Source of the DNA: Chelativorans sp. AA-79
GTDB lineage: Bacteria; Pseudomonadota; Alphaproteobacteria; Rhizobiales; Rhizobiaceae
Reading direction: 5' to 3'
Assembly: GCF_029457495.1 (NCBI RefSeq)
Contig: NZ_CP120361.1
Location: 4,232,001-4,296,000, forward strand
Length of the DNA: 64,000 nucleotides
A model generated the notes under the pieces. It was not told the DNA's origin and did no database searches. It saw nothing but the letters and a program-made list of their open reading frames with translations. Positions 1 through 64,000 of the stretch are shown piece after piece; within the stretch, counting starts at the first letter, position 1, and the number at the start of each line of letters is the position of its first letter. The translations under genes were made by a program, and so were the position numbers.

Positions 1-43
1 CCTGACGCGCATTCTCCTTGAATGTCGGTGACGTGATCTGCAT
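1..43 (-). CDS. lutB: Lactate utilization protein B, N-terminal fragment (runs off the window)
   Basis: The first 14 codons of a minus-strand gene are visible, reading MQITSPTFKENARQ, and the gene continues past the window edge. Its ATG overlaps the stop of the upstream gene in a TGATG arrangement, so translation is probably coupled. The N-terminus resembles LutB/YkgF proteins, which start with a short segment ending in F..NA. LutB is the 4Fe-4S protein of the LutABC L-lactate oxidation complex. The call rests mainly on position directly after lutA, because too little sequence is present to see the cysteine motifs. Confidence 0.6.
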   Translation of the reverse strand, partial: MQITSPTFKENARQ

Positions 44-837
44 CAGCGCGTTCCCCTGCCGATCGCCGGGCCGTCGTCCATGCCGGCGAGCACCTCCGCC
101 ACATGGCGCACCTTCACATCCGCGCCCTGGCGCTCGAGCTTGCCCGCCATGTTCATCAGGCAGCCGAGATCGCCGGCCAGCAGCGTCTCGGCGCCCGACG
201 ACCTGACATTCGCCGTCTTCTCCTCGACGATCTTGTTGGAGATATCGGGATATTTCACGCAGAAAGTGCCGCCGAAGCCGCAGCAGACATCCGGATCCCT
301 CATTTCCCTGAGTTTCAGCCCGGAGACGGAGGAAAGCAGCCGGCGCGGCTGCTCGCGGATATGGAGCTCGCGCAGGCCCGAACAGGAATCGTGATAGGTG
401 ACGCTGCCCTTGTGCGCGGCCTTCACCTTCTCGACACCCATGACATCCACCAGGAAACTGACGAGCTCGTGGACCTTTGCCGAGAACGCCGCAGCGCGCG
501 CCTCCCAATGCGCATCGCCCTTGAAAAGGCCGGGATAGTGCTTCTTCAGCATGCCGGTGCAGGAGCCGGAGGGCGCGACCACATAGTCGTATTCCTCGAA
601 AGTCTCGATGGCATTCTTCGCGATGGCCATCGTATCGGCTCGGTCGCCAGAGTTGTAGGCCGGCTGGCCGCAGCAAGTCTGCGCCATCGGCACCTCCACA
701 TCGCAGCCCGCATCCTCCAGAAGCTTCACCGAGGCGAAGCCGACGGTCGGCCGGAAGAGGTCGACCAGGCAAGTCACGAACAGCCCCACGCGGGGCTTCT
801 TCTTCACGTCATCAGCCAATGCATCATCCTGTTTCAT
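43..837 (-). CDS. lutA: LutA/YkgE-type (Fe-S)-binding protein, lactate utilization
   Basis: This 264-residue protein belongs to the CCG-domain family and is the usual length for LutA. It acts with LutB and LutC to oxidise L-lactate to pyruvate in the cytoplasm. Two cysteine-rich CCG repeats are visible: an N-terminal one containing QTCCGQPAYNSGDR with SGSCTGM, and a C-terminal one with YHDSCSGLREL and CCGFGGTFCVK. The ATG at 837 was chosen because it overlaps the stop of the upstream regulator as ATGA and starts with MKQDDALAD; the reading frame is open further upstream, but that stretch lies inside the regulator gene. The order regulator-lutA-lutB indicates one operon. Confidence 0.88.
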   Translation of the reverse strand: MKQDDALADDVKKKPRVGLFVTCLVDLFRPTVGFASVKLLEDAGCDVEVPMAQTCCGQPAYNSGDRADTMAIAKNAIETFEEYDYVVAPSGSCTGMLKKHYPGLFKGDAHWEARAAAFSAKVHELVSFLVDVMGVEKVKAAHKGSVTYHDSCSGLRELHIREQPRRLLSSVSGLKLREMRDPDVCCGFGGTFCVKYPDISNKIVEEKTANVRSSGAETLLAGDLGCLMNMAGKLERQGADVKVRHVAEVLAGMDDGPAIGRGTR

Positions 838-1667
838 GAACCGGCCGCCGCGGAGCGTTTTGTCCGGGAAGCCCGGGATTTCACCTGTTGGGCGCCGGCA
901 TCGGAGCGGTGACGCAGGCGCAGCCCCGCGACACGTTCCCATTCACCGGTGCGCTCGGCCTCGGCACTCGCCTCCTGGACATAGGCGATATGGGCCACCG
1001 CCGCCGCCCTGGCAGCACCCGGATCGCCGTCGCGGATCGCCTCATAGATCGCCCCGTGCTGCGCGAGGAGTTCATCGCGCGCGCCCGGCAGGTGATAGAT
1101 GCGAGCGCGGCTGTAGAATACGCCTTCGGCCAGGAGCCGGTAGCAGGAGCGCAGCGTGTGAAGCAGCACGAAATTGTGTACGCACTCGCCGACCGCGTTG
1201 TGGAACTCGACGTCGATCTCCGCTTCGGCATCCGGATCGCCGGATGAGTGAACTTCCTTCATACGCGCGACGATACCGGAAAGCAGCGCCTTGTCGGCTT
1301 CCGTTGCCCGCCGCGCGGCCATTTCGGCCGCCACGGCCTCGATCTCGCGGCGGTATTCCAGATAATCGGCCGTGGCCTTGGGGTGGCTCGCGATCAGTTC
1401 GCGCATCGGCGCGGCGAACACCTCGCCCACGACATCGGCCACCTGCGTGCCCCCGCCCTGGCGAGTGACGAGCAGGCCGCGGGCCTCCAGCGCTTTCAGC
1501 GCGTCGCGCAGGATCGGCCGGGAGACCTCCATCTGGGCCGCCAATTCCCGCTCGCCGGGCAAACGGTCGCCATCGCGCAGCACGCCTTCGAGGATCAGCG
1601 CCTCGATCTGGCGTGTCACGGCGTCGGCCGTACGGGCATGCTCGATCCTGGAATAGATGGTGCTCAC
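834..1667 (-). CDS. FadR/GntR-family transcriptional regulator of the lut/glc region
   Basis: This is a 277-residue regulator with an N-terminal GntR winged helix-turn-helix (around residues 10-75, including RLPGERELAAQMEVSRP) and a C-terminal all-helical FCD ligand-binding domain (around 95-230). The FCD subfamily includes LldR, GlcC and PdhR, which sense lactate, glycolate or pyruvate. It starts with GTG at 1667. It is transcribed away from glcD and is coupled by ATGA overlap to lutA, so it probably controls both the lut and glc operons through the dyad in the shared intergenic region. The effector cannot be read from sequence. The last 25 residues are basic and low-complexity. Confidence 0.85.
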   Translation of the reverse strand: MSTIYSRIEHARTADAVTRQIEALILEGVLRDGDRLPGERELAAQMEVSRPILRDALKALEARGLLVTRQGGGTQVADVVGEVFAAPMRELIASHPKATADYLEYRREIEAVAAEMAARRATEADKALLSGIVARMKEVHSSGDPDAEAEIDVEFHNAVGECVHNFVLLHTLRSCYRLLAEGVFYSRARIYHLPGARDELLAQHGAIYEAIRDGDPGAARAAAVAHIAYVQEASAEAERTGEWERVAGLRLRHRSDAGAQQVKSRASRTKRSAAAGS

Positions 1668-1717
1668 GGGGCAGCGTCTTCGGGTTGGGCGGCTTTACTC
1701 TAGCGAGATTGACGTGC

Positions 1718-1740
1718 ACTGGTCAAATGTTTTAACCAGT
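1718..1740. promoter_or_regulatory. Inverted repeat, candidate operator for the GntR/FadR regulator
   Basis: The divergent intergenic region contains ACTGGTCAAA, a 2-3 base centre, and TTTAACCAGT, forming a dyad with ACTGGT/ACCAGT ends. FCD-type GntR regulators typically bind short dyads with TGGT/ACCA half-sites, so this fits the adjacent regulator. It lies about 50 bp upstream of its GTG and about 55 bp upstream of the glcD start. Binding is an inference. Confidence 0.55.
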
Positions 1741-1795
1741 TGGCCGGATGCGAGGCCAGTGCCTCGCCCATGAGCCTGATGAGAGGTTTCCCCCC

Positions 1796-3292
1796 GTGTC
1801 TGGACTGCACATGCCCAAGCCCGACGCCGCGACGCTGAAGAAGCGCGAAGAGATCGTCGCGGATATGCGCATCATCGTGCCGGGCGAAGGGGTCGTGGAA
1901 GCCGAGAGCGAGATGCGCGCTTTTGAGAGCGACGGGCTGACCGCCTATCGCCAGGTGCCGCTCGTGGTCGTGTTGCCGGAGACCGTGGCCCAGGTCTCGC
2001 GCATTCTCAAATATTGCCATGAGCGCAACATCCGCGTGGTGCCGCGCGGATCGGGCACCTCGCTTTCCGGCGGCGCCCTGCCGCTCGAGGACGCGGTTCT
2101 GCTTGTCATGAGCCGCTTCAACCGCATCCTCGAAATCGATTTAGCGAACCGCGCCGTGGTGGCGCAGCCGGGCGTGACCAATCTCGGCATCACGCACGCC
2201 GTCGAGCACGAAGGCTTCTACTACGCGCCCGATCCGTCATCGCAGATCGCCTGCTCCATCGGCGGGAATGTGGCGGAAAATTCCGGAGGTGTGCATTGCC
2301 TGAAATACGGGCTCACCGCCAACAACATTTTGGGCATCCAGGCGGTGTTGATGAATGGCGAGGTGATCCGTCTCGGCGGCAAGCATCTGGATGCGGAAGG
2401 GTATGATCTACTTGGCCTCATGACCGGATCGGAGGGGCTTCTGGGCGTCGTCACCGAAGTGACCGTGCGCATCCTGAAGAAGCCGGAGACGGCGCGGGCG
2501 CTGCTGATCGGGTTTCCTTCCAGCGAGCAGGCGGGCCAATGCGTGGCCGATATCATCGGTGCCGGCATCATTCCCGGCGGAATGGAGATGATGGACAAAC
2601 CGGCCATCCATGCCGCCGAGGACTTTGTCCACGCGGGCTATCCTCTCGATGTGGAAGCGCTGCTGATCGTGGAACTCGACGGGCCTTCGGCCGAGGTGGA
2701 CCACCTGATCGAACGCGTGGAGGCGATCGCCGGGACCAACGGTTGCACGACGAGCCGCGTCTCCAATTCCGATGAGGAGCGGCTTTCCTTCTGGGCCGGG
2801 CGCAAGGCCGCCTTCCCCGCCGTCGGCCGCATCTCGCCAGACTATTACTGCATGGATGGCACCATTCCCCGTAAGGAGCTGCCGCGCGTGCTTTCGGGCA
2901 TGCGTGAGCTTGCGGAGAAATACAGCCTGCGGGTGGCGAACGTGTTCCACGCCGGCGACGGCAACCTGCACCCGCTGATCCTCTACGATGCCAACAAACC
3001 GGGCGAACTGGAGAGAGCGGAAGCATTTGGCGCGGACATCCTGCGGCTTTGCGTGAAGGTCGGCGGCGTGCTCACCGGCGAGCACGGCGTGGGCGTGGAA
3101 AAGCGCGACCTCATGCCGGAGATGTTCTCCGAGGAGGACCTGAACCAGCAGATCCGGGTCAAATGCGCCTTCGACCCGAACCATCTGCTCAATCCGGGAA
3201 AAGTATTCCCGCAGCTCCACCGCTGCGCCGAGCTCGGCCGCATGCATATCCACCGCGGGCAGATGCCATTTCCGGAGCTGGAGAGGTTTTGA
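1796..3292 (+). CDS. glcD: Glycolate oxidase FAD-linked subunit GlcD
   Basis: This is a 498-residue FAD-linked oxidase of the GlcD/lactate dehydrogenase family, catalytic subunit of the GlcDEF complex that oxidises glycolate to glyoxylate (or D-lactate to pyruvate). The PCMH-type FAD-binding domain covers about residues 50-230 with the motif VPRGSGTSLSGGALP, and the FAD-oxidase C domain covers about 235-475 with FHAGDGNLHP and GEHGVGVEK. The GTG at 1796 was preferred because GAGAGG lies 9 bases upstream and the product begins VSGLHMPKP, as in relatives; an open frame starts at 1748 without such a site. It is first in the glcD-glcE-DUF4870-glcF cluster. Confidence 0.93.
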   Translation: MSGLHMPKPDAATLKKREEIVADMRIIVPGEGVVEAESEMRAFESDGLTAYRQVPLVVVLPETVAQVSRILKYCHERNIRVVPRGSGTSLSGGALPLEDAVLLVMSRFNRILEIDLANRAVVAQPGVTNLGITHAVEHEGFYYAPDPSSQIACSIGGNVAENSGGVHCLKYGLTANNILGIQAVLMNGEVIRLGGKHLDAEGYDLLGLMTGSEGLLGVVTEVTVRILKKPETARALLIGFPSSEQAGQCVADIIGAGIIPGGMEMMDKPAIHAAEDFVHAGYPLDVEALLIVELDGPSAEVDHLIERVEAIAGTNGCTTSRVSNSDEERLSFWAGRKAAFPAVGRISPDYYCMDGTIPRKELPRVLSGMRELAEKYSLRVANVFHAGDGNLHPLILYDANKPGELERAEAFGADILRLCVKVGGVLTGEHGVGVEKRDLMPEMFSEEDLNQQIRVKCAFDPNHLLNPGKVFPQLHRCAELGRMHIHRGQMPFPELERF

Positions 3293-3295
3293 TCT

Positions 3296-4504
3296 GTGGC
3301 CACTTTCACCCCTGAAACCTCGGCGGAGGTGCTGAACGTGGTGCGCTGGGCGGCCGCGGAGGAAGCGCCGGTCGAGGTGATCGGCCATGGGTCCAAACGT
3401 GGGATCGGCCGGCCAGCGCAGACCGAGCATACGATCGATCTTACCAAGCTCGCGGGCGTCACGCTCTACGAACCGGAAGAACTGGTGCTTTCCGCGAAGG
3501 CCGGTACGCCAATTGCCGAGATCGAGCGGCTGTTGGCGGAGCATAATCAGCAATTCGCCTTCGAGCCTATGGACTACGCTCCGTTGCTTGGCGGGGAAGC
3601 GGGGCGGGGCACGATCGGCGGGGCGCTGGCGGCCAATCTCTCCGGCCCGCGGCGCATCAAGGCCGGCGCGGCGCGCGACCACGTGCTGGGTGTGCATGCG
3701 GTCTCCGGCCGCGGCGAGGCCTTCAAATCCGGAGGGCGCGTGGTGAAGAACGTCACGGGATACGATCTTTCCAAGGGGTTGGCAGGCTCCTGGGGCACGC
3801 TCGCGGTCGTGACGGACGTCACCTTCAAGGTTCTACCGTCCGCAGAGACGGAGAAGACGCTCGTCGTGACCGGCCTCGATGATGCGCAAGCCGCCAGCGC
3901 CATGGCGGAGGCCATGGGATCGAGTGGAGAGGTCTCGGGCGCCGCCCATCTGCCGGTGACGGTGATCGGGCGCGTTCTCGACGGCGCTCTTTCTCCGGAG
4001 GCGAGGACGGTGCTGCGCGTCGAAGGCATCGGTCCCTCGGTGGATTATCGTCTCGATCTTCTGGCGCGGCTCCTGGGACCGCACGGCGCAGTGGATATCC
4101 TCGAAGAGGAGGAGTCCCGCATTCTCTGGCGCGAGATCCGCGACTGCCGCCCTTTCGCCGACGGCACGCCGGCACCCGTGTGGCGCATTTCCATGGCGCC
4201 CACGGAGGGCTACAAGCTTGTCGACGCCTTCCGCAGGGCGGCCGGCGCCAACGCGTTCTACGACTGGCAGGGCGGGCTCGTCTGGCTGCGCATGGAGGCG
4301 GACCCCGAAGCCGAAGTGCTGCGCGGGCTGATCTCCCATTTCGGCGGAGGCCATGCGACGCTGGTGCGCGCCTCCCCGGCGATAAAGGCGGCGGTGCCGA
4401 CATTCCAGCCGCAGCCACCCGCCCTAGCAGCGCTTTCGGCGCGCCTGAAGGAGCAGTTCGATCCGAAGAACATCCTCAATCCCGGCCGGATGGCCGCGAA
4501 TTGA
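3296..4504 (+). CDS. glcE: Glycolate oxidase FAD-binding subunit GlcE
   Basis: This 402-residue protein starts with GTG, 3 bases after the glcD stop. It is a shorter relative of GlcD with a PCMH FAD-binding domain (around 1-180, with GGEAGRGTIGGALAANL and VKNVTGYDLSKG) and ends in the family signature FDPKNILNPGRM. GlcE is the second flavin-binding subunit needed for an active GlcDEF complex at the inner membrane. Tight spacing implies translation from the glcD message. Confidence 0.93.
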   Translation: MATFTPETSAEVLNVVRWAAAEEAPVEVIGHGSKRGIGRPAQTEHTIDLTKLAGVTLYEPEELVLSAKAGTPIAEIERLLAEHNQQFAFEPMDYAPLLGGEAGRGTIGGALAANLSGPRRIKAGAARDHVLGVHAVSGRGEAFKSGGRVVKNVTGYDLSKGLAGSWGTLAVVTDVTFKVLPSAETEKTLVVTGLDDAQAASAMAEAMGSSGEVSGAAHLPVTVIGRVLDGALSPEARTVLRVEGIGPSVDYRLDLLARLLGPHGAVDILEEEESRILWREIRDCRPFADGTPAPVWRISMAPTEGYKLVDAFRRAAGANAFYDWQGGLVWLRMEADPEAEVLRGLISHFGGGHATLVRASPAIKAAVPTFQPQPPALAALSARLKEQFDPKNILNPGRMAAN

Positions 4505-4546
4505 ACGCGTGCTAGACTTGGGCGCTATCCAACCCCGGAGGGAACC

Positions 4547-4927
4547 ATGAGCGAAACGAACCAAGGGCCCACACCGCCCCGCAAGACAGATGGTTGGCTC
4601 GAACCCGGCCCAACCAACATCCAGGTGATCTACATCCTCTATCTCGTCGGATTCGTCATCGGCATCTCGGCGCTGGTGGGCATCGTGCTCGCCTACATGA
4701 ACCGCGGCAGATCCGCCGAGTGGGTCGAGACCCACTACACCTGGGCTATCCGCACCTTCTGGATCGGCATCCTCTATGCGGTGATCTCCGGAGTCCTCAT
4801 GGTGGTGGGAATCGGTTTCCTGCTCCTGATCGCCGTCGCGATCTGGGTGGTGGTGCGCATGGTGGTCGGCCTGCAGGCGGTGGGCCGCGGCGAGCCCATC
4901 CGGAACCCCCAAAGCTGGGTGCTTTGA
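4547..4927 (+). CDS. DUF4870 family small membrane protein
   Basis: This 126-residue protein has three hydrophobic segments (about 28-50, 68-85 and 87-108), separated by a short loop containing NRGRSAEWVETHYTWAIR. That pattern of a Tic20/YggT-like small membrane protein fits DUF4870, whose biochemical role is unknown. It has a good GGAGGGAAC ribosome site before its ATG. Its place between glcE and glcF, six bases before glcF, is unusual, and it must be co-transcribed with them. A role in anchoring the oxidase at the membrane is speculation. Confidence 0.75.
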   Translation: MSETNQGPTPPRKTDGWLEPGPTNIQVIYILYLVGFVIGISALVGIVLAYMNRGRSAEWVETHYTWAIRTFWIGILYAVISGVLMVVGIGFLLLIAVAIWVVVRMVVGLQAVGRGEPIRNPQSWVL

Positions 4928-4933
4928 CAGGAT

Positions 4934-6268
4934 ATGCAGACAAACTTCACGCCCGAGCAACTGGCCGACCCGCATGTGGCGGAATCGGAAACGATCCTGC
5001 GCAAATGCGTCCATTGCGGCTTCTGCACGGCCACCTGCCCGACCTATGTCGAACTCGGCAACGAGCTCGATAGCCCGCGCGGGCGCATCTACCTCATCAA
5101 GGAGATGCTGGAGAACGGGCGGGCAGCCGACCGCGAGACGGTCACGCATATCGACCGCTGCCTCTCCTGCCTTTCCTGCATGTCCACCTGCCCCTCGGGC
5201 GTGAACTATATGCATCTCGTCGACCATGCCCGGGTGCATATCGAGAAAACCTACCGCCGGCCCTTCCTCGACCGGCTGGTGCGGACGGTCCTTGCGCATG
5301 TGCTGCCCTACCCCGGCAGGTTCCGGCTCGCGTTGAAATTTGCGAAGCTCGGCCGGCCATTCATTCCGCTCTTCCGCGCGACGCCCGGCCTGAAGCCGGT
5401 CGCTTCCATGCTGGAACTGGCTCCGGCGAATGTCCCGTCTGCACAAGCGCCGCACGCGGCAAAGGCTGCGGGGGAGACGCGGGGGCGCGTGGCGCTTCTT
5501 TCCGGATGCGCGCAATCCGTGCTCGATCCGGGCATCAACGCCGCGACCGTGCGGCTCCTCGCGAAATTCGGCATCGAAATCGTGGCGCCGGAGGGCGAAG
5601 GCTGCTGCGGCGCGCTCGTGCATCACATGGGCCGCGAGGAGCAGGCCCTGGATTTCGCGCGGAGCAATATCGACGCGTGGACGCGGCTGATCGAAAACGG
5701 TGGCCTGGACGCGATCCTCATCACCACTTCGGGTTGCGGGACCACGATCAAGGACTACGGACACATGCTGCGGCTCGATCCAGTCTATGCGGGGAAAGCC
5801 GCGAGGGTCTCCGCTCTCGCCAAAGACATCACGGAGTACCTCGCTACGCTCGACCTGCCCGAGCCTGAGGTTTCGCCCGGGCTGACGGTCGCCTATCATT
5901 CCGCCTGCTCCATGCAGCATGGCCAGAAGATCACGCGGCAGCCCAAGGCACTCCTCACCCGCGCCGGGTTCACCGTGAAGGAGCCGCGCGAAGGACATCT
6001 GTGCTGCGGCTCTGCCGGCACCTACAACATCCTGCAGCCGGAGATCTCACGCCGGCTGCGTGACCGGAAGGTGAAGAATATCGAGGCGACGGGCGCTGTG
6101 GCGATCGCCACGGGCAATATCGGCTGCATCACCCAGATCGCTTCCGGCTCGAAGCTGCCCATCGTGCATACCGTGGAATTGCTGGATTGGGTCCATGGCG
6201 GACCGAGGCCGCGGGGCATTCCGAAGCCATCACGGCGGGCTGAAAAAGCCGGTGCCGTCGCCGCATGA
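4934..6268 (+). CDS. glcF: Glycolate oxidase iron-sulfur subunit GlcF
   Basis: This 444-residue protein has two N-terminal 4Fe-4S ferredoxin motifs (CVHCGFCTATCP near residue 31 and CLSCLSCMSTCP near 77). Two CCG domains follow, with GCCGALVHHMG near 218 and CCGSAGTYNI near 357. GlcF passes electrons from the flavin subunits GlcD/GlcE to the quinone pool. Length and domain order match the family. It is the last gene of the cluster and is followed by a strong hairpin terminator. Confidence 0.94.
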   Translation: MQTNFTPEQLADPHVAESETILRKCVHCGFCTATCPTYVELGNELDSPRGRIYLIKEMLENGRAADRETVTHIDRCLSCLSCMSTCPSGVNYMHLVDHARVHIEKTYRRPFLDRLVRTVLAHVLPYPGRFRLALKFAKLGRPFIPLFRATPGLKPVASMLELAPANVPSAQAPHAAKAAGETRGRVALLSGCAQSVLDPGINAATVRLLAKFGIEIVAPEGEGCCGALVHHMGREEQALDFARSNIDAWTRLIENGGLDAILITTSGCGTTIKDYGHMLRLDPVYAGKAARVSALAKDITEYLATLDLPEPEVSPGLTVAYHSACSMQHGQKITRQPKALLTRAGFTVKEPREGHLCCGSAGTYNILQPEISRRLRDRKVKNIEATGAVAIATGNIGCITQIASGSKLPIVHTVELLDWVHGGPRPRGIPKPSRRAEKAGAVAA

Positions 6269-6270
6269 CG

Positions 6271-6309
6271 AAAAAAGCAGCGCTTCATTCCTGAAGCGCT
6301 GCTTTTTTT
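6271..6309. terminator. Bidirectional intrinsic terminator between glcF and the L,D-transpeptidase
   Basis: The arms GCAGCGCTTCA and TGAAGCGCTGC form a perfect 11-bp stem with a 4-base loop, flanked by an A-run on the left and a T-run on the right. The two genes converge here, so it can stop transcription in both directions. Confidence 0.85.
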
Positions 6310-6363
6310 CGAAGACGATACGGCAAGACCCCTCCGGCCGACTCGTCCCCCGCTTAATGAGAA

Positions 6364-7155
6364 TCAGATTACCACGACCTTGGTGCCTACGGGAACACGT
6401 TCGTAGAGTTCAATCACATCTTCGTTGCGCATGCGGATGCAGCCCGAGGAAACGGCCTGGCCGATCGTCCAGGGCGCGTTGGTGCCGTGGATGCGGTAAA
6501 GCGTGGAGCCCAGGTAAAGGGCGCGCGCACCCAGCGGATTCTGCGGCCCTCCCCTGACCAGGGTCGGCAGCACCCTGCCCTTCTTCTTCTCGCGCGCGAT
6601 CATTTCCGCGGGCGGGCGCCAATCGGGCCACTCGCGCTTGGAGGTGATCTTCTCCGTTCCACTCCAGCCGAAACCCTCCTTGCCGACACCCACGCCGTAT
6701 CGGCGGGCCTTACCGCCCTTGAGGACGAGGTAAAGAAAACGCTGCCTGGTGTCGACGACGATCGTGCCGGGCGCATGCGACCCGTCATAGGCCACCTCCT
6801 GCGGCAGGAATTTCGGATCCAACGCCCGCTCGGGCGCCGAAGGCGCTCTCGGAGCGGCGGCTGTGCGGACAGTGGGCTGTGCTTGCTGCTGCTGGCGGCG
6901 CAGCAGATAGCGCCGCTCGGCCGGCCTCGGGGCAGCGTGATGCTGCGGAGGCTGCGGCGCAGCCCGATAGACCCTTCGCTGCCCGGTTCGCGGCCTCGCC
7001 TCGGCGGGCACCTGCCGCAACTGCATCACCCAAGGGGCGGAAAGATCCGGGCTGACAAGGACCGGCGGCGGCTCCGCGTAGCGGTTCTGGGCATGGGACG
7101 CGCCGGGAAGGAGCAGCGCGGCGGCAAGGCCGGCCACATAGAATACGAACTTCAT
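6364..7155 (-). CDS. Secreted L,D-transpeptidase (YkuD domain)
   Basis: This 263-residue precursor has a signal peptide (residues 1-22, cleaved after ASHA). A Pro/Gln/Arg-rich linker of about 85 residues follows, then a C-terminal YkuD catalytic domain (around 125-263). The active-site motif is HGTN...SSGCIRM, with the nucleophile near Cys239. Such enzymes make 3-3 peptidoglycan crosslinks or attach proteins to peptidoglycan in the periplasm; Hyphomicrobiales carry many paralogues. It is a single gene between two plus-strand genes. Confidence 0.92.
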   Translation of the reverse strand: MKFVFYVAGLAAALLLPGASHAQNRYAEPPPVLVSPDLSAPWVMQLRQVPAEARPRTGQRRVYRAAPQPPQHHAAPRPAERRYLLRRQQQQAQPTVRTAAAPRAPSAPERALDPKFLPQEVAYDGSHAPGTIVVDTRQRFLYLVLKGGKARRYGVGVGKEGFGWSGTEKITSKREWPDWRPPAEMIAREKKKGRVLPTLVRGGPQNPLGARALYLGSTLYRIHGTNAPWTIGQAVSSGCIRMRNEDVIELYERVPVGTKVVVI

Positions 7156-7404
7156 CGACCTACTCTCACCTCGTCGGACCTAGATCGGTTATGGCTGCAC
7201 CGCGGGGAAACGGGTGGCGGCCCTTGAAAGGCGTGTCTATCGACACCTTTGTCAGGATGCTGCGGCAAGAGAGCCAATCGAATGGTGAATCCGTTTTCAT
7301 AAAATGCGATATGCGGGAGAAACCGATCGGCGTGGTTATCGGCCGGTTCAGAAAACTGGTGAACGGGCGGTTAAACACTGCTCCTGCGCTTCCGCGAGGT
7401 TGAA

Positions 7405-8043
7405 ATGAGCGAAGAGAGAACAGGCCTGATCGAGGGAGATGACGGCAAGGTGCGATGCTTCTGGCATGCGAACCTGCCCGACTACATGGCTTATCATGAC
7501 CGCGAGTGGGGCCGGCCCGTCGCCGATGACCGGCGCCTCTTCGAGAAGCTCTGCCTGGAGGGCTTCCAGTCCGGCCTCTCCTGGCTCACCATCCTGCGCA
7601 AGCGCGAGAACTTCCGCGAAGCCTTCGAGGGCTTCGATTTCGAACGCGTGGCTCGGTTCACGGACGAGGACGTGGAGCGGCTGTTGCAGAATGCCGGGAT
7701 CATCCGGCACGGCGGCAAGATCCGTTCCACCATCAACAATGCGCGCCGGGCGATCGAGCTCTGCGAAAGGGAAGGCTCGCTCGCCCGCTATTTCTGGCGG
7801 CACGAGCCGGGAGCGCAGGAGCGGCCGGAAAGGTTCGATTTCGCCACGCTGCGGACGCTGGGCAAGACCGACATCTCAACCCGCGTCTCCAAAGATCTGA
7901 AGAAGCAGGGTTGGACGTTCGTCGGCCCGACCACCGTCTACGCGTTCATGCAGGCGATGGGGCTGGTGAACGACCATATCGAAGGCTGTGTGGTGCGGGC
8001 GGAAGTGGAAGAGGAGCGGCAGCGCTTCATACGACCGTCCTAG
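7405..8043 (+). CDS. tag: DNA-3-methyladenine glycosylase I
   Basis: This 212-residue Tag enzyme removes 3-methyladenine from alkylated DNA. The zinc ligands are present: Cys18 and His31, spaced 13 residues as in E. coli Tag, and the C-terminal His and Cys in NDHIEGC. The EWGRPV segment and FQSGLSW..IL core match the family. The ATG at 7405 has GCGAGG upstream. It is a stand-alone gene; the 250 bp before it hold no convincing gene. Confidence 0.93.
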   Translation: MSEERTGLIEGDDGKVRCFWHANLPDYMAYHDREWGRPVADDRRLFEKLCLEGFQSGLSWLTILRKRENFREAFEGFDFERVARFTDEDVERLLQNAGIIRHGGKIRSTINNARRAIELCEREGSLARYFWRHEPGAQERPERFDFATLRTLGKTDISTRVSKDLKKQGWTFVGPTTVYAFMQAMGLVNDHIEGCVVRAEVEEERQRFIRPS

Positions 8044-8074
8044 GCGGTCTTTGAAAATCGCCGCCGGCAGTCCG

Positions 8075-9001
8075 TCAGCTCTCCGGCGGGACCGGTTCGG
8101 CCAGCTTTCTCTCCCGCATGACGATGTAGAGGCCGGCGGCCATGGTGACGGCGATCCCGACGGCTGCAAGCCCGTCGGGCAGGTCGCGGAACACGATCCA
8201 GCCGATCAGTGTCGCGAAGGGGATCTCAAGATACTGCATGGGCGCCAGCGTCGCCGAAGGCGCAAAGCGTAGCGACCATGTCATGAGCAGGTGTGCGAAC
8301 GCACCCAGGAGCCCGCTCATGGCCATAAGAACGGCCTCCTGCGCGTTCGGGGCGACGACGCCCGTGCCCGGAATGCCGCTTTGCAACGTCAGGACCAGCA
8401 GGACGGACAGACCGACGGCGCCCATGAGGCCGCTCACGCCCTGGAGGACGATCGGGTCCGCCTCCTGCGCGATGCGGCGCGTCACGAGGATGTAGAAAGC
8501 AAAAGAGAGCGCCACCAGAAGAGGCAGAAGCGCAGGCCAACCTACCTCGGCAAGACTCGGCTGGATAACGAGAAGGGTGCCGAGAAAGCCAACCGCGCAC
8601 GCGCTTAGCCGGCGCGGGCCGACCTCTTCCTTCAGTAGCCAACGGCCGAGCAGGAGCAGGAGGAAGGGCATGACGAAAGCGATGGCCACAGCGTCCGCCA
8701 GCGGCAGAAAGCGCAGTGAAGCAAACATCGCGCCGATGCCTATGATATGGAGGAGCGTGCGCGCGATCGTGAGCTTCAGGATGCGCGGCGGCATGGCTAT
8801 GGCGCGGCTGCCATGCATGAGAACGGGCACGAGAAGCAGCGCCTGGGCGCAGAAACGCACGACGAGGAGTTCGAGAAGCGGGATCGTCTCGCCGAGAAGC
8901 TTGACGATCGCGTCACTGAGGGGAATGGTCGCACAGAAACCCAGCATCAGAAGGATGCCGAGAAGAGGCCGGTCGGTCGAGGCGCCGTCGATCTGTGCCA
9001 T
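8075..9001 (-). CDS. EamA/RhaT-type DMT transporter
   Basis: This 308-residue membrane protein has about ten hydrophobic segments arranged as two EamA repeats (around 10-140 and 150-290), the usual topology of drug/metabolite exporters. The repeats carry the family's small-residue and proline pattern, for example APSATLAPMQYLEIPFATL in the second half. Substrate cannot be predicted. It is divergent from groES, with about 145 bp between the two starts. Confidence 0.87.
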   Translation of the reverse strand: MAQIDGASTDRPLLGILLMLGFCATIPLSDAIVKLLGETIPLLELLVVRFCAQALLLVPVLMHGSRAIAMPPRILKLTIARTLLHIIGIGAMFASLRFLPLADAVAIAFVMPFLLLLLGRWLLKEEVGPRRLSACAVGFLGTLLVIQPSLAEVGWPALLPLLVALSFAFYILVTRRIAQEADPIVLQGVSGLMGAVGLSVLLVLTLQSGIPGTGVVAPNAQEAVLMAMSGLLGAFAHLLMTWSLRFAPSATLAPMQYLEIPFATLIGWIVFRDLPDGLAAVGIAVTMAAGLYIVMRERKLAEPVPPES

Positions 9002-9016
9002 CCAGCGTCCCCGTAG

Positions 9017-9049
9017 CTTGACTCTAACAGCGGTCCTGACTATTTCGGC
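9017..9049 (+). promoter_or_regulatory. Candidate heat-shock (RpoH-type) promoter of groESL
   Basis: CTTGACT is followed, 17 bases after the TTGACT hexamer, by TATTTC within CTATTTCGG. This fits the alphaproteobacterial RpoH pattern of CTTG, 17-18 bases, then CYTATNTNNG. It sits directly upstream of CIRCE, so groESL may be under both RpoH and HrcA. Confidence 0.5.
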
Positions 9050-9053
9050 TTTG

Positions 9054-9080
9054 TTAGCACTCTCTCTCAGCGAGTGCTAA
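9054..9080. promoter_or_regulatory. CIRCE element (HrcA operator)
   Basis: TTAGCACTC, a 9-base spacer and GAGTGCTAA match the CIRCE consensus exactly. HrcA binds this operator and represses groESL outside heat shock. It lies 67 bp upstream of groES. Confidence 0.97.
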
Positions 9081-9146
9081 CCACCGCTCCGACCGGTCGG
9101 GACGGAGGAAAAGCCTAATTCATCGTTTGAATCAAGGGTACAGAAC

Positions 9147-9443
9147 ATGGCCAGCACGAATTTTCGCCCGCTTCATGACCGTGTGGTCGTTCGCCGGGTC
9201 GAATCCGAGGAGAAGACGGCCGGCGGGATCATCATTCCCGACACCGCGAAAGAGAAGCCGCAGGAAGGCGAAGTCATCGCCGTCGGCCCGGGCGGGCGCG
9301 ACGAGGGCGGCAAGCTCGTTCCGCTCGACGTGAAGGCGGGCGACCGCGTTCTCTTCGGGAAGTGGTCCGGCACGGAAGTGAAGCTCAACGGTCAGGATCT
9401 CCTCATCATGAAGGAGTCCGACATCATGGGCGTCATCGCCTGA
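9147..9443 (+). CDS. groES: Co-chaperonin GroES
   Basis: This 98-residue protein is the ten-kDa lid of the GroEL folding chamber. It begins with [12 protein letters not shown] and contains the mobile loop region ([17 protein letters not shown]) and the C-terminal [13 protein letters not shown]. It forms an operon with groEL, with a 62-bp gap, and is controlled by the upstream CIRCE. Confidence 0.97.
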
Positions 9444-9466
9444 TCAGGGCTATTGCCACCGACTGA

Positions 9467-11146
<1,680 letters not shown>

Positions 11147-11168
11147 TCCATCCGGGCCTCACGCATCG

Positions 11169-11196
11169 AAAGGGCGGCAGAAATGCCGCCCTTTTT
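11169..11196 (+). terminator. Intrinsic terminator of groESL
   Basis: AAAGGGCGGCA and TGCCGCCCTTT form an 11-bp stem with a 4-base loop followed by a short T-run, just after groEL. Confidence 0.85.
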
Positions 11197-11339
11197 CATG
11201 CGCGTCAGGCACCGCCCCCCAATCGCGGACGGAAATTGGAAAATGTTTCTCCTGTTGAGTCGGCGAACAAAAAATCACAGCCTTACCCGACTTGCAGCCT
11301 CCGTCTAGTTTGCAGCGCTTCGTCAGGGGGTGGGACTTC

Positions 11340-12116
11340 GTGCAGGATTTTCTTCTCTTCGCAGGCGTCGGGTTCCTGGCGCAGATCATCGATGGCGCGT
11401 TGGGCATGGCCTATGGCGTCGTCTGCTCGACCGTGCTTCTGAGCTTCGGCGTTCCTCCCGCCCATGCATCGGCATCGGTCCACGCGGCCGAACTCTTCAC
11501 CACCGCCGCATCCGGCTCCGCTCACCTCTATCATCGCAATATCGATTGGCGGCTCTTTGTCCGGCTCGCCCCTTTCGGGATCATCGGGGGCTGCATTGGC
11601 GCCTATGTGCTGACCTCCTTCGACGGGAATGTGGTGAAGCCCTTCGTGACCACATATCTGGCGCTTGTCGGCTGCTGGCTGATCTTCCGGTCGTTCCGGA
11701 AGATCCCATCCAATCCCGTGCCCATCAAGGTGATCGCACCGCTCGGTGCCGCCGGCGGGTTCCTGGATGCAGCTGGTGGGGGCGGCTGGGGTCCCATCGT
11801 CACCACCGGTCTCCTTGGTGCCGGCGCACCGCCCCGCTACGTTATCGGGACGGTGAATGCCAGCGAGTTCCTGATAGCGACTGCCGTCTCCCTCAGCTTC
11901 CTCATAGCCTTGTTGTCGGGTCACTGGCAGGCGGCGGGAAGTTATCTTGAGCATGCGGCAGCGGTCGTCGGGCTCGTCTTCGGCGGTATCCTGGCGGCAC
12001 CGTTCGCCGGTTGGGTGACAAAGTCGCTGAAGGAGCGCTTCCTCCTACGAGCGATCGGCTGCCTGATCGTGCTGCTTGCGACGTGGCAGACGCTGCAGCT
12101 TGTGGGTGTGGCATAG
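11340..12116 (+). CDS. TauE/SafE family membrane permease
   Basis: This roughly 258-residue protein has about eight hydrophobic segments and the two-repeat structure of the TauE/SafE (sulfite/organosulfonate exporter) family. Family motifs GFLAQIIDGALGMAYG near the start and GGFLDAAGGGGWGPI at the head of the second repeat are clear. The GTG at 11340 was chosen because AGGGGG lies about 9 bases before it and the product then starts QDFLLFAGVGF; a TTG at 11292 would add 16 residues. Substrate is unknown, with sulfite or sulfoacetate as candidates. Confidence 0.85.
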   Translation: MQDFLLFAGVGFLAQIIDGALGMAYGVVCSTVLLSFGVPPAHASASVHAAELFTTAASGSAHLYHRNIDWRLFVRLAPFGIIGGCIGAYVLTSFDGNVVKPFVTTYLALVGCWLIFRSFRKIPSNPVPIKVIAPLGAAGGFLDAAGGGGWGPIVTTGLLGAGAPPRYVIGTVNASEFLIATAVSLSFLIALLSGHWQAAGSYLEHAAAVVGLVFGGILAAPFAGWVTKSLKERFLLRAIGCLIVLLATWQTLQLVGVA

Positions 12117-12227
12117 TCCGGGTCACTCGATTTAATCGATCCAACGGCGCGGCAAGCGGTGTCCAGGATTTGCAAAACAACCGGCGTTGGCGCATATGGC
12201 GGCAGAATGCCGATTGGAGAGAGCCGC

Positions 12228-13619
12228 ATGACAAAGACTCGCGTCGAAACCGACACCTTTGGCCCGATCGAAGTGCCCGCGGACCGCTACTGGGGTGCGC
12301 AGACGCAACGGTCGCTTACCAATTTCCGTATCGGCGTGGAAAAGATGCCCCTGCCGCTCGTGCGTGCCTTCGGGATCGTGAAGCTGGCGGCCGCCGAGGT
12401 GAACATGACGCTCGGCAAGCTCGACGGCCAGCTGGGCGAAGCCATCACGTCGGCCGCGCGCGAGGTCGTCGAGGGCGAGCTCGATGCGCATTTCCCGCTG
12501 GCAGTCTGGCAGACGGGCTCCGGCACGCAATCCAACATGAATACCAACGAAGTGATCTCGAACCGCGCGATCGAGATCCTGGGCGGCGAGATGGGATCCA
12601 AGAAGCCGGTTCATCCCAACGACCACGTCAATATGAGCCAGTCGTCGAACGACAGTTTCCCGACGGCCATGCACATCGCGGCCGCGCGTGAGGCGGCCGC
12701 GGAACTGCTACCCGCTCTCGCCCATCTGACCGCCGCGCTTCAGGAGAAGGAGCGGGCGTTCGGGGACATCGTGAAGATCGGCCGCACGCACACCCAGGAC
12801 GCGACGCCGCTCACGCTGGGGCAGGAGTTTTCCGGCTATGTGGCCGCCCTGAAGCTCGGACGCAAGCGAATCGAGGAAGCGTTGCACGACGTATATGCGC
12901 TGGCGCAAGGCGGGACCGCCGTGGGCACCGGTCTCAACGCGCCGAAAGGCTTCGACAAGGCCTTTGCCGAGCGCGTAGCTGCCGTTACAGGCCTGCCGTT
13001 CCGCACCTCGGAGAACAAATTCGAGGCGCTGGCGAGCCATGGCGCGCTGAACGCCTTCCATGGCGCGCTCAACGCACTTGCCGCCGACCTCTTCAAGATC
13101 GCCAACGACATCCGCTTCCTTGGCTCCGGGCCGCGTTCCGGCCTCGGCGAGTTGAAGCTGCCGGAAAACGAGCCCGGCTCCTCCATCATGCCGGGCAAGG
13201 TGAACCCGACCCAGGCCGAGGCGCTCACCATGGTGGCGACCCAGATCATGGGAAACCAGACCACCGTGTCCATCGCGGCGAGCCAGGGCCATTTCGAGCT
13301 CAACGTGTTCAAGCCGGTCATCGCCAATGCAGTGCTGCAATCGATCCGCCTGCTCTCGGATGCGATGCGTTCCTTCGCCGACAATTGCGTGAAGGGCATC
13401 GAGGCCGACGAAGTGCGCATCGCCGACCTGATGCAGCGCTCGCTGATGCTGGTTACGGCGCTGGCGCCCGCCATCGGATACGACAATGCGGCCAAGATCG
13501 CCAAGAGCGCCCACAAGAACGGCACGACCTTGCGCGAGGAGGCGCTGAAGACCGGCCTCGTCACCGAAGAGGATTATGACCGGCTCGTCCGCCCCGAGAA
13601 GATGATCTCGCCGGGTTGA
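12228..13619 (+). CDS. fumC: Fumarate hydratase class II
   Basis: This 463-residue fumarase interconverts fumarate and L-malate in the TCA cycle without an iron-sulfur cluster. The signature loop [11 protein letters not shown] is present, along with [13 protein letters not shown] and the active-site region [19 protein letters not shown] in normal order. The start at 12228 has GGAGAG upstream and begins [16 protein letters not shown], as in other FumC proteins; the frame stays open to 12159 but without a site. Confidence 0.96.
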
Positions 13620-13728
13620 GGCGGCGGCTCGCTCCGGGAAACACAGTGTCAACGGCAACGCGGGTGGTTCCGAGCACTATTCGTCTGTATGGGACACGTC
13701 CAATTCCTTGCTCGAAACAGGCGACCCC

Positions 13729-14112
13729 ATGTCCGACAGTGCAATCGTTCTTATCGGCCGCATCCTGCTCGCGGTGATCTTCATCTTCTCCGGGTTCGGC
13801 AAGCTGGCCGATCCTGCCGGCACGGCCGGGTATTTCGGCAGCATCGGCCTTCCCGCCGCCTCTCTTCTGGCCTGGGTTGTGGGCATTATCGAGCTGGCGG
13901 GCGGACTTGCTATCCTCGTCGGCTTAAAGACCAGGATGGCCGCCTATGTCCTGGCGGCCTTCACGCTTGCTTCGGCCTTCGTTGCCCATTTCAATTTCGC
14001 CGACCAGATGCAGCTCATCCAGTTCCTGAAGAATCTTGCCATCACCGGCGGGTTCCTGGCGCTTGCAGCGCGTGGAGCAGGAACCATCTCCCTGGACGGA
14101 CGCCGCGCCTAA
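13729..14112 (+). CDS. DoxX family membrane protein
   Basis: This is a 127-residue protein with four hydrophobic segments and the DoxX pattern (RILLAVIFIFSGFGKLADPAGT, then LPAASLLAWVVGIIELAGGLAILVG and a closing FLKNLAITGGFLAL). DoxX proteins are small quinol-associated or redox membrane proteins of uncertain role. An alternative TTG at 13708 would add seven residues. It is a single gene. Confidence 0.85.
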   Translation: MSDSAIVLIGRILLAVIFIFSGFGKLADPAGTAGYFGSIGLPAASLLAWVVGIIELAGGLAILVGLKTRMAAYVLAAFTLASAFVAHFNFADQMQLIQFLKNLAITGGFLALAARGAGTISLDGRRA

Positions 14113-14195
14113 GCCAACAGGCGATCCGGTAGAAGAGGCTCGCCCCGCGCGGGCCCTTTTTTAGGTCTGATGCGTTCACGCTTCGGTGAGGAGCA

Positions 14196-15086
14196 TTGCG
14201 GCCGTCCTCAAAACGCAGTGATCAGGCCGAAAGCGGATTGCCGCCTGAGGACGAAACCGCCATTAGAGCGGTACCGTCAATACAGGGTCCGGTCGCAAAA
14301 CAAAGTCGCCAGAGGATTGGCAGCAGAAGGGCCGGCAGGGAGGTAATCCGCGTGCCATGGCGCTTTGTGCCCCTAGGGCTGCTGCTTCTATTGCTGGCGC
14401 TCGGCTACGCTCTCGGGTGGCACGAGCATCTCAGCCTTTCGGCATTGATGGCGAGCCGGACCGCCCTTCACGCCAAGATCGAGGCGCATCCTCTTCTCGC
14501 GACCGCCGGTTTCGCCCTCGTCTATGCCGTCGCAACGGCCGCGGCCTTTCCCGCCGCCGCCCTGCTCACCATCGCTGCCGGATTCCTCTTCGGATGGCTG
14601 CTGGGCGGCACCCTGGTGCTCATCGCCGCCACGACGGGCGCCACCGTGCTCTTCCTCGCCGCCCGCACGGCTTTCGGTGATTTCCTGAGGCGGCGCGTGG
14701 GCGGACGCGCCGCGCAACTCGCCAAAGGCTTCGAGCAAGACGCATTCGGCTATCTCCTCGTCCTTCGGCTCGCGCCGATCTTTCCATTCTGGATCGTCAA
14801 CATCGTGCCCGCCTTCTTTCACGTCAGCCTGCGGACTTTCATCGCTGCAACGACCGTCGGCATCCTTCCCGCCACATATGCCTATGCTTATCTGGGTCAG
14901 GGGCTCGAAAGCGTTCTCATCTCCGCCGCCGCAGCCGGACGGGAGGTCGAACCGAGCGATCTCGTCACCGGGGAGCTAACGCTTTCGCTGGCGGCGCTCG
15001 CAACTGTCGCAGCGCTGGCGCTTGTCGCAAAACGAAGCTGCAAGGCAAGCCGCCCCGACCGGGTGGAGATGCGGGAGCGGAAATGA
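14196..15086 (+). CDS. TVP38/TMEM64 (DedA-like) family membrane protein
   Basis: This 296-residue protein starts at TTG 14196, with GAGGAG five bases upstream of GCA-TTG. It has a charged 50-residue N-terminus and then several membrane segments with the VTT-domain core (FPAAALLTIAAGFLFGW, LLVLRLAPIFPFWIVN). VTT proteins are linked to lipid scrambling or transport. Its stop overlaps the next ATG (ATGA), a coupling to a pyridine nucleotide-disulfide oxidoreductase that is recurrent in proteobacteria. Confidence 0.88.
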   Translation: MRPSSKRSDQAESGLPPEDETAIRAVPSIQGPVAKQSRQRIGSRRAGREVIRVPWRFVPLGLLLLLLALGYALGWHEHLSLSALMASRTALHAKIEAHPLLATAGFALVYAVATAAAFPAAALLTIAAGFLFGWLLGGTLVLIAATTGATVLFLAARTAFGDFLRRRVGGRAAQLAKGFEQDAFGYLLVLRLAPIFPFWIVNIVPAFFHVSLRTFIAATTVGILPATYAYAYLGQGLESVLISAAAAGREVEPSDLVTGELTLSLAALATVAALALVAKRSCKASRPDRVEMRERK

Positions 15087-16510
15087 CGAGGGTGCTGAAA
15101 CCGGACATCTGTATTATCGGCGCCGGATCGGGCGGGCTGACAGTGGCAGCCGCTGCCGCGTCTCTGGGCGTCCCTGTCGTTCTGGTGGAGCGCGGCAGGA
15201 TGGGGGGCGACTGCCTCAATTACGGGTGTATTCCCTCGAAGGCGCTGATCGCGTCCGGCAAGCAGGCGCACCGCCTCCGCCATGGCGCCCCTCTCGGCAT
15301 CGCCAATGTCGAACCTTCTGTCGACTTCGCCCGCGTGGCGGCTCATATCGAGGGGACGATCGCCGCGATCGCGCCGAACGATTCGGTGGAGCGCTTCACG
15401 AGCATGGGCGTGACCGTCGTACCGGCGGAAGCCAGCTTCAAGAATACGCGCACCGTGGTTGCCGGCGCGCATGAGATCAAGGCGAGGCGTTTCGTCATTG
15501 CCGCCGGCTCCTCGCCGGCCATACCGCCGATCCCCGGCCTGGATGAGGTGCCGTTCCTGACGAACGAAACGGTCTTCTCGCTGCGGCGCCAGCCCGAGCA
15601 CCTGATCGTCATCGGTGGCGGACCGGTCGGCATGGAACTGGCGCAGGCACATCGCCGCCTCGGCGCGCGCGTCACCGTGATCGAAGCGGGCACGGCGCTC
15701 GGCAAGGAAGACAGCGAGCTGTCGAAGCTGGTGGTTGGACGCCTGCGCGCCGAAGGCGTGGAAATCTTCGAGCACACGCATATCCAACGCGTGGAGCCGC
15801 AGGACGGATCCGGCATTCGGGTTTTGGCCGCAAGCGCCGGGGGGCCGAAGACGATAGACGGTTCGCATCTGCTCGTCGCCACTGGCCGCCGGCCCAATCT
15901 CGACGCGCTGGCGCTCGACCGGGCAGGCATTGCCTTCGGTGCCGATGGCATCACAGTGTCGAACGGGCTGCGCACCACCAACCGCCGCGTCTATGCGATC
16001 GGCGATGTCGCGGGCGGCCCGCAATTCACGCATGTCGCGAACTACCATGCCGGGCTCGTGGTCCGCGCCATTCTCTTCAGGCTGCCGGCCAAAGCCGATC
16101 GCAACCTCATCCCCCGGGTAACTTTCACCGATCCCGAACTCGCCCATATCGGCCTGACGGAGGACGAGGTGAGAAAGAACGCCCGACACGTGAAGGTGCT
16201 GCGGGCGCCGTTTTCCGAGAACGACCGGGCGCAGACGGAAGGGCTCACGGAAGGCTTCGTCAAGCTCGTTGTCGGCCGGCATGGGCGGATTCTCGGCGCG
16301 TCCATGGTCGGGCCAGGCGCCGGGGAATTGTTGCATTTCTGGTCGCTCGCCCTTTCAAAACGGATGACGGTGAGGGATGTTGCGCGCTACGTTGCCCCTT
16401 ATCCCACGCTGGGGGAGATCGGGAAACGGGCGGCCTTTTCCGCCTTGGCCGATGCGGCCCGCAGTTCCCTTGTGCGTGGAATGTTAGGCTTTTTGCGCCT
16501 ATTTGGATAA
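15083..16510 (+). CDS. Pyridine nucleotide-disulfide (dihydrolipoamide dehydrogenase/MerA-like) FAD oxidoreductase
   Basis: This 475-residue flavoprotein has an FAD motif GAGSGG near residue 13, the redox-active disulfide in GGDCLNYGCIPSKA, an NADH motif GGGPVGMELAQ near 177, and ATGRRPN and GDVAGGPQFTHVA. In true lipoamide dehydrogenases the C-terminal catalytic pair is HPT..E; here it reads YPTLGE, so the histidine is a tyrosine as in mercuric reductases. However, the C-terminal Cys-Cys of MerA is absent. It is therefore probably neither enzyme but a distinct reductase acting with the coupled TVP38 protein. The substrate is unknown. Confidence 0.86.
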   Translation: MTRVLKPDICIIGAGSGGLTVAAAAASLGVPVVLVERGRMGGDCLNYGCIPSKALIASGKQAHRLRHGAPLGIANVEPSVDFARVAAHIEGTIAAIAPNDSVERFTSMGVTVVPAEASFKNTRTVVAGAHEIKARRFVIAAGSSPAIPPIPGLDEVPFLTNETVFSLRRQPEHLIVIGGGPVGMELAQAHRRLGARVTVIEAGTALGKEDSELSKLVVGRLRAEGVEIFEHTHIQRVEPQDGSGIRVLAASAGGPKTIDGSHLLVATGRRPNLDALALDRAGIAFGADGITVSNGLRTTNRRVYAIGDVAGGPQFTHVANYHAGLVVRAILFRLPAKADRNLIPRVTFTDPELAHIGLTEDEVRKNARHVKVLRAPFSENDRAQTEGLTEGFVKLVVGRHGRILGASMVGPGAGELLHFWSLALSKRMTVRDVARYVAPYPTLGEIGKRAAFSALADAARSSLVRGMLGFLRLFG

Positions 16511-16563
16511 ATATCCGGCGCAATGGCGGGAACCTACCCGCCAGCCGCTGCAATGGAAGAAGA

Positions 16564-18078
16564 ATGGCTGAGGAAAGTCGGCAGGCGGGGGGCAGGACCG
16601 AACAAGGCACGGGCCGCGCCGTGCCGCTGACCCGCGGGCTGTCCACCAAGCTCCTTCTTCTCACGATTCTTTTCGTGATGGCGGCGGAGGTCCTGATCTT
16701 CATCCCCTCGGTGGCGAATTTCGGCCACCAGTGGATGGAACAGAGGCTGCGGGAGGCGTCGATCGTCGGCCGCGTCCTCTTGGACGGCAGAGCCGACAAC
16801 CTCAGCCGTGAAGCCAGCAATGACGTGCTGATGACGGCAGGCGTCAGCGCCATCGCCGTGCGTGACGGCGGTGCATCCCGCCTCCTCGTTGTCTCGCAGA
16901 TGCCGCCCGCCGTCGATGCGCATATCGATTTGGACGATACGGGACCGTTGGAAGCGGTGCTGGGAGCCTTCGATACCCTCTTCTTCGGCGGAGACCGCAT
17001 CCTGCGGATCCATGGGCATGTGGGCCAGAGCACGGCGCGATACGAGGTCATCCTGCCCGACCGGCAGCTCCGGTCCGCCATGTTCATCTATGCGCGGAAC
17101 GTCGCGGGACTTTCCCTGCTCATCTCGCTCTTCACCGCCACGCTGGTCTTTTACGCCATCGACCGCATCATGATCGGGCCGATCCGCGCCATGACCCGCT
17201 CCATGCTCGCCTTTGGCGCAGCGCCCGACAACGCCGAGCATATCATCGAACCGGAGGACAGGGGCGACGAGATCGGCATCGCCGAGGTCGAGCTCGCCGA
17301 AATGCAGAAGACGCTGCACCGCACGCTCGGCGAGCGCAAGCGGCTTGCCGAGCTCGGGCTGGCAGTCTCCAAGATCAATCACGACATGCGCAACATGCTC
17401 GCGTCCGCCCAGCTCATCTCCGACCGCCTTGCGATGAGCGCCGACCCCACGGTGCAGTCGCTCGCCCCCAAGCTCGTCCGGACGCTCGATCGCGCCGTCG
17501 CCTACTCGCAGGGAGTGATCGCCTACGGGCGCGCGCAGGAGGCGCCGCCGTCACGTCGCCGGCTGCGCGTCGCCCAGCTTGTCGAGGACGTGCAGGCGAG
17601 CCTTGCTATCGATCCCGCGACCGGCATCGAATTCGTGAACGAGGTGGAGCCGTTGCTCGAGATCGATGCGGATGCGGAGCAGTTCTTCCGGGTTCTCTCC
17701 AATCTGTGCCGCAACGCGGTTCAGGCGATGGCCGGGGATGCCGATGCAGCCCTGGTGCGGCGGCTTACCGTTTCCGCCCGCCGGGAAGAGTTGGCAGCAC
17801 GTATATTCGTCGCCGACACCGGCCCGGGGCTGCCACCCAAGGCGCGGGAGAACCTGTTCACGGCCTTCCGCGGCTCGGCGAGGGCCGGCGGCACGGGCCT
17901 CGGGCTTGCGATCGCCCAGGAGCTCGTGCGCGCGCATGGCGGTGAGATCGAGCTTGTCGAAAGCGGCAACGGGCGCACTTTATTCTGCATTTCCGTGCCC
18001 GACGCCCCGCGCGAGGAAAACCGAATGGCGGAGAGCCTTGGAAGCGAGGCGGCAGGATCGCGGCAGTCGGCCAAGTAG
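16564..18078 (+). CDS. Sensor histidine kinase (orphan)
   Basis: This is a 504-residue membrane kinase: a first membrane segment around 27-45, a periplasmic sensor region to about 180, a second segment around 182-200, and a HAMP-like linker to about 250. A DHp helix follows with the phosphorylatable His273 in KINHDMRN, then an ATPase domain with NLCRNAVQAM, VADTGPGLP and GGTGLGLAIAQE. No response regulator lies beside it, so its partner is elsewhere. The signal is unknown. It is the last chromosomal protein gene before the tRNA. Confidence 0.88.
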   Translation: MAEESRQAGGRTEQGTGRAVPLTRGLSTKLLLLTILFVMAAEVLIFIPSVANFGHQWMEQRLREASIVGRVLLDGRADNLSREASNDVLMTAGVSAIAVRDGGASRLLVVSQMPPAVDAHIDLDDTGPLEAVLGAFDTLFFGGDRILRIHGHVGQSTARYEVILPDRQLRSAMFIYARNVAGLSLLISLFTATLVFYAIDRIMIGPIRAMTRSMLAFGAAPDNAEHIIEPEDRGDEIGIAEVELAEMQKTLHRTLGERKRLAELGLAVSKINHDMRNMLASAQLISDRLAMSADPTVQSLAPKLVRTLDRAVAYSQGVIAYGRAQEAPPSRRRLRVAQLVEDVQASLAIDPATGIEFVNEVEPLLEIDADAEQFFRVLSNLCRNAVQAMAGDADAALVRRLTVSARREELAARIFVADTGPGLPPKARENLFTAFRGSARAGGTGLGLAIAQELVRAHGGEIELVESGNGRTLFCISVPDAPREENRMAESLGSEAAGSRQSAK

Positions 18079-18360
18079 TCGACAACAAACGAGCCGCAGC
18101 GCGAAGGTCCATTGCCTCCCGGTTGACACGCGGTTTCCGCGATGCACCAGGATGCAGATAGGCCTGCGACATGTTTTCCCGGCTAACGCATTGCCTTCGA
18201 CCCGCGCCGCGCAATGCCGAGTGTCTGCCGCACCGGCAGGTGCATCTTGCGCAAGAAAATCACATCGGGACGCTTGCTTTTGGCTTCTCCAGTCGTTAGG
18301 TAAGCGGCGTTCGATCGTCGGGCCCGCCCGCACGGTCTCGCCACCAAAATGGTGGTCTGC

Positions 18361-18437
18361 GCGCCCGTAGCTCAGCTGGATAGAGCACCAGACTACGAAT
18401 CTGGGGGTCAGGAGTTCGAATCTCTTCGGGCGCGCCA
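18361..18437 (+). tRNA. tRNA-Arg (anticodon ACG)
   Basis: A complete 77-base cloverleaf can be folded: acceptor GCGCCCG/CGGGCGC, D arm GCTC/GAGC, anticodon stem CCAGA/TCTGG around loop CTACGAA (anticodon ACG), T arm AGGAG/CTCTT with TTCGAAT, discriminator G and an encoded CCA. Mobile-element genes begin about 200 bp downstream, so its 3' end is the probable attachment site of the island. Confidence 0.96.
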
Positions 18438-18484
18438 TTCAACTCTCTGAAATTCAACAGAAAAATGGGCCGATGCCAATATGG

Positions 18485-18527
18485 CACCGGCTTAAATCTG
18501 AGAAATAAGCCGGTGATTAAGCCGGTG
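18485..18527. repeat. Three copies of a 10-bp repeat next to the tRNA (candidate integrase/excisionase arm sites)
   Basis: CACCGGCTTA at 18485-18494 is inverted relative to TAAGCCGGTG at 18506-18515 and again at 18518-18527, all exact. They lie 48-90 bp inside the island from the tRNA 3' end, where arm-type binding sites of tyrosine integrases or excisionases usually sit. The first pair can also form a 10-bp stem with an 11-base loop, so a terminator for the tRNA transcript is an alternative. Confidence 0.5.
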
Positions 18528-18561
18528 TTGGCCGAGCATTCCCAATAATCCCACTGAAGAG

Positions 18562-18639
18562 TGAGAGGCCGGACGGGTTTGCCGCGACGGGCTGGGATTG
18601 GGAGAAAGGCTCCCAAGGCTCGTCGCGGAGACAATCCCA
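18562..18639 (+). promoter_or_regulatory. Structured leader of ardC, shared with the ParB-like gene
   Basis: TTGGGAG (18598-18604) pairs with CTCCCAA (18610-18616) inside an outer GACG/CGTC pairing, directly followed by CGTCGCGGAG, which contains the ribosome-binding site 9 bases before the ATG. The same CGTCGCGGAG and hairpin design recur before the ParB-like gene at 20530. Control of early expression by this structure is an inference. Confidence 0.45.
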
Positions 18640-19614
18640 ATGGCCAAACATCACCGCAACGCTCGCGCCGACTCCAGGCGGACGAGCCTTTACGACGACA
18701 TCACCAACAAGATCATCGCCGAGCTGGAGGCCGGCGGCGTTCCCTGGGTTCAGCCCTGGGGCACAGCGGCAGCCAAGGCACCACTCGGTCTACCACAGAA
18801 TGTGGCTACGAACCGCAATTACTCGGGTATCAATGTGCTCATCCTCTGGGGCGCCGTCATCCAGCACGGTTTTCCAAGCCAGGGTTGGCTCACGTTCCGC
18901 CAGGCCCTGTCGCTTGGGGGCAATGTGCGTAAGGGAACGCGCGGCACCACCGTCGTCTATGCCGACCGCTTCACGCCGGAGGACGAGAGGAAGCGTGCTC
19001 GCGAGACCGGCGAAGAGCCCCAGGCGATTCCATTCCTGAAGCGGTTCACCGTCTTCAACCTCTCGCAATGTGAGAACCTGCCCGACGAGATCGTCGCGGT
19101 GGCGCCGCCTCCGCCGCTCGGCCAGATCGAGCCGAAGGTCGAGGCGCTCATCAAGGCGACCGGCATCGACTTCCGCATCGGCGGCAACCGGGCCTTCTAC
19201 ATACCGTCGCTCGACTATGTGCAGGTCCCTCCGCCCTCCGCCTTCTTCGAGCCCATCAATTGGCATAGGACGGCCCTGCACGAGATGTCGCATGCTTCGG
19301 GCCACCATAGCCGTCTCAACCGGGACCTGACCGGCTCGTTCGGGTCAAAACCTTATTTTTTCGAGGAATGCGTTGCCGAAATTTCGAGCGCCTTTTGCTG
19401 CGCGGCGATGGGGATCGTCCCTACCGTGAGGCACAGCGACTATATCGGCGCGTGGATCGATACGATGCGCGCCGACAATCGCGTCATCTTCCGCGCAGCC
19501 TCTGAGGCCAGCAGGGCGGCGGACTGGATTCTCTCCTTCCTGCCCGCAGACGATCAGCTCTCCGTCAAGGCTGGCGCGGCCGATATCAGCATCGACGGGA
19601 GGGTCGCAGCATGA
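18640..19614 (+). CDS. ardC: ArdC-like antirestriction protein (ssDNA-binding domain plus zincin)
   Basis: This 324-residue protein has an N-terminal ArdC/DUF1738 ssDNA-binding domain (around 15-150, with NxITNKIIAELEAGG-type start and WLTFRQALSLGGNVRKG) and a C-terminal zinc metallopeptidase domain. The zinc motif HEMSHASGH sits near residue 215. ArdC proteins travel with conjugative elements and protect incoming single-stranded DNA from restriction. The ATG at 18640 has CGGAG upstream. It is the first island gene after the tRNA and its stop overlaps the next ATG. Confidence 0.92.
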   Translation: MAKHHRNARADSRRTSLYDDITNKIIAELEAGGVPWVQPWGTAAAKAPLGLPQNVATNRNYSGINVLILWGAVIQHGFPSQGWLTFRQALSLGGNVRKGTRGTTVVYADRFTPEDERKRARETGEEPQAIPFLKRFTVFNLSQCENLPDEIVAVAPPPPLGQIEPKVEALIKATGIDFRIGGNRAFYIPSLDYVQVPPPSAFFEPINWHRTALHEMSHASGHHSRLNRDLTGSFGSKPYFFEECVAEISSAFCCAAMGIVPTVRHSDYIGAWIDTMRADNRVIFRAASEASRAADWILSFLPADDQLSVKAGAADISIDGRVAA

Positions 19615-19982
19615 TCCTCCTGACCGATGACCTTCGTGAGCGCCTGCTCGCCAATGGCCGTGAGCATGGTGCTGACCACGTGCCGGTGGTGAAGTTCTTC
19701 AATCCCTTTGGTGCGGGCGTGTGGCTCGCCACCGAACTGGACGCCGATGGCGACACCATGTACGGCCTCGCCGAAATCTGCGAGCCGGAACTCGGCCACT
19801 TCTCGCTCAGTGAGCTATCCTCGCTACGGCTTCCGTTCGCCATGGGAATCGAGCGCGACATCCTGTTCACCGGGGACTTTCCGCTCTCGGCGTGGGCGGA
19901 ATCTGCCCGCCAGGCCGGCAGCATCCAGACTGCGGAACGCGTGCTCTATCGCGCCGCCCGATCTCGACCGCAGAGTCGGTAA
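19611..19982 (+). CDS. DUF2958 domain protein
   Basis: This 123-residue protein matches the DUF2958 pattern: LLTDDLRERLLANG at the start, VKFFNPFGAGVWLATELD in the middle and ELGHFSLSELSSLR before IERDILF. The family is found almost only on plasmids and ICEs, commonly beside ArdC, and its function is unknown. It starts in a 4-base ATGA overlap with ardC, so the two are translated together. Confidence 0.85.
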   Translation: MILLTDDLRERLLANGREHGADHVPVVKFFNPFGAGVWLATELDADGDTMYGLAEICEPELGHFSLSELSSLRLPFAMGIERDILFTGDFPLSAWAESARQAGSIQTAERVLYRAARSRPQSR

Positions 19983-20000
19983 CGCACCGACGCCAGCGCC

Positions 20001-20029
20001 TGGAGGCGGTCGCCAAAAGACCGCCTCCA
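20001..20029 (+). promoter_or_regulatory. Perfect 11-bp hairpin between DUF2958 and the next gene
   Basis: TGGAGGCGGTC and GACCGCCTCCA pair with a 7-base loop. No T-run follows, so it is either a transcript-stabilising or leader hairpin, or a weak terminator. It lies 30 bp upstream of the next ATG. Confidence 0.5.
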
Positions 20030-20058
20030 CCGACATCTCCTGAACAAGGAATCCTGTC

Positions 20059-20400
20059 ATGATGAACCGTGTGCAGTTGCGCGCGATGCTGGCGCGCATG
20101 GAATCGTGCCTTGCCGAAACCCGCCTCAATCTCAACCAGGCCGAGCGCGTTCTGGCCAATAGGGCCGAGGCCGAGACGATCAGGCGACGGCCGAAGGCCA
20201 GACACTATCATCGCCGGATGAGCCGATGGACAGGCGCCGACGAGGCGGAATACCGCCGTATTCTCGATGACCTGCTGGAGATATCCGGCCCGGACCTCGA
20301 CCGCTTACGGCGCAAGATTGACCGGCAGGACGCCGCCATCGAGGCGCTGCGCCGCAAATACGGCGTCAAGATGGAGCGGCCACCGTTCCTGGACTGGTGA
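20059..20400 (+). CDS. Hypothetical charged helical island protein
   Basis: This 113-residue protein is rich in Arg, Glu and Leu, with two predicted long helices (around 4-40 and 58-100, the second with DLDRLRRKIDRQDAAIEAL in coiled-coil spacing). It has no membrane segment. An AAGGAAT ribosome site precedes the ATG. No family was recognised. Its position between ardC-DUF2958 and the ParB-like gene suggests an accessory role in establishment of the incoming element. Confidence 0.65.
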   Translation: MMNRVQLRAMLARMESCLAETRLNLNQAERVLANRAEAETIRRRPKARHYHRRMSRWTGADEAEYRRILDDLLEISGPDLDRLRRKIDRQDAAIEALRRKYGVKMERPPFLDW

Positions 20401-20473
20401 CGGGAATGCTGACCTGCCGGCGCTGTTACTTGTGGCCGACGGACAGAGAGCGAGAGGAGTGACCGGGTCGATC

Positions 20474-20529
20474 GACGGGTTGGGAGGCTGAGAGAGAGGC
20501 TCTCGGCCGCCCGTCGCGGAGTAACCGAC
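20474..20529 (+). promoter_or_regulatory. Structured leader of the ParB-like gene
   Basis: GACGGG (20474-20479) pairs with CCCGTC (20510-20515). Inside it GGCTGAGAG (20486-20494) pairs with CTCTCGGCC (20500-20508), with one G-U pair. CGTCGCGGAG with the ribosome site follows, 9 bases from the ATG. It matches the ardC leader in layout and in the CGTCGCGGAG block. Confidence 0.5.
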
Positions 20530-22677
20530 ATGGCAAAAGCTGCCAAGAAGATCGTCTTCTCGCGCTCGCGAGACATCCCCTTCAACAAGCTCGTGCTGAG
20601 CGATTCCAACGTCCGCCGTGTCAGGCCCGACACCAATGTCGAGGAACTGGCCGACGACATCGCCCGTCGCCAGGACCTTGTGCAGGGACTCAACGTCCGC
20701 CCGGTCCTCGATGACGACGGCAACGAGACCGGCATGTTCGAAGTGCCGGCGGGCGGGCGGCGCTACCGCGCCATCGAGCGCCTCGTGAAGGCCAGACGCT
20801 TTCCGAAGGACGGCCTTGTGCCCTGCATCGTGCGCGACCCGTCGACCAAGGTCCTCGCCGAGGACGATTCTCTTGCCGAGAACGTCCATCGTGTCGCGCT
20901 GCATCCGCTCGACCAGTTCCGGGCCTTCAAGGACATGCGTGACAAGGGCATGGGCAATGAGGAGATCGCCGTTGCCTTTTTCACCACCGCCCAGGTGGTG
21001 CAGCAGCGCCTGCGGCTGGCGGCTGTTTCGCCCGCATTGCTCGACGTCTACGCCGAGGATGGTATGACGCTGGAGATGCTGATGGCCTTCACCGTCAATC
21101 CTGACCATGCCCGCCAGGAGCAGGTCTGGGAGGCGGTCCAGCATTCGTGGAACCGCCAGCCCTGGCATATCCGCCAGTTGCTGACGGAAACCACGGTTCC
21201 CGCTTCCGACAAGCGGGCGCTCTTTGTCGGTGTCGATGCCTATGTCGCGGCTGGCGGCACCGTGCTGCGCGATCTGTTCGAGGCCGACAATGGCGGCTGG
21301 CTTGAGGACGTGCCGCTTCTCGACAAGCTCGTTTCCGAGAAACTCAAGACGGCGGCCGACGAGGTCGCCAATGAAGGCTGGAAGTGGGTCACGGTCGATC
21401 TCGACCTACCTTATGGCTACGACCATGACCTGCGGGCACTGACTGGCACCTTCGTCGATCTCACCAACGAGGAACGGGCCGAGCGCGAGGCGCTGCGCGA
21501 GGAGCACGAACGGATTGAGGCCGAATATGCCGAAGCCGACGAGTTGCCCGATGAGGTCGATCGGCGTCTCGGCGAGATCGAGGCCGCGCTCGAGGCGTTC
21601 GAGCAGCGGCCGATCGTCTACGATCCGGCCGAAATCGCCCGCGCCGGTGTCTTCGTCAGTGTCGATCGTGATGGCGATCTGATGATCGATCGCGGCTATG
21701 TTCGTCCCGAGGACGAGATCCCCGCCACGGTCGAGAATGGTGATACCGAGGCGGTCGGCCATGGGGATGCCGAGGGCGAGAACGGTGTCGCCGATCCGTC
21801 CGAACAGCGGGCTGTCATCACCATCGGCGGCCAGTCGGCCGAGCTGGAAGAGGATGACGAGGCCGACATCGTCAAGCCGCTGCCGGAGCGGCTGGTGGCC
21901 GAACTGACCGCCCACCGCACGCTCGCCCTGCGCGATGCGCTGGGCGCCAACCCCCATGTCGCGGTCACCGCGCTCCTGCACAAGCTGGTGCGCGACACGT
22001 TCGGGCGCTCCACCACCGGCTCGGCAATGGAGGTGTCCGTCCGCGAGGTCTATTTCCGCGAACAGAGCAAAGACCTCGCCGACAGCCCCTATGCGAAGTC
22101 CGTCGACCAGCGGCATGAAGACTGGAAAGCGGAGCTGCCGGCCGAGGAAGACGCGCTGTGGGACTGGATCGCGATACTCGACGATGCCAGCCGCCTGGCG
22201 CTGCTCGCCCATTGCATCAGCTTCGGTGTCAATGCGCTCTACGAGCGGCCGAACCCGTTCAGCGCCACCGGCATCTCCCAGCACGGTCTCCACCGCCGCA
22301 TGGCGGAAGCAGATCGTCTTGCCCACGCCACCGGGCTCGACATGGTAGAAGCTGGTTTCCGCCCCACGGTTGAAAATTATCTTGGCCGCGTGACCAAGCC
22401 CCGCATCCTCGAAGCCGTGCGAGAAGCGCTCGGCGACGACAAGGCGCAGCTCATCGATCATTTGAAGAAAGCGGATATGGCCAGGGAAGCCGAACGGCTC
22501 CTCGCCGACACCGGCTGGCTCCCCGAGCCGCTGCGCTTTGCCGCTCTCGATGGCGATCCGGCCGTGGAGACATCGGCGGACGGTGAGGACACAGCGCTGC
22601 CGGCGTACCTGGCCGGTGACGACGAGCTGGCCGATACTCCCGCGGCTGAGGCGTCCCACATGATCGCCGCCGAATAG
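20530..22677 (+). CDS. Large ParB/Spo0J-type nuclease-like protein of the island
   Basis: This 715-residue protein has an N-terminal ParB domain (around 15-125: FNKLVLSDSNVRRV, EVPAGGRRYRAIERL, then LAEDDSLAENVHRVALHPLDQFRAF). A KorB/helix-turn-helix-like region follows (around 135-200), and then a long extension with an acidic stretch near 400-450. That is about twice the length of chromosomal ParB. Such long ParB proteins occur on plasmids and ICEs without an adjacent ParA. Partition, ParB-type nuclease or transcription control are possible roles; no ParA is seen in the window. Confidence 0.85.
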   Translation: MAKAAKKIVFSRSRDIPFNKLVLSDSNVRRVRPDTNVEELADDIARRQDLVQGLNVRPVLDDDGNETGMFEVPAGGRRYRAIERLVKARRFPKDGLVPCIVRDPSTKVLAEDDSLAENVHRVALHPLDQFRAFKDMRDKGMGNEEIAVAFFTTAQVVQQRLRLAAVSPALLDVYAEDGMTLEMLMAFTVNPDHARQEQVWEAVQHSWNRQPWHIRQLLTETTVPASDKRALFVGVDAYVAAGGTVLRDLFEADNGGWLEDVPLLDKLVSEKLKTAADEVANEGWKWVTVDLDLPYGYDHDLRALTGTFVDLTNEERAEREALREEHERIEAEYAEADELPDEVDRRLGEIEAALEAFEQRPIVYDPAEIARAGVFVSVDRDGDLMIDRGYVRPEDEIPATVENGDTEAVGHGDAEGENGVADPSEQRAVITIGGQSAELEEDDEADIVKPLPERLVAELTAHRTLALRDALGANPHVAVTALLHKLVRDTFGRSTTGSAMEVSVREVYFREQSKDLADSPYAKSVDQRHEDWKAELPAEEDALWDWIAILDDASRLALLAHCISFGVNALYERPNPFSATGISQHGLHRRMAEADRLAHATGLDMVEAGFRPTVENYLGRVTKPRILEAVREALGDDKAQLIDHLKKADMAREAERLLADTGWLPEPLRFAALDGDPAVETSADGEDTALPAYLAGDDELADTPAAEASHMIAAE

Positions 22678-22688
22678 CCGGCATCATA

Positions 22689-22710
22689 CGGGGCGACTCC
22701 GGTCGCCCCG
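22689..22710 (+). terminator. Hairpin after the ParB-like gene
   Basis: CGGGGCGAC and GTCGCCCCG form a perfect 9-bp stem with a TCCG loop, 12 bases after the stop codon. It is followed by a C/T-rich stretch rather than a clean T-run, so termination is likely but incomplete. Confidence 0.5.
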
Positions 22711-22780
22711 CTTCCTTCCACCTTGCCACCCCAAGGCCCCGGCAAGCCGCCGGGCCGCTTTCGTCTAGAGAGACAGATTG

Positions 22781-23257
22781 ATGTCCGCACACAACGTCTA
22801 CGCGAACGCCCCGCTCGGTGCGCTCATCCGCTACTTTGACGGTCAGCCCAAACCGCCGGCGCGGTTCACGAAGAAACTTGCCGCCTGGGAACGCCGCAAC
22901 GGCGTCGGCAGGCTCGTGAGGAAGGAGCCTCCCCGTGAACGGGCGACCTATTCCTCGCCGGCCTGCATCACCCTGCATGAGGGCAATTTCTCTTCCAGCG
23001 GCGTGGTTCTCGTCACCGTCATGCGCACGCATTCGCTCGACTCGGATCTTTCTTTCGAGATCGTCGATCGGCCAAAGGTCGGCATGGTGCGTGTGCTGCA
23101 GCCGGTCGGCGACAATGTGGAGCTGCTGCATCTCGCGGAGAACCGCGAGGCGGCCGAGCTCTGGCTGGCAAAAGCGGGATACCGCTCTGCGCGCCTTGAG
23201 GAAGTGACCGCCGACGAGGTCAGTGCCGATGTCGTCGAAGGGCGGGCAGCCGCCTGA
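22781..23257 (+). CDS. Hypothetical island protein
   Basis: This 158-residue soluble protein begins MSAHNVYANAPLGALIRYFDG and has a basic N-terminal third and an acidic C-terminus. Homologues are expected in related ICEs because the whole block from ArdC to DUF2493 tends to travel together, but no named domain was recognised. Codon use matches the neighbours. The start follows a GAGAGAC site. Confidence 0.7.
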   Translation: MSAHNVYANAPLGALIRYFDGQPKPPARFTKKLAAWERRNGVGRLVRKEPPRERATYSSPACITLHEGNFSSSGVVLVTVMRTHSLDSDLSFEIVDRPKVGMVRVLQPVGDNVELLHLAENREAAELWLAKAGYRSARLEEVTADEVSADVVEGRAAA

Positions 23258-23284
23258 CACGCACGCATCCCATCCTCCCAATCC

Positions 23285-23320
23285 GGCCCGACCTCCTGAC
23301 AGGACGTCGGGCCATTTTCG
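23285..23320 (+). terminator. Hairpin with T-rich tail between two small genes
   Basis: GGCCCGAC (23285-23292) and GTCGGGCC (23306-23313) form a perfect 8-bp stem followed by ATTTTCGTTT. It separates the genes ending at 23257 and starting at 23336 and may act as terminator or attenuator. Confidence 0.55.
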
Positions 23321-23335
23321 TTTCAGGAGAAGATC

Positions 23336-23605
23336 ATGGCCATCCCCGACCATGCCCGTACCAATTTCAACACGCTGCTCAGAGCCGCCGGTGACGGCAA
23401 CCTTGCACTGGTGGAATGCATGGACGCGGTGACAGGCGAGCCTCGCTATGTTCTGTGCGCCGTTGGCCGCGCCGAGGACGGTGATTGCGTCATGACGCCG
23501 TTCGGCCATCTCGCCGACCAGAACCCCTACGACGCTTACTTGCCGCCAGACCCGAACGATCCCAACGGGTTCATCGAGAACACCGAAGATGGAAGCTCTC
23601 CATGA
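23336..23605 (+). CDS. DUF6117 family protein
   Basis: This 89-residue protein fits DUF6117: MAIPDHARTNFNTLLRAA, ALVECMDAVTGEPRYVLCAV, then MTPFGHLADQNPYDAYLPP. The family has no known activity and is found on mobile elements of proteobacteria, typically just before the strawberry-notch gene. A CAGGAGAAG ribosome site lies 6-7 bases before the ATG. Confidence 0.8.
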   Translation: MAIPDHARTNFNTLLRAAGDGNLALVECMDAVTGEPRYVLCAVGRAEDGDCVMTPFGHLADQNPYDAYLPPDPNDPNGFIENTEDGSSP

Positions 23606-23661
23606 CGACGGTCCACAAAATCTTCGCCGAGGCATCTGAGATATTCCAGGCCATCGACTGA
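23602..23661 (+). CDS. Possible 19-residue peptide coupled to DUF6117
   Basis: An ATG overlapping the DUF6117 stop as ATGA opens a short frame MTTVHKIFAEASEIFQAID ending at 23661, just before a hairpin. It could be a real micropeptide, the start of a decayed gene or chance. The only evidence is the coupling and an amphipathic composition. Confidence 0.2.
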   Translation: MTTVHKIFAEASEIFQAID

Positions 23662-23666
23662 ACGAC

Positions 23667-23699
23667 ACAAGCGCTCGCCTGGCGGCCGGGCGCTTGTTT
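23667..23699 (+). terminator. Hairpin terminator-like structure before the strawberry-notch gene
   Basis: ACAAGCGC (23667-23674) pairs with GCGCTTGT (23690-23697), with a further GCC/GGC pairing inside and TTC following. Confidence 0.5.
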
Positions 23700-23819
23700 C
23701 ATGCCTGCTGTCGCTGCGTTTTCAGAGCCAGAGGAAGGCCGGGACGGGTTTGAGCCTGTGCGGTCGAGAGAGAGCGCTGCGCGGGCTTGATCCCGGTCCC
23801 GCTCTCCCGAGGTTCCTCC

Positions 23820-26800
23820 ATGAACATGACGTCCGCAACCGTGGCTGCCGATGCGGCTGCACCGATCCCGCTCGGCTCCGACGCCGATACCGCCGCCGCT
23901 ATCCTCGCGGCTGCTCAGACCCTTCTCCCCCATCTCGAACGCGGCCAGCGCATCGACGCTTCGACGCTGCGACAAGCGATGGAGACAGCATTCGGCGGTT
24001 CCGATGCCGCCGGCGCCTGGACCTGGAAGACCGCCTATGAAGCCTGCGAGGCGGCGACCGTGCTGTTCCTGCGCAAGTTCGGCAGGACGCTATTGCGCAA
24101 GGCCGGCTCGCCTACTGCCGCGCTTCCCATGCTGGCGAAGTTCGCGGCGCTTATGCCGTCCCACACGCGCCGCTCCGAGGAAGCACAGTCCTTCCAGCAG
24201 TTCTCCACCCCGATCCCGCTCGGCCTGGTCGCCGCGACGGCTGCCGCCATCACGCCGGCCGACCGCGTTCTGGAGCCTTCGGCCGGCACCGGCCTGCTTG
24301 CTATCCTCGCCGAGATCGCCGGCGGCACGCTCGTCCTCAACGAACTGGCCGAGATCCGCGCCAATCTTCTCACCTCGCTGTTTCCGGCGCTCTCCGTCAC
24401 CCGCCTCGATGCCGCCCAGATCGACGATCACCTCGATCCGGTGGTGATGCCCAGCGTCGTGCTGATGAACCCGCCGTTCTCGGCTATGGCGAATGTCGAG
24501 ACGCGCATGGCCGATGCCGCGTTCCGGCATGTCGTCTCGGCGCTGGCGCGCCTTGCTCCTGGAGGCCGTCTCGTCACCATAACCGGCGCGAACTTCGCCC
24601 CCGACGCACCGGCCTGGTCTTCGGCCTACGCCCGGCTGCAGGAACGCGGCCGTGTCGTGTTCTCGGCAGCGATCGATGGCTCCGTCTATGCGAAGCATGG
24701 CACGACGTTTGCGACGCGGCTGACCGTCATCGACAAGCAGCCGGCCCACGATCCGAGTGTCTTTCCCGTCTCCCCCGGCGTGGCGCCCGACGCAGCGACG
24801 CTGATGAGCTGGGTGGCCGAGCATGTGCCGGCCCGCCTGCCGGTCGATCCTGCCATTGCGGTTCCGGTCGCAGCGACCCCCGCACCCCGCACCGTGCGCG
24901 GCTACATCGCTCGTGCCGCCAAAGCCACGCCCAGGAAGTCTCTGGCCGAGCCGGAGGCCGTCGATCTCGCCTACGAGATCATCGAGCGCCAGGAGGCCGA
25001 CGCCGGCCGCATCACGGACGCCATCTATGAAGAACACCGGCTCCAGTCGATCCGCATTCCCGATGCGCAGCCCCATCCGACCAAGCTGGTGCAGTCGGCC
25101 GCGATGGCTTCGGTCGTGCCGCCGAAGCCGAGCTATCGGCCGCGCCTGCCGGCCAATGTCGTCTCGGACGGCCTGCTGTCCGACGCCCAGCTCGAAACCC
25201 TGATCTATGCCGGCGAGGCCCATTCCGATCATCTTGCCGGATCGTGGACGGTCGATGCCACCTTCGATGTCGTGAAGGCGGCTCCCGACGATACAAAGGA
25301 TGCCGTGCGTTTCCGGCGCGGCTTCATGATCGGCGACGGCACCGGTGTCGGCAAGGGCCGTGAATCCGCGAGCATCATCCTGGACAACTGGGTGCGCGGA
25401 CGCCGCAAGGCGCTATGGATCTCCAAATCGGACAAGCTGCTCGAGGATGCGCAGCGGGACTGGTCGGCGCTTGGCATGGAACGCCTGCTGATCACGCCGC
25501 AGTCGCGTTTCCCGCAGGGCAAGCCGATCACGCTGTCCGAGGGCATCCTGTTCACCACCTACGCCACACTCAGGACCGATGAACGCGGCGGGAAGGCGTC
25601 CCGTTTGAAGCAGATCGTCGACTGGCTTGCACAAGAGGCGGGGAGCGGCGAAGCCGCGACAGGGAATGCAAATGGCTTCGACGGCGTCATCATTTTCGAT
25701 GAATGCCATGCGTTGCAGAACGCGGTCGGCAGCAAGGGCGAGCGCGGAGATACGGCCCCTTCGCAACAGGGCCGCGCCGGCTTGCGGCTTCAGCACGCTT
25801 TGCCGAATGCACGCGTCGTCTATGTCTCGGCAACCGGCGCGACAACCGTCCACAATCTCGCTTATGCCCAGCGCCTTGGCCTCTGGGGCGGCGAGGATTT
25901 TCCATTCTCGACGCGCCCCGAGTTCATCGAAGCGATCGAGGCCGGCGGCGTCGCGGCGATGGAGGTGCTGGCCCGCGACCTGCGCGCGCTCGGCCTCTAC
26001 ACCGCCCGCTCGCTCTCCTTCGAGGGAGTGGAATACGAGCTGGTCGAGCACGAACTGACGCCCGAGCAGACCCGCATCTACGACGCCTATGCCGGCGCCT
26101 TCGCCATCATCCATAACAATCTCGACGCCGCCATGGAGGCGACCAACATCACTGGTGCGACCAGTGCGACTGGCTCCTCCGGCACGCTGAACCGACAGGC
26201 GAAGTCCGCCGCACGCTCGGCCTTCGAGAGCACCAAGCAGCGCTTCTTCGGCCATCTGCTAACCTCGATGAAGACGCCGACCCTGCTGCGCTCGATCACC
26301 CGCGATCTGGAGGCGGGCCATGCCGCCGTCGTGCAGATCGTCTCGACCGGCGAAGCGCTCACCGAGCGTCGCCTTGCCGAGATCCCCACCGAGGAATGGA
26401 ACGATCTGAGGATCGACCTCTCTCCCCGCGAGTACGTCCTCACATATTTGCAGCATTCCTTCCCGGTGCAGCTCTACGAACCGTTCACCGACTCTGAGGG
26501 CAATCTGTCGTCGCGGCCGGTCACACGCGATGGTCAGCCGGTCGAAAGCCGCGAGGCCGTCGCCCGCCGCGATGCGCTGATCGAGAAGCTCGCCAGCCTG
26601 CCGCCGGTCCCCGGCGCGCTCGACCAGATCGTCCAGCATTTTGGGACAGACATGGTGGCGGAGGTCACGGGCCGCTCACGCCGCATCGTGCGCAGGACCA
26701 GCCCCGGCGGCATCGACCGCCTTGTCGTCGAAAACCGCGCCGGCTCGGCCAATCTCGCCGAGACCGCCGCTTTCATGGACGACCAGAAGCGTGTTCTGGT

Positions 26801-28226
26801 CTTCTCAGACGCCGGCGGCACCGGCCGCAGCTACCATGCCGAACTTTCGGCGCGGAACACGCGGCTGCGCGTTCACTACCTGCTCGAGCCCGGCTGGAAG
26901 GCTGATGCCGCCATTCAGGGGCTCGGCCGCACGCACCGCACCAATCAGGCGCAGCCGCCTCTCTTCCGGCCGATCGCCACCAATGTGAAGGCCGAGAAGC
27001 GGTTCCTCTCGACCATCGCCCGCCGCCTGGACACGCTGGGCGCGATCACGCGCGGCCAGCGCCAGACCGGCGGCCAGGGCCTGTTCCGACCGGAAGACAA
27101 TCTGGAATCGCACTATGCCCGCGACGCGCTGCGTCAGCTCTACATGCTCATCGTGCGCGGCAAGGTCGAGGGCTGCTCGCTCGACCGCTTCGAGGCCGCA
27201 ACCGGCCTCAAGCTGGTGGATTCGAACGGCATAAAGGACGAGCTACCCCCGATCACCACCTTCCTCAACCGGCTGCTGGCGCTCACCATCGAGCTTCAGG
27301 GCATCATCTTCACCGCCTTCGAGCAATTGCTCAATGCACGGATCGAGGGCGCGATTGCTTCTGGCACCTATGACATGGGCCTGGAGACGCTGCGCGCCGA
27401 GAGTTTTGCCGTCAGCGACCGGCAGGTGATCTACACCCATCCCGGCACCGGTGCGGAAACCCGGTTGCTCACCATCACCCAGCGTCGGCACAACCGCCCC
27501 GTCACGCTGGACGACGCGCTCGGTCACCTCGCCGACGGCCGGGCGAAGCTGCTCGTCAATGAGCGTTCGGGCCGCGCGGCGGTGCAGGTCCGCGCGCCGT
27601 CCGTGATGACCGATGACGGCGATGTCCAGTATCGCGTTCGCCTGATCCGGCCGATGGAGACCCACACCATCCCTGTCGAGACGATAGCCGGAAGCCATTG
27701 GCTCGAGGCCGATGCTGATACCTTCTCCACCGTCTGGAACACAGAGCTCGCGCAGGTGCCGGAGTTCTCCGATTCCACGCTGCACATGGTCTCCGGGCTG
27801 TTGCTGCCGATCTGGAAGCGCCTGCCGCGCGAGTCGACGCGCGTCTACCGCCTTCAGGCCGATGACGGTGAGCGCATCATCGGCCGGCGTGTCTCGCCCG
27901 CCTGGGTGGCCGAAGCCACTGCGACCGGCACGAGTTCGCTGACGCCGGACGACGCCTTTGCAGCGCTGATGGAAGGCTGCACCATCCTCGACCTCACCGA
28001 GGGCCTCCAGCTTCGGCGCAGCCGCGTCATGGGCGCCAACCGCATCGAATTGTCGGGCTTCACCGACACGATGCGCGAGCGTCTGACGGCCTATGGCCTC
28101 TTCCATGAGATCATCTCATGGAAGCTCCGCATGTTCGTGCCCACGGACGCGAAGGGGCCGGAGGTTCTCGCGAAAATCCTCGACCGCTGGCCGGTCCAGC
28201 GCATCGGCGAGCACGAGGCTGCATAA
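23820..28226 (+). CDS. Strawberry-notch/DarB-like methyltransferase-helicase fusion
   Basis: This is a very large protein of 1468 residues. The N-terminal third carries an adenine methyltransferase-like fold: VLEPSAGTG near residue 150 and the catalytic-type NPPF near 217. The middle is an SF2/strawberry-notch helicase: GDGTGVGKG near 505, DECHAL near 627, YVSATGATT, and a C-terminal motif GLGRTHRTNQAQ. This combination is known from phage P1 DarB, an antirestriction protein, and from many ICE proteins. The likely role is protecting or remodelling incoming DNA. The ATG at 23820 was preferred over a TTG at 23787 because GAGG precedes it. A long hairpin (GAGAGCG/CGCTCTC) lies in its leader. Confidence 0.9.
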   Translation: MNMTSATVAADAAAPIPLGSDADTAAAILAAAQTLLPHLERGQRIDASTLRQAMETAFGGSDAAGAWTWKTAYEACEAATVLFLRKFGRTLLRKAGSPTAALPMLAKFAALMPSHTRRSEEAQSFQQFSTPIPLGLVAATAAAITPADRVLEPSAGTGLLAILAEIAGGTLVLNELAEIRANLLTSLFPALSVTRLDAAQIDDHLDPVVMPSVVLMNPPFSAMANVETRMADAAFRHVVSALARLAPGGRLVTITGANFAPDAPAWSSAYARLQERGRVVFSAAIDGSVYAKHGTTFATRLTVIDKQPAHDPSVFPVSPGVAPDAATLMSWVAEHVPARLPVDPAIAVPVAATPAPRTVRGYIARAAKATPRKSLAEPEAVDLAYEIIERQEADAGRITDAIYEEHRLQSIRIPDAQPHPTKLVQSAAMASVVPPKPSYRPRLPANVVSDGLLSDAQLETLIYAGEAHSDHLAGSWTVDATFDVVKAAPDDTKDAVRFRRGFMIGDGTGVGKGRESASIILDNWVRGRRKALWISKSDKLLEDAQRDWSALGMERLLITPQSRFPQGKPITLSEGILFTTYATLRTDERGGKASRLKQIVDWLAQEAGSGEAATGNANGFDGVIIFDECHALQNAVGSKGERGDTAPSQQGRAGLRLQHALPNARVVYVSATGATTVHNLAYAQRLGLWGGEDFPFSTRPEFIEAIEAGGVAAMEVLARDLRALGLYTARSLSFEGVEYELVEHELTPEQTRIYDAYAGAFAIIHNNLDAAMEATNITGATSATGSSGTLNRQAKSAARSAFESTKQRFFGHLLTSMKTPTLLRSITRDLEAGHAAVVQIVSTGEALTERRLAEIPTEEWNDLRIDLSPREYVLTYLQHSFPVQLYEPFTDSEGNLSSRPVTRDGQPVESREAVARRDALIEKLASLPPVPGALDQIVQHFGTDMVAEVTGRSRRIVRRTSPGGIDRLVVENRAGSANLAETAAFMDDQKRVLVFSDAGGTGRSYHAELSARNTRLRVHYLLEPGWKADAAIQGLGRTHRTNQAQPPLFRPIATNVKAEKRFLSTIARRLDTLGAITRGQRQTGGQGLFRPEDNLESHYARDALRQLYMLIVRGKVEGCSLDRFEAATGLKLVDSNGIKDELPPITTFLNRLLALTIELQGIIFTAFEQLLNARIEGAIASGTYDMGLETLRAESFAVSDRQVIYTHPGTGAETRLLTITQRRHNRPVTLDDALGHLADGRAKLLVNERSGRAAVQVRAPSVMTDDGDVQYRVRLIRPMETHTIPVETIAGSHWLEADADTFSTVWNTELAQVPEFSDSTLHMVSGLLLPIWKRLPRESTRVYRLQADDGERIIGRRVSPAWVAEATATGTSSLTPDDAFAALMEGCTILDLTEGLQLRRSRVMGANRIELSGFTDTMRERLTAYGLFHEIISWKLRMFVPTDAKGPEVLAKILDRWPVQRIGEHEAA

Positions 28227-29272
28227 TGTCTCGCTACGATACCTCCGAACTGGCGATCCGTCTCGGCCACAGGGCCGAGGCGGTGTGCCGCCACTATCTC
28301 TCCAACGGTCGCCGATGCGGCCGCTACTGGTTGGTCGGCGACGTCCGCAACACGAAGGGGCGTTCGATGTTCGTGCGCCTGGTCGGCCCGGAGACCGGAC
28401 GAGGCGCATGTGGGCGCTGGAGCGATGCGGCAACCGGCGAGCATGGCGACCTGCTCGACGTCATCCGCGAAAGCTGCGGTCTCGTCGACTTCAAGGACGT
28501 CGCTGAGGAAGCCCGCAGCTTTCTCAGACTTCCACATCCTGAGCCTGATCGGCGTCGCGAGCCGACACCATCGGGCTCCCCGGAAGCGGCGCGGCGGCTG
28601 CTCGCCATGTCGCAGACGATCCACGGCACGCTGGCAGCACGCTATCTGCGCGGTCGCGGCATCACGAACCTCTCCGGCACGGCGAGCCTGCGCTTCCATC
28701 CGCGCTGCTACTATCGGTCCGACGAGCATTCCCCGACCGAGACCTGGCCGGCAATGGCTGCCGCCGTGACCGACCTCGACGGTCGTGTGACCGGCGCGCA
28801 TCGCACATGGCTCGACCCTTCCGGCTTTTCCGAAACGCGGCTCGGCAAGGCGCCGATCGAGACGCCGAGGCGTGCGATGGGTGACTTGCTCGGACATGGC
28901 GTCCGCTTCGGCATAGCATCCGACGTTCTGGCAGCCGGCGAAGGCATCGAGACGGTGCTGTCGGTTCGCTCGGTGCTGGCCGATATGCCGATGCTGGCTG
29001 CGACGTCCGCCGCCCACCTGGCCGCCATCCTGTTCCCATTGAGCCTGCGCCGGCTCTATGTCCTGCGCGACCGTGATCCGGCTGGCGACGCTGCAAGAAT
29101 CCGGCTGGTCGAGCGGGCGGCAAACGCCGGGATCGAGGCGGTGGTGCTGTCGCCGCAGCTCGAGGACTTCAACGAGGATCTGCGTCTCCACGGCATCGAC
29201 GCCCTTCGAGCGGTGATCGTGCCGCACCTCGTCCCGGAGGACGCCAATCGCTTCATGACGCCGGCGGCATAG
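28226..29272 (+). CDS. Toprim domain protein (primase/DUF7146-like)
   Basis: This 348-residue protein starts at an ATG sharing one base with the preceding stop (TAATG). The N-terminal part (1-110) has conserved GRYWLVGDVRN and GDLLDVIRESCGLVDFKD, as in plasmid-type virulence-associated primases. The C-terminal toprim domain (around 220-330) shows AAGEGIETVLSVR and the DRD pair in LYVLRDRDPAG. It probably binds nucleic acid and may prime or process DNA strands. Together with the helicase-methylase it looks like a replication/entry module of the element. Confidence 0.85.
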   Translation: MSRYDTSELAIRLGHRAEAVCRHYLSNGRRCGRYWLVGDVRNTKGRSMFVRLVGPETGRGACGRWSDAATGEHGDLLDVIRESCGLVDFKDVAEEARSFLRLPHPEPDRRREPTPSGSPEAARRLLAMSQTIHGTLAARYLRGRGITNLSGTASLRFHPRCYYRSDEHSPTETWPAMAAAVTDLDGRVTGAHRTWLDPSGFSETRLGKAPIETPRRAMGDLLGHGVRFGIASDVLAAGEGIETVLSVRSVLADMPMLAATSAAHLAAILFPLSLRRLYVLRDRDPAGDAARIRLVERAANAGIEAVVLSPQLEDFNEDLRLHGIDALRAVIVPHLVPEDANRFMTPAA

Positions 29273-29585
29273 GCAGGACCGGGATCGAGAGGCGGCATTG
29301 CAGCCTTCCTGTTCGTTTCCGCATGGCTCCCATGGATCGTCGCAGAGACCACGACCCGGCCTTCCTGAGAGGGCGATCGAGCCCACAAAGGGTCCGGAAA
29401 GGCAATGGCCGTGCCCTGGATATTTTCCGCCGACCGGCAAGCTGGCCTTTGCATCGCGAAGCAAAATAGCCGTGCCCGGCCATCGAGGCCCTCGCGAGCG
29501 AGGGCTGCCTGTCCGGCCCGACCGTGGGCTTCCGACGCCATGAAGGCCGCGACGGTCGCGGTCAGACGACGAAGGAGCCACGCTG
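29273..29585. other. 313-bp gap with small palindromes, no supported gene
   Basis: No frame has a ribosome site and coherent protein. The stretch holds two compact palindromes, CCCTCGC/GCGAGGG near 29491-29506 and CCGCGA/TCGCGG near 29549, upstream of the DUF2493 gene. It may be a long leader or promoter region. Confidence 0.4.
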
Positions 29586-30518
29586 ATGAGAAACGAACAA
29601 GAGGACGGCTTGGAGCCCCACCACTCCTCATCCCCGACCGATCACCTCATTACCGAACTCCAGCTGTATGGCTGGCGTCCCTTCCAGGACGAGCCCGATC
29701 CGCGGCCGCTGCCCGAGGGCAGTGAGGTCGCCGGAGCCGTGGCCGATATCTTCGACGCTCTCGTCACTACCCTTGGCGACACCCGGCTCGAACCCGACCT
29801 CGACGAACTGCTCTGGGGAACGGTCAACCTCTTCCATCGCGCCACCAGCCGGATCGAGCGCGAACTGGACGACAACGAGCTGGCGCAGCGTCAGCTTCAA
29901 CGCGAACAGGACGGCACCGAGGTCAAGGCCGTGGAGTTGGAGCGCCTGACGGCCGAAGGCCAGACGCTGATCGAGCGCCGCGACGCCTTCGAGTTGATGC
30001 GCGACCAGGCGGCTGAGCACTTTGAACGCCACACCGGAACGCCGTGGCGGCCGCGCTCCGGTTCGATGGTCAACCATCGCAACCTGACCTCGGCGATGAT
30101 CGACTCCCGAGACTTCCTCGCCGCGAAGCGCCGAACCGAGGCCGAGGTGATGCTGCCCGCGGGTCCCAAGGTTGCCTTCACCGGCGGGCTCGACTTCAAC
30201 GACCACCGGCTGGTCTGGGACATGCTCGACAAGGTCCTCATCAAGCACCCTGACCTGGTGCTGCTGCACGGTGGCTCGCCCAGGGGCGCCGAGCTGATCG
30301 CCGCCAAATGGGCCGACAACCGCAAGGTGCCCCACATCGCCTTCAAGCCCGACTGGGACAAGCACGGCCGCGCCGCGCCCTTTAAGCGCAACGACGCCAT
30401 GCTGGAGACGCTGCCAGTCGGGGTCATCGTCTTCCCCGGCACCGGTATCCAGGAGAACCTCGCCGACAAAGCCAGGAAGCTTGGCATTCCGGTCATGAAG
30501 TTCTCCGGCAGCGCGTGA
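29586..30518 (+). CDS. DUF2493 (SLOG-superfamily) protein
   Basis: This 310-residue protein has a helical N-terminal half (1-170) and a C-terminal Rossmann-like DUF2493/YspA domain (about 185-305). The domain contains VAFTGGLDFNDHRLVW, LLHGGSPRGAELIAAKWA and VIVFPGTGIQENLADKA. SLOG domains bind nucleotide-type ligands and appear in mobile-element and defence proteins; the exact ligand here is unknown. GAAGGAG precedes the ATG. It closes the early block of the island. Confidence 0.85.
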   Translation: MRNEQEDGLEPHHSSSPTDHLITELQLYGWRPFQDEPDPRPLPEGSEVAGAVADIFDALVTTLGDTRLEPDLDELLWGTVNLFHRATSRIERELDDNELAQRQLQREQDGTEVKAVELERLTAEGQTLIERRDAFELMRDQAAEHFERHTGTPWRPRSGSMVNHRNLTSAMIDSRDFLAAKRRTEAEVMLPAGPKVAFTGGLDFNDHRLVWDMLDKVLIKHPDLVLLHGGSPRGAELIAAKWADNRKVPHIAFKPDWDKHGRAAPFKRNDAMLETLPVGVIVFPGTGIQENLADKARKLGIPVMKFSGSA

Positions 30519-30726
30519 GCGCTGCCGTCACCCTTAATCTTGAAACGGGGGGTGTAACGTCCCTTCGAAGGCACCGCGAAGGCGGTTTGCGGCGGTCTTC
30601 TTGATGATCCGCCCATCGCTTCTTCTTAGCCGATCGCGAAATTGCTGAAAGCTGAGATATAGCGACGGCTTCCGCTCGGTCCGAGAACGACGCATCTCGG
30701 CACAAGCCGCTCCATCCCACATACGA

Positions 30727-31961
30727 TCATAATGTTGCGTTTGATCGTCTGAAAACTGCCCAGAGCCCGACGAGCATCAGCCCACCGGCCAGTAAAAACG
30801 TCAGCCGCATCCCGTTCGCGATCGCAGCAGGGGTTGCCCCCTCGAAGTTGCTTGTACCAACGCCAAGAGCGAAAACGCCGCCCATCACGGACGCTCCCAG
30901 AATGAGGCCGAGGTTTCGCGACAGGCTGAGCAACCCCGACACCACGCCGCGCCGGTCTTTGGGAATATCCGCCATGACTGCCGTGTTGTTGCTGGCCTGA
31001 AAGAGCTGGTAGCCCGGCGTCAAAACGGCGATGGCCAGGATATATCCGACCGTGCCGAACTGTGCCGGCAGGGTTGCCAGAAGGAATGCACCGGCGGCGA
31101 GCATGGTCAGGCCGACCGCGAGAATGCTGTGAGTGCCCCATCTGTCGACGGCCTGTCCGGACGGCACGCCGCTGAAGATCGAGATCAGCGGCCCGATCGA
31201 CATGATCAGGCCGACTGGCATCTCGCTCAGGCCCAAGCCAATGCCGAGATAGAACGGGCCGACCACCAGCGTCGTCATCATGACGGCCGCGACAAGCAGG
31301 TTCACGGAAATATTTGGCAGCAGCCCTCTCGTCCATATCCACGCCACGCATGGTCCAGCCGACGGAGGTGCGGCCCGGCCCCTGTCGGATGGCAGTGACC
31401 TGAATGCCAGGATCAGGGCGAGCAGTGCGAGAGGAACCTGCGCGAGGAAAATACCCGGCCAACCGCTCGCCGATAGCAGCACGCCGCCGAGTGAGGGGCC
31501 GAGAGCTGTTCCGAGCGCCGACACCGTGCCCAGCAGGCCCATGGCGCGCCCGATGCGCTCCTCGCTCGCTGTTTCACGCGCGAGCGCAAGGGTCAACGTC
31601 ATCAGGAACGCCGCGCCGACGCCTTGGAGTGCTCTCGCCCCGATCAGAAGCCAAAGGTTCGAAGCCAGACCGCAAAGCAGCGAAGCCACGCAAAACAGAG
31701 CGAGGCCCGCAAGGTGCATGCGCGTCAGCCCATACAGGTCGCCAAGCCTTCCGACGAAGGCGACCGAGACAGTCATGGCCGCGAGATAGGTGATAACCAC
31801 CCATTGGACGTGGTGGAACGGCGCAGAGAACGCTTCAGCCAGCGTCGGCAGGGCAATATTGGCGATGCTCGTGCAAGCGACGCCAGCAGCATCGAGAGCG
31901 CCAATGTCACCGTGACGCCGCGGTCGGTTTCCCTCAATGCGGTCGATCCTGCTTGCTCCAT
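30727..31961 (-). pseudogene. MFS drug transporter with a frameshift in the first membrane helix
   Basis: The minus strand encodes an MFS (EmrB/QacA-like) transporter with GRLGDLYG after helix 2 and about 12 membrane segments, but in two frames. The natural start MEQAGSTALRETDRGV at 31961 reads VTLALSMLLASLA. Homology then continues as TSIANIALPTLAEAF in the next frame from about position 31875. A single missing base in the LA-TSIAN stretch explains this. It is either a real mutation or a sequence error; the downstream 380 residues look intact. It is divergent from a MerR-type regulator. Confidence 0.7.
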
Positions 31962-32008
31962 GCCCTTTTCCTCTTGTCGGAAACGCTGTGAGCAGGCAGA
32001 GTACGAAT

Positions 32009-32022
32009 TCAAGTCGACTTGA
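32009..32022. promoter_or_regulatory. Perfect palindrome between the MFS gene and the MerR gene
   Basis: TCAAGTCGACTTGA is a 14-bp perfect palindrome, flanked on the right by GG to give ACTTGAGG. It resembles MerR/SoxR-type operators, which have ACTTGAGG half-sites. It lies 9 bp before the regulator start, so autoregulation and control of the divergent transporter are likely. Confidence 0.5.
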
Positions 32023-32030
32023 GGTCAAGC

Positions 32031-32471
32031 ATGAAGTTTCTCGACATTGGCGAGGTGTCGACGAAGACCGGGATACGCCCTTCGGCGCTTCGCTATTACG
32101 AGGAGGTCGGGCTGATCTCTTCGGTCTCCCGCAACGGCCTGCGCCGCCAGTTCCCGTTTGAAGTGCTGCTGCAGCTAAAACTGATCACGATGGGCAAAAC
32201 GGCCGGCTTCTCGCTGGAAGAGATAGCAGGTATGTTCGGTAGAGACGGCACGCCGGAGCTGCCACGCGATGTACTGCATGCGAAAGCAGACGAGCTGGAT
32301 CGGAAGATTCGCGAACTCGCCGCGTTGAGGGACACATTGCGTCATGTTGCCGATTGTCCTGCACCCTCCCACATGGAATGCCCGACCTTCAGGCGCCTCG
32401 TGGACGTGGCCGGTCGGTGGGCCGGCACGCGTGCCGGGCATCCTAGGGCAAAAAGGGGCGGCAGATCATGA
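32031..32471 (+). CDS. MerR-family transcriptional regulator
   Basis: This 146-residue protein has an N-terminal MerR winged helix-turn-helix (around 1-70: FLDIGEVSTKTGIRPSALRYYEEVGL) and a dimerisation coiled coil (around 80-110). Its C-terminal tail carries two cysteines in DCPAPSHMECP. The cysteines do not form the SoxR CxxCxxxC-type cluster motif. It probably regulates the adjacent divergent MFS gene through the palindrome at 32009. The ATG at 32031 was preferred over an upstream TTG inside the palindrome. Confidence 0.85.
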   Translation: MKFLDIGEVSTKTGIRPSALRYYEEVGLISSVSRNGLRRQFPFEVLLQLKLITMGKTAGFSLEEIAGMFGRDGTPELPRDVLHAKADELDRKIRELAALRDTLRHVADCPAPSHMECPTFRRLVDVAGRWAGTRAGHPRAKRGGRS

Positions 32472-32578
32472 GCACCCGCCGCACAGCAGCCATCGAACTA
32501 CCGATCCGAACCGATCATTTCGGAACACGGTCGGAGTATCGCGGGGCCTCGGCGTTCCTATGCCATATCCAGCCCTGA
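32468..32578 (+). CDS. Possible small coupled ORF, perhaps a gene remnant
   Basis: An ATG overlapping the MerR stop (ATGA) opens a 36-codon frame starting MSTRRTAAIELPIRTDHFG and ending HIQP. No family was recognised. It may be the stub of a gene lost in the following non-coding stretch. Confidence 0.25.
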   Translation: MSTRRTAAIELPIRTDHFGTRSEYRGASAFLCHIQP

Positions 32579-33083
32579 AGCGGAGCTCGTCGCCGTCATC
32601 GTCGATCTCTGCCTATAGCGCAACTGCCATCTGATCTCCTCCATTCGGCACATTGTCCGGCTGCCCTGGTCAGCCCCTTCAGTCTTCCTGCATGGAGTGC
32701 CGTGCATCGAACCCATTGAATGGAGATGCTACGGTGCCTTCCATCCCTCACTGCGATTGGCGGCCTTCGCTGTCCCGGCCCTTTCACCTGCGATGGGAGA
32801 TAGGGCGCCAGCACGTTGGAGAGCGGATCGTGCTGAACAGTTGAGTTTCGGAGCCATGCCCGATGGCCGGGCCGGCAAGGACGATGGGGCTGCTGTCGTC
32901 TCCGAGAAGCTCCGCCGCAGGACTAACCCCTCCGACTGACTGATCCCCTAAGCCTGAGCGGCTGCCGGCAGCAACCACCAAGATTCCGGCCGTGTTGCCG
33001 CTGAAGCGACTGCCCGCCCCACACCGGAACTTGGCGGCGAGCCTTCGGTTGCAACCGGCCTCCATCGGGCTTGGCCGGGGCTC
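32579..33083. other. About 500 bp without a supported gene
   Basis: Short frames here lack ribosome sites and have arginine-rich or incoherent products. The composition still resembles coding DNA in places, so decayed genes between the MerR regulator and ssb are possible. Confidence 0.4.
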
Positions 33084-33127
33084 GTCGGAGGGATGGTCCC
33101 TCGGACGGAAGCAACGGAGACAGAAAA
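33084..33127 (+). promoter_or_regulatory. Hairpin leader of ssb
   Basis: GTCGGAGGGA (33084-33093) pairs with TCCCTCGGAC (33097-33106) with one mismatch, followed by CGGAGACA with the ribosome site and the ATG. The CGGAGACA block is the same as in the ardC leader. Confidence 0.45.
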
Positions 33128-33532
33128 ATGCAGAACATCGTCATTCTCGCCGGCAACATCGGCCAGGACCCCGAGACCGTCACCACACAGGGCGGCACCC
33201 ACATCACTCGTTTCACGCTGGCCACCTCACGGCCCCGTTATGCCGACGGCAAGGTGCTCCGGGACGAGAACGGCTACCGGGTTCAGGACACCGAATGGCA
33301 CCGCATCACCTGCTTCAATGGCCTCGGCAAGACGGTCCAGGAACACTGCGGCAAGGGCATGAAGGTGCTGGTGCGCGGCCGCATCCACTACACGAAGTGG
33401 ACCGACCAGGACGGCAATGACCGCTACGGATGCGAGATCATCGCCGAGACGGTGGATTTCCTCAGCCGGGCCAAGCAGGCGGAAAGCCAGAGCAGCAGCC
33501 AACCCGACCACGATGACGAGATACCCTTCTGA
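33128..33532 (+). CDS. ssb: Single-stranded DNA-binding protein of the island
   Basis: This 134-residue SSB has one OB fold (NIVILAGNIGQDPE, EWHRITCFNGLGKTVQEHCGKGMKVLVRGR) and the acidic C-terminal tip DDEIPF that recruits other replication proteins. It is shorter than the usual chromosomal SSB because the glycine-rich linker is reduced. Conjugative elements carry their own SSB to coat the transferred strand. The start at 33128 fits the SSB N-terminus; the frame is open further upstream. Confidence 0.93.
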   Translation: MQNIVILAGNIGQDPETVTTQGGTHITRFTLATSRPRYADGKVLRDENGYRVQDTEWHRITCFNGLGKTVQEHCGKGMKVLVRGRIHYTKWTDQDGNDRYGCEIIAETVDFLSRAKQAESQSSSQPDHDDEIPF

Positions 33533-33603
33533 GCGGTTCGAATCGAGGCCCGGCGGCGCAAGCTGCCGGGCTCTCCTCATATTCGCACCCTTTCCGCTCG
33601 GGC

Positions 33604-34038
33604 CTAGCCGCAGGAGATGCTGGTGATCGCCCGAAAATCTTTGTCGTAGAACACGTTCATCCGCTCGCGGCCGAGATCCGATATCACCGCGCAGGTCGAA
33701 CATGCCAGGCGCCATGTGGCGCCGGCGGGCTTGTCGGGAAGAGCATCGAGCGGCTGGCCGACAAGGCGCTGAAACTGCGACGCCCGGCACTGGTCCCCAA
33801 AATAGTATTTGCGCGATCTGTCGGCGCTCTCGGCGATCCAGGTCATGGGATCAAGCGGATGATTGCGGATCGTGGAACCCTCCGGCGCCCAATAGGTGAA
33901 AGGCGGCGGCGGATCGGCCTCCATCACCACCTTCGGCTCAACAAGCAGCACAGGCTCGGCGTCCTGCGCCACGGCGCACCCCGACGCCGCGAGCACAGTT
34001 ATAACGACGACAACGGGTATTGCAGGAAGGAACTGCAA
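33604..34038 (-). CDS. Lipoprotein with a peptidase-inhibitor I78-like domain
   Basis: This 144-residue precursor has a lipobox AASGC at the end of its signal peptide (Cys21). A short Pro-rich segment follows. The C-terminal domain has GDQCRASQFQRLVGQPLDAL and closes with NVFYDKDFRAITSISCG, the pattern of I78 inhibitors such as those of secreted serine proteases. It is the only minus-strand gene in this part of the island. The nearby subtilase IetS is cytoplasmic, so a link to it is unlikely. Confidence 0.75.
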   Translation of the reverse strand: MQFLPAIPVVVVITVLAASGCAVAQDAEPVLLVEPKVVMEADPPPPFTYWAPEGSTIRNHPLDPMTWIAESADRSRKYYFGDQCRASQFQRLVGQPLDALPDKPAGATWRLACSTCAVISDLGRERMNVFYDKDFRAITSISCG

Positions 34039-34471
34039 TCCTGATCCTCCTGGACGGTATTGCGCTGGCCGCGCCTATCATTGGCCTTGAGACACCGGCT
34101 AGCCCGCAATCACGGCGTCAAAACGGCAACACGGCAGCGTTTTGGCCCCGCATCGACATGTTCGTAGGCCGCGCTGTTCGTGAACACCATGGTGACGCGG
34201 AAGACGTCGATCGACGGCACTATGATTGCAGATCAAGCCTTCGGGCAGCGCACCCAAGGGCATGTCCGGCTCCGGTTGCCGGGAAGCGAACCCGCTCTTT
34301 GAGGCTTACCTTGGTTCCAATCACGGCCTTCCACGATCAACCCCAAGGGGTCGGACTATGCAGAGCATGCCGCCGCTGCGGTGAACCTCAGCGGTGACCG
34401 CGGCCGCGCTTGAAACACATCGGCGCCTGTCGAGCGGGAAGTCCTCCCGCCTCAAAACAGGAGCCGGAACA
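34039..34471. other. 433-bp gap, nothing supported
   Basis: No frame with a convincing start or protein was found, and no strong repeat was seen. It may hold the promoter of the lipoprotein gene and of the small gene at 34472. Confidence 0.4.
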
Positions 34472-34639
34472 ATGTCCTTCCCAGATGCACAAGCCTTCGC
34501 CCTCAGCCTCGCCGACACCCTGATGGTCTCCATCGTCATCTTCCGGGCCGGCGACGGCACGCACTCGGTGGTACCCGCGCCCGAATATGACGGCGACGAG
34601 GATGAAATCGTCAGCGAGATCGATCCCTTCGCGCCCTGA
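34472..34639 (+). CDS. Small acidic hypothetical protein
   Basis: This 55-residue frame starts MSFPDAQAFALSLADTLMV and ends with an acidic run DGDEDEIVSEIDPFAP. CAGGAG lies about eight bases before the ATG, supporting translation. No family was recognised. Small acidic proteins near transfer regulators can be antirestriction or regulator-binding factors, but that is only a thought. Confidence 0.5.
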   Translation: MSFPDAQAFALSLADTLMVSIVIFRAGDGTHSVVPAPEYDGDEDEIVSEIDPFAP

Positions 34640-34783
34640 GCGCGAAGGAACTGTGCGCTCAGGGCGCCTTTGCCCCGCCGGCGTCGACGGGTGGCGCTGA
34701 CGGCTTCAGTTCCCAAAATGAAGAACGAATCCGCCGATTAACGCACATCAAAAACTATTCCGGCAGATCTGGCCATATCCGAT

Positions 34784-34818
34784 TACCTAGTATATTGGGT
34801 GGAAGTATATTAGGTAGA
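34784..34818 (+). promoter_or_regulatory. Duplicated operator upstream of the Xre regulator
   Basis: AGTATATTGGGTGGA (34789-34803) and AGTATATTAGGTAGA (34804-34818) are tandem 15-bp repeats with 13 identities. The flanks also form a dyad TACCTAGTATAT / GTATATTAGGTA. The block is A/T-rich in a GC-rich island and sits 16 bp before the regulator start, so it is a strong candidate for an autoregulatory operator with overlapping promoter. Confidence 0.6.
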
Positions 34819-34834
34819 CGGCGACTTCTCCCGC

Positions 34835-35047
34835 ATGAGCTTACGGGAGAGAGTCGCACGCAATCTGCGCCGGCTGAGACAGGAGAAATCCATCTCGCAG
34901 GAGGAGCTTGCCCATCGTGCCCAGATCAACCGCAATTATGTCGGCATGGTCGAACGCGAGGAATATTCGATCTCTGTCGACAAGCTGGAGAAGCTTGCCG
35001 ATGCCCTTGGCGTCGATCCGGCGGAGTTCTTCCGGAGCGACGCCTGA
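34835..35047 (+). CDS. Small Xre-family regulator (QseC-like position)
   Basis: This 70-residue protein is almost entirely an HTH_3 domain: LRERVARNLRRLRQEKSISQEELAHRA, INRNYVGMVEREEYSISVDKLEKLADALGV, then a short acidic end. In Mesorhizobium ICEs an Xre-type protein, QseC, controls the antiactivator gene qseM. Here the order is Xre regulator, DUF2285 antiactivator and FseA-like activator, all on the same strand. The functional match is inferred from this context; the sequence alone only shows an Xre regulator. Confidence 0.82.
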   Translation: MSLRERVARNLRRLRQEKSISQEELAHRAQINRNYVGMVEREEYSISVDKLEKLADALGVDPAEFFRSDA

Positions 35048-35258
35048 TGCGCCCCGCCCGCCACGCATGGGAAAAGCAAAATATTCGTGGATATGGCGCC
35101 GCCGAAAACTCCCGATCACCGCAAAAACTGCGCCAATTCTCGCCATGGCGGCATGGTTTCATTCCGCGATTGCCGGATGCTTGCTGTCGCCAAGCTGTTG
35201 CGTTCATGATCGATAAAGCATCTATGAACAACACATGGGAGGACGTAAGGACAGGCGG

Positions 35259-35522
35259 ATGAACAAGCCCGACTTCCAGGACAGCCCGCCGCTGACGGTT
35301 CGGGTGAATGCCTACGATGAAGCGCACCTCGCCACCTACCTGCGCCTGCTGGACGCCGACGAGGAAGGCGCCGACTGGCGTGAAGTGGCGGAAATCGTCT
35401 TCGGTCTCGACGTTGCCGCCAATCCGGAGCACGCCAAACGCGTTCACGACAGCCATCTCGCCCGCGCCCGCTGGATGACCGAGAAGGGCTATCGCCACCT
35501 TCTCGAACCCCGCATGCAGTAA
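35259..35522 (+). CDS. qseM: DUF2285 protein, QseM-like antiactivator
   Basis: This 87-residue single-domain DUF2285 protein contains VNAYDEAHLATYLRLLDAD, GADWREVAEIVFGLD and HLARARWMTEKGYRHLL. DUF2285 is a variant helix-turn-helix domain. In ICEMlSymR7A the stand-alone DUF2285 protein QseM binds and inactivates the activators TraR and FseA. Size and context next to a split FseA support the same role. The ATG at 35259 was preferred over an upstream frame start at 35235. Confidence 0.8.
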   Translation: MNKPDFQDSPPLTVRVNAYDEAHLATYLRLLDADEEGADWREVAEIVFGLDVAANPEHAKRVHDSHLARARWMTEKGYRHLLEPRMQ

Positions 35523-35675
35523 CCGGTAGCCGTAAGCTGCTCCGCGTCGGAATCGATGACGCCGGAATGCTCAGCCGACGAAACAACAGCATTCCGATTA
35601 TCTGTCTATACCATCCTCAGCCCACCCCAATATTCGAATCAGCCTGAAGCCATCGATTGAGGCGGGGAGGAAGAC

Positions 35676-35999
35676 TTGAAACCACTGCACGACTGGCGAT
35701 CACCCCAATTCGAGGAACAACTGGGTCGTCTTGACCGCGGCGGTGTCGCCTTCGAGTTTCTGCGCCGCAACAAGGAATACCGGCGAGACTATGCCGAGAC
35801 ACTGGCAAGGATCGCCTCCGGCGGCACGGATGAGGCAGCAGAGATCGAGCGCCTATCCTGTCGCTGGGGGCTTTCCTTTCCCGGCGGACCCTTCTGTATC
35901 TGCCGCCTCCGCCCGCCCAATCTGGCGGGCCATACACTTCCCTGCCACACTCATTGTCAGAACTGTGCCCGACGGTTTCGAGGGATTGCCACTCCCTGA
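35676..35999 (+). CDS. fseA: FseA-like excision activator, N-terminal reading frame (Msi172-like)
   Basis: This frame starts at TTG with GGGGAGG six to ten bases upstream and encodes WRSPQFEEQLGRLDRGGVAFEFLRRNKEYRRDY, the DUF6499 transcription-regulator domain. After RWGLSFP (codon 69) homology stops; the frame then reads a 38-residue cysteine/arginine-rich tail that looks non-native. The rest of the protein continues in the +1 frame. In ICEMlSymR7A the equivalent ORFs msi172 and msi171 are joined by programmed +1 frameshifting to make FseA, which activates rdfS and so excision. The same two-frame layout is seen here. Confidence 0.8.
   Translation: MKPLHDWRSPQFEEQLGRLDRGGVAFEFLRRNKEYRRDYAETLARIASGGTDEAAEIERLSCRWGLSFPGGPFCICRLRPPNLAGHTLPCHTHCQNCARRFRGIATP
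35871..35886 (+). promoter_or_regulatory. Candidate +1 ribosomal frameshift site in fseA
   Basis: The zero frame reads CTT TCC TTT CCC GGC. Skipping G35883 after the CCC codon gives GCG GAC CCT and joins RWGLSFP to ADPSVSA, which is the expected uninterrupted family sequence. The pyrimidine run allows tRNA re-pairing one base forward (CCC to CCG). The exact slip codon is an inference. Confidence 0.6.
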
Positions 36000-36462
36000 T
36001 CCGCAAACGCTGCCCGCCGATGGCCAGCTTGCCAGGGATGGTCTCCACGCCCTTGTCGCTGACGATGATGGCGATCATCGACTGTGGTTTCCCGATGGTG
36101 ACGCACCGACCAAGTCGGCCATCGTTCTGCCCATCGACGAGCACTTCTTCTGGCGTCACCGTAATGCGGGCCGCTTTGTGCGAAGGCTTGAGGGAAAGCG
36201 ATCCGGCCTCTTGCCGCGCGCACAGCGCCTCACTGCCTTCCAGACCCATCGCGCAGCTCTCATGCTGCGTGCCTGGGACGGTATGGAAGCTGGCGCGTCG
36301 CGCCGCTTGATCGCTTCCGTCCTGCTTAATAGACAGGTAGAAACGTTGCGCGCCATCGAATGGCAGAACGCGTCGGAGCGCCGACGGCTCGCCCGCATCC
36401 TCAAGGCAGCGCGCGGACACATTGAGGGCGGCTATCTGCGCTGGCTGCGAATTCGCGGGTGA
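35884..36462 (+). CDS. fseA: FseA-like excision activator, +1 frame C-terminal part with DUF2285 (Msi171-like)
   Basis: This frame encodes ADPSVSAASARPIWRAIHFP followed by a long region ending in a DUF2285 domain (AQRLTAFQTHRAALMLRAWDGMEAGASRRLIA...ERRRLARILKAARGHIEGGYLRWL). It lacks its own convincing start and ribosome site near the junction and overlaps the N-terminal frame by 116 bp. Joined to the first 69 codons it gives a 261-residue protein, which is why both parts are read as one gene product. The coordinates give the segment used after the shift. Confidence 0.75.
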   Translation, partial: ADPSVSAASARPIWRAIHFPATLIVRTVPDGFEGLPLPDPQTLPADGQLARDGLHALVADDDGDHRLWFPDGDAPTKSAIVLPIDEHFFWRHRNAGRFVRRLEGKRSGLLPRAQRLTAFQTHRAALMLRAWDGMEAGASRRLIASVLLNRQVETLRAIEWQNASERRRLARILKAARGHIEGGYLRWLRIRG

Positions 36463-37058
36463 TCCGCGTGGGCAATTGTTTTCGACACCTAGGCGTCCTG
36501 CCAACCCGGATGGGCGTGCATCTCCGCCGACTCGCAGTGTTGCAGCTTGTGGCGTTGGAAACGTCTCAGATTTTTGGGAGTTTAGCGGCAGCAGAACACC
36601 AATATTGTGAAATGAACAGGTAGGTTTCGCACGGATTCTCTGGGGATTCTGCCCTCACCTGGCCAATGTGCTTCGGCTGCTTCGCGCCCCCACTTCAGCC
36701 GTTGGGGCAAACCTTGCCTCCCCCTAGAACCGGAAATCGCGGGGAACAGAATGTAGGCCGCCGTTCTCCGCGGCTCCCTCGAGAGGATTGGAGGAGAACC
36801 ATTCACTCGGCAGCGGAGATCCGAGGCACCCGCAGCACCGACGACCACCTAGATAAGTGCACGAAAGCGCCGTTGGCACCATCACTCAGAGATGTGTATG
36901 GTGTGGTCCTGATTCGATATTCAATATTGCTGGCATCATGGCTGGTGGGAACAGTGATCTGCGCTTGTAGACGCCGCATTTTACTCTGAGCCGCATAAGC
37001 TTCTTATGGTCAATTGCGGCGAGCGCTGCTACCCTCGCGAAAAATTGGTGGAGGCAGG
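36463..37058. other. 596-bp gap between fseA and ietA, no supported gene
   Basis: GC content drops here and no frame shows a plausible start plus domain. It probably marks the junction where the ietAS pair was inserted into the backbone and contains the ietA promoter. Confidence 0.4.
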
Positions 37059-38051
37059 ATGGCAAGGGGCGAGCTGATGAAAAAGCTGCTCGCAAGTTAC
37101 GGCCGCGAGGACGATTTCCGTGCGGTCGTGGAGCAGATCATTGCGGACGAGGAGAAAAAAAATAACCGAGTGCTCGCGCGCAGCCTGCGCAAGACCCTCG
37201 ATAATCTTGGCTCGCATCCGCAAACAGGCGGCCTATCCCGTCTTGTTCCGTTTCCTGATGAAGCAAAAGACTTCATCCAGCGGATCGAGCCACGGCACGG
37301 GCCGCAGGACATCATTCTTTCGCGCGGGAACATTGAGCTCTTCGTTGGCCTGATCCGTGAATTTCGGCAAGCGGACCGGATCAGGCGACATGGCCTTCCG
37401 GTTCGGTCAAAGCTGCTCTTCTGCGGTCCACCAGGGTCCGGGAAGACCCTGTGTGCCGAGGTCTTCGCCAATGAACTCGGTCTACCGTTCTTCCACGTCC
37501 GGCTCGATAGCCTGATCTCGTCCTATCTAGGGGAAACCGCCACCAACATCCGCAAGACGTTCGAGTTCGCGAGGAGGCAACCTTGCGTGCTGTTTTTCGA
37601 CGAATTCGACGCAATTGCACGCTCACGCGAAGAGACCGGTGAGCACAGCGAACTTCGGCGGGTCGTCAACAGCCTGTTGATCTTCATCGAACAGATCGAA
37701 CCACAGGGCTTTCTGATCGCGGCAACGAACCTCGATGCGCACCTTGATCCAGCCGTATGGCGACGCTTCGACGAGATTGTGTGGTTCGAGCAGCCCGACG
37801 ACAAGATGATCCGGAAGTATCTTGAGCATGCATTCCGCAATGTGAAGGTGACATTTGATCCCTCTAGCTATTCAAACCAACTCCAAAGCTATTCCTACGC
37901 TGACCTAGAAAGGGTCTGCGTACAGGCGATAAAGCTCTCCGTTCTCAATGGGAACAGGGCGGTATCCGATGCGGATTTCAGGCACGCCATGCGTGATGCG
38001 GAACGCCGTAGAATGCGGAAGCAGAAACTGGAAGATCAGACCCGGGAGTAG
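37059..38051 (+). CDS. ietA: AAA+ ATPase IetA (antitoxin/regulator partner of a subtilase)
   Basis: This 330-residue AAA+ protein has Walker A GPPGSGKT at 123-130, Walker B LFFDEFDAI around 178-186, a sensor-1 ATN (AATNLDAHLDPAVWRRFD) and the arginine finger region. A helical N-terminal segment of about 100 residues precedes the ATPase core. With the next gene it forms the IetAS pair, first described for plasmid stability and incompatibility in Agrobacterium and later as an anti-phage system. GGAGG precedes the ATG. Its four-base distance to ietS means co-translation. Confidence 0.88.
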   Translation: MARGELMKKLLASYGREDDFRAVVEQIIADEEKKNNRVLARSLRKTLDNLGSHPQTGGLSRLVPFPDEAKDFIQRIEPRHGPQDIILSRGNIELFVGLIREFRQADRIRRHGLPVRSKLLFCGPPGSGKTLCAEVFANELGLPFFHVRLDSLISSYLGETATNIRKTFEFARRQPCVLFFDEFDAIARSREETGEHSELRRVVNSLLIFIEQIEPQGFLIAATNLDAHLDPAVWRRFDEIVWFEQPDDKMIRKYLEHAFRNVKVTFDPSSYSNQLQSYSYADLERVCVQAIKLSVLNGNRAVSDADFRHAMRDAERRRMRKQKLEDQTRE

Positions 38052-38054
38052 GTT

Positions 38055-40385
38055 ATGCCCCGGCACGAACATCTGCCGCTGCTGCGGCTTCCTGAGACTT
38101 TGGAGCGGCGGAAGACAGGGTATCCAGGCCCGACGCCGTGGCGTGGCAGTGGCTATGGCGGTCAGGTCCGCCGGCAGGTTGAGGCCGCGATTCAGACACA
38201 GCAGCAGAACCGTCCGGCGCAGTTCATCGATCCGTCGCTGATTCTGCGAGTTCGGATGCAGGGTATGCTTCTCGAGCCTGATTGGGAAGCACTGGGACTG
38301 ACACTGCTCTCGAGCGACGATGACCGCAACATCATCCTCTTTTCGTCGCAGGGCGACCTGACTGCCTTCCTGCAGCGCCTGGACGCCTACGATGGCCCGA
38401 TCCCGGATGGCCAGCAGGGCAGACGTTATGAAGGGTTTGTCACTAGGATCGAGAACATCGGCACGCTCGAGCCCCGGGACCGCCTCGGCATGCGGATCAG
38501 GGAGGCTGGGTTCACGGAGGCAACGGACCTTCAGAATGATGAGGTCTATACGGTTGATATCGAACTATGGGATTTCGGAACCCGTCTGGCCCGGGAACGC
38601 AAGGCCCGGCAGATCGAGGATTTCATCACCGGGCAGAATGATGAGGTGTTCGATGTCTATCTCGGACCGTCAATTACGCTGATGCGAGTGCGTGCCCGGG
38701 GACAGACACTTCGGCCTCTGCTGTCTGTACCGGAAGTGGCCTTCATTGACTTGCCACCTGTGCCCGATATCGAAGCGGCCGACCTGGTTCAGATGGAGCT
38801 GGATGACGCTCCGGAGATACTGCCGCCGGATGAAAACGCACCGGTGATCGGTGTGCTGGACAGCGGCGTCAATGATCACCCTTTCCTTGAAGGTGCGATC
38901 CTAGAGCGGTTGGCTTTCCCAGCCGAACTTGGCACTGCGGACGTCTGGGGCCATGGGACACGAGTGGGCGGTGCCGCACTTTACGGGGATCTGAGAGATC
39001 GTCTCGGAGAAGTGCGAATTCAGCCGGTGGGCCGTCTGGTCTCGGCGAAGGTTGTGGGCAACAATGGCAGGTTCTACGAGCGGAGAACCCTTCCGACGCA
39101 GATGCGCGAGACCATTATACGCTTGCGGCAGGATTATGGCTGCCGCATCTTCGTGATGTCCCTAGGCGACGTGCGGGCGCGCAATGAACCTGGCCGGGTC
39201 GGCCCGTGGGCGGCCACGCTCGATGAACTCGCGCGTGAACTCGATGTGATGATTTTTGTCTCCACCGGTAACCGTGCGCCGCGAAGCGGAATGGCAGTGG
39301 AGCAGGGTATCACGCACTACCCTGGATATCTTCTGGAACCGGCCAACCGCCTTTGTGAGCCGGCTGGTGCGGCAAACATTGTGACAGTCGGATCGCTTGC
39401 CAACGGGACGGGGCTCGGGGCCAGACATGAACTCGACGCCCACGTTCGGCCAATCACTGGCGCTCTTGAGCCCTCGCCGTTCTCACGGGCGGGCCCGGGG
39501 GCGGGAGGAATCCGCAAGCCCGATTTCGTGGACGTCGGGGGCACGATGGTGTTCGATGCGCCCTCGGCTAGCCTTCAGTGGGCCCCGCACATCCCAGAAG
39601 CAGGGATTATCACCCTTAACCATGAATACCTGCGACAGCTGATCACCAGCGGCACGGGAACGTCATATGCCGCGCCGATCCTCGCCAACAAGGCGGCCGC
39701 GCTGCTGCGGCTCTTTCCCCACGCTTCCGCCAACCTGATCCGAGCGCTGCTTGCTGGAGCGGCCTCGGTACCGGAGGAATGCGAGGCCAGGTTGAGGGGC
39801 ATGGATGCCGCTGACAAAATGCGCATCTGTGGCAACGGTTTGGTGGATGTTCTCCGGGCAGCCTATTCGGACGATCACCGCGTGGTGCTATACGCGGAGG
39901 ATCGGCTCGCAATCAATCATTTCGCTGTCTATCGGGTACCCATCCCGCAGGAATTTCAGACCAACGGTAGGCGGACCATCCGAGTTTCGCTGGCCTTCGA
40001 TCCACCGGTTCGTCGAACACGGGCAGAGTATATTGGTACAAAGTTGAACTTTCGTCTCCTACGGGGCTGCCCCGCGCAGGAGGTGTTCGCACATTTTCGA
40101 GCACGTACAGCGGATGAGGGTGACCCGCCGGACGTTCCGAACAGATTCCGATGCGATTTGAAGCCCGGACCCCAAAGTCGCGACGGACATACGCTTCAAA
40201 CCGCAGCGCAAACATTCGTGCAGGACACCACTAACTATGGTGACGAATACTACCTGGTCGTCCGCTGCGCCGGAGGCTGGGCGGAGGAGCAGGAGGTCGA
40301 TCAGCGCTTCGCAGTGGTGGTCGAGCTGGAACACCAGCCTGCCGTCCAGCTATACGCGAGGCTGAGGCAGCGCGTTCGGGTATAA
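38055..40385 (+). CDS. ietS: Subtilisin-like serine protease IetS
   Basis: This 776-residue protein has no signal peptide, so it acts in the cytoplasm. The peptidase S8 domain carries the full triad: Asp269 in VLDSGVN, His300 in WGHGTRVGG and Ser537 in GTGTSYAAP. About 260 residues precede the protease domain and 200 follow it. In IetAS the protease is thought to be the toxic effector and the ATPase its controller. Domain order and gene order match that system. Codon use is slightly less GC-rich than the backbone, consistent with separate acquisition. Confidence 0.9.
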   Translation: MPRHEHLPLLRLPETLERRKTGYPGPTPWRGSGYGGQVRRQVEAAIQTQQQNRPAQFIDPSLILRVRMQGMLLEPDWEALGLTLLSSDDDRNIILFSSQGDLTAFLQRLDAYDGPIPDGQQGRRYEGFVTRIENIGTLEPRDRLGMRIREAGFTEATDLQNDEVYTVDIELWDFGTRLARERKARQIEDFITGQNDEVFDVYLGPSITLMRVRARGQTLRPLLSVPEVAFIDLPPVPDIEAADLVQMELDDAPEILPPDENAPVIGVLDSGVNDHPFLEGAILERLAFPAELGTADVWGHGTRVGGAALYGDLRDRLGEVRIQPVGRLVSAKVVGNNGRFYERRTLPTQMRETIIRLRQDYGCRIFVMSLGDVRARNEPGRVGPWAATLDELARELDVMIFVSTGNRAPRSGMAVEQGITHYPGYLLEPANRLCEPAGAANIVTVGSLANGTGLGARHELDAHVRPITGALEPSPFSRAGPGAGGIRKPDFVDVGGTMVFDAPSASLQWAPHIPEAGIITLNHEYLRQLITSGTGTSYAAPILANKAAALLRLFPHASANLIRALLAGAASVPEECEARLRGMDAADKMRICGNGLVDVLRAAYSDDHRVVLYAEDRLAINHFAVYRVPIPQEFQTNGRRTIRVSLAFDPPVRRTRAEYIGTKLNFRLLRGCPAQEVFAHFRARTADEGDPPDVPNRFRCDLKPGPQSRDGHTLQTAAQTFVQDTTNYGDEYYLVVRCAGGWAEEQEVDQRFAVVVELEHQPAVQLYARLRQRVRV

Positions 40386-40812
40386 GACTGTCAGCGGGAC
40401 AATGCGGCATTCAGCATTTGAGCTTGGGGGCGATTTTGGGTCGGCGTGCGGGTGGATAACCCCGGTTATCGGCTAACTCTACAGTTCGCTTGATGACTGT
40501 TTTTGGCGCTTTCGCTCGATCCAATGGGCGAGACGGACGATGCCCACGCCGACGCAAATGTCGGCAATTCAAAGATTGCGGCTGGAAGCCGTCAGCCCGC
40601 TCTCGGCCCCGGCTCTGCCATTCGTGGACACTGTCCGGATGAGTAAGGCGGGACGGCATCCCTAAAGCCGCTGCCGATGTCTTTGACACCACACCGTGGA
40701 AGGGACATTTCTCCTATGATCCCCGAATTTTGTCACTCCGCCTAGCTGCTGATTTTTCGCCATCGTCGCATCTGCAACGCCGCTCTGCCGGCTTACGCGA
40801 CGGAGGCCGAAC
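40386..40812. promoter_or_regulatory. Non-coding region upstream of rdfS, probable activator-controlled promoter
   Basis: No gene is supported in these 427 bp. TTGACA (40683-40688) and TATGAT (40715-40720) are present but 26 bp apart, too far for an unaided sigma-70 promoter. In ICEMlSymR7A FseA activates rdfS, so its binding site should lie here. Confidence 0.35.
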
Positions 40813-41079
40813 ATGCAGGACAAAACCGACAGCAACTGGCCGCGCTTCATGCGCACACCTGAAGCAGCCCGTCTCCTCGGCCTGTCTCCCCGCACGCTGG
40901 AAAAATATCGCTGCGAAGGCATGGGGCCGATCTATCACAAGCTGGGCGGCCGCGTGGTCTACACGGTTACCGATCTTGTTGCATGGATCGATGCCTGCGC
41001 CCGTCGGTCCACCTGCGAGCCGCTGCTCCCAAGCCTTTCCGCACCGCGGGACGGGAAGGGGCCGGACGGCAGCTGTTGA
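40813..41079 (+). CDS. rdfS: AlpA/RdfS-type excisionase (recombination directionality factor)
   Basis: This 88-residue protein has a MerR-like winged helix of the AlpA/excisionase family: FMRTPEAARLLGLSPRTLEKYRCEGMGPIYHKLGGRVVYTVTDLVAWIDA. GGAGG sits 7 bases before the ATG. In related ICEs RdfS switches the integrase from integration to excision and also affects the transfer genes. Here it heads the run rdfS-repA-MTase-DUF2840-traF, all on the same strand, as expected for that operon. Confidence 0.85.
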   Translation: MQDKTDSNWPRFMRTPEAARLLGLSPRTLEKYRCEGMGPIYHKLGGRVVYTVTDLVAWIDACARRSTCEPLLPSLSAPRDGKGPDGSC

Positions 41080-41091
41080 TCGGCGACACCC

Positions 41092-41940
41092 ATGTCGACG
41101 CCCGTTCCAGCACGTCATACCGAACCGTTTCGGACCCACGCTCGCGCCATCGCCGCCCGTGATGCGCAGGACCTCATGTCCTGGCCCTTCTTCTCTCTGG
41201 CAAAGTCCCGCCGCGTCATCCCAATCGACTTCCGCCTGGGCGACGTGTCGATCCGTGTCGAGGCAACCGCCGAACACGGCATGGCGACCATATGGGACGC
41301 TGACATCCTGATCTGGGCCGCCAGCCAGATCGTCGACGCGCGTGACAACGGCTTGCGCACCTCGCGTTTCATACTCGCCAGGCCTTACGAGATCCTCTCC
41401 TTTATCGGCCGAGCCGACACCGGCCTGAATTACACACGGCTGAAAGCCGCGCTCGACCGGCTCCAGTCCACCACCGTCGTTACTTCGATCCGCCAGCCCT
41501 CGGAGAAGCGGCGGCACCGCTTCTCGTGGATCGCCGAATGGAAGGAGCGTCTGGATGGTGGCGGCCGATCGCTCGGCATCGAACTCGTGCTCGCCGACTG
41601 GTTCTATGCCGGCGTCGTCGACGATGCACTGATCCTGACCATCGACCGGGAATATTTCGCGCTCAAGGGCGGCCTCGAACGCTGGCTCTACCGGCTCGTG
41701 CGCAAGCATGCAGGCCGTCAGCCCTGGGGCTGGAGCTTCGAAGTTGCTCACCTCCACCTCAAATCCGGCAGCCTCGCGCCGCTGCGCCGCTTCCGCTTCG
41801 AGCTGCGCGCCATTGTTCGGCGACAGCCGCTGCCGGGCTATCGCCTCAATCTGCTGGATGATTCACATGGCTGTCAGCGCCTGATATTCCGGCCAGATAC
41901 GTCTGATCCGGTGGAGCGTCGTACCGGAGGCGCAAGATGA
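41092..41940 (+). CDS. repA: Replication initiator protein A (RepA/TrfA-like)
   Basis: This 282-residue protein is a replication initiator of the RepA/TrfA type common on ICEs: SWPFFSLAKSRRVIPIDFRLGD, then SFIGRADTGLNYTRLKAALDRLQSTTV (winged helix) and FALKGGLERWLYRLVRKHAG. Such proteins open an iteron-type origin and let the excised circle replicate. Candidate iterons lie directly downstream at 41999-42057. It starts 12 bases after rdfS. Confidence 0.87.
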   Translation: MSTPVPARHTEPFRTHARAIAARDAQDLMSWPFFSLAKSRRVIPIDFRLGDVSIRVEATAEHGMATIWDADILIWAASQIVDARDNGLRTSRFILARPYEILSFIGRADTGLNYTRLKAALDRLQSTTVVTSIRQPSEKRRHRFSWIAEWKERLDGGGRSLGIELVLADWFYAGVVDDALILTIDREYFALKGGLERWLYRLVRKHAGRQPWGWSFEVAHLHLKSGSLAPLRRFRFELRAIVRRQPLPGYRLNLLDDSHGCQRLIFRPDTSDPVERRTGGAR

Positions 41941-41998
41941 TGTTCCCCGCGCCTTCGCATTCGTACGGCAATTGTGGATGGCCTGTGTATCAAACCGA

Positions 41999-42057
41999 AC
42001 CAGCGGGAACACTCTTTCCCGTACCAGCCGGAACGCCATACCCGTACCAGCGGGAAC
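41999..42057 (+). repeat. Three iteron-like repeats downstream of repA
   Basis: ACCAGCGGGAAC at 41999-42010, ACCAGCCGGAAC at 42023-42034 and ACCAGCGGGAAC at 42046-42057 are spaced 24 and 23 bp apart; the last two are each preceded by CCCGT. Regular spacing of about two helical turns next to a RepA gene is the arrangement of iteron origins. Confidence 0.6.
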
Positions 42058-42079
42058 GAAAGCACCCTGTAACAGGCGG

Positions 42080-42155
42080 ATATTATTCGCGGATTCCAGC
42101 CCCTCTAACTAATCTAACATCAAGAATCCTTCGAATTCTTGATTCTAACGGCAGC
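42080..42155. other. A/T-rich stretch with a 9-bp inverted repeat, candidate origin melting region
   Basis: The DNA after the iterons is unusually A/T-rich for this island and contains ATCAAGAAT (42119-42127) and ATTCTTGAT (42135-42143), a perfect inverted repeat with a 7-base loop. It could be the unwinding element of the origin or a terminator. Confidence 0.4.
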
Positions 42156-42226
42156 TCCGAACGGGGAAAAAGCCGCTACGGCCGCGAATGTGCATCGAGC
42201 AACCTTCGCATGCGGAGGATTGCGTG

Positions 42227-42970
42227 ATGACGATACTGACCGGCGACTGCCGCGACCTCATGCCGATGCATGGTCCCTTCGATCTGATCCTCGCCGATCC
42301 TCCCTATGGCGACACCTCGCTCGCCTGGGATCGCCGCGTCGACGGCTGGCTGCCGCTCGCGCGCGCAGCCCTGAAGCCGTCCGGTTCGCTCTGGGTCTTT
42401 AGGTCGCTGCGATCCTTCATGACCACCAGCAGGGCCTTCGCCGATGCCGGCTTTGCCTATGCGCAGGAGATTGTCTGGGAAAAGCAGAACGGCTCTTCCT
42501 TTCACGCCGACCGCTTCAAGCGCGTGCATGAATTCGTGGTGCAGTTCCGCCGCGCCGACGTGCCATGGAGCGCCGTCTACAATGACGTGCAGACGACACT
42601 GGATGCGGTCGCGCGCACCGTACGGCGCAAGAAGCGGCCGCCACACACGGGCCATATCGACGCCGGTCACTATGTCAGCGAGCACGGCGGCCCGCGCCTG
42701 ATGCGTTCGGTGATCTTCTTGCGCAACGCTTATGGTCGCGCCATCCACCCGACCGAAAAACCCGTCTTCCTCCTGGAAATTCTCATCCGCACGAGTTGCC
42801 CGCCGGGCGGTCTGGTCGGCGACTGGTTCGCCGGTTCGGGTGCTGCCGGCGAAGCCTGCAAGCTAACCGACCGCCGCTACATCGGCTGCGAGATCGATCC
42901 GAAGATGGCCGAGTGTGCGCGGGCACGCATCGCCTCCGTACTGCCTTTTACCGAAGGGACACGGCCATGA
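42227..42970 (+). CDS. Solitary DNA methyltransferase (beta-class N4/N6)
   Basis: This 247-residue methyltransferase has the catalytic motif DPPYGD near residue 24 and the SAM-binding motif DWFAGSGAAGEACK near 200, the order of beta-class enzymes. The target-recognition part lies between them. No cognate endonuclease is nearby, so it is probably an orphan enzyme that marks the element's DNA or regulates it. GGAGG lies nine bases before the ATG. It occupies the place where a ParA gene often sits in related ICEs. It overlaps the next gene by ATGA. Confidence 0.9.
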   Translation: MTILTGDCRDLMPMHGPFDLILADPPYGDTSLAWDRRVDGWLPLARAALKPSGSLWVFRSLRSFMTTSRAFADAGFAYAQEIVWEKQNGSSFHADRFKRVHEFVVQFRRADVPWSAVYNDVQTTLDAVARTVRRKKRPPHTGHIDAGHYVSEHGGPRLMRSVIFLRNAYGRAIHPTEKPVFLLEILIRTSCPPGGLVGDWFAGSGAAGEACKLTDRRYIGCEIDPKMAECARARIASVLPFTEGTRP

Positions 42971-43461
42971 CGACTGACAGCCGCAGCGCCAGACAGCCGA
43001 AAGACCGCACACTGGTCGAACTGACCTGGCGCGAGAGGAAGATCGAGCACTGGATACGCTTCGGCCGCATCGCCGAAGATCAGCGCCTTGACCGCCATCG
43101 GCGCGTCGTCAGCCTCCAGCCGGGCAGCATCTTCGCTTTCGTCCGCTGGGCCGGGAACGAGCATGGCACGATCATCTCGCGCATCGACATCGTGCGCGCT
43201 GTGGCCGCCGGTGAGCTATTTCAGACATTGCCCTTCGTGCGCCCTGGCGGCGAGATTCTGCTCAGGCTGACCGGCTGGCCGAAGGTCGAGACAGTGCTGA
43301 AAGCCATCGACGCGATCGAGGCGCTCGGCATCGATCCGGCCGATGTCGCGCCGGATCACTGGCGACACATCCACAACCGCATCAGCGTCAACGAGCCGTT
43401 CCGCGCCTATGGCCGCGAGCAGCACCGCGCCTGGCTGCGCCGCCGCGAGGTGACGCGATGA
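42967..43461 (+). CDS. DUF2840 domain protein
   Basis: This 164-residue soluble protein has the DUF2840 features LVELTWRERKIEHWIRFGR, PGSIFAFVRWAGNEHGTIISRIDI and LPFVRPGGEILLRLTGWPKV. DUF2840 genes are nearly always found just before traF in alphaproteobacterial ICEs. The function is unknown, with a role in transfer assumed. It overlaps by ATGA on both sides, so MTase, DUF2840 and TraF are translationally coupled. Confidence 0.88.
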   Translation: MTTDSRSARQPKDRTLVELTWRERKIEHWIRFGRIAEDQRLDRHRRVVSLQPGSIFAFVRWAGNEHGTIISRIDIVRAVAAGELFQTLPFVRPGGEILLRLTGWPKVETVLKAIDAIEALGIDPADVAPDHWRHIHNRISVNEPFRAYGREQHRAWLRRREVTR

Positions 43462-44018
43462 CCAGCCGCCGCCTGACGATCCTCTCAATGCTCGCCGGGG
43501 TGGCTCTGGTCGCCACACCAGCATGGCATCGGCCCGATATCCGCTTCATCTGGAATGCCTCCGCCAGCGTGCCGGTCGGCCTCTACCGCATTGTACCTGC
43601 GGATCACATCGACGTCACCGACCTGGCCGTCGTCATGCCGCCCCACGAGCTCGCGGCTTTCCTCGGCGCGCGCGGCTACCTGCCGCGCGGCCTACCGCTG
43701 ATCAAGCGCGTTCTGGCACTCGGCGGCACCGAGATTTGCCGGCGCGGCAGCGTGATCATCGCCTACGGCACGAGCTACGGAACAGCTCGCGACCACGACG
43801 CGCGCGGCCGGCCGCTGCCTGCCTGGCAAGGCTGCCGGACGCTCGGCAACGGTGAAGCCTTCTTCATGAACTGGGACAGTCCCGACAGTTTCGACAGCCG
43901 CTATGTCGGGCCATTTCCCCTCACAACAGTCGTCGGCCGCGCGATCCCAATATGGACGACCGACGATCCCGACCCGGCCGCGGAAGGCTTCCGCGAGCCG
44001 GCTTCCGACGAGCCGTGA
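43458..44018 (+). CDS. traF: Conjugative transfer signal peptidase TraF
   Basis: This 186-residue protein of the S26 signal peptidase family has an N-terminal membrane segment (around 7-22). The catalytic serine lies in WNASASVPVGLYRI and the lysine in PLIKRVLALGG; the closing box is FFMNWDSPDSFDSRYVGPFP. TraF matures the TrbC pilin by cyclisation during pilus assembly. Its substrate TrbC is not in the window. It starts with an ATGA overlap. Confidence 0.92.
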   Translation: MTSRRLTILSMLAGVALVATPAWHRPDIRFIWNASASVPVGLYRIVPADHIDVTDLAVVMPPHELAAFLGARGYLPRGLPLIKRVLALGGTEICRRGSVIIAYGTSYGTARDHDARGRPLPAWQGCRTLGNGEAFFMNWDSPDSFDSRYVGPFPLTTVVGRAIPIWTTDDPDPAAEGFREPASDEP

Positions 44019-44054
44019 CGGCTCGTTTCCCCCAGCAACGAAAGGAAAAACATC

Positions 44055-44381
44055 GTGGCCCAGATTGGAACCTTTACCCGCAACGACGATGGCTTCTTCG
44101 GCCGCGTCCGCACGCTCACCCTCGACGTCGAGATGACCGTTCTTCCCGTCGAAGGATCAGACGCGGAAAACGCGCCGAACCATCGCGTCTTCTGCGATGG
44201 CCTGGAAGTCGGCGCGGCCTGGGATCGCACCGGCGACAAGGCTGGCGCCTACCTCTCCGTGACTATCGACGACCCATCCTTCGTCGAGCCCATCCGCGCA
44301 CGCCTGTTCGAGTCCGACACAAAGAAAGGCACATGGAACCTGCATTGGACGCGCAGGAAGAAGAACGACGGCGAGGCATGA
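44055..44381 (+). CDS. DUF736 domain protein
   Basis: This 108-residue protein starts at GTG 44055 with AQIGTFTRNDDGFFGRVRTLTLDVEMTVLP, the DUF736 signature, and ends with GTWNLHWTRRKK. DUF736 proteins are small, single-domain and found between traF and the relaxase in many ICEs and plasmids; no activity is known. AAAGGAAAAAC is the likely ribosome site. Confidence 0.9.
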   Translation: MAQIGTFTRNDDGFFGRVRTLTLDVEMTVLPVEGSDAENAPNHRVFCDGLEVGAAWDRTGDKAGAYLSVTIDDPSFVEPIRARLFESDTKKGTWNLHWTRRKKNDGEA

Positions 44382-44618
44382 CAAGTTATGCGCTGCCACC
44401 GTTCTCGTCGAACTTTAGGCCCAATCCCCTTGATCGATCGAGTGCCGGTCAATCCCCTCGACCCGATCGCCCATCGGGCGGCCGTCACGCGCAGCGAAGG
44501 TCAAGAGCGGCGGCCTGTTTTCCGGGGAGCGGACACGTCATCATACGCTACTCGTCCGGAGAATGTTGGCCGCCGGCGAAGCCTTGCCCTTGGCCGTAGC
44601 GAGCACGATGGCAGACTG

Positions 44619-45392
44619 ATGGCGCATCGGGATGGCGGTGCATGCGCTGCCGTCCCGACAATCGTCACGATGCTCATTGCAGGTACGATGATCGTCATCA
44701 TGGAGGCCCCCGCATCGGCCGAACCGCCACCGGGCGGACGGCTTGAGCACTCGTCGGCAGTCGCGCCGGCGACCGATCCGTGGGCAGTTTACGTCACCGA
44801 GGCGGCTCGCCGCTTCGTCATTCCGGAGCAATGGATACGCGCGGTGATGAGCATCGAAAGCACCGGCGATCCGGCTGCACTCTCGCCCAAAGGCGCCATC
44901 GGTCTCATGCAGGTCATGCCCGCCACATGGGATGAAATGCGCGTCAGACACGATCTCGGATCCAATCCCTGGCAGCCACGCGACAACATTCTCGCCGGTG
45001 CCGCTTATCTGCGCGAGATGCACGACCGCTACGGCTCGGTCAACGCGATGCTAGCCGCTTACAATGCCGGCCCAGCGCGCTACGATGCGCATCTCGCGTC
45101 CGGCCGATCGCTGCCGGTCGAGACGGTCGACTATGTCGCGAAGATCATGCCGATGATCGAGGGCACGATCTCCGTTACGTCCTTCGATGGACGCCGATCC
45201 CACCCATTGTGGTCTCGCGCGCCGCTCTTTGTTGCGCGGTCGATCATCCATACCGACGACGAACCCGCGTCCGCCGATCTTCCTTCCGGTCGCCCTTCGA
45301 AGCGACCTGCAATCGTCGACCTCTCGGCGCTTGTCCCGCTATCCGATGGCCTCTTCGTAGCTCGGCCGGAAGCGGAAGGAACCCGTCGATGA
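44619..45392 (+). CDS. Lytic transglycosylase, TrbN/VirB1-like
   Basis: This roughly 257-residue secreted protein has a signal peptide (hydrophobic stretch IVTMLIAGTMIVIMEAPASA). An SLT domain follows: WIRAVMSIESTGDPAALSPKGAIGLMQVMPATWDEM with catalytic Glu in SIES, and AYNAGP. It opens peptidoglycan locally for the transfer channel. The start chosen, 44619, places the signal peptide near the N-terminus; an earlier ATG at 44388 would add 77 unrelated residues. Confidence 0.88.
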   Translation: MAHRDGGACAAVPTIVTMLIAGTMIVIMEAPASAEPPPGGRLEHSSAVAPATDPWAVYVTEAARRFVIPEQWIRAVMSIESTGDPAALSPKGAIGLMQVMPATWDEMRVRHDLGSNPWQPRDNILAGAAYLREMHDRYGSVNAMLAAYNAGPARYDAHLASGRSLPVETVDYVAKIMPMIEGTISVTSFDGRRSHPLWSRAPLFVARSIIHTDDEPASADLPSGRPSKRPAIVDLSALVPLSDGLFVARPEAEGTRR

Positions 45393-45486
45393 ATTTCGTG
45401 GTTCTGCGCAGGGATTCGTGCATAGTCGTTTTGACTACGGTGCGCTGCGGGACAGCGGGAGCAACGACCGAAGCATGGCAAGATAA

Positions 45487-45620
45487 AAAGCCGCACATCG
45501 CGGCTTTGACGGTCGGTTGGTTTTGCTGGCTTCGCCGGGGTTTTGCGCACATCGCGCGCACTCAGCGCGATGTGCGCTGCCTCATTTTGTTGAGTGCTTT
45601 CAGCACAAACCGCACATCGC
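45487..45620 (+). other. Candidate origin of transfer (oriT) upstream of the relaxase
   Basis: The 240-bp gap before the relaxase carries a perfect 13-bp inverted repeat GCGCACATCGCGC (45545-45557) / GCGCGATGTGCGC (45565-45577) with a 7-base loop. It also carries AAAGCCGC/GCGGCTTT (45487-45494 and 45500-45507) around ACATC. CGCACATCGC recurs at four places, one inverted. Inverted repeats beside the relaxase gene are the hallmark of oriT. The nick site cannot be read. Confidence 0.55.
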
Positions 45621-45633
45621 AGGTTTTTGCCCC

Positions 45634-47376
45634 ATGAGCCGCGACGACGATTTCCGCGTCCGGCCCGGCCGCATCCGCTCCTCAAAGGCGCAGCGCGCAA
45701 AACCCTTCGTCGCCCAGGCGCTCGCCGCCGCGCAGAAGGCCGGCGGGCGCGTCTCGCGCTCCGGCAAGATCACATCATGCCATGGTCGGGGACCGAGTTT
45801 CGCGCGCGGCCGTGTAGCCAGCGTGCGCGCCAACCGTTTCATCACCAGCCGCTCGCGGCTCTGCACCGTCAAGGCGCTCGTGGTGCGCAACAGAGGTCAG
45901 CGCGGCCCGCTCGCCCGGCACCTCAATTACCTGCGCCGCGATGGCGTCACGCGTGACGGCGAAAAGGCCCTCATGTTCGGCCCGGATACCGACGACGCCG
46001 ATGCCAGGGAGTTTTCTGACCGCTGCAAGGACGACCGGCACCATTTCCGCTTCATCGTCTCGCCCGAGGACGCCACCGACATGGAGGACCTGAAGCGCTT
46101 CACTCGCGAGTTGATTGCGCAAGCCGAAAAGGATCTCGCCACAAGACTCGACTGGCTGGCCGTCGATCATTGGAACACCGACAATCCACATGTCCATGTC
46201 ATCGTCCGCGGCCGCACCGACGACGGCCACGACCTCGTGATCGATCGCGACTATATCAAGAACGGCTTGCGCGATCGCGCCCAGGACATGATCACCCTGG
46301 AACTCGGTCCCCGAACCGATCTCGACATCAGTCGCTCTCTTGAGCACCAGATCGAGGCCGAGCGCTGGACGCAGCTCGACCGGCAGCTTGTCCGCGACGC
46401 CAACGAACACGGTGTCATCGACGTGGCGCCGTCACCAGATCGCCAGCCCGACGAGTACCTCACCCAGAAGGTCGGGCGGCTGCGTCATCTCGAACGGCTG
46501 GGTCTCGCTGGGACGATCGGCCCCGGCCAGTGGATCATTGCGGAGGAAGCCGAACCCACCTTGCGGGAACTCGCAACCCGCAACGACATCATCAAGCGCA
46601 TGCACCGGGCGCTCACCGAACGTGGCATTGAGCGTGGCGCGGCCGACTACGTCATCTCCAGCGAAGCTCATGACGAGCCGATCATCGGGAGGCTGGTCGA
46701 ACGTGGTCTCGAAGACGAGCTGCGCGGCACCGCCTATGCTGTGGTCGACGGCATTGACGGCCGCACACATCATATCGGCCTTCCCAACATCGAGGCGGCC
46801 GGTGACAGTGCGCCCGGTTCCATCGTCGAGCTGCGGTCCTTCGAGGATTCTCGTGATGAGCGTCGTGTTGCGCTTGCGGTCCGCTCCGACCTCTCAATAG
46901 AGGCGCAGACCACAGCGGAAGGCTCGACCTGGCTGGACCGCCAACTCATCGCCCGCAATCCCGCCGATCTTGGCAGTGGCTTCGGCCTGGAGGTGAAGCG
47001 GGCAATGGAAGAACGCACCGAGCATCTGATCGAGGAAGGACTTGCCCGGCGCGAGGGCCAGCGCATTGTTTTCGCCCGCAACCTGCTCGGCACATTACGC
47101 GAGCGCGAGCTGGACGCGCTCGGCCAAAAACTCGCGACCGAGACCGGCATGCCGTTCCAGAAATCCGCCGCAGGCGAGTATGTCTCTGGCACATACCGGC
47201 AGCGTTTCGCTCTCTCCTCCGGCCGCTACGCCATGATCGACGACGGGCTCGGCTTCAAGCTCGTGCCCTGGACGCCGTCGGTCGAGAAAAATCTCGGCCA
47301 GCACATTTCCGGCGTGGCTCGAGGCGACGGGGGCGTCGACTGGTCTTTCGGACGCAAGCGGGGGCTGGGACTGTGA
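45634..47376 (+). CDS. rlxS: Relaxase RlxS-like (DUF3363)
   Basis: This 580-residue relaxase nicks oriT and pilots the single strand. The relaxase domain (around 60-230) has the metal-binding histidines in DHWNTDNPHVHVIV (His186 and His188) and LNYLRRDGVTRDGEKALMFG. The C-terminal half matches DUF3363. The N-terminus is strongly basic. ATG 45634 begins MSRDDDFRVRPGRIRSS, as in relatives; an earlier frame start would run through the oriT repeats. It lies upstream of traG, separated by a Phd/VapC pair. Confidence 0.92.
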   Translation: MSRDDDFRVRPGRIRSSKAQRAKPFVAQALAAAQKAGGRVSRSGKITSCHGRGPSFARGRVASVRANRFITSRSRLCTVKALVVRNRGQRGPLARHLNYLRRDGVTRDGEKALMFGPDTDDADAREFSDRCKDDRHHFRFIVSPEDATDMEDLKRFTRELIAQAEKDLATRLDWLAVDHWNTDNPHVHVIVRGRTDDGHDLVIDRDYIKNGLRDRAQDMITLELGPRTDLDISRSLEHQIEAERWTQLDRQLVRDANEHGVIDVAPSPDRQPDEYLTQKVGRLRHLERLGLAGTIGPGQWIIAEEAEPTLRELATRNDIIKRMHRALTERGIERGAADYVISSEAHDEPIIGRLVERGLEDELRGTAYAVVDGIDGRTHHIGLPNIEAAGDSAPGSIVELRSFEDSRDERRVALAVRSDLSIEAQTTAEGSTWLDRQLIARNPADLGSGFGLEVKRAMEERTEHLIEEGLARREGQRIVFARNLLGTLRERELDALGQKLATETGMPFQKSAAGEYVSGTYRQRFALSSGRYAMIDDGLGFKLVPWTPSVEKNLGQHISGVARGDGGVDWSFGRKRGLGL

Positions 47377-47488
47377 GCGCCTGCCCTCGAACGGCCTTCC
47401 GCCTGCCGGCCAACATCTCCGTTTCGATACTTGCAATGATCCAGAGAGGCAATATATGACTATCGGTAGTCACATCAGGAGCGACACG

Positions 47489-47740
47489 ATGAAGGAACTC
47501 CAGCTCAAGGACGCCAAGGCGACGCTCTCCGCCGTGGTCGATCAAGCCGTGGCCGGCGAGCCGACTGTCATCACCCGGCATGGCCGCAAGGAAGCCGTGC
47601 TTGTCTCCTTCGAGGAATGGGAGCGCGTCTCGAAGGTACCAAGTTTTGCCGACCTGCTGCTCGCCTTCCCCGGCGAGCCGGGCGACATCCCCGAGCGGTC
47701 CCGCAAGCCCGCCCGCGCGTTGCATGATGCCGGCCACTGA
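47489..47740 (+). CDS. Phd/YefM-type antitoxin
   Basis: This 83-residue protein matches the Phd/YefM antitoxin family: LKDAKATLSAVVDQAVAGEPTVITRHGRKEAVLVSFEEWE. The N-terminal part binds DNA and the C-terminal tail wraps around the toxin. AGGAG lies upstream of ATG 47489. It ends two bases before the toxin start, forming a compact TA operon that could stabilise the ICE. Confidence 0.9.
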   Translation: MKELQLKDAKATLSAVVDQAVAGEPTVITRHGRKEAVLVSFEEWERVSKVPSFADLLLAFPGEPGDIPERSRKPARALHDAGH

Positions 47741-47742
47741 CC

Positions 47743-48186
47743 TTGTATCTCCTTGACACCAACATCGTCTCGGCCGATGCACCGGCCAAGCGGCAGGTCG
47801 GGCCGGAGGCATTTGCGACCTGGGTACGCGAGCAAGGCGACCAGCTCTACATTTCGACCGTGACCATCGCCGAGATCGAGGCAGGTATTGCCCGCGCCGA
47901 CCGGATCGGCGCCACCACCAAGGCCGAACACCTGCGTCAATGGCTCGGGGCGATCGAGCATTTCTATGCCGGACGCATCCTGTCCTTCGGTATCGAGGAG
48001 GCTCGCGAGGCCGGCGCCATGCTCGACCGGGCGCGCGCGCACGATCCCGGCTTCGAGGATATCGCCATCGCCGCCACCGCCGCAGCACATGGCTTCACCG
48101 TGCTTACGGCCAACGAGCGTCACTTCGCGCCGCTCGGCGTCACGGTGATCAATCCGTTGAAGCGTCTGCCTCCTCCGCCCGCCTGA
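47743..48186 (+). CDS. PIN-domain toxin (VapC/FitB type)
   Basis: This 147-residue PIN ribonuclease starts at TTG 47743. The acidic active-site residues are visible: Asp in LLDTNIVS, Glu in IAEIEAGI, Asp in HDPGFEDIAIAATA and the late Asn/Glu of TANERHFA. It cleaves RNA when not bound by the antitoxin encoded just before. Location between relaxase and coupling-protein genes fits an ICE maintenance role. Confidence 0.9.
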   Translation: MYLLDTNIVSADAPAKRQVGPEAFATWVREQGDQLYISTVTIAEIEAGIARADRIGATTKAEHLRQWLGAIEHFYAGRILSFGIEEAREAGAMLDRARAHDPGFEDIAIAATAAAHGFTVLTANERHFAPLGVTVINPLKRLPPPPA

Positions 48187-48328
48187 CAGGACGCGCCGCC
48201 GCATCCTGCAAGTATTTTCCGCAGTCCCTTCGCTGCTCTACGACCTGCAGGCCAATTCTGGTTGAAACCTGCGCATCCCTTGCCCTTCCTCGACTTTCTC
48301 AGTCGCCGCAGCGGAGGTCAGCACAGCC

Positions 48329-50356
48329 ATGCCCGCCAGTCGTGTCATGTGGGGCCAGATCGTCATCGTCTTCACCATCGTCCTCGTCGCTGTCTGGGGC
48401 GCAACGCAATGGACAGCGTGGCGGCTCGGTTTCCAGGCCCAACTCGGACAGCCATGGTTCGAGATTGTCGGCCTGCCGTTCTATCCGCCGCCGGCTTTCT
48501 TCTGGTGGTGGTATTTTTACGACGCCTATGCCCCGCACATCTTTTATGAAGGCGCCGCCATCGCGGCGTCGGGCGGCTTTGTCGCCATCGCCGCCGCCAT
48601 CCTCATGTCGATCTACCGCGCCCGCGAGGCGAAGGACGTCCGCACCTTCGGCTCCGCCCGGTGGGCCGGGCGCAAGGAGATTTCCGATGCCGGCCTGCTC
48701 GGCGACGATGGGGTCGTGCTCGGCCGCTACGAGAAGGATTACCTCCGCCACGACGGCGCCGAGCATGTCCTGTGCTTTGCACCAACGCGCTCCGGCAAAG
48801 GTGTCGGCCTCGTCGTGCCGACCCTGCTCACCTGGCCGGGGAGTTGCATCGTCCACGACATCAAGGGCGAGAACTGGGATCTGACTGCTGGCCTGCGATC
48901 CCGCTTCGGCCGCGTGCTCCTCTTCGATCCGACCAACGCGAAGTCGGCCGCCTACAATCCCCTGCTCGAAGTCCGGCGCGGCGAATGGGAGGTGCGCGAT
49001 GTTCAGAACGTCGCCGATGTACTGGTCGATCCCGAGGGTTCGCTGGAAAAACGCAACCACTGGGAAAAGACCAGCCATGCGCTGCTGGTCGGCGCCATCC
49101 TGCATGTTCTCTACGCCGAGAAGGACAAGACGCTCGCCGGTGTTGCCGCCTTCCTGTCCGATCCGCGCCGGCCGATCGAGTCGACCTTGGCCGCCATGAT
49201 GACCACGCCGCACTTGGGCGAGAAAGGGCCGCATCCGGTCATCGCCAGTGCTGCGCGCGAGCTGCTCAACAAATCCGACAACGAGCGCTCCGGCGTGCTT
49301 TCCACCGCCATGTCCTTTCTTGGTCTCTACCGCGATCCTGTAGTGGCCGCCGTCACCCGCCGCTGCGACTGGCGCATTACCGACATCGTGTCCGGCAAGA
49401 AGCCGACGACGCTCTACCTCGTCGTGCCCCCCTCCGACATTTCCCGCACCAAGCCGCTCGTGCGCCTCGTGCTTAACCAGATCGGCCGGCGACTGACAGA
49501 GGATCTGCACGCGAAGGATCGTCGTAACCGGTTGCTTTTGATGCTCGACGAGTTTCCCGCGCTCGGCCGCCTCGACTTCTTCGAGTCGGCGCTCGCCTTC
49601 ATGGCAGGCTACAGCATCAAGGCATTCCTCATCGCCCAGTCGCTGAATCAGATCGAGAAGGCATACGGCGCCAACAACTCCATCCTCGACAATTGCCACG
49701 TCCGCGTCAGCTTCGCCACCAATGACGAGCGCACGGCCAAGCGTGTTTCGGATTCTCTCGGCACGGCCACCGAGATGCGCGCCATGCAGAACTATGCCGG
49801 CCACCGGCTGGCGCCCTGGCTCTCCCACCTGATGGTCTCGCGCTCCGAAACCGCGCGTCCGCTGCTCACCCCCGGCGAGGTCATGCAACTCCCGCCGGAC
49901 GACGAGGTCGTCATGGTCGCCGGTATTCCGCCGATCAGGGCCAAGAAGGCGCGCTACTATGAGGATGTGCGGTTCAAGGAGCGCCTGCTGCCGGTGCCGA
50001 AAAACCCGAATGCCGGTTTCCTGCCCGAGCGCGACAACTGGTCGGCACTTGCCTCTGTCGCCGCTCCCGTCGTGTCAGGCAATGCCTCTGCCAAGGCGCC
50101 GGCGACCAACGGCTCTACGAAGACCGCGGCGGCGAAGCAGGACGACGATCCGCTCAACGCCGGCCTGCGCCGCGAACCCGGCCTCGAGCCGCACAAGGAC
50201 ATCGCTCCGGAGAAGGAGCAGGCCCCGGTCAATGAATTCGATCCGGATGCCGACGAGCCCGAACGCGACTCTGCCGCCAACCGCGCGGTCGTGCGCGACA
50301 TGCGGCAGACAGCACGACAGATCTCGATGAACCCCGGCGATGGCATGGAGCTTTGA
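48329..50356 (+). CDS. traG: Conjugative coupling protein TraG/VirD4
   Basis: This 675-residue protein is the ATPase linking the relaxosome to the type IV secretion channel. Two N-terminal membrane helices (about 10-25 and 60-92) precede the ATPase core, with Walker A PTRSGKG at 152-158 and Walker B LLLMLDEFPALG. The C-terminal 130 residues are Pro/Ala/Asp-rich and disordered. GCGGAGG precedes the ATG. It is intact, so the relaxation/coupling part of the element looks functional. Confidence 0.95.
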   Translation: MPASRVMWGQIVIVFTIVLVAVWGATQWTAWRLGFQAQLGQPWFEIVGLPFYPPPAFFWWWYFYDAYAPHIFYEGAAIAASGGFVAIAAAILMSIYRAREAKDVRTFGSARWAGRKEISDAGLLGDDGVVLGRYEKDYLRHDGAEHVLCFAPTRSGKGVGLVVPTLLTWPGSCIVHDIKGENWDLTAGLRSRFGRVLLFDPTNAKSAAYNPLLEVRRGEWEVRDVQNVADVLVDPEGSLEKRNHWEKTSHALLVGAILHVLYAEKDKTLAGVAAFLSDPRRPIESTLAAMMTTPHLGEKGPHPVIASAARELLNKSDNERSGVLSTAMSFLGLYRDPVVAAVTRRCDWRITDIVSGKKPTTLYLVVPPSDISRTKPLVRLVLNQIGRRLTEDLHAKDRRNRLLLMLDEFPALGRLDFFESALAFMAGYSIKAFLIAQSLNQIEKAYGANNSILDNCHVRVSFATNDERTAKRVSDSLGTATEMRAMQNYAGHRLAPWLSHLMVSRSETARPLLTPGEVMQLPPDDEVVMVAGIPPIRAKKARYYEDVRFKERLLPVPKNPNAGFLPERDNWSALASVAAPVVSGNASAKAPATNGSTKTAAAKQDDDPLNAGLRREPGLEPHKDIAPEKEQAPVNEFDPDADEPERDSAANRAVVRDMRQTARQISMNPGDGMEL

Positions 50357-50359
50357 GCG

Positions 50360-50824
50360 ATGGCCCGATCACGCGACAGCCGGGAGCGCCCCGACAAGAA
50401 GAAGCGGCTTTCCGTCTATCTCGATCCAGAGCTCATGCGCCTGCTCGCCGACTTCGCTGACCGGCGCGAACAATCCCGCTCGCTGATAGCCGAGGCCGCC
50501 ATCGCATCCTTTCTGTCCCCCGACGCCGACGAGCGCCAGGAGGCGGCGACCGCCAAGCGCCTCGACCGGATCGACCGCAATGTCCAGCGGCTCGAACGCG
50601 ATATCGGCATCGCCAACGAAGCCTTCGCCATCTTTATCCGCGCCTGGCTGACCTCCACCGCGTCTCTTCCGGAAGCCGCGAATACCGCTGCCCGCGCTAG
50701 GGGCGGTGAGCGCTACGACAGGTTCCTCGAAGCGCTCGGCCGTCGTCTCGCCAGAGGACCGAAGCTCAGGCAGGAAGTGCCGGAGGACATCAAAGCAGGC
50801 AACGCTCCACACTCTTCCCCCTAA
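50360..50824 (+). CDS. CopG/ribbon-helix-helix protein of the transfer region
   Basis: This 154-residue protein has a ribbon-helix-helix N-terminus (KKRLSVYLDPELMRLLADFADRREQSRSLIAEAAIASFL, about 13-55). A helical segment of leucine-spaced heptads follows, with a basic C-terminus. In this ICE family it always stands between traG and trbB and probably regulates the trb operon. Here trbB does not follow, which is the main irregularity of the island. Confidence 0.88.
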   Translation: MARSRDSRERPDKKKRLSVYLDPELMRLLADFADRREQSRSLIAEAAIASFLSPDADERQEAATAKRLDRIDRNVQRLERDIGIANEAFAIFIRAWLTSTASLPEAANTAARARGGERYDRFLEALGRRLARGPKLRQEVPEDIKAGNAPHSSP

Positions 50825-51218
50825 CTAAGTGCATCAATCACAAGATCTGGTGCGCCGGCTCATTGGCCTGGGTAAGCGCGCTTGCCCGTGAGCAAGCAGT
50901 GAGCTTCCTGGCGGTTGTTGAAAAAACATGACTATAGAAGTATGGTTTTGTGACGCTCGGATCAGGCTGTATCCTTGGGCGTTGAATGCGGCCTAGCTAT
51001 CTGGTGTTGTCGGGAATTCTTAATCCAATAACCGATGGCAATACGGGGACGCCCTCGAACAGGCGCGTCAGGCATGACGGCGGGGTGGGAATGAGACATA
51101 GAGCGGCAACGACAAGGCCGATTTCAGGGCGTCCTACAAGACCAAAGATTGAACCGGGCACGATGGGTCCGGCATCGCTTCATCTTCTGTCTTTCCCCAT
51201 GATGCGGAGCAGTCTCGA
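50825..51218. other. 394-bp gap at the transition from ICE backbone to haem locus
   Basis: No trbB start, integrase or tRNA 3'-end duplicate was found. Short frames lack ribosome sites. GC falls locally, as expected for a junction. It likely contains the promoter of the sigma-factor gene and the boundary of an insertion or deletion. Confidence 0.45.
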
Positions 51219-51761
51219 ATGAAAGAGGGACCTAGCCTTCGCTTTGCAACATATCTGTCGAGTCGTTCCATGCTGGTCGAGTATGCTTCCCAGCGGCTCG
51301 GCTCGCGAGACGCTGCTGAAGACATCGTTCAAGAAGCCTTCATTCGTTTTGTTCCTGCGACGCTGGACAGCACACCACATCGGCTCAAAGCCTATCTTTT
51401 CCGGATCGTTCACAATCTTGTTGTGGACGTCATACGGCGCAGAAGGCTCGAAATTGATACACTGCAAAACGATCCCACCCACCATTGGATGGGGTCGCAG
51501 CCGGAACCAACCCCGGAGGAAACGGTTCTGTTCTGTGAGGCGATACGCCGGTCGATGGACGCAGTAGCCAACCTGCCGGAGAACCAAAGGGTCGCGCTGG
51601 AAATGGTCAGATTCGGCGGCTATTCGGTCGAACAGGTCTCGGAGCACCTCGGGGTATCGGTCTCCACAGTCTATCGTTTGGTACAAAATGCCGTGGCGAC
51701 GATTACGATCCAGCTCACGCAGGATACGGCTGATCCGCTCCCCTCGCAGCCTCGGAAATAA
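51219..51761 (+). CDS. ECF sigma factor, FecI-like
   Basis: This 180-residue ECF sigma factor has region 2 (LGSRDAAEDIVQEAFIRF, AYLFRIVHNLVVDVIRRR) and region 4 (LPENQRVALEMVRFGGYSVEQVSEHLGVSVSTVYRLV). With FecR and an STN-type receptor next door it forms a cell-surface signalling system: substrate binding outside activates the sigma factor and so the receptor operon. The ATG at 51219 fits the family length. Confidence 0.92.
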   Translation: MKEGPSLRFATYLSSRSMLVEYASQRLGSRDAAEDIVQEAFIRFVPATLDSTPHRLKAYLFRIVHNLVVDVIRRRRLEIDTLQNDPTHHWMGSQPEPTPEETVLFCEAIRRSMDAVANLPENQRVALEMVRFGGYSVEQVSEHLGVSVSTVYRLVQNAVATITIQLTQDTADPLPSQPRK

Positions 51762-51856
51762 TCCTGTAAGAATCATCCTCAAGAACGATATGCACTGGCT
51801 TTGGCGCTCTCACGATAGCGGCGGCAGCTTGGTGCGCTAGGGGAACGTGTAGAACG

Positions 51857-52870
51857 TTGGACAGCAAGACGGAACATGAATTGCTGCAGGAAGCGACAGG
51901 CTGGATTCTGAGGCTGGAAAACGCCCATCGAGATTCGCCGCTGTTTCAGCAGTTCAATGACTGGCTCACCTCCTGCGAGGAACATCGCAAGGCGTGGGAA
52001 CGCGCCAATAAGACCTGGCAAGTCCTTGGCGCGATCAACCTTGCTCCCGGCCAGGAAGGCTCGAGCGATGTCCCGCAGCGATCGAAACCGCCGATCTCGC
52101 CTGCCGATCCGACCCGATCCGCGCGCCCTATTGTGGCGCGCAAATTATATCGTCGGCCGGCCGCCGTGGTTGCGGCCGTCGCAGCCGCTTGCATCCTTTG
52201 GTTCACCGTACCGGCGATGCTCCTTGCCTTCCGTGCGGATTACCGCACGGCGACCGGCGAAACCGAAGTGGTCCACATGGCTGACGGATCCACAGTCGAG
52301 CTCGGGGGTGCGAGTGCGATTTCCACGGATATCGACACGACCCAGCGCCGCGTGACGCTTCTGGCCGGCTCGGCCTTCTTCGATGTCACGCCCGACGCAG
52401 AAAGACCGTTCATCGTCGATGTCGAAGGACTCGAGGTACGGGTACTGGGCACCGCCTTCGATATCCAGCTCTCCTCCGCGAGCACAAGTGTCGCTCTTCT
52501 TCGAGGCTCGGTTGAGGCCGTTGCCGAAACGGGAAATCAGACCTCTGAACATCTTGAGCCCGGCCAGATGCTCGTGCTCGATCACGCTACGGACGCCGTC
52601 ACGATCAACAAGATGCCCCTTGAAGACATCGGCTCATGGCGGGAGGGCAAGATCTTCCTCGTGAACACGACTGTCGGGGAAGCCGTGGAACTGATCCAGC
52701 GCTATCACGACGCATGGGTCTCGATACCCGATGCAACACTCGCCAACCGGAGGGTCAGCGGCCTCTTCGACCTCCGCGACCCCGATCGTGCGCTCGCCAC
52801 GCTCGTCGAGCCTTTCGGCGGAAGGGTGCGGTCGATTACGCCGTTCGCCCGCGTCATTTCCCGTCTTTGA
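51857..52870 (+). CDS. fecR: FecR-family anti-sigma/signal transducer
   Basis: This 337-residue protein has a DUF4880 cytoplasmic N-terminus (around 8-50, ATGWILRLENAHRDSPLFQQFNDWLT). One membrane helix follows around 98-118, then a periplasmic FecR domain (RTATGETEVVHMADGSTVELGG...RRVTLLAGSAFFDV) and a C-terminal STN-like segment (VNTTVGEAVELIQRYHDAWV). It relays the state of the receptor to the sigma factor. The start is TTG 51857; there is no better codon nearby. Confidence 0.9.
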   Translation: MDSKTEHELLQEATGWILRLENAHRDSPLFQQFNDWLTSCEEHRKAWERANKTWQVLGAINLAPGQEGSSDVPQRSKPPISPADPTRSARPIVARKLYRRPAAVVAAVAAACILWFTVPAMLLAFRADYRTATGETEVVHMADGSTVELGGASAISTDIDTTQRRVTLLAGSAFFDVTPDAERPFIVDVEGLEVRVLGTAFDIQLSSASTSVALLRGSVEAVAETGNQTSEHLEPGQMLVLDHATDAVTINKMPLEDIGSWREGKIFLVNTTVGEAVELIQRYHDAWVSIPDATLANRRVSGLFDLRDPDRALATLVEPFGGRVRSITPFARVISRL

Positions 52871-52878
52871 ATATATCT

Positions 52879-52893
52879 TGACTAATTAAATCA
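52879..52893. promoter_or_regulatory. Candidate iron-responsive operator (RirA/IRO box)
   Basis: TGA, nine bases (CTAATTAAA) and TCA match the alphaproteobacterial IRO pattern TGA-N9-TCA. It sits in the 129-bp gap before the receptor gene, in an A/T-rich patch. Short motifs occur by chance, so this is tentative. Confidence 0.4.
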
Positions 52894-52999
52894 GGAAAAA
52901 TTGTAGCTGCCGTGAGAATCTTGCGGAGTTGTTCGTCTTTACGGTCGGGAGCGCACGCCCACAGCCCGTGCGCAGCGACACAGGGAGATGGACGGCGCG

Positions 53000-55744
53000 A
53001 TGAGTATTTGGGGCGTATGGGGTACATCTGAAACAGGACACGACAAGAGGCTAGCCGCCATTCGCGGCCGATTGCTTGCCGGTGGCGCCATGTGTGCGCT
53101 TTGCCTCGCTCCCGTCGTATCCGCGTCAGATGCGCATTCTCAGACCGTTCAGGTCCAGGGTGCGGATATTTCCGCCTCCCGCCAGTTCGACATACCGGCC
53201 CAACCGCTGATCACGGCGCTTTCCCAGTTCGGGCGCCAATCGGGGCTTCAGGTCGCCTTCCCTGCCGAAACGACACAAGGCACAAGGTCGAACGCCGTGG
53301 TCGGCAGCTTTACGCCCGAGCAGGCTTTGACGCAGCTTCTTCAGGGCACCGGCGTCTCCTGGCGGATCACGCCGCAAGGTTCCGCCGTTCTGGGTGTCAA
53401 TCAGTTTACCGATACAGAAGGCGGTGATTTTGCCGCCGGCGACACGACCCTGCTCGACAAAATCACTATCATGAGCCGGGTCAATGCGGCCCATGGTTCC
53501 GGTTTCCAGGGCACGCCGGATTGGGTCTACGAGACACCCGAAAGCATCAGCGTGATTTCGCGGGAGGCGATAGTCAACAGCCCGTCGCGTAATACGCGCG
53601 ACCTGTTTGATCCCATGGCTGGCGTCTGGGCCAACAGATCAGAGGGTCAGAATCCTGGTATCAGCGTCAATATTCGTGGTTTGCAGGATCAGAACCGTGT
53701 CGTGACGATGATCGATGGCGCACGACAAAACTTTCAGCGAAACGCACACGGGTCCACCCAACGGACCTACGTTGATTCTGCCTTCCTTCGCACAGTCGAA
53801 GTCGAAAAAAGCGGAACATCAAGTGTTGGGGGCGCCGGAACACTTGGCGGCTCCGTAAACTTCCGCACACTGCTCGCTGACGATCTGATAATGCCTGGGC
53901 GGCGCTGGGGCGCAGAACTGAATGCCGCCACGGGGACCAATGAGTTCGATTTTGACGGCTCGATTGCTGCTGCGTTCCGCGTGTCGGACAGGTTCTCTGT
54001 CCTCGGTGGCATTAGTCACAAGGACCTTGGCGCCTATGATATCGGCGAGAATGGCACTCTTGACGTTGGCGATGGGACATACAGGAACGAGGGGCTCCTC
54101 TTTAGCGGTTCCGAAAGCTGGTCGGGCCTGCTCAAGGCAGAGGTGGATTTCACCGACAACGCGAAACTGACGCTCGGATGGTTCCACAATCAGGTCGATG
54201 CGAGCCAGGGGATTTATCAGGACAGCGGGACGCAGATATTCAAACGCGAAGATCAACAATACATCGTCAATGACACGCTGACGGCAACTTTCGCATGGGA
54301 CCCGGTCAGCGACCTCGTCGATCTCAAAGGCCAGCTTTGGTACAGCGGCACAACGAATGAAGAGAAGCGCGGTGCCCGCAGCTTTGATAATCTTGGAGAG
54401 TTCACCACCATCGATTACGAGATGGGGACGTTCGGCGGTAGTCTCCAGAATACCAGTCGCTTCACGCTCGGTCTTGGAGATCTTTCCCTGAATTACGGCG
54501 TAGAGGCGTTTCGTGACGACGGTGAGACGACTGCCCCTGCAACGGCCGATCCGGAAACCGGCTCAGACTTGAGTTACGGTTATCGAGGACTGAACCCTAG
54601 CGGTCGTCGCGATGTGATCAGCGGCTTCACCAATGCAACGCTGGAACGAGATGATTGGCTGACCGTTTCGGGAGGCCTTCGCTATGACTATTTCGGTCTT
54701 GCCGGAACTACAAAGATATTCGGACCCGTTGAACGACATACGGAAGTTATAGAGACAGCATATGAAGAGTTTATACCTGGACAATGCTATACTTATCCTG
54801 ATGGGACCCCTATTATTAATCCCGTTACTGGAGAGCAAGTCTGCGAAGAAGGCCGGTGGGTAACGCGTACAAAATACAAAACGGTCACGTCGGTCGAGCA
54901 AGATTCCGCCGATGTTGATATCGATCTGTCCGGAGGGGCACTATTGCCGACCGCCATGGTCGCGGTAAAGCCTTTCGATTGGCTGCAGCCCTTTATCAAG
55001 TATTCCCAGACCTACCGTCCGCCGACCATCATGGAAGCCTTCGCCAGTGGCGGGCACCCCAACGGCACGAACAACGAGTTCGCACCGAACCCTTGGCTTG
55101 AACCGGAACAGGGTCGGACCTGGGAGATCGGCGCCAATGTCTCCTACGACGGCATTCTCCGTGCGGGCGACCGGTTCCGCATGAAGGCAGTCGGATTCTA
55201 TCGCGAGATCGAGGACTACATCACCATTGGTCAGATTTATCGCTCTGAGACTGATTTCGAATACAATGCGTATGTCAATCTGGACGGCATAACGCGCATG
55301 AAAGGTATCGAACTGGAGGCAAACTACGATGCCGGACGGTTCTATTTGGGCGGGACGTTCAGCTACATCGATACGGATTGGGCGGAAACGTACATTTACA
55401 ATGACGTGCCCCACAATGCGGAGCCGGGCGTCATCTTCGTGCCGCCCGAGACGCAATTCACCATCGACGCCGGTGTTCGGCTCCTCGATGAAAGGTTGAC
55501 ATTAGGCGGCCGTGTGACGCACGCAGACATGGGAAGACCGGCCTACGGCATTCTCGCCGCAGGCTATGCGACAGAAGCGTACACCGTTTACGATATCTAT
55601 GGTTCATATGCCTTTAACGAAAAGGCAAAGCTTCGCTTCGCGGTCAACAACGTGACCGATGTAGCCTATGTACCGGCGCTCGGCGACACAAGCTTGCCCG
55701 CTCCAGGACGGACGGCAACTGCCTCCCTTAGCTTCAGGTTTTAG
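53000..55744 (+). CDS. hasR: TonB-dependent haem/haemophore receptor with STN domain
   Basis: This is an outer-membrane receptor of about 914 residues. A signal peptide is followed by an STN signalling domain (around 50-125: FDIPAQPLITALSQFGRQSGLQVAF) and then a plug domain (TPESISVISREAIVN...SVNIRGLQDQNRVVTMIDGARQ). A 22-strand barrel ends in the expected ASLSFRF. The STN domain explains the sigma/FecR neighbours. The haemophore gene next door suggests HasR-type haem transfer, but the ligand is inferred. ATG 53000 was preferred over 52988 because the GGGAG site is too close to the latter. Confidence 0.92.
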   Translation: MSIWGVWGTSETGHDKRLAAIRGRLLAGGAMCALCLAPVVSASDAHSQTVQVQGADISASRQFDIPAQPLITALSQFGRQSGLQVAFPAETTQGTRSNAVVGSFTPEQALTQLLQGTGVSWRITPQGSAVLGVNQFTDTEGGDFAAGDTTLLDKITIMSRVNAAHGSGFQGTPDWVYETPESISVISREAIVNSPSRNTRDLFDPMAGVWANRSEGQNPGISVNIRGLQDQNRVVTMIDGARQNFQRNAHGSTQRTYVDSAFLRTVEVEKSGTSSVGGAGTLGGSVNFRTLLADDLIMPGRRWGAELNAATGTNEFDFDGSIAAAFRVSDRFSVLGGISHKDLGAYDIGENGTLDVGDGTYRNEGLLFSGSESWSGLLKAEVDFTDNAKLTLGWFHNQVDASQGIYQDSGTQIFKREDQQYIVNDTLTATFAWDPVSDLVDLKGQLWYSGTTNEEKRGARSFDNLGEFTTIDYEMGTFGGSLQNTSRFTLGLGDLSLNYGVEAFRDDGETTAPATADPETGSDLSYGYRGLNPSGRRDVISGFTNATLERDDWLTVSGGLRYDYFGLAGTTKIFGPVERHTEVIETAYEEFIPGQCYTYPDGTPIINPVTGEQVCEEGRWVTRTKYKTVTSVEQDSADVDIDLSGGALLPTAMVAVKPFDWLQPFIKYSQTYRPPTIMEAFASGGHPNGTNNEFAPNPWLEPEQGRTWEIGANVSYDGILRAGDRFRMKAVGFYREIEDYITIGQIYRSETDFEYNAYVNLDGITRMKGIELEANYDAGRFYLGGTFSYIDTDWAETYIYNDVPHNAEPGVIFVPPETQFTIDAGVRLLDERLTLGGRVTHADMGRPAYGILAAGYATEAYTVYDIYGSYAFNEKAKLRFAVNNVTDVAYVPALGDTSLPAPGRTATASLSFRF

Positions 55745-55827
55745 CAAATAACAGCGGCCATTGGCCGCGAAACCGGGGTTCGTCACAAGACGGACAAGCA
55801 AGTAACCAAACGCAAAGGAGATGCAAG

Positions 55828-56571
55828 ATGGTTGCTACGATTCAACTGACTAGTGCGAGCAGCGATTGGGTCGACTATCTCACCAACGACTGGCTGTCCG
55901 GCTTCAACAATCCGACATACGGCGATTTCTATCAGAACTACAATCCTGGAGATCCCAACAAGGTTTACACGCAGTGGGGAGCCGGCACCAGCACTGGCTC
56001 AGGCGTCGTTCTCGACGGCTCATTCACATATAACCAGGGTGATCTGGACGGCACCATCGATACGCTGACTTTCGGCGATGGCCTGACGGGATCCGGATCA
56101 ACCGGCTTCGGCGTGAGCAATCCGGAGCTCACAATCGATCTTGGCGGTGCTAACGCGATCACCTCGTTCGACTATAGTATCTACAACATTTCAGTGAACG
56201 GCAGCTTCACTGGGACCGGGTCAACCGATGGCCTGTTCGATTACTTCGATGATGTCGGCACGGCGCAGATCGGAACGTCTGCCAACGACGTCTTCACCGG
56301 CTTCGCAAGCGACGATACATTCGTCTTCGATGACGGCTGGGGAGATGACGAAGTCAACAACTTCGGCACCACTTCAGGCAATGAAGACGTCCTTGATCTC
56401 ACGGACGTGTCCGGCATCACCAGCTACATGGATCTGATCTTCAATCACTCCAACTGGTCGGACGCCACCGGCGTTCTGACGATTTCAGACGGAGGTAACG
56501 AGATCCAGGTCAATGGTTACGTTGGCAGCGACATTTTTGCCTTCGTCAATGACGGCAACGTGCTGGTCTGA
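55828..56571 (+). CDS. hasA: HasA-like secreted haemophore with an RTX-like C-terminal tail
   Basis: This 247-residue protein has no signal peptide and is very rich in Gly, Asp, Ser and Thr. Residues 1-150 fit the HasA fold: GSFTYNQ with the haem-ligand tyrosine (Tyr68), then LTFGDGLTG and SFDYSIYNISVNG. The classic His32 and His83 are missing, and the only histidine lies near residue 212. Residues 150-247 (ANDVFTGFASDDTFVF..DVLDLTDVSGI) resemble the serralysin/RTX secretion tail. Export by the following HasD/HasE is likely. A strong AAAGGAG site suggests high expression. Confidence 0.8.
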   Translation: MVATIQLTSASSDWVDYLTNDWLSGFNNPTYGDFYQNYNPGDPNKVYTQWGAGTSTGSGVVLDGSFTYNQGDLDGTIDTLTFGDGLTGSGSTGFGVSNPELTIDLGGANAITSFDYSIYNISVNGSFTGTGSTDGLFDYFDDVGTAQIGTSANDVFTGFASDDTFVFDDGWGDDEVNNFGTTSGNEDVLDLTDVSGITSYMDLIFNHSNWSDATGVLTISDGGNEIQVNGYVGSDIFAFVNDGNVLV

Positions 56572-56583
56572 GAAATAGCTGTC

Positions 56584-58428
56584 GTGTTGGAAGCGCCACA
56601 GCAGACACCGTCGCAGCCCGAGGCTGCGGCGGGAGTCTCATCTCTCAGACCAGCATTGGCGGGGATAGCCCTGATCAGCGGTGTGGTCAATGTGCTTGCG
56701 CTGACCGCGCCGCTCTTCATGCTGCAGGTCTATGACCGTGTGCTGTCGAGCCACAGCTTGCCGACACTGGTCGGGCTCGCCGTTCTGGCGACCGGTCTCT
56801 ACGCGTTTCAATCCCTGCTCGACATCATCCGCTCGCGCGTTCTCCTGCGCATCGGCGAGCGTTTCGATCATCAGTTGTCCGGACGGGTGCACGAGGCCGT
56901 GGTGCGCTTGCCGCTCCTCACACGAATGCCGGGAGACGGCCTGCAGCCGCTGCGCGACCTCGACAATGTGCGCGGCTTTCTCTCCGGGCAGGGTCCTACC
57001 GCCTTCTTCGACCTGCCCTGGATGCCGCTTTATCTGGGCATCTGCTTCATCTTTCATTTCTGGATCGGCGTGACTGCGCTTGTCGGCGCCATTGTGCTGA
57101 TATCGCTCACCCTCCTGACCGACCTGCTCTCGCATCGACCGACGCGCGAGACCATCCGTCACGGCATGGCGCGCAATGCGCTGATGGAAGCGGGGCGGCG
57201 CAACGCGGAGGTGGTGTCGGCCATGGGCCTGGGGGAGCGTATCGCGGAGCGCTGGCGCCAGGCGAATGCGGGCTATCTCGCCGCCAACCGCCGCGCTGGC
57301 GACGTTGCGGGCGGCCTCGGCGGCGTTTCCAGGTCGCTCCGCATGATGCTGCAGTCGACCATCCTCGGTGTCGGCGCCTGGCTGGTCATCGAGCAGGAAA
57401 CGACCGCTGGCGTGATGATCGCCAGCTCCATCATGATGAGCCGGGCGCTTGCCCCTGTTGATCTAGCGATCGCCAGTTGGAGGCCCTTCCTGATGGCGTG
57501 CCAGAGCTGGACACGGCTTAAGGAGCTACTGGCGAAAATGCCCGACACGCGTTCGGTCATGGCGCTGCCCGCGCCCGAGAAGGAACTGCGCGCCGAGAAC
57601 GTGACGATTGTCCCGCCCGGCGAGAAAAAGCCGACGGTCCAGGCCGTGAACCTTGTCATTCCGGCCGGCAGCGCACTCGGCATGATCGGCCCGAGCGGCA
57701 GCGGCAAGTCCACACTCGCCCGCGCCCTCGTCGGCGTCTGGACGCCGGCGGGCGGCAAGGTCCGCCTCGATGGCGCCAGTCTCGATCAATGGGACAAGAG
57801 TGCCCTTGGCCGACACGTCGGCTACCTGCCGCAGGGCGTCGAACTGTTCGACGGCACGATTGCCGACAACATCGCCCGCTTCGAACCGGGTCCGGATCCG
57901 GCGGCCATCGTTGCTGCGGCGAAGGCGGCCGGGGCGCACGACCTGATCCTGCGTTTCGAAAAGGGATACGAGACCCGGATCGGCGAGGCCGGTTCGTCTC
58001 TTTCAGCCGGTCAGCGTCAGCGCATCGGTCTTGCCAGGGCACTTTACGGCGATCCGTTTCTCGTCGTCCTCGACGAACCCAACGCCAATCTCGACGGTGA
58101 CGGAGAGATGGCCGTTGCCCGGGCGATCAGAGCCGTGCGGGAACGGAACGGCATCGCGGTCGTCGTTATGCATCGGCCAAGCGCCATGGGCGTCGTGGAT
58201 CTCGCCCTGATGATGGATGCCGGACGTGTGAAAGCGTTCGGCCCGCGCGACGAAGTTCTGTCGAAAGTTCTGAAGACCCGGCAATCGAACGGTGGCGCGG
58301 CACCGGGTGCGCAAGGCTACGGACCGACCGCTCGATCCCTCGGTTCACTCCGGGTTGTCGCCAATGAGACTGCTGATGCGGATGAGCCCCGGCTTGAAGA
58401 TGCAGGAAAGCCCGATGTCAAACACTGA
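56584..58428 (+). CDS. hasD: Type I secretion permease/ATPase HasD
   Basis: This 614-residue ABC exporter has five to six membrane helices in the first 330 residues. The ATPase domain shows Walker A GPSGSGKS at 369-376, signature LSAGQRQRIGLARALYG and Walker B LVVLDEPNANLDGDG. It is a PrtD/HasD type without an N-terminal peptidase domain, fitting substrates with uncleaved C-terminal signals such as HasA. It starts at GTG 56584, twelve bases after hasA. Confidence 0.94.
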   Translation: MLEAPQQTPSQPEAAAGVSSLRPALAGIALISGVVNVLALTAPLFMLQVYDRVLSSHSLPTLVGLAVLATGLYAFQSLLDIIRSRVLLRIGERFDHQLSGRVHEAVVRLPLLTRMPGDGLQPLRDLDNVRGFLSGQGPTAFFDLPWMPLYLGICFIFHFWIGVTALVGAIVLISLTLLTDLLSHRPTRETIRHGMARNALMEAGRRNAEVVSAMGLGERIAERWRQANAGYLAANRRAGDVAGGLGGVSRSLRMMLQSTILGVGAWLVIEQETTAGVMIASSIMMSRALAPVDLAIASWRPFLMACQSWTRLKELLAKMPDTRSVMALPAPEKELRAENVTIVPPGEKKPTVQAVNLVIPAGSALGMIGPSGSGKSTLARALVGVWTPAGGKVRLDGASLDQWDKSALGRHVGYLPQGVELFDGTIADNIARFEPGPDPAAIVAAAKAAGAHDLILRFEKGYETRIGEAGSSLSAGQRQRIGLARALYGDPFLVVLDEPNANLDGDGEMAVARAIRAVRERNGIAVVVMHRPSAMGVVDLALMMDAGRVKAFGPRDEVLSKVLKTRQSNGGAAPGAQGYGPTARSLGSLRVVANETADADEPRLEDAGKPDVKH

Positions 58429-59725
58429 TGTTTCGACAGTGTCGCGCTCCATAACGCGGCATCTTCTGGCTGGCGGGATTGCCTGTCTGGTCCTGGTTGG
58501 CGGTGTCGGCGGCTGGGCGGCGGCGACCAATCTCGCCGGTGCGGTGATCGCAGGCGGCACCTTCGTCGTGGATTCCTATGTCAAGAAGGTTCAGCACCCG
58601 ACCGGAGGCGTTGTCGGTGAAATCCTTGTTCACGAGGGCCAGCGCGTGGAAGCGGGAGAGGTTCTGATCCGGCTCGACGCCACGCAGACCATGGCAAACC
58701 TCGCCGTTGTCACCAAGCGGCTCGATGAGCTGATGGCGCGCCGCGCTCGGCTCGAAGCCGAGCGGGATGACCTGAACGAAATCGTCTTTCCCGATGCGCT
58801 GCTCGCCCGGTTCAACGACCCCGATGTCGCGCAGGCGATCCACAGTGAACGCCAGCTGTTTGCTTTCCGGAAGCGCTCCCGTGAAGGAAAGAAGAACCAG
58901 CTGGCGGAGCGGATCGACCAGTACGAGATGGAGATCGCCGGCCTGAAGGCACAGGAGGATGCCTTCGACCGCGGCCTGGCCGTATTGGAAGACGAACTGA
59001 AGGGGCTCCGCTCGCTCAGGGAGAATGGCCTGGTCACCGTCCAGCGCATGAACGCACTCGATCGCGAGGCCGCGACGCTCGGCGGCGAACGCGGTGAGGC
59101 GATCGCCGGTCAGGCGCAGGTGGCTGGCCGCATTGCGGAGGCGAAGCTCCAGATCCTCCAGATCGATTCCGATCTCAAGACGGAGGTGGGCCGGGAACTG
59201 CGCGAGGTCCAGGCTCAGATCGGCGAGTTCGTCGAGCGCAAGGTGGCGGCGGAAGACGAACTGAAGCGTATCGATATCGTCGCCCCCCAAAGCGGCATGG
59301 TGCATCAGCTTTCCGTTCATGCGCCCGGCGCCGTGATCTCGCCGGCCGACACCATCATGCTGATCGTGCCCAACCAGGACCGGTTGGCACTGGACGCCGA
59401 AATCGCTCCCAAGGATATCGACCAGATCCGGCTCGGCCAGAAAGCCGTTCTGCGGATGACCGCGTTCAACCAGCGCACGACACCGGAGCTGAACGGCGAC
59501 GTCACCCGGATTGCGGCCGATCTCACCCAGGATGAGCGCACCGGCCTTTCCTATTATCTCGTCCGCATATCGGTCCCGCCGGAGGAGCTCGCACGTCTCG
59601 ACGGAGTTGCGCTCATTCCCGGCATGCCGGCCGAAGCCTTCATTCAAACCGGAGAGCGGACGGCTCTTTCCTATGTGGTGAAACCGCTCACCGATCAGAT
59701 CAATCGCGCCTTCCGTGAAGAATAG
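58415..59725 (+). CDS. hasE: Type I secretion membrane-fusion protein HasE
   Basis: This 436-residue HlyD-family adaptor has one N-terminal membrane helix (around 17-38). A lipoyl-like half-motif (VVGEILVHEGQRVEAGEVLIRLDATQT) and a long periplasmic coiled coil (around 95-265) follow. The rest is the second lipoyl half and beta-barrel (IVAPQSGMVHQLSVH...). It bridges HasD to an outer-membrane TolC-type channel, which is not encoded here. The start at 58415 overlaps hasD by 14 bases and has AGGAAAG. Confidence 0.93.
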   Translation: MSNTDVSTVSRSITRHLLAGGIACLVLVGGVGGWAAATNLAGAVIAGGTFVVDSYVKKVQHPTGGVVGEILVHEGQRVEAGEVLIRLDATQTMANLAVVTKRLDELMARRARLEAERDDLNEIVFPDALLARFNDPDVAQAIHSERQLFAFRKRSREGKKNQLAERIDQYEMEIAGLKAQEDAFDRGLAVLEDELKGLRSLRENGLVTVQRMNALDREAATLGGERGEAIAGQAQVAGRIAEAKLQILQIDSDLKTEVGRELREVQAQIGEFVERKVAAEDELKRIDIVAPQSGMVHQLSVHAPGAVISPADTIMLIVPNQDRLALDAEIAPKDIDQIRLGQKAVLRMTAFNQRTTPELNGDVTRIAADLTQDERTGLSYYLVRISVPPEELARLDGVALIPGMPAEAFIQTGERTALSYVVKPLTDQINRAFREE

Positions 59726-59768
59726 CGCACCGCCAACACGCAATTATGAGGGTGAAAAGGGGCTGAGC

Positions 59769-60368
59769 ATGAATGTTGTGAACCTGGAAGATGCATCGGC
59801 TGCGGGAGAATTCAGCAGGAGCAAGCGCCTGAAGCAGATGACACACGAGGCGCATGACCGCCTCGACAAGCGCATCATGGCGGCAGAACCATTCAGCACC
59901 CAGGAGCGTTATTACCGCTTCCTTGAGCTGCAGTACCGTTTTCATGCAGAAATCGATCCGCTTTACCGTTACGCGACGCTGGCACAGCTTCTCCCGGATC
60001 TGGAGGCCCGACGCCGGCTCGGTCTGATCCGCCAGGATATGCGCGATCTGCGCATGAGCATACCAAGCCTTGCCCTCGACACGGACTATGAGATCGATGT
60101 CCCGAATGCGCTCGGCTGGCTCTATGTGGCGGAGGGCTCCAATCTGGGTGCTGCGTTTCTCTTGAAGCAAGCGGCCAGGCTCGGATTATCGGAAACACTG
60201 GGAGCGCGGCATTTGGCAGGCCATCCGCACGGACGCGGGCTCCACTGGCGCAGGTTCACGGCTGCTCTCGACGCTGTCGATCTCAGCAGCGAGGAAGAGG
60301 CGCGTGTGGTCGAGGGGGCGACCAGCGCCTTCCGGCGTGTGCATGTCCTGGTCGACGAGGTGTTTTGA
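59769..60368 (+). CDS. Haem oxygenase (biliverdin-producing)
   Basis: This 199-residue protein is a bacterial haem oxygenase. The proximal helix is LKQMTHEAHDRLDKRI with the haem-ligand histidine, and the distal helix is LGWLYVAEGSNLGAAFLL. It opens imported haem to biliverdin, CO and iron in the cytoplasm. ATG 59769 follows AAAGGGG at a good distance; a GTG at 59715 inside hasE is an alternative. It is coupled to the DUF454 gene by TGATG. Confidence 0.88.
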   Translation: MNVVNLEDASAAGEFSRSKRLKQMTHEAHDRLDKRIMAAEPFSTQERYYRFLELQYRFHAEIDPLYRYATLAQLLPDLEARRRLGLIRQDMRDLRMSIPSLALDTDYEIDVPNALGWLYVAEGSNLGAAFLLKQAARLGLSETLGARHLAGHPHGRGLHWRRFTAALDAVDLSSEEEARVVEGATSAFRRVHVLVDEVF

Positions 60369-60889
60369 TGAATGCCGCCGAAATCCTACGAGGTCGGCGT
60401 ACCTGCTCCACCGCTGTTCAGAAAGCCGCCGAAACCAAGAGCGCGGGGCCACCGTCGACGAATGGAAAACTCATGGATGAATGCAAGAAAGACGGCTTCA
60501 TTGCCCTAGGCTGCCTGATGCTCCTGCTGGCCTTCGCCGGGGCAGCGCTGCCACTCATGCCCACGACGATCTTCCTGATCCTGGCGCTGTGGTTCTTCGC
60601 GCGTTCCTCGCCACGGCTCGAAGCCTGGCTGCTCGGTCATCCGCGTTTCGGTCCGACGTTGCGCGCATGGCGCGAACAGGGCGCCGTGCCGTTCCGTGCC
60701 AAGATGTTGGCCTGTCACGGCATGTGTATTGGCTACACGATCTTTGTGGTCACCCTGACACCCGGAGTTTGGTTGGACATGTCTGTCGCGCTCTTCATGA
60801 TCGGCTCAGCCATCTATGTCGTAACGCGACCGGAACCCGTGCAGGGAGCGCCATCCAAAGAGTCGACAAAACCATCAAGTCATCGCTAA
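60368..60889 (+). CDS. DUF454 (YbaN) inner-membrane protein
   Basis: This 173-residue protein has three hydrophobic segments and the DUF454 sequence LGCLMLLLAFAGAALPLMPTTIFLILALWFFARSSPR followed by LLGHPRFGPTLRAWREQGAVP. DUF454 genes often lie next to haem oxygenase and haem-uptake genes. The molecular role is unknown. Its ATG shares a base with the haem oxygenase stop. Confidence 0.87.
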   Translation: MNAAEILRGRRTCSTAVQKAAETKSAGPPSTNGKLMDECKKDGFIALGCLMLLLAFAGAALPLMPTTIFLILALWFFARSSPRLEAWLLGHPRFGPTLRAWREQGAVPFRAKMLACHGMCIGYTIFVVTLTPGVWLDMSVALFMIGSAIYVVTRPEPVQGAPSKESTKPSSHR

Positions 60890-60905
60890 CGGGAGGAAAG
60901 CGAGT

Positions 60906-61463
60906 ATGCAACTGTCGCGACAATCACAGATCGCAATCGATGTTCTTCTCAGCTGTGCGGAGCAAGAAGGGGCGACTGTCCTCACCCAGCACACGGCCGA
61001 ACGTGCGGGAACGACACCGGCATTCGCAGCGCGCGTTGTGAATTTGCTGGTCCACGGCGGGTTCCTCAGGAGCCATCGGGGCAGGCGTGGTGGCGTCAGC
61101 CTTGCCCGTCCGGCAAGCAGCATTCGGCTTGGCGCGGTCCTTCGCCTTACCCAGAGCAGCCTTTGCAGCGATACAATCGGTGAGGAGAGAGGGCGCGGGA
61201 GGGTACCGATTGATAGTGTGTTGCGAGCAGCAACCCATTCCTTCCTATCGATCATCGACAATTTTACGCTTGCCGACCTTGCACATGGGGAAGGAAGCGG
61301 CCGGCTCGCCTGCCTCGACTGCGCCCTGTGGGCAGCTGCAGTACGACGGCCTCTGCCCCGCGGGCTGGACTACTCTCCCTTTGGCCACTCCCTCGTTCCT
61401 CCATCGACCAATCAAACGACCAAGTCCCTCAGAAAGAATAGAGCCGACCATGTCCTGTTGTGA
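60906..61463 (+). CDS. Rrf2-family transcriptional regulator
   Basis: This 185-residue protein has an Rrf2 winged helix (MQLSRQSQIAIDVLLSCAEQ, AERAGTTPAFAARVVNLLVHGGFLRSHRGRRGGVSLARP). Rrf2 proteins such as RirA, IscR and NsrR bind an Fe-S cluster with three spaced cysteines. Here the cysteines are few: one in SLCSD and a pair in LACLDCAL, not in the usual C-x5-7-C-x5-C spacing. It may therefore sense iron in a different way or not at all. It precedes exbB and overlaps it by 14 bases. Confidence 0.85.
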   Translation: MQLSRQSQIAIDVLLSCAEQEGATVLTQHTAERAGTTPAFAARVVNLLVHGGFLRSHRGRRGGVSLARPASSIRLGAVLRLTQSSLCSDTIGEERGRGRVPIDSVLRAATHSFLSIIDNFTLADLAHGEGSGRLACLDCALWAAAVRRPLPRGLDYSPFGHSLVPPSTNQTTKSLRKNRADHVLL

Positions 61464-62592
61464 CCGTTTCCTGTGGTCCACTCCTCTCATCCGGCGATCG
61501 AAAGATGGATGGGAGTTGGTAGTCGTCGCCATCGTCCTCACCCTGGCGCTTGGCTGGTGGGACGGGGCCGCGGCACAGGAAGCAGATGAGGTGCCGACGC
61601 AGGAACGAATCGTGACGCCTGCCTCCACGCCGGATACGCAGCCGCCCGCTGAAGCACAACGCGCCGAGGAAAGCGACGGTGCAGGACCTGCGCAGTCCGA
61701 AACCCAGGCAGATAGTCCGGCAGAAACAGTTCCTGAAACCTCCGAAATGTCTGCGGGAGGCAATGCCGTCACTGACCAATTGCCGCTTGGCCCCTCTGCA
61801 CCGCCCCCCTCTGTTCTTGAAGATCCAGCCGGTGCCCTTTCCCGAATATTCGACACCGGGCACCGCGCCGACCTGCCCCATGACCTTTCACCCTGGGGGA
61901 TGTTCATGGCGGCAGACTGGGTGGTGAAGGCAGTGATGATCGGGCTCGCCCTTGCATCGCTCACCACCTGGACAGTGTGGCTGGCAAAATCGCTGGAACT
62001 CGCTGGTGCCAAAGCCCGGGCGAAGCGGGCTCTGAAGGCCATCAACGCCTCCGCCAGTCTCAATGAGGCTGACCAGCGTCTCACCGGCCGCCGCGGACCG
62101 GCGGCGTTCATGGTGCAATCGGCGGAGGGGGAATTGCGCCGGTCTGATGCCGCACTCGACCACGCCGGCAATGAGGGAGTAAAGGAGCGTGTCGCATCCC
62201 GCCTCCAGCGCATCGAGGCCCAGGCTGGTCGGCGGTTGGCGAAGGGCACGGGACTGCTGGCCACCATCGGGTCGACCGCTCCCTTCGTCGGCCTTTTTGG
62301 CACGGTCTGGGGCATCATGAACGCGTTCATCGGCATCTCGGAGGCGCAGACCACCAATCTCGCGGTCGTCGCGCCGGGCATTGCCGAGGCTCTGCTCGCC
62401 ACGGCCATCGGCCTTGTTGCCGCTATCCCCGCCGTTGTGATCTACAACGTCTTTGCCCGCGGCATCGCCGGATACCGGCAACTGCTGGCGGATGCGGCGG
62501 CTGGCGTCGAGCGGCTAGTCAGTCTCGATCTCGATTTCCGCAAGGTGCCGGCCGGTGCCGGCCCGGCTCGCGCCGCGCTGGCTGCGGAGTGA
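61450..62592 (+). CDS. exbB: ExbB proton-channel subunit
   Basis: This 380-residue MotA/TolQ/ExbB protein has a signal-like N-terminus (about 20-43) and a Pro/Glu/Ala-rich periplasmic stretch (to about 150). The three typical membrane helices start near 157, 267 and 313, including LLATIGSTAPFVGLFGTVWGIM and ALLATAIGLVAAIPAVV. With ExbD and TonB it powers the receptor. The N-terminal periplasmic extension is common in Hyphomicrobiales ExbB. An earlier open frame start at 61087 lies within the Rrf2 gene and was rejected. Confidence 0.93.
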   Translation: MSCCDRFLWSTPLIRRSKDGWELVVVAIVLTLALGWWDGAAAQEADEVPTQERIVTPASTPDTQPPAEAQRAEESDGAGPAQSETQADSPAETVPETSEMSAGGNAVTDQLPLGPSAPPPSVLEDPAGALSRIFDTGHRADLPHDLSPWGMFMAADWVVKAVMIGLALASLTTWTVWLAKSLELAGAKARAKRALKAINASASLNEADQRLTGRRGPAAFMVQSAEGELRRSDAALDHAGNEGVKERVASRLQRIEAQAGRRLAKGTGLLATIGSTAPFVGLFGTVWGIMNAFIGISEAQTTNLAVVAPGIAEALLATAIGLVAAIPAVVIYNVFARGIAGYRQLLADAAAGVERLVSLDLDFRKVPAGAGPARAALAAE

Positions 62593-62598
62593 TGCGCC

Positions 62599-63064
<466 letters not shown>

Positions 63065-63072
<8 letters not shown>

Positions 63073-63967
63073 TCGGAATGGGTTCGCAGGTCACGGTGCC
63101 CGTATCGCCCAACTCGCCCTATGGACCGGTGCAGGGATTGTCGTGCTGACCGCCCATGTCGGTGCTGCAGTGTGGTTTTTGCGCGAGCAGCCGGCCGTGT
63201 CCGCCGATGAGACGCCGCCACCAGCTATCATGATCGAGTTGGCCCCCGACCCGGAAGCCGTGGCGACGGAGGAAAACGAAATCGCTCCCGATCAGGAAGC
63301 CGTCGAGCAGAGCATCGCCCAACCGGACGAGATAACGGAGCCCGATGCTTCCGCTGATGTTCCTCCCGAAGATGCAAGCGAGCCTGAACCAGCTCCGGTG
63401 GAGAAAGAGTTTGCTGAGGAAGAACCGGTCACCGAGCCTGTCGATGAACCGATTGCGGCTCAAGTCGAGAATGTCGAGGTTCCGATCCCCACGCCCAGGC
63501 CGCAGCGGCCACAGCCGAAAAAGGAAGTCGCCACCAAGCCACCGAAAGAACCGGAGCCTGTCCGCAAATCACAGCGCCAACAGCTGGCAACCACCTCGAA
63601 AGCGGCAGTCCAGGCACAGGCGCGGGTGAAAGAATCGAACCGCACGGCTGCGCGTCAGACCTCGTCCGGCCTGTTTTCGTCTTCCATGACACCGGCCAAA
63701 TGGCAGTCTCGCCTCATGGCCCATCTGGAGAGGCGCAAGCGTTATCCATCAGGCGCCAGAAGGCGCGGCGAGCAAGGTGTTGCCTATGTCCGTTTCCGTA
63801 TCGACGGTTCCGGAAACGTGTTGTCTGTTTCGCTTGCCCGTTCCTCCGGCTTTACTGAGCTCGATCAGGCGGTTTTGTCGCTCGTCCGCCGAGCCTCTCC
63901 GGTGCCCGCGCCTCCGCCCGGTGTCAACAAGACAATCACCGCGCCGGTGCAATTCAGCATCCGCTAG
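63065..63967 (+). CDS. tonB: TonB energy-transducing protein
   Basis: This 300-residue protein has one N-terminal membrane helix (about 15-38) and a Pro/Glu-rich spacer (about 45-170, with PIPTPRPQRPQPKKE). The globular C-terminal domain (about 215-300) contains YPSGARRRGEQGVAYVRFRIDGSG, GFTELDQAVLSLVRRASP and PAPPPG. It links ExbBD to the outer-membrane receptor. ATG 63065 overlaps exbD by eight bases. It completes the private energising set of the haem locus. Confidence 0.94.
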
Positions 63968-64000
63968 GACGGGAATGATCAGCTCCTGAAAGAGCGGCCG

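Follow-up and report, generated by a model that had tools for sequence, protein, structure and literature searches.

Split fseA in a transfer-control module

The window analysed here, a stretch of 64,000 nucleotides from Chelativorans sp. AA-79, contains a gene for an FseA-like activator whose two domains lie in different reading frames, preceded by genes for a QseM-like protein and an Xre regulator. Is the split gene still read as one protein, and do these genes reproduce the QseC/QseM/FseA circuit of ICEMlSymR7A, as the original prediction proposed? Pfam recovered all parts of the module between window positions 34835 and 36462, and the following features, in window coordinates, are discussed below.

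34784..34816, plus strand: presumed operator before the Xre gene, inverted repeat TACCTAGTATA / TATATTAGGTA, conserved in same-strand Xre loci
34835..35047, plus strand: putative Xre repressor of the same-strand (S) type, outside the QseC position (PF01381, E 8e-16)
35259..35522, plus strand: QseM-like antiactivator, a lone DUF2285, net charge -5 (PF10074, E 6.5e-10)
35563..35596, plus strand: inverted repeat CGGAATGCT-N16-AGCATTCCG in the qseM-fseA gap; the relative L070 retains its inner 7-base arms
35676..35879, plus strand: fseA 5' part, frame 0, DUF6499 (PF20109, E 1.4e-20)
35865..35870, plus strand: Shine-Dalgarno (SD)-like UGGGGG, 6 nt 5' of the slip codon (comparison of split members)
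35877..35880, plus strand: probable slip tetranucleotide UUU_C, +1 (comparison of split members)
35881..36462, plus strand: fseA 3' part, frame +1, DUF7012-DUF2285, net charge of DUF2285 +15 (PF22792, E 5e-12; PF10074, E 7e-23)
40813..41079, plus strand: RdfS-like HTH_17 protein, expected FseA target (domain match and downstream position)

The 5' part of fseA begins with TTG at 35676, preceded by GGGGAGGA, and its frame runs to a stop at 35999. The N part through the slip codon (68 aa) and the +1 part (193 aa) together give 261 residues, the product length that had been predicted. As in the FseA family, DUF6499 is followed by DUF2285, the junction is a +1 shift at a site that comparison finds conserved, and DUF2285 is positively charged. 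As in the QseM family, to which binding of the FseA DUF6499 and of TraR is ascribed, the upstream protein is an acidic DUF2285 without DUF6499. Counts of charged residues, which are not a surface model, gave relatives similar values, with a median of -4 for QseM (86 matches) and +12 for the FseA DUF2285 (132 members); this fits the acidic antiactivator and basic activator that have been published (PMC10359603). The domains, the third-position bias in both frames, the census of relatives, the register of the junction, the charges and the rdfS-like gene downstream make it very likely that 34835-36462 controls the transfer of an FseA-type ICE, as a module of the FseA/QseM frameshift kind.

At C1:2.416 Mb and C1:5.075 Mb, this genome holds two more modules with QseM and a split fseA, each with an rdfS-like gene; the three parallel FseA/QseM circuits could cross-talk. 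A QseM-like DUF2285 gene at C1:1685204-1685425 has no DUF6499 match nearby; its product could inhibit other circuits.

A same-strand Xre regulator and its presumed operator

In ICEMlSymR7A, qseC and qseM are divergent (PMC5882170). The window Xre gene lies upstream of qseM on the same strand, and we found no divergent Xre gene beside qseM in the window. We surveyed the Xre layout in 69 loci (the flanks of the named loci and the window), 68 of which could be placed, with single window queries that miss distant homologues. A divergent Xre gene upstream of qseM was found in 23/68 loci, five of which also have a same-strand Xre gene further up, and only a same-strand Xre gene in four (the window, L070, L091 and L104); the window query found no qseM match in 30 of the 68 (22 + 5 + 3). 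The window Xre protein is 99% identical to that of L070 and 66-75% identical to 11 further same-strand copies, whereas its identity to most divergent copies is 44-54% (lowest 33%). It is only 38-39% identical to the same-strand copies of L080, L082 and L087, and therefore not every same-strand Xre belongs to this group.

Same-strand copies also share the presumed operator. Across the 13 same-strand loci of the operator survey (L080, L082, L087 and L077 lie outside it), the half near the gene occurs 8 nt before the open frame in all 13 (at most one mismatch), and the far half occurs at 30 nt in 11 (in L091 at 15 nt; L079 is without it). Neither half was found in the three divergent-only loci, and the window holds no further copy with fewer than two mismatches.

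Could the window Xre still be a QseC orthologue whose gene was inverted? Its distance from fseA would suit this (-1051; divergent genes mostly lie at -1000 to -1130, with a range of -913 to -1327), as would its 44-54% identity to most divergent genes. We consider this clearly unlikely, as the protein is much closer to the same-strand copies, several of which coexist with a divergent gene, and carries their inverted repeat. The window Xre neither diverges from qseM nor groups with the divergent Xre proteins. Pairwise identities, in a comparison that does not extend to the QseC of ICEMlSymR7A, thus point to a member of a same-strand paralogue group rather than to QseC. The predicted circuit therefore stands for its FseA and QseM parts and fails for its QseC part. 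The same-strand Xre may repress itself, and qseM is perhaps read from the same transcript. The module suggests that such a circuit can exchange its repressor half, and it supplies a new candidate operator.

The +1 relation of the two parts is conserved

The nearest relative of the module, from Phyllobacterium phragmitis 1N-3 (L070; best of 80 named loci taken from 495), has the same split, and its DNA is 89.7% identical to window positions 32857-36597. It shares the Xre-QseM-split fseA block, the inverted repeat before Xre and the slip element; unlike the window, it has ATG at the site of the TTG start of fseA. Between the two sequences, the N part in frame 0 differs at 4/3/12 first, second and third codon positions (9 synonymous and 6 non-synonymous codons), and the C part in frame +1 at 10/8/37 (34 synonymous codons, 18 non-synonymous). 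Reading the C part in either of its other frames gives synonymous/non-synonymous counts of 8/43 and 9/45. The third-position bias of each part in its own frame therefore indicates purifying selection on both.

To this pair we added a census of 166 loci, which included the best 80 of the 495 named loci, the two further copies of this genome and the window. Among the genomes of the class, PF20109 was found in 25 of 385; the corresponding figures are 24 of 61 for near relatives and 43 of 398 for the phylum. The window's genome is included in each set, and up to 30 loci per search entered the census. The parts were located with two custom HMMs, both trained on split members, so that distant unsplit members that they miss go uncounted. 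Removal of eight exact duplicates from 164 N-domain matches left 156. The DUF2285 part follows in the +1 frame in 135 of these (including the window and the two own-genome copies, which are split at the same codon), in the same frame in 10 (one of them, L143, with an intervening stop) and in the other frame in one (L194, whose C part is itself broken). The remaining 10 have no C-part match within 330 nt; L210 and L214 among them are same-frame further on. This domain-based census supersedes one based on open-frame length (107 '+1' of 121), which had put five genes into the class 'both' because their frame 0 happens to be open.

The +1 frameshift of FseA is thus conserved and almost certainly programmed, judging from sequence comparison. 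Both the exact +1 shift and the reading of the split as deliberate, which the original prediction had based on conservation of this layout elsewhere, are supported by L070, by selection in both frames and by the 135 of 156 matches with the same relation.

A probable slip element, UGG-GGG-N6-UUU_Y

Of the 135 +1 members, 133 have the WG motif and could be scored for the slip site. The slip codon is TTT in 132 of them (TGT in L104). Its spacing is the usual one in 132, with a shift to the next codon in one, and the next base is always a pyrimidine (C in 126, T in 7). Conservation of the split site among homologues, which had been suggested as a check, hence extends to the nucleotide level. In the printed DNA of the two unscored members, L020 has TGT and L074 has TTT-C after W-R-L. 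The GGG codon of UGGGGG is present in 107/133 split members and 0/10 same-frame members, and TTT in 3/10 of the latter (L086, L143 and, one codon later, L063); these differences have Fisher p values of 4e-7 for GGG and 5e-9 for TTT, uncorrected for kinship. Elsewhere in 107 of the split genes, Phe is encoded by TTT in 26% of cases and Gly by GGG in 11%. When 132 members were clustered at 50% C-part identity, TTT was found throughout in 37 of the 38 clusters and a pyrimidine followed in all 38. By comparison, the codon after TTT varies: it is CCC in 59/133, CGC in 53 and another in 21 (CGT in 6, the remainder 15), and never a stop.

As TTT_Y is near invariant and the codon after it is variable, we place the slip at UUU_Y, positions 35877-35880, one codon before CCC-G, and define the conserved element as UGG-GGG-N6-UUU_Y; comparison makes this placement highly probable. 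UUU_Ynn has been described as especially prone to +1 shifts in bacteria (PMC5009743), and the UGGGGG adjoining the shift has been remarked on before (PMC10359603). The original prediction had put the join at CCC-G, where tRNA-Pro would re-pair from CCC to CCG. Such re-pairing is possible in the window and yields the identical protein, with Pro following Phe either way, so that the window alone fits both sites equally, and CCC is the commonest codon after TTT. Comparison favours TTT-C: CCC_G is distinctly improbable, as 74 of 133 members carry another codon, most of which would presumably be unable to re-pair in +1, and TTT_Y is held near invariant even though TTT is a minority Phe codon elsewhere in these genes.

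A natural one-frame relative of FseA, with an open frame of 274 codons and a QseM-like gene upstream, was seen at 7503-8255 of L086; it keeps TTT-C and has GGA where split members have GGG. As a further candidate, we considered a conserved stimulatory RNA structure 3' of the slip, and rejected it: folding of the window's 81 nt beat shuffled sequences (z -2.9), which was not so in L070 (z -0.4) or in the own-genome copy L008 (z -1.0).

Read with the one-base skip, residues 8-9 counted from W are D-P in 98/133 members. D-P occurs at the same distance in six of 12 same-frame sequences (L064, L101, L209, L210, L212 and L214) and not in the other six (L030, L032, L033, L063, L086 and the broken L143). 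This register gives the junction moderate, independent support. It also bears on whether the C part starts on its own, so that two separate partner proteins are made. The original prediction held that the second part has no start; this is roughly right in that no obvious ribosome-binding site was seen by eye, but the C frame does contain TTG at 35731 and an in-frame GTG further in, and 65/133 relatives have a +1-frame ATG between -30 and +20 codons of the slip. Independent initiation is nevertheless very improbable: the other 68 have no such ATG, the D-P register matches half of the same-frame homologues, and the choice of rare codons at the slip element would require another cause. That the split reflects a sequencing error or a recent indel that inactivated the gene of this strain, which would agree with the open frame 0 up to 35999 and with two domains in different frames, is extremely unlikely: the sense of the split is shared by L070 and every other +1 member, nearly all with TTT there, both frames are under selection and two own-genome copies share the split codon.

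Input and targets of the circuit

The original prediction noted that TraR/TraI genes lie outside the window and that the input to the circuit may differ. We found no LuxR/LuxI match on the rest of the element either, which supports this. Matches occur elsewhere in the genome only, LuxI-type at C2:42 kb and C1:3.175 Mb and LuxR-type at C2:41-44 kb, C1:3.08 Mb and C1:3.17 Mb. A phmmer search with proteins of this genome, which included a positive control, found neither near fseA in 80 named loci (best of 495; 47 with full 10-kb flanks), a weak negative. The search for autoinducer-binding proteins came up empty in three of 10 host genomes of related modules (those of L079, L084 and L116); the genome of L079, assembled from a metagenome, may be incomplete. 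The input to FseA-type circuits is probably not always quorum sensing, and a LuxR from elsewhere in the genome may act on this module.

On the output side, an rdfS-like gene lies downstream of fseA in 60/68 loci. In the window it is 4.35 kb from fseA, behind an AAA-ATPase/subtilase pair (37014-40385) without a DNA match in L070; this pair looks like cargo, and we take it to be possibly a defence-type pair. We sought an FseA box before rdfS as a pair of inverted hexamers next to the -35 with a spacing of 15/16 bp, and several scans found no shared box in the group of the window, L070 and L071. One candidate with 15-bp spacing lies at 40655 but is weaker in L070, where the interval before rdfS is longer and does not align with the window. 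Before fseA itself, the inverted repeat at 35563-35596, taken as GAATGCT-N16-AGCATTC, has FseA-box spacing, occurs once in the window and, among 62 loci, only in the window and L070. The stretch that holds it matches L070 at 95% identity, compared with 89.7% over the whole block. This repeat is a possible regulator site for fseA.

Proposed mechanism and relation to known systems

The scheme proposed here builds on features read from the DNA: the domains and their frames, selection on both frames, the slip element, the inverted repeat before Xre and the ICE context. Ribosomes on the DUF6499 part would pause over the SD-like UGGGGG. Peptidyl-tRNA-Phe on UUU would then re-pair with UUC, one base further 3', before the next codon (CCC) is filled, so that some ribosomes go on in the +1 frame to make full-length FseA (~261 aa) and others end at 35999. 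FseA, whose DUF2285 is positively charged, would activate rdfS (40813) and the transfer genes, and the acidic DUF2285 protein QseM would bind the DUF6499 part and block FseA. Xre may repress its own promoter through 34784-34816, perhaps setting the level of an xre-qseM transcript. Going further, a self-repressing same-strand Xre with its own operator might have replaced the divergent QseC/QseM switch in an element that is not quorum-gated, leaving the UUU_Y shift as a main physiological gate on transfer. We regard this combination as rather unlikely; if true, the efficiency of the shift could track how quickly the next codon is filled, tying transfer to the translation or starvation state.

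This kind of frameshift is already known from the FseA family, ~61% of whose 4709 homologues are reported as frameshifted (PMC10359603), and the window adds a member. Like ICEMlSymR7A of Mesorhizobium japonicum, the element encodes a DUF6499/DUF2285 activator (there FseA, Msi172-Msi171) with a +1 frameshift beside a UGGGGG-encoded WG and an acidic lone DUF2285 antiactivator (QseM), and combines rdfS-like, S26 peptidase, RlxS-like relaxase, traG and trb genes on one element. Unlike ICEMlSymR7A, it has a same-strand Xre instead of a divergent QseC and no traR/traI, its rdfS is separated by cargo, the scans found no FseA box, and its presumed attachment site is a tRNA-Arg rather than a tRNA-Phe gene.

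The +1 frameshift of prfB (RF2) also has an internal SD-like stimulator before the slip (PMC5009743). Window fseA shares such a stimulator 5' of a +1 slip. Its slip codon UUU_Y differs in having no stop next (0/133), and its SD-to-slip spacing is 6 nt, whereas that of prfB is 3 nt.

In the literature searched, which lies apart from the 2015 PNAS paper on FseA frameshifting, we met neither a tight UUU_Y definition with an unsplit control nor a same-strand Xre with an operator, and we found no paper on QseC, QseM and their operator in the literature searched. The module is a clear addition to the FseA/QseM class, on a large ICE, and UGG-GGG-N6-UUU_Y defines the frameshift element sharply enough to be put to the test.

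The probable ICE and its cargo

Relaxase, coupling protein and type IV secretion genes were all found on the element, the trb genes at about C1:4297-4307 kb, next to the following features of the window.

18361..18437, plus strand: tRNA-Arg(acg), whose 3' half, at about 18392-18439, presumably serves as left attachment repeat (direct repeat)
43458..44018, plus strand: S26 signal peptidase, TraF-like by position (domain match)
45517..47376, plus strand: RlxS-like relaxase (DUF3363), scoring 588 bits against RlxS, for which the NCBIfam cut-off is 850
48329..50356, plus strand: TraG-type coupling protein (domain match)

At C1:4433417-4433480, the tRNA-Arg 3' half recurs as an imperfect direct repeat. 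Beside it, a partial frame weakly matches tyrosine recombinases (E 7e-6, below cut-off) and is unlisted by the PF00589 search. This suggests an ICE of ~183 kb at the tRNA-Arg gene, with its left 45 kb in the window.

The element also carries an ArdC-like protein, a RepA-like protein and SLT. At 30727-32471, an MFS efflux-like transporter, which reaches the cut-off of none of the 25 NCBIfam models listed for it, lies beside a MerR regulator, at a place without a DNA match in L070. Iron and haem uptake genes occupy 51857-63967, encoding FecR, a TonB receptor, ABC and HlyD exporters, haem oxygenase and ExbB/ExbD/TonB.
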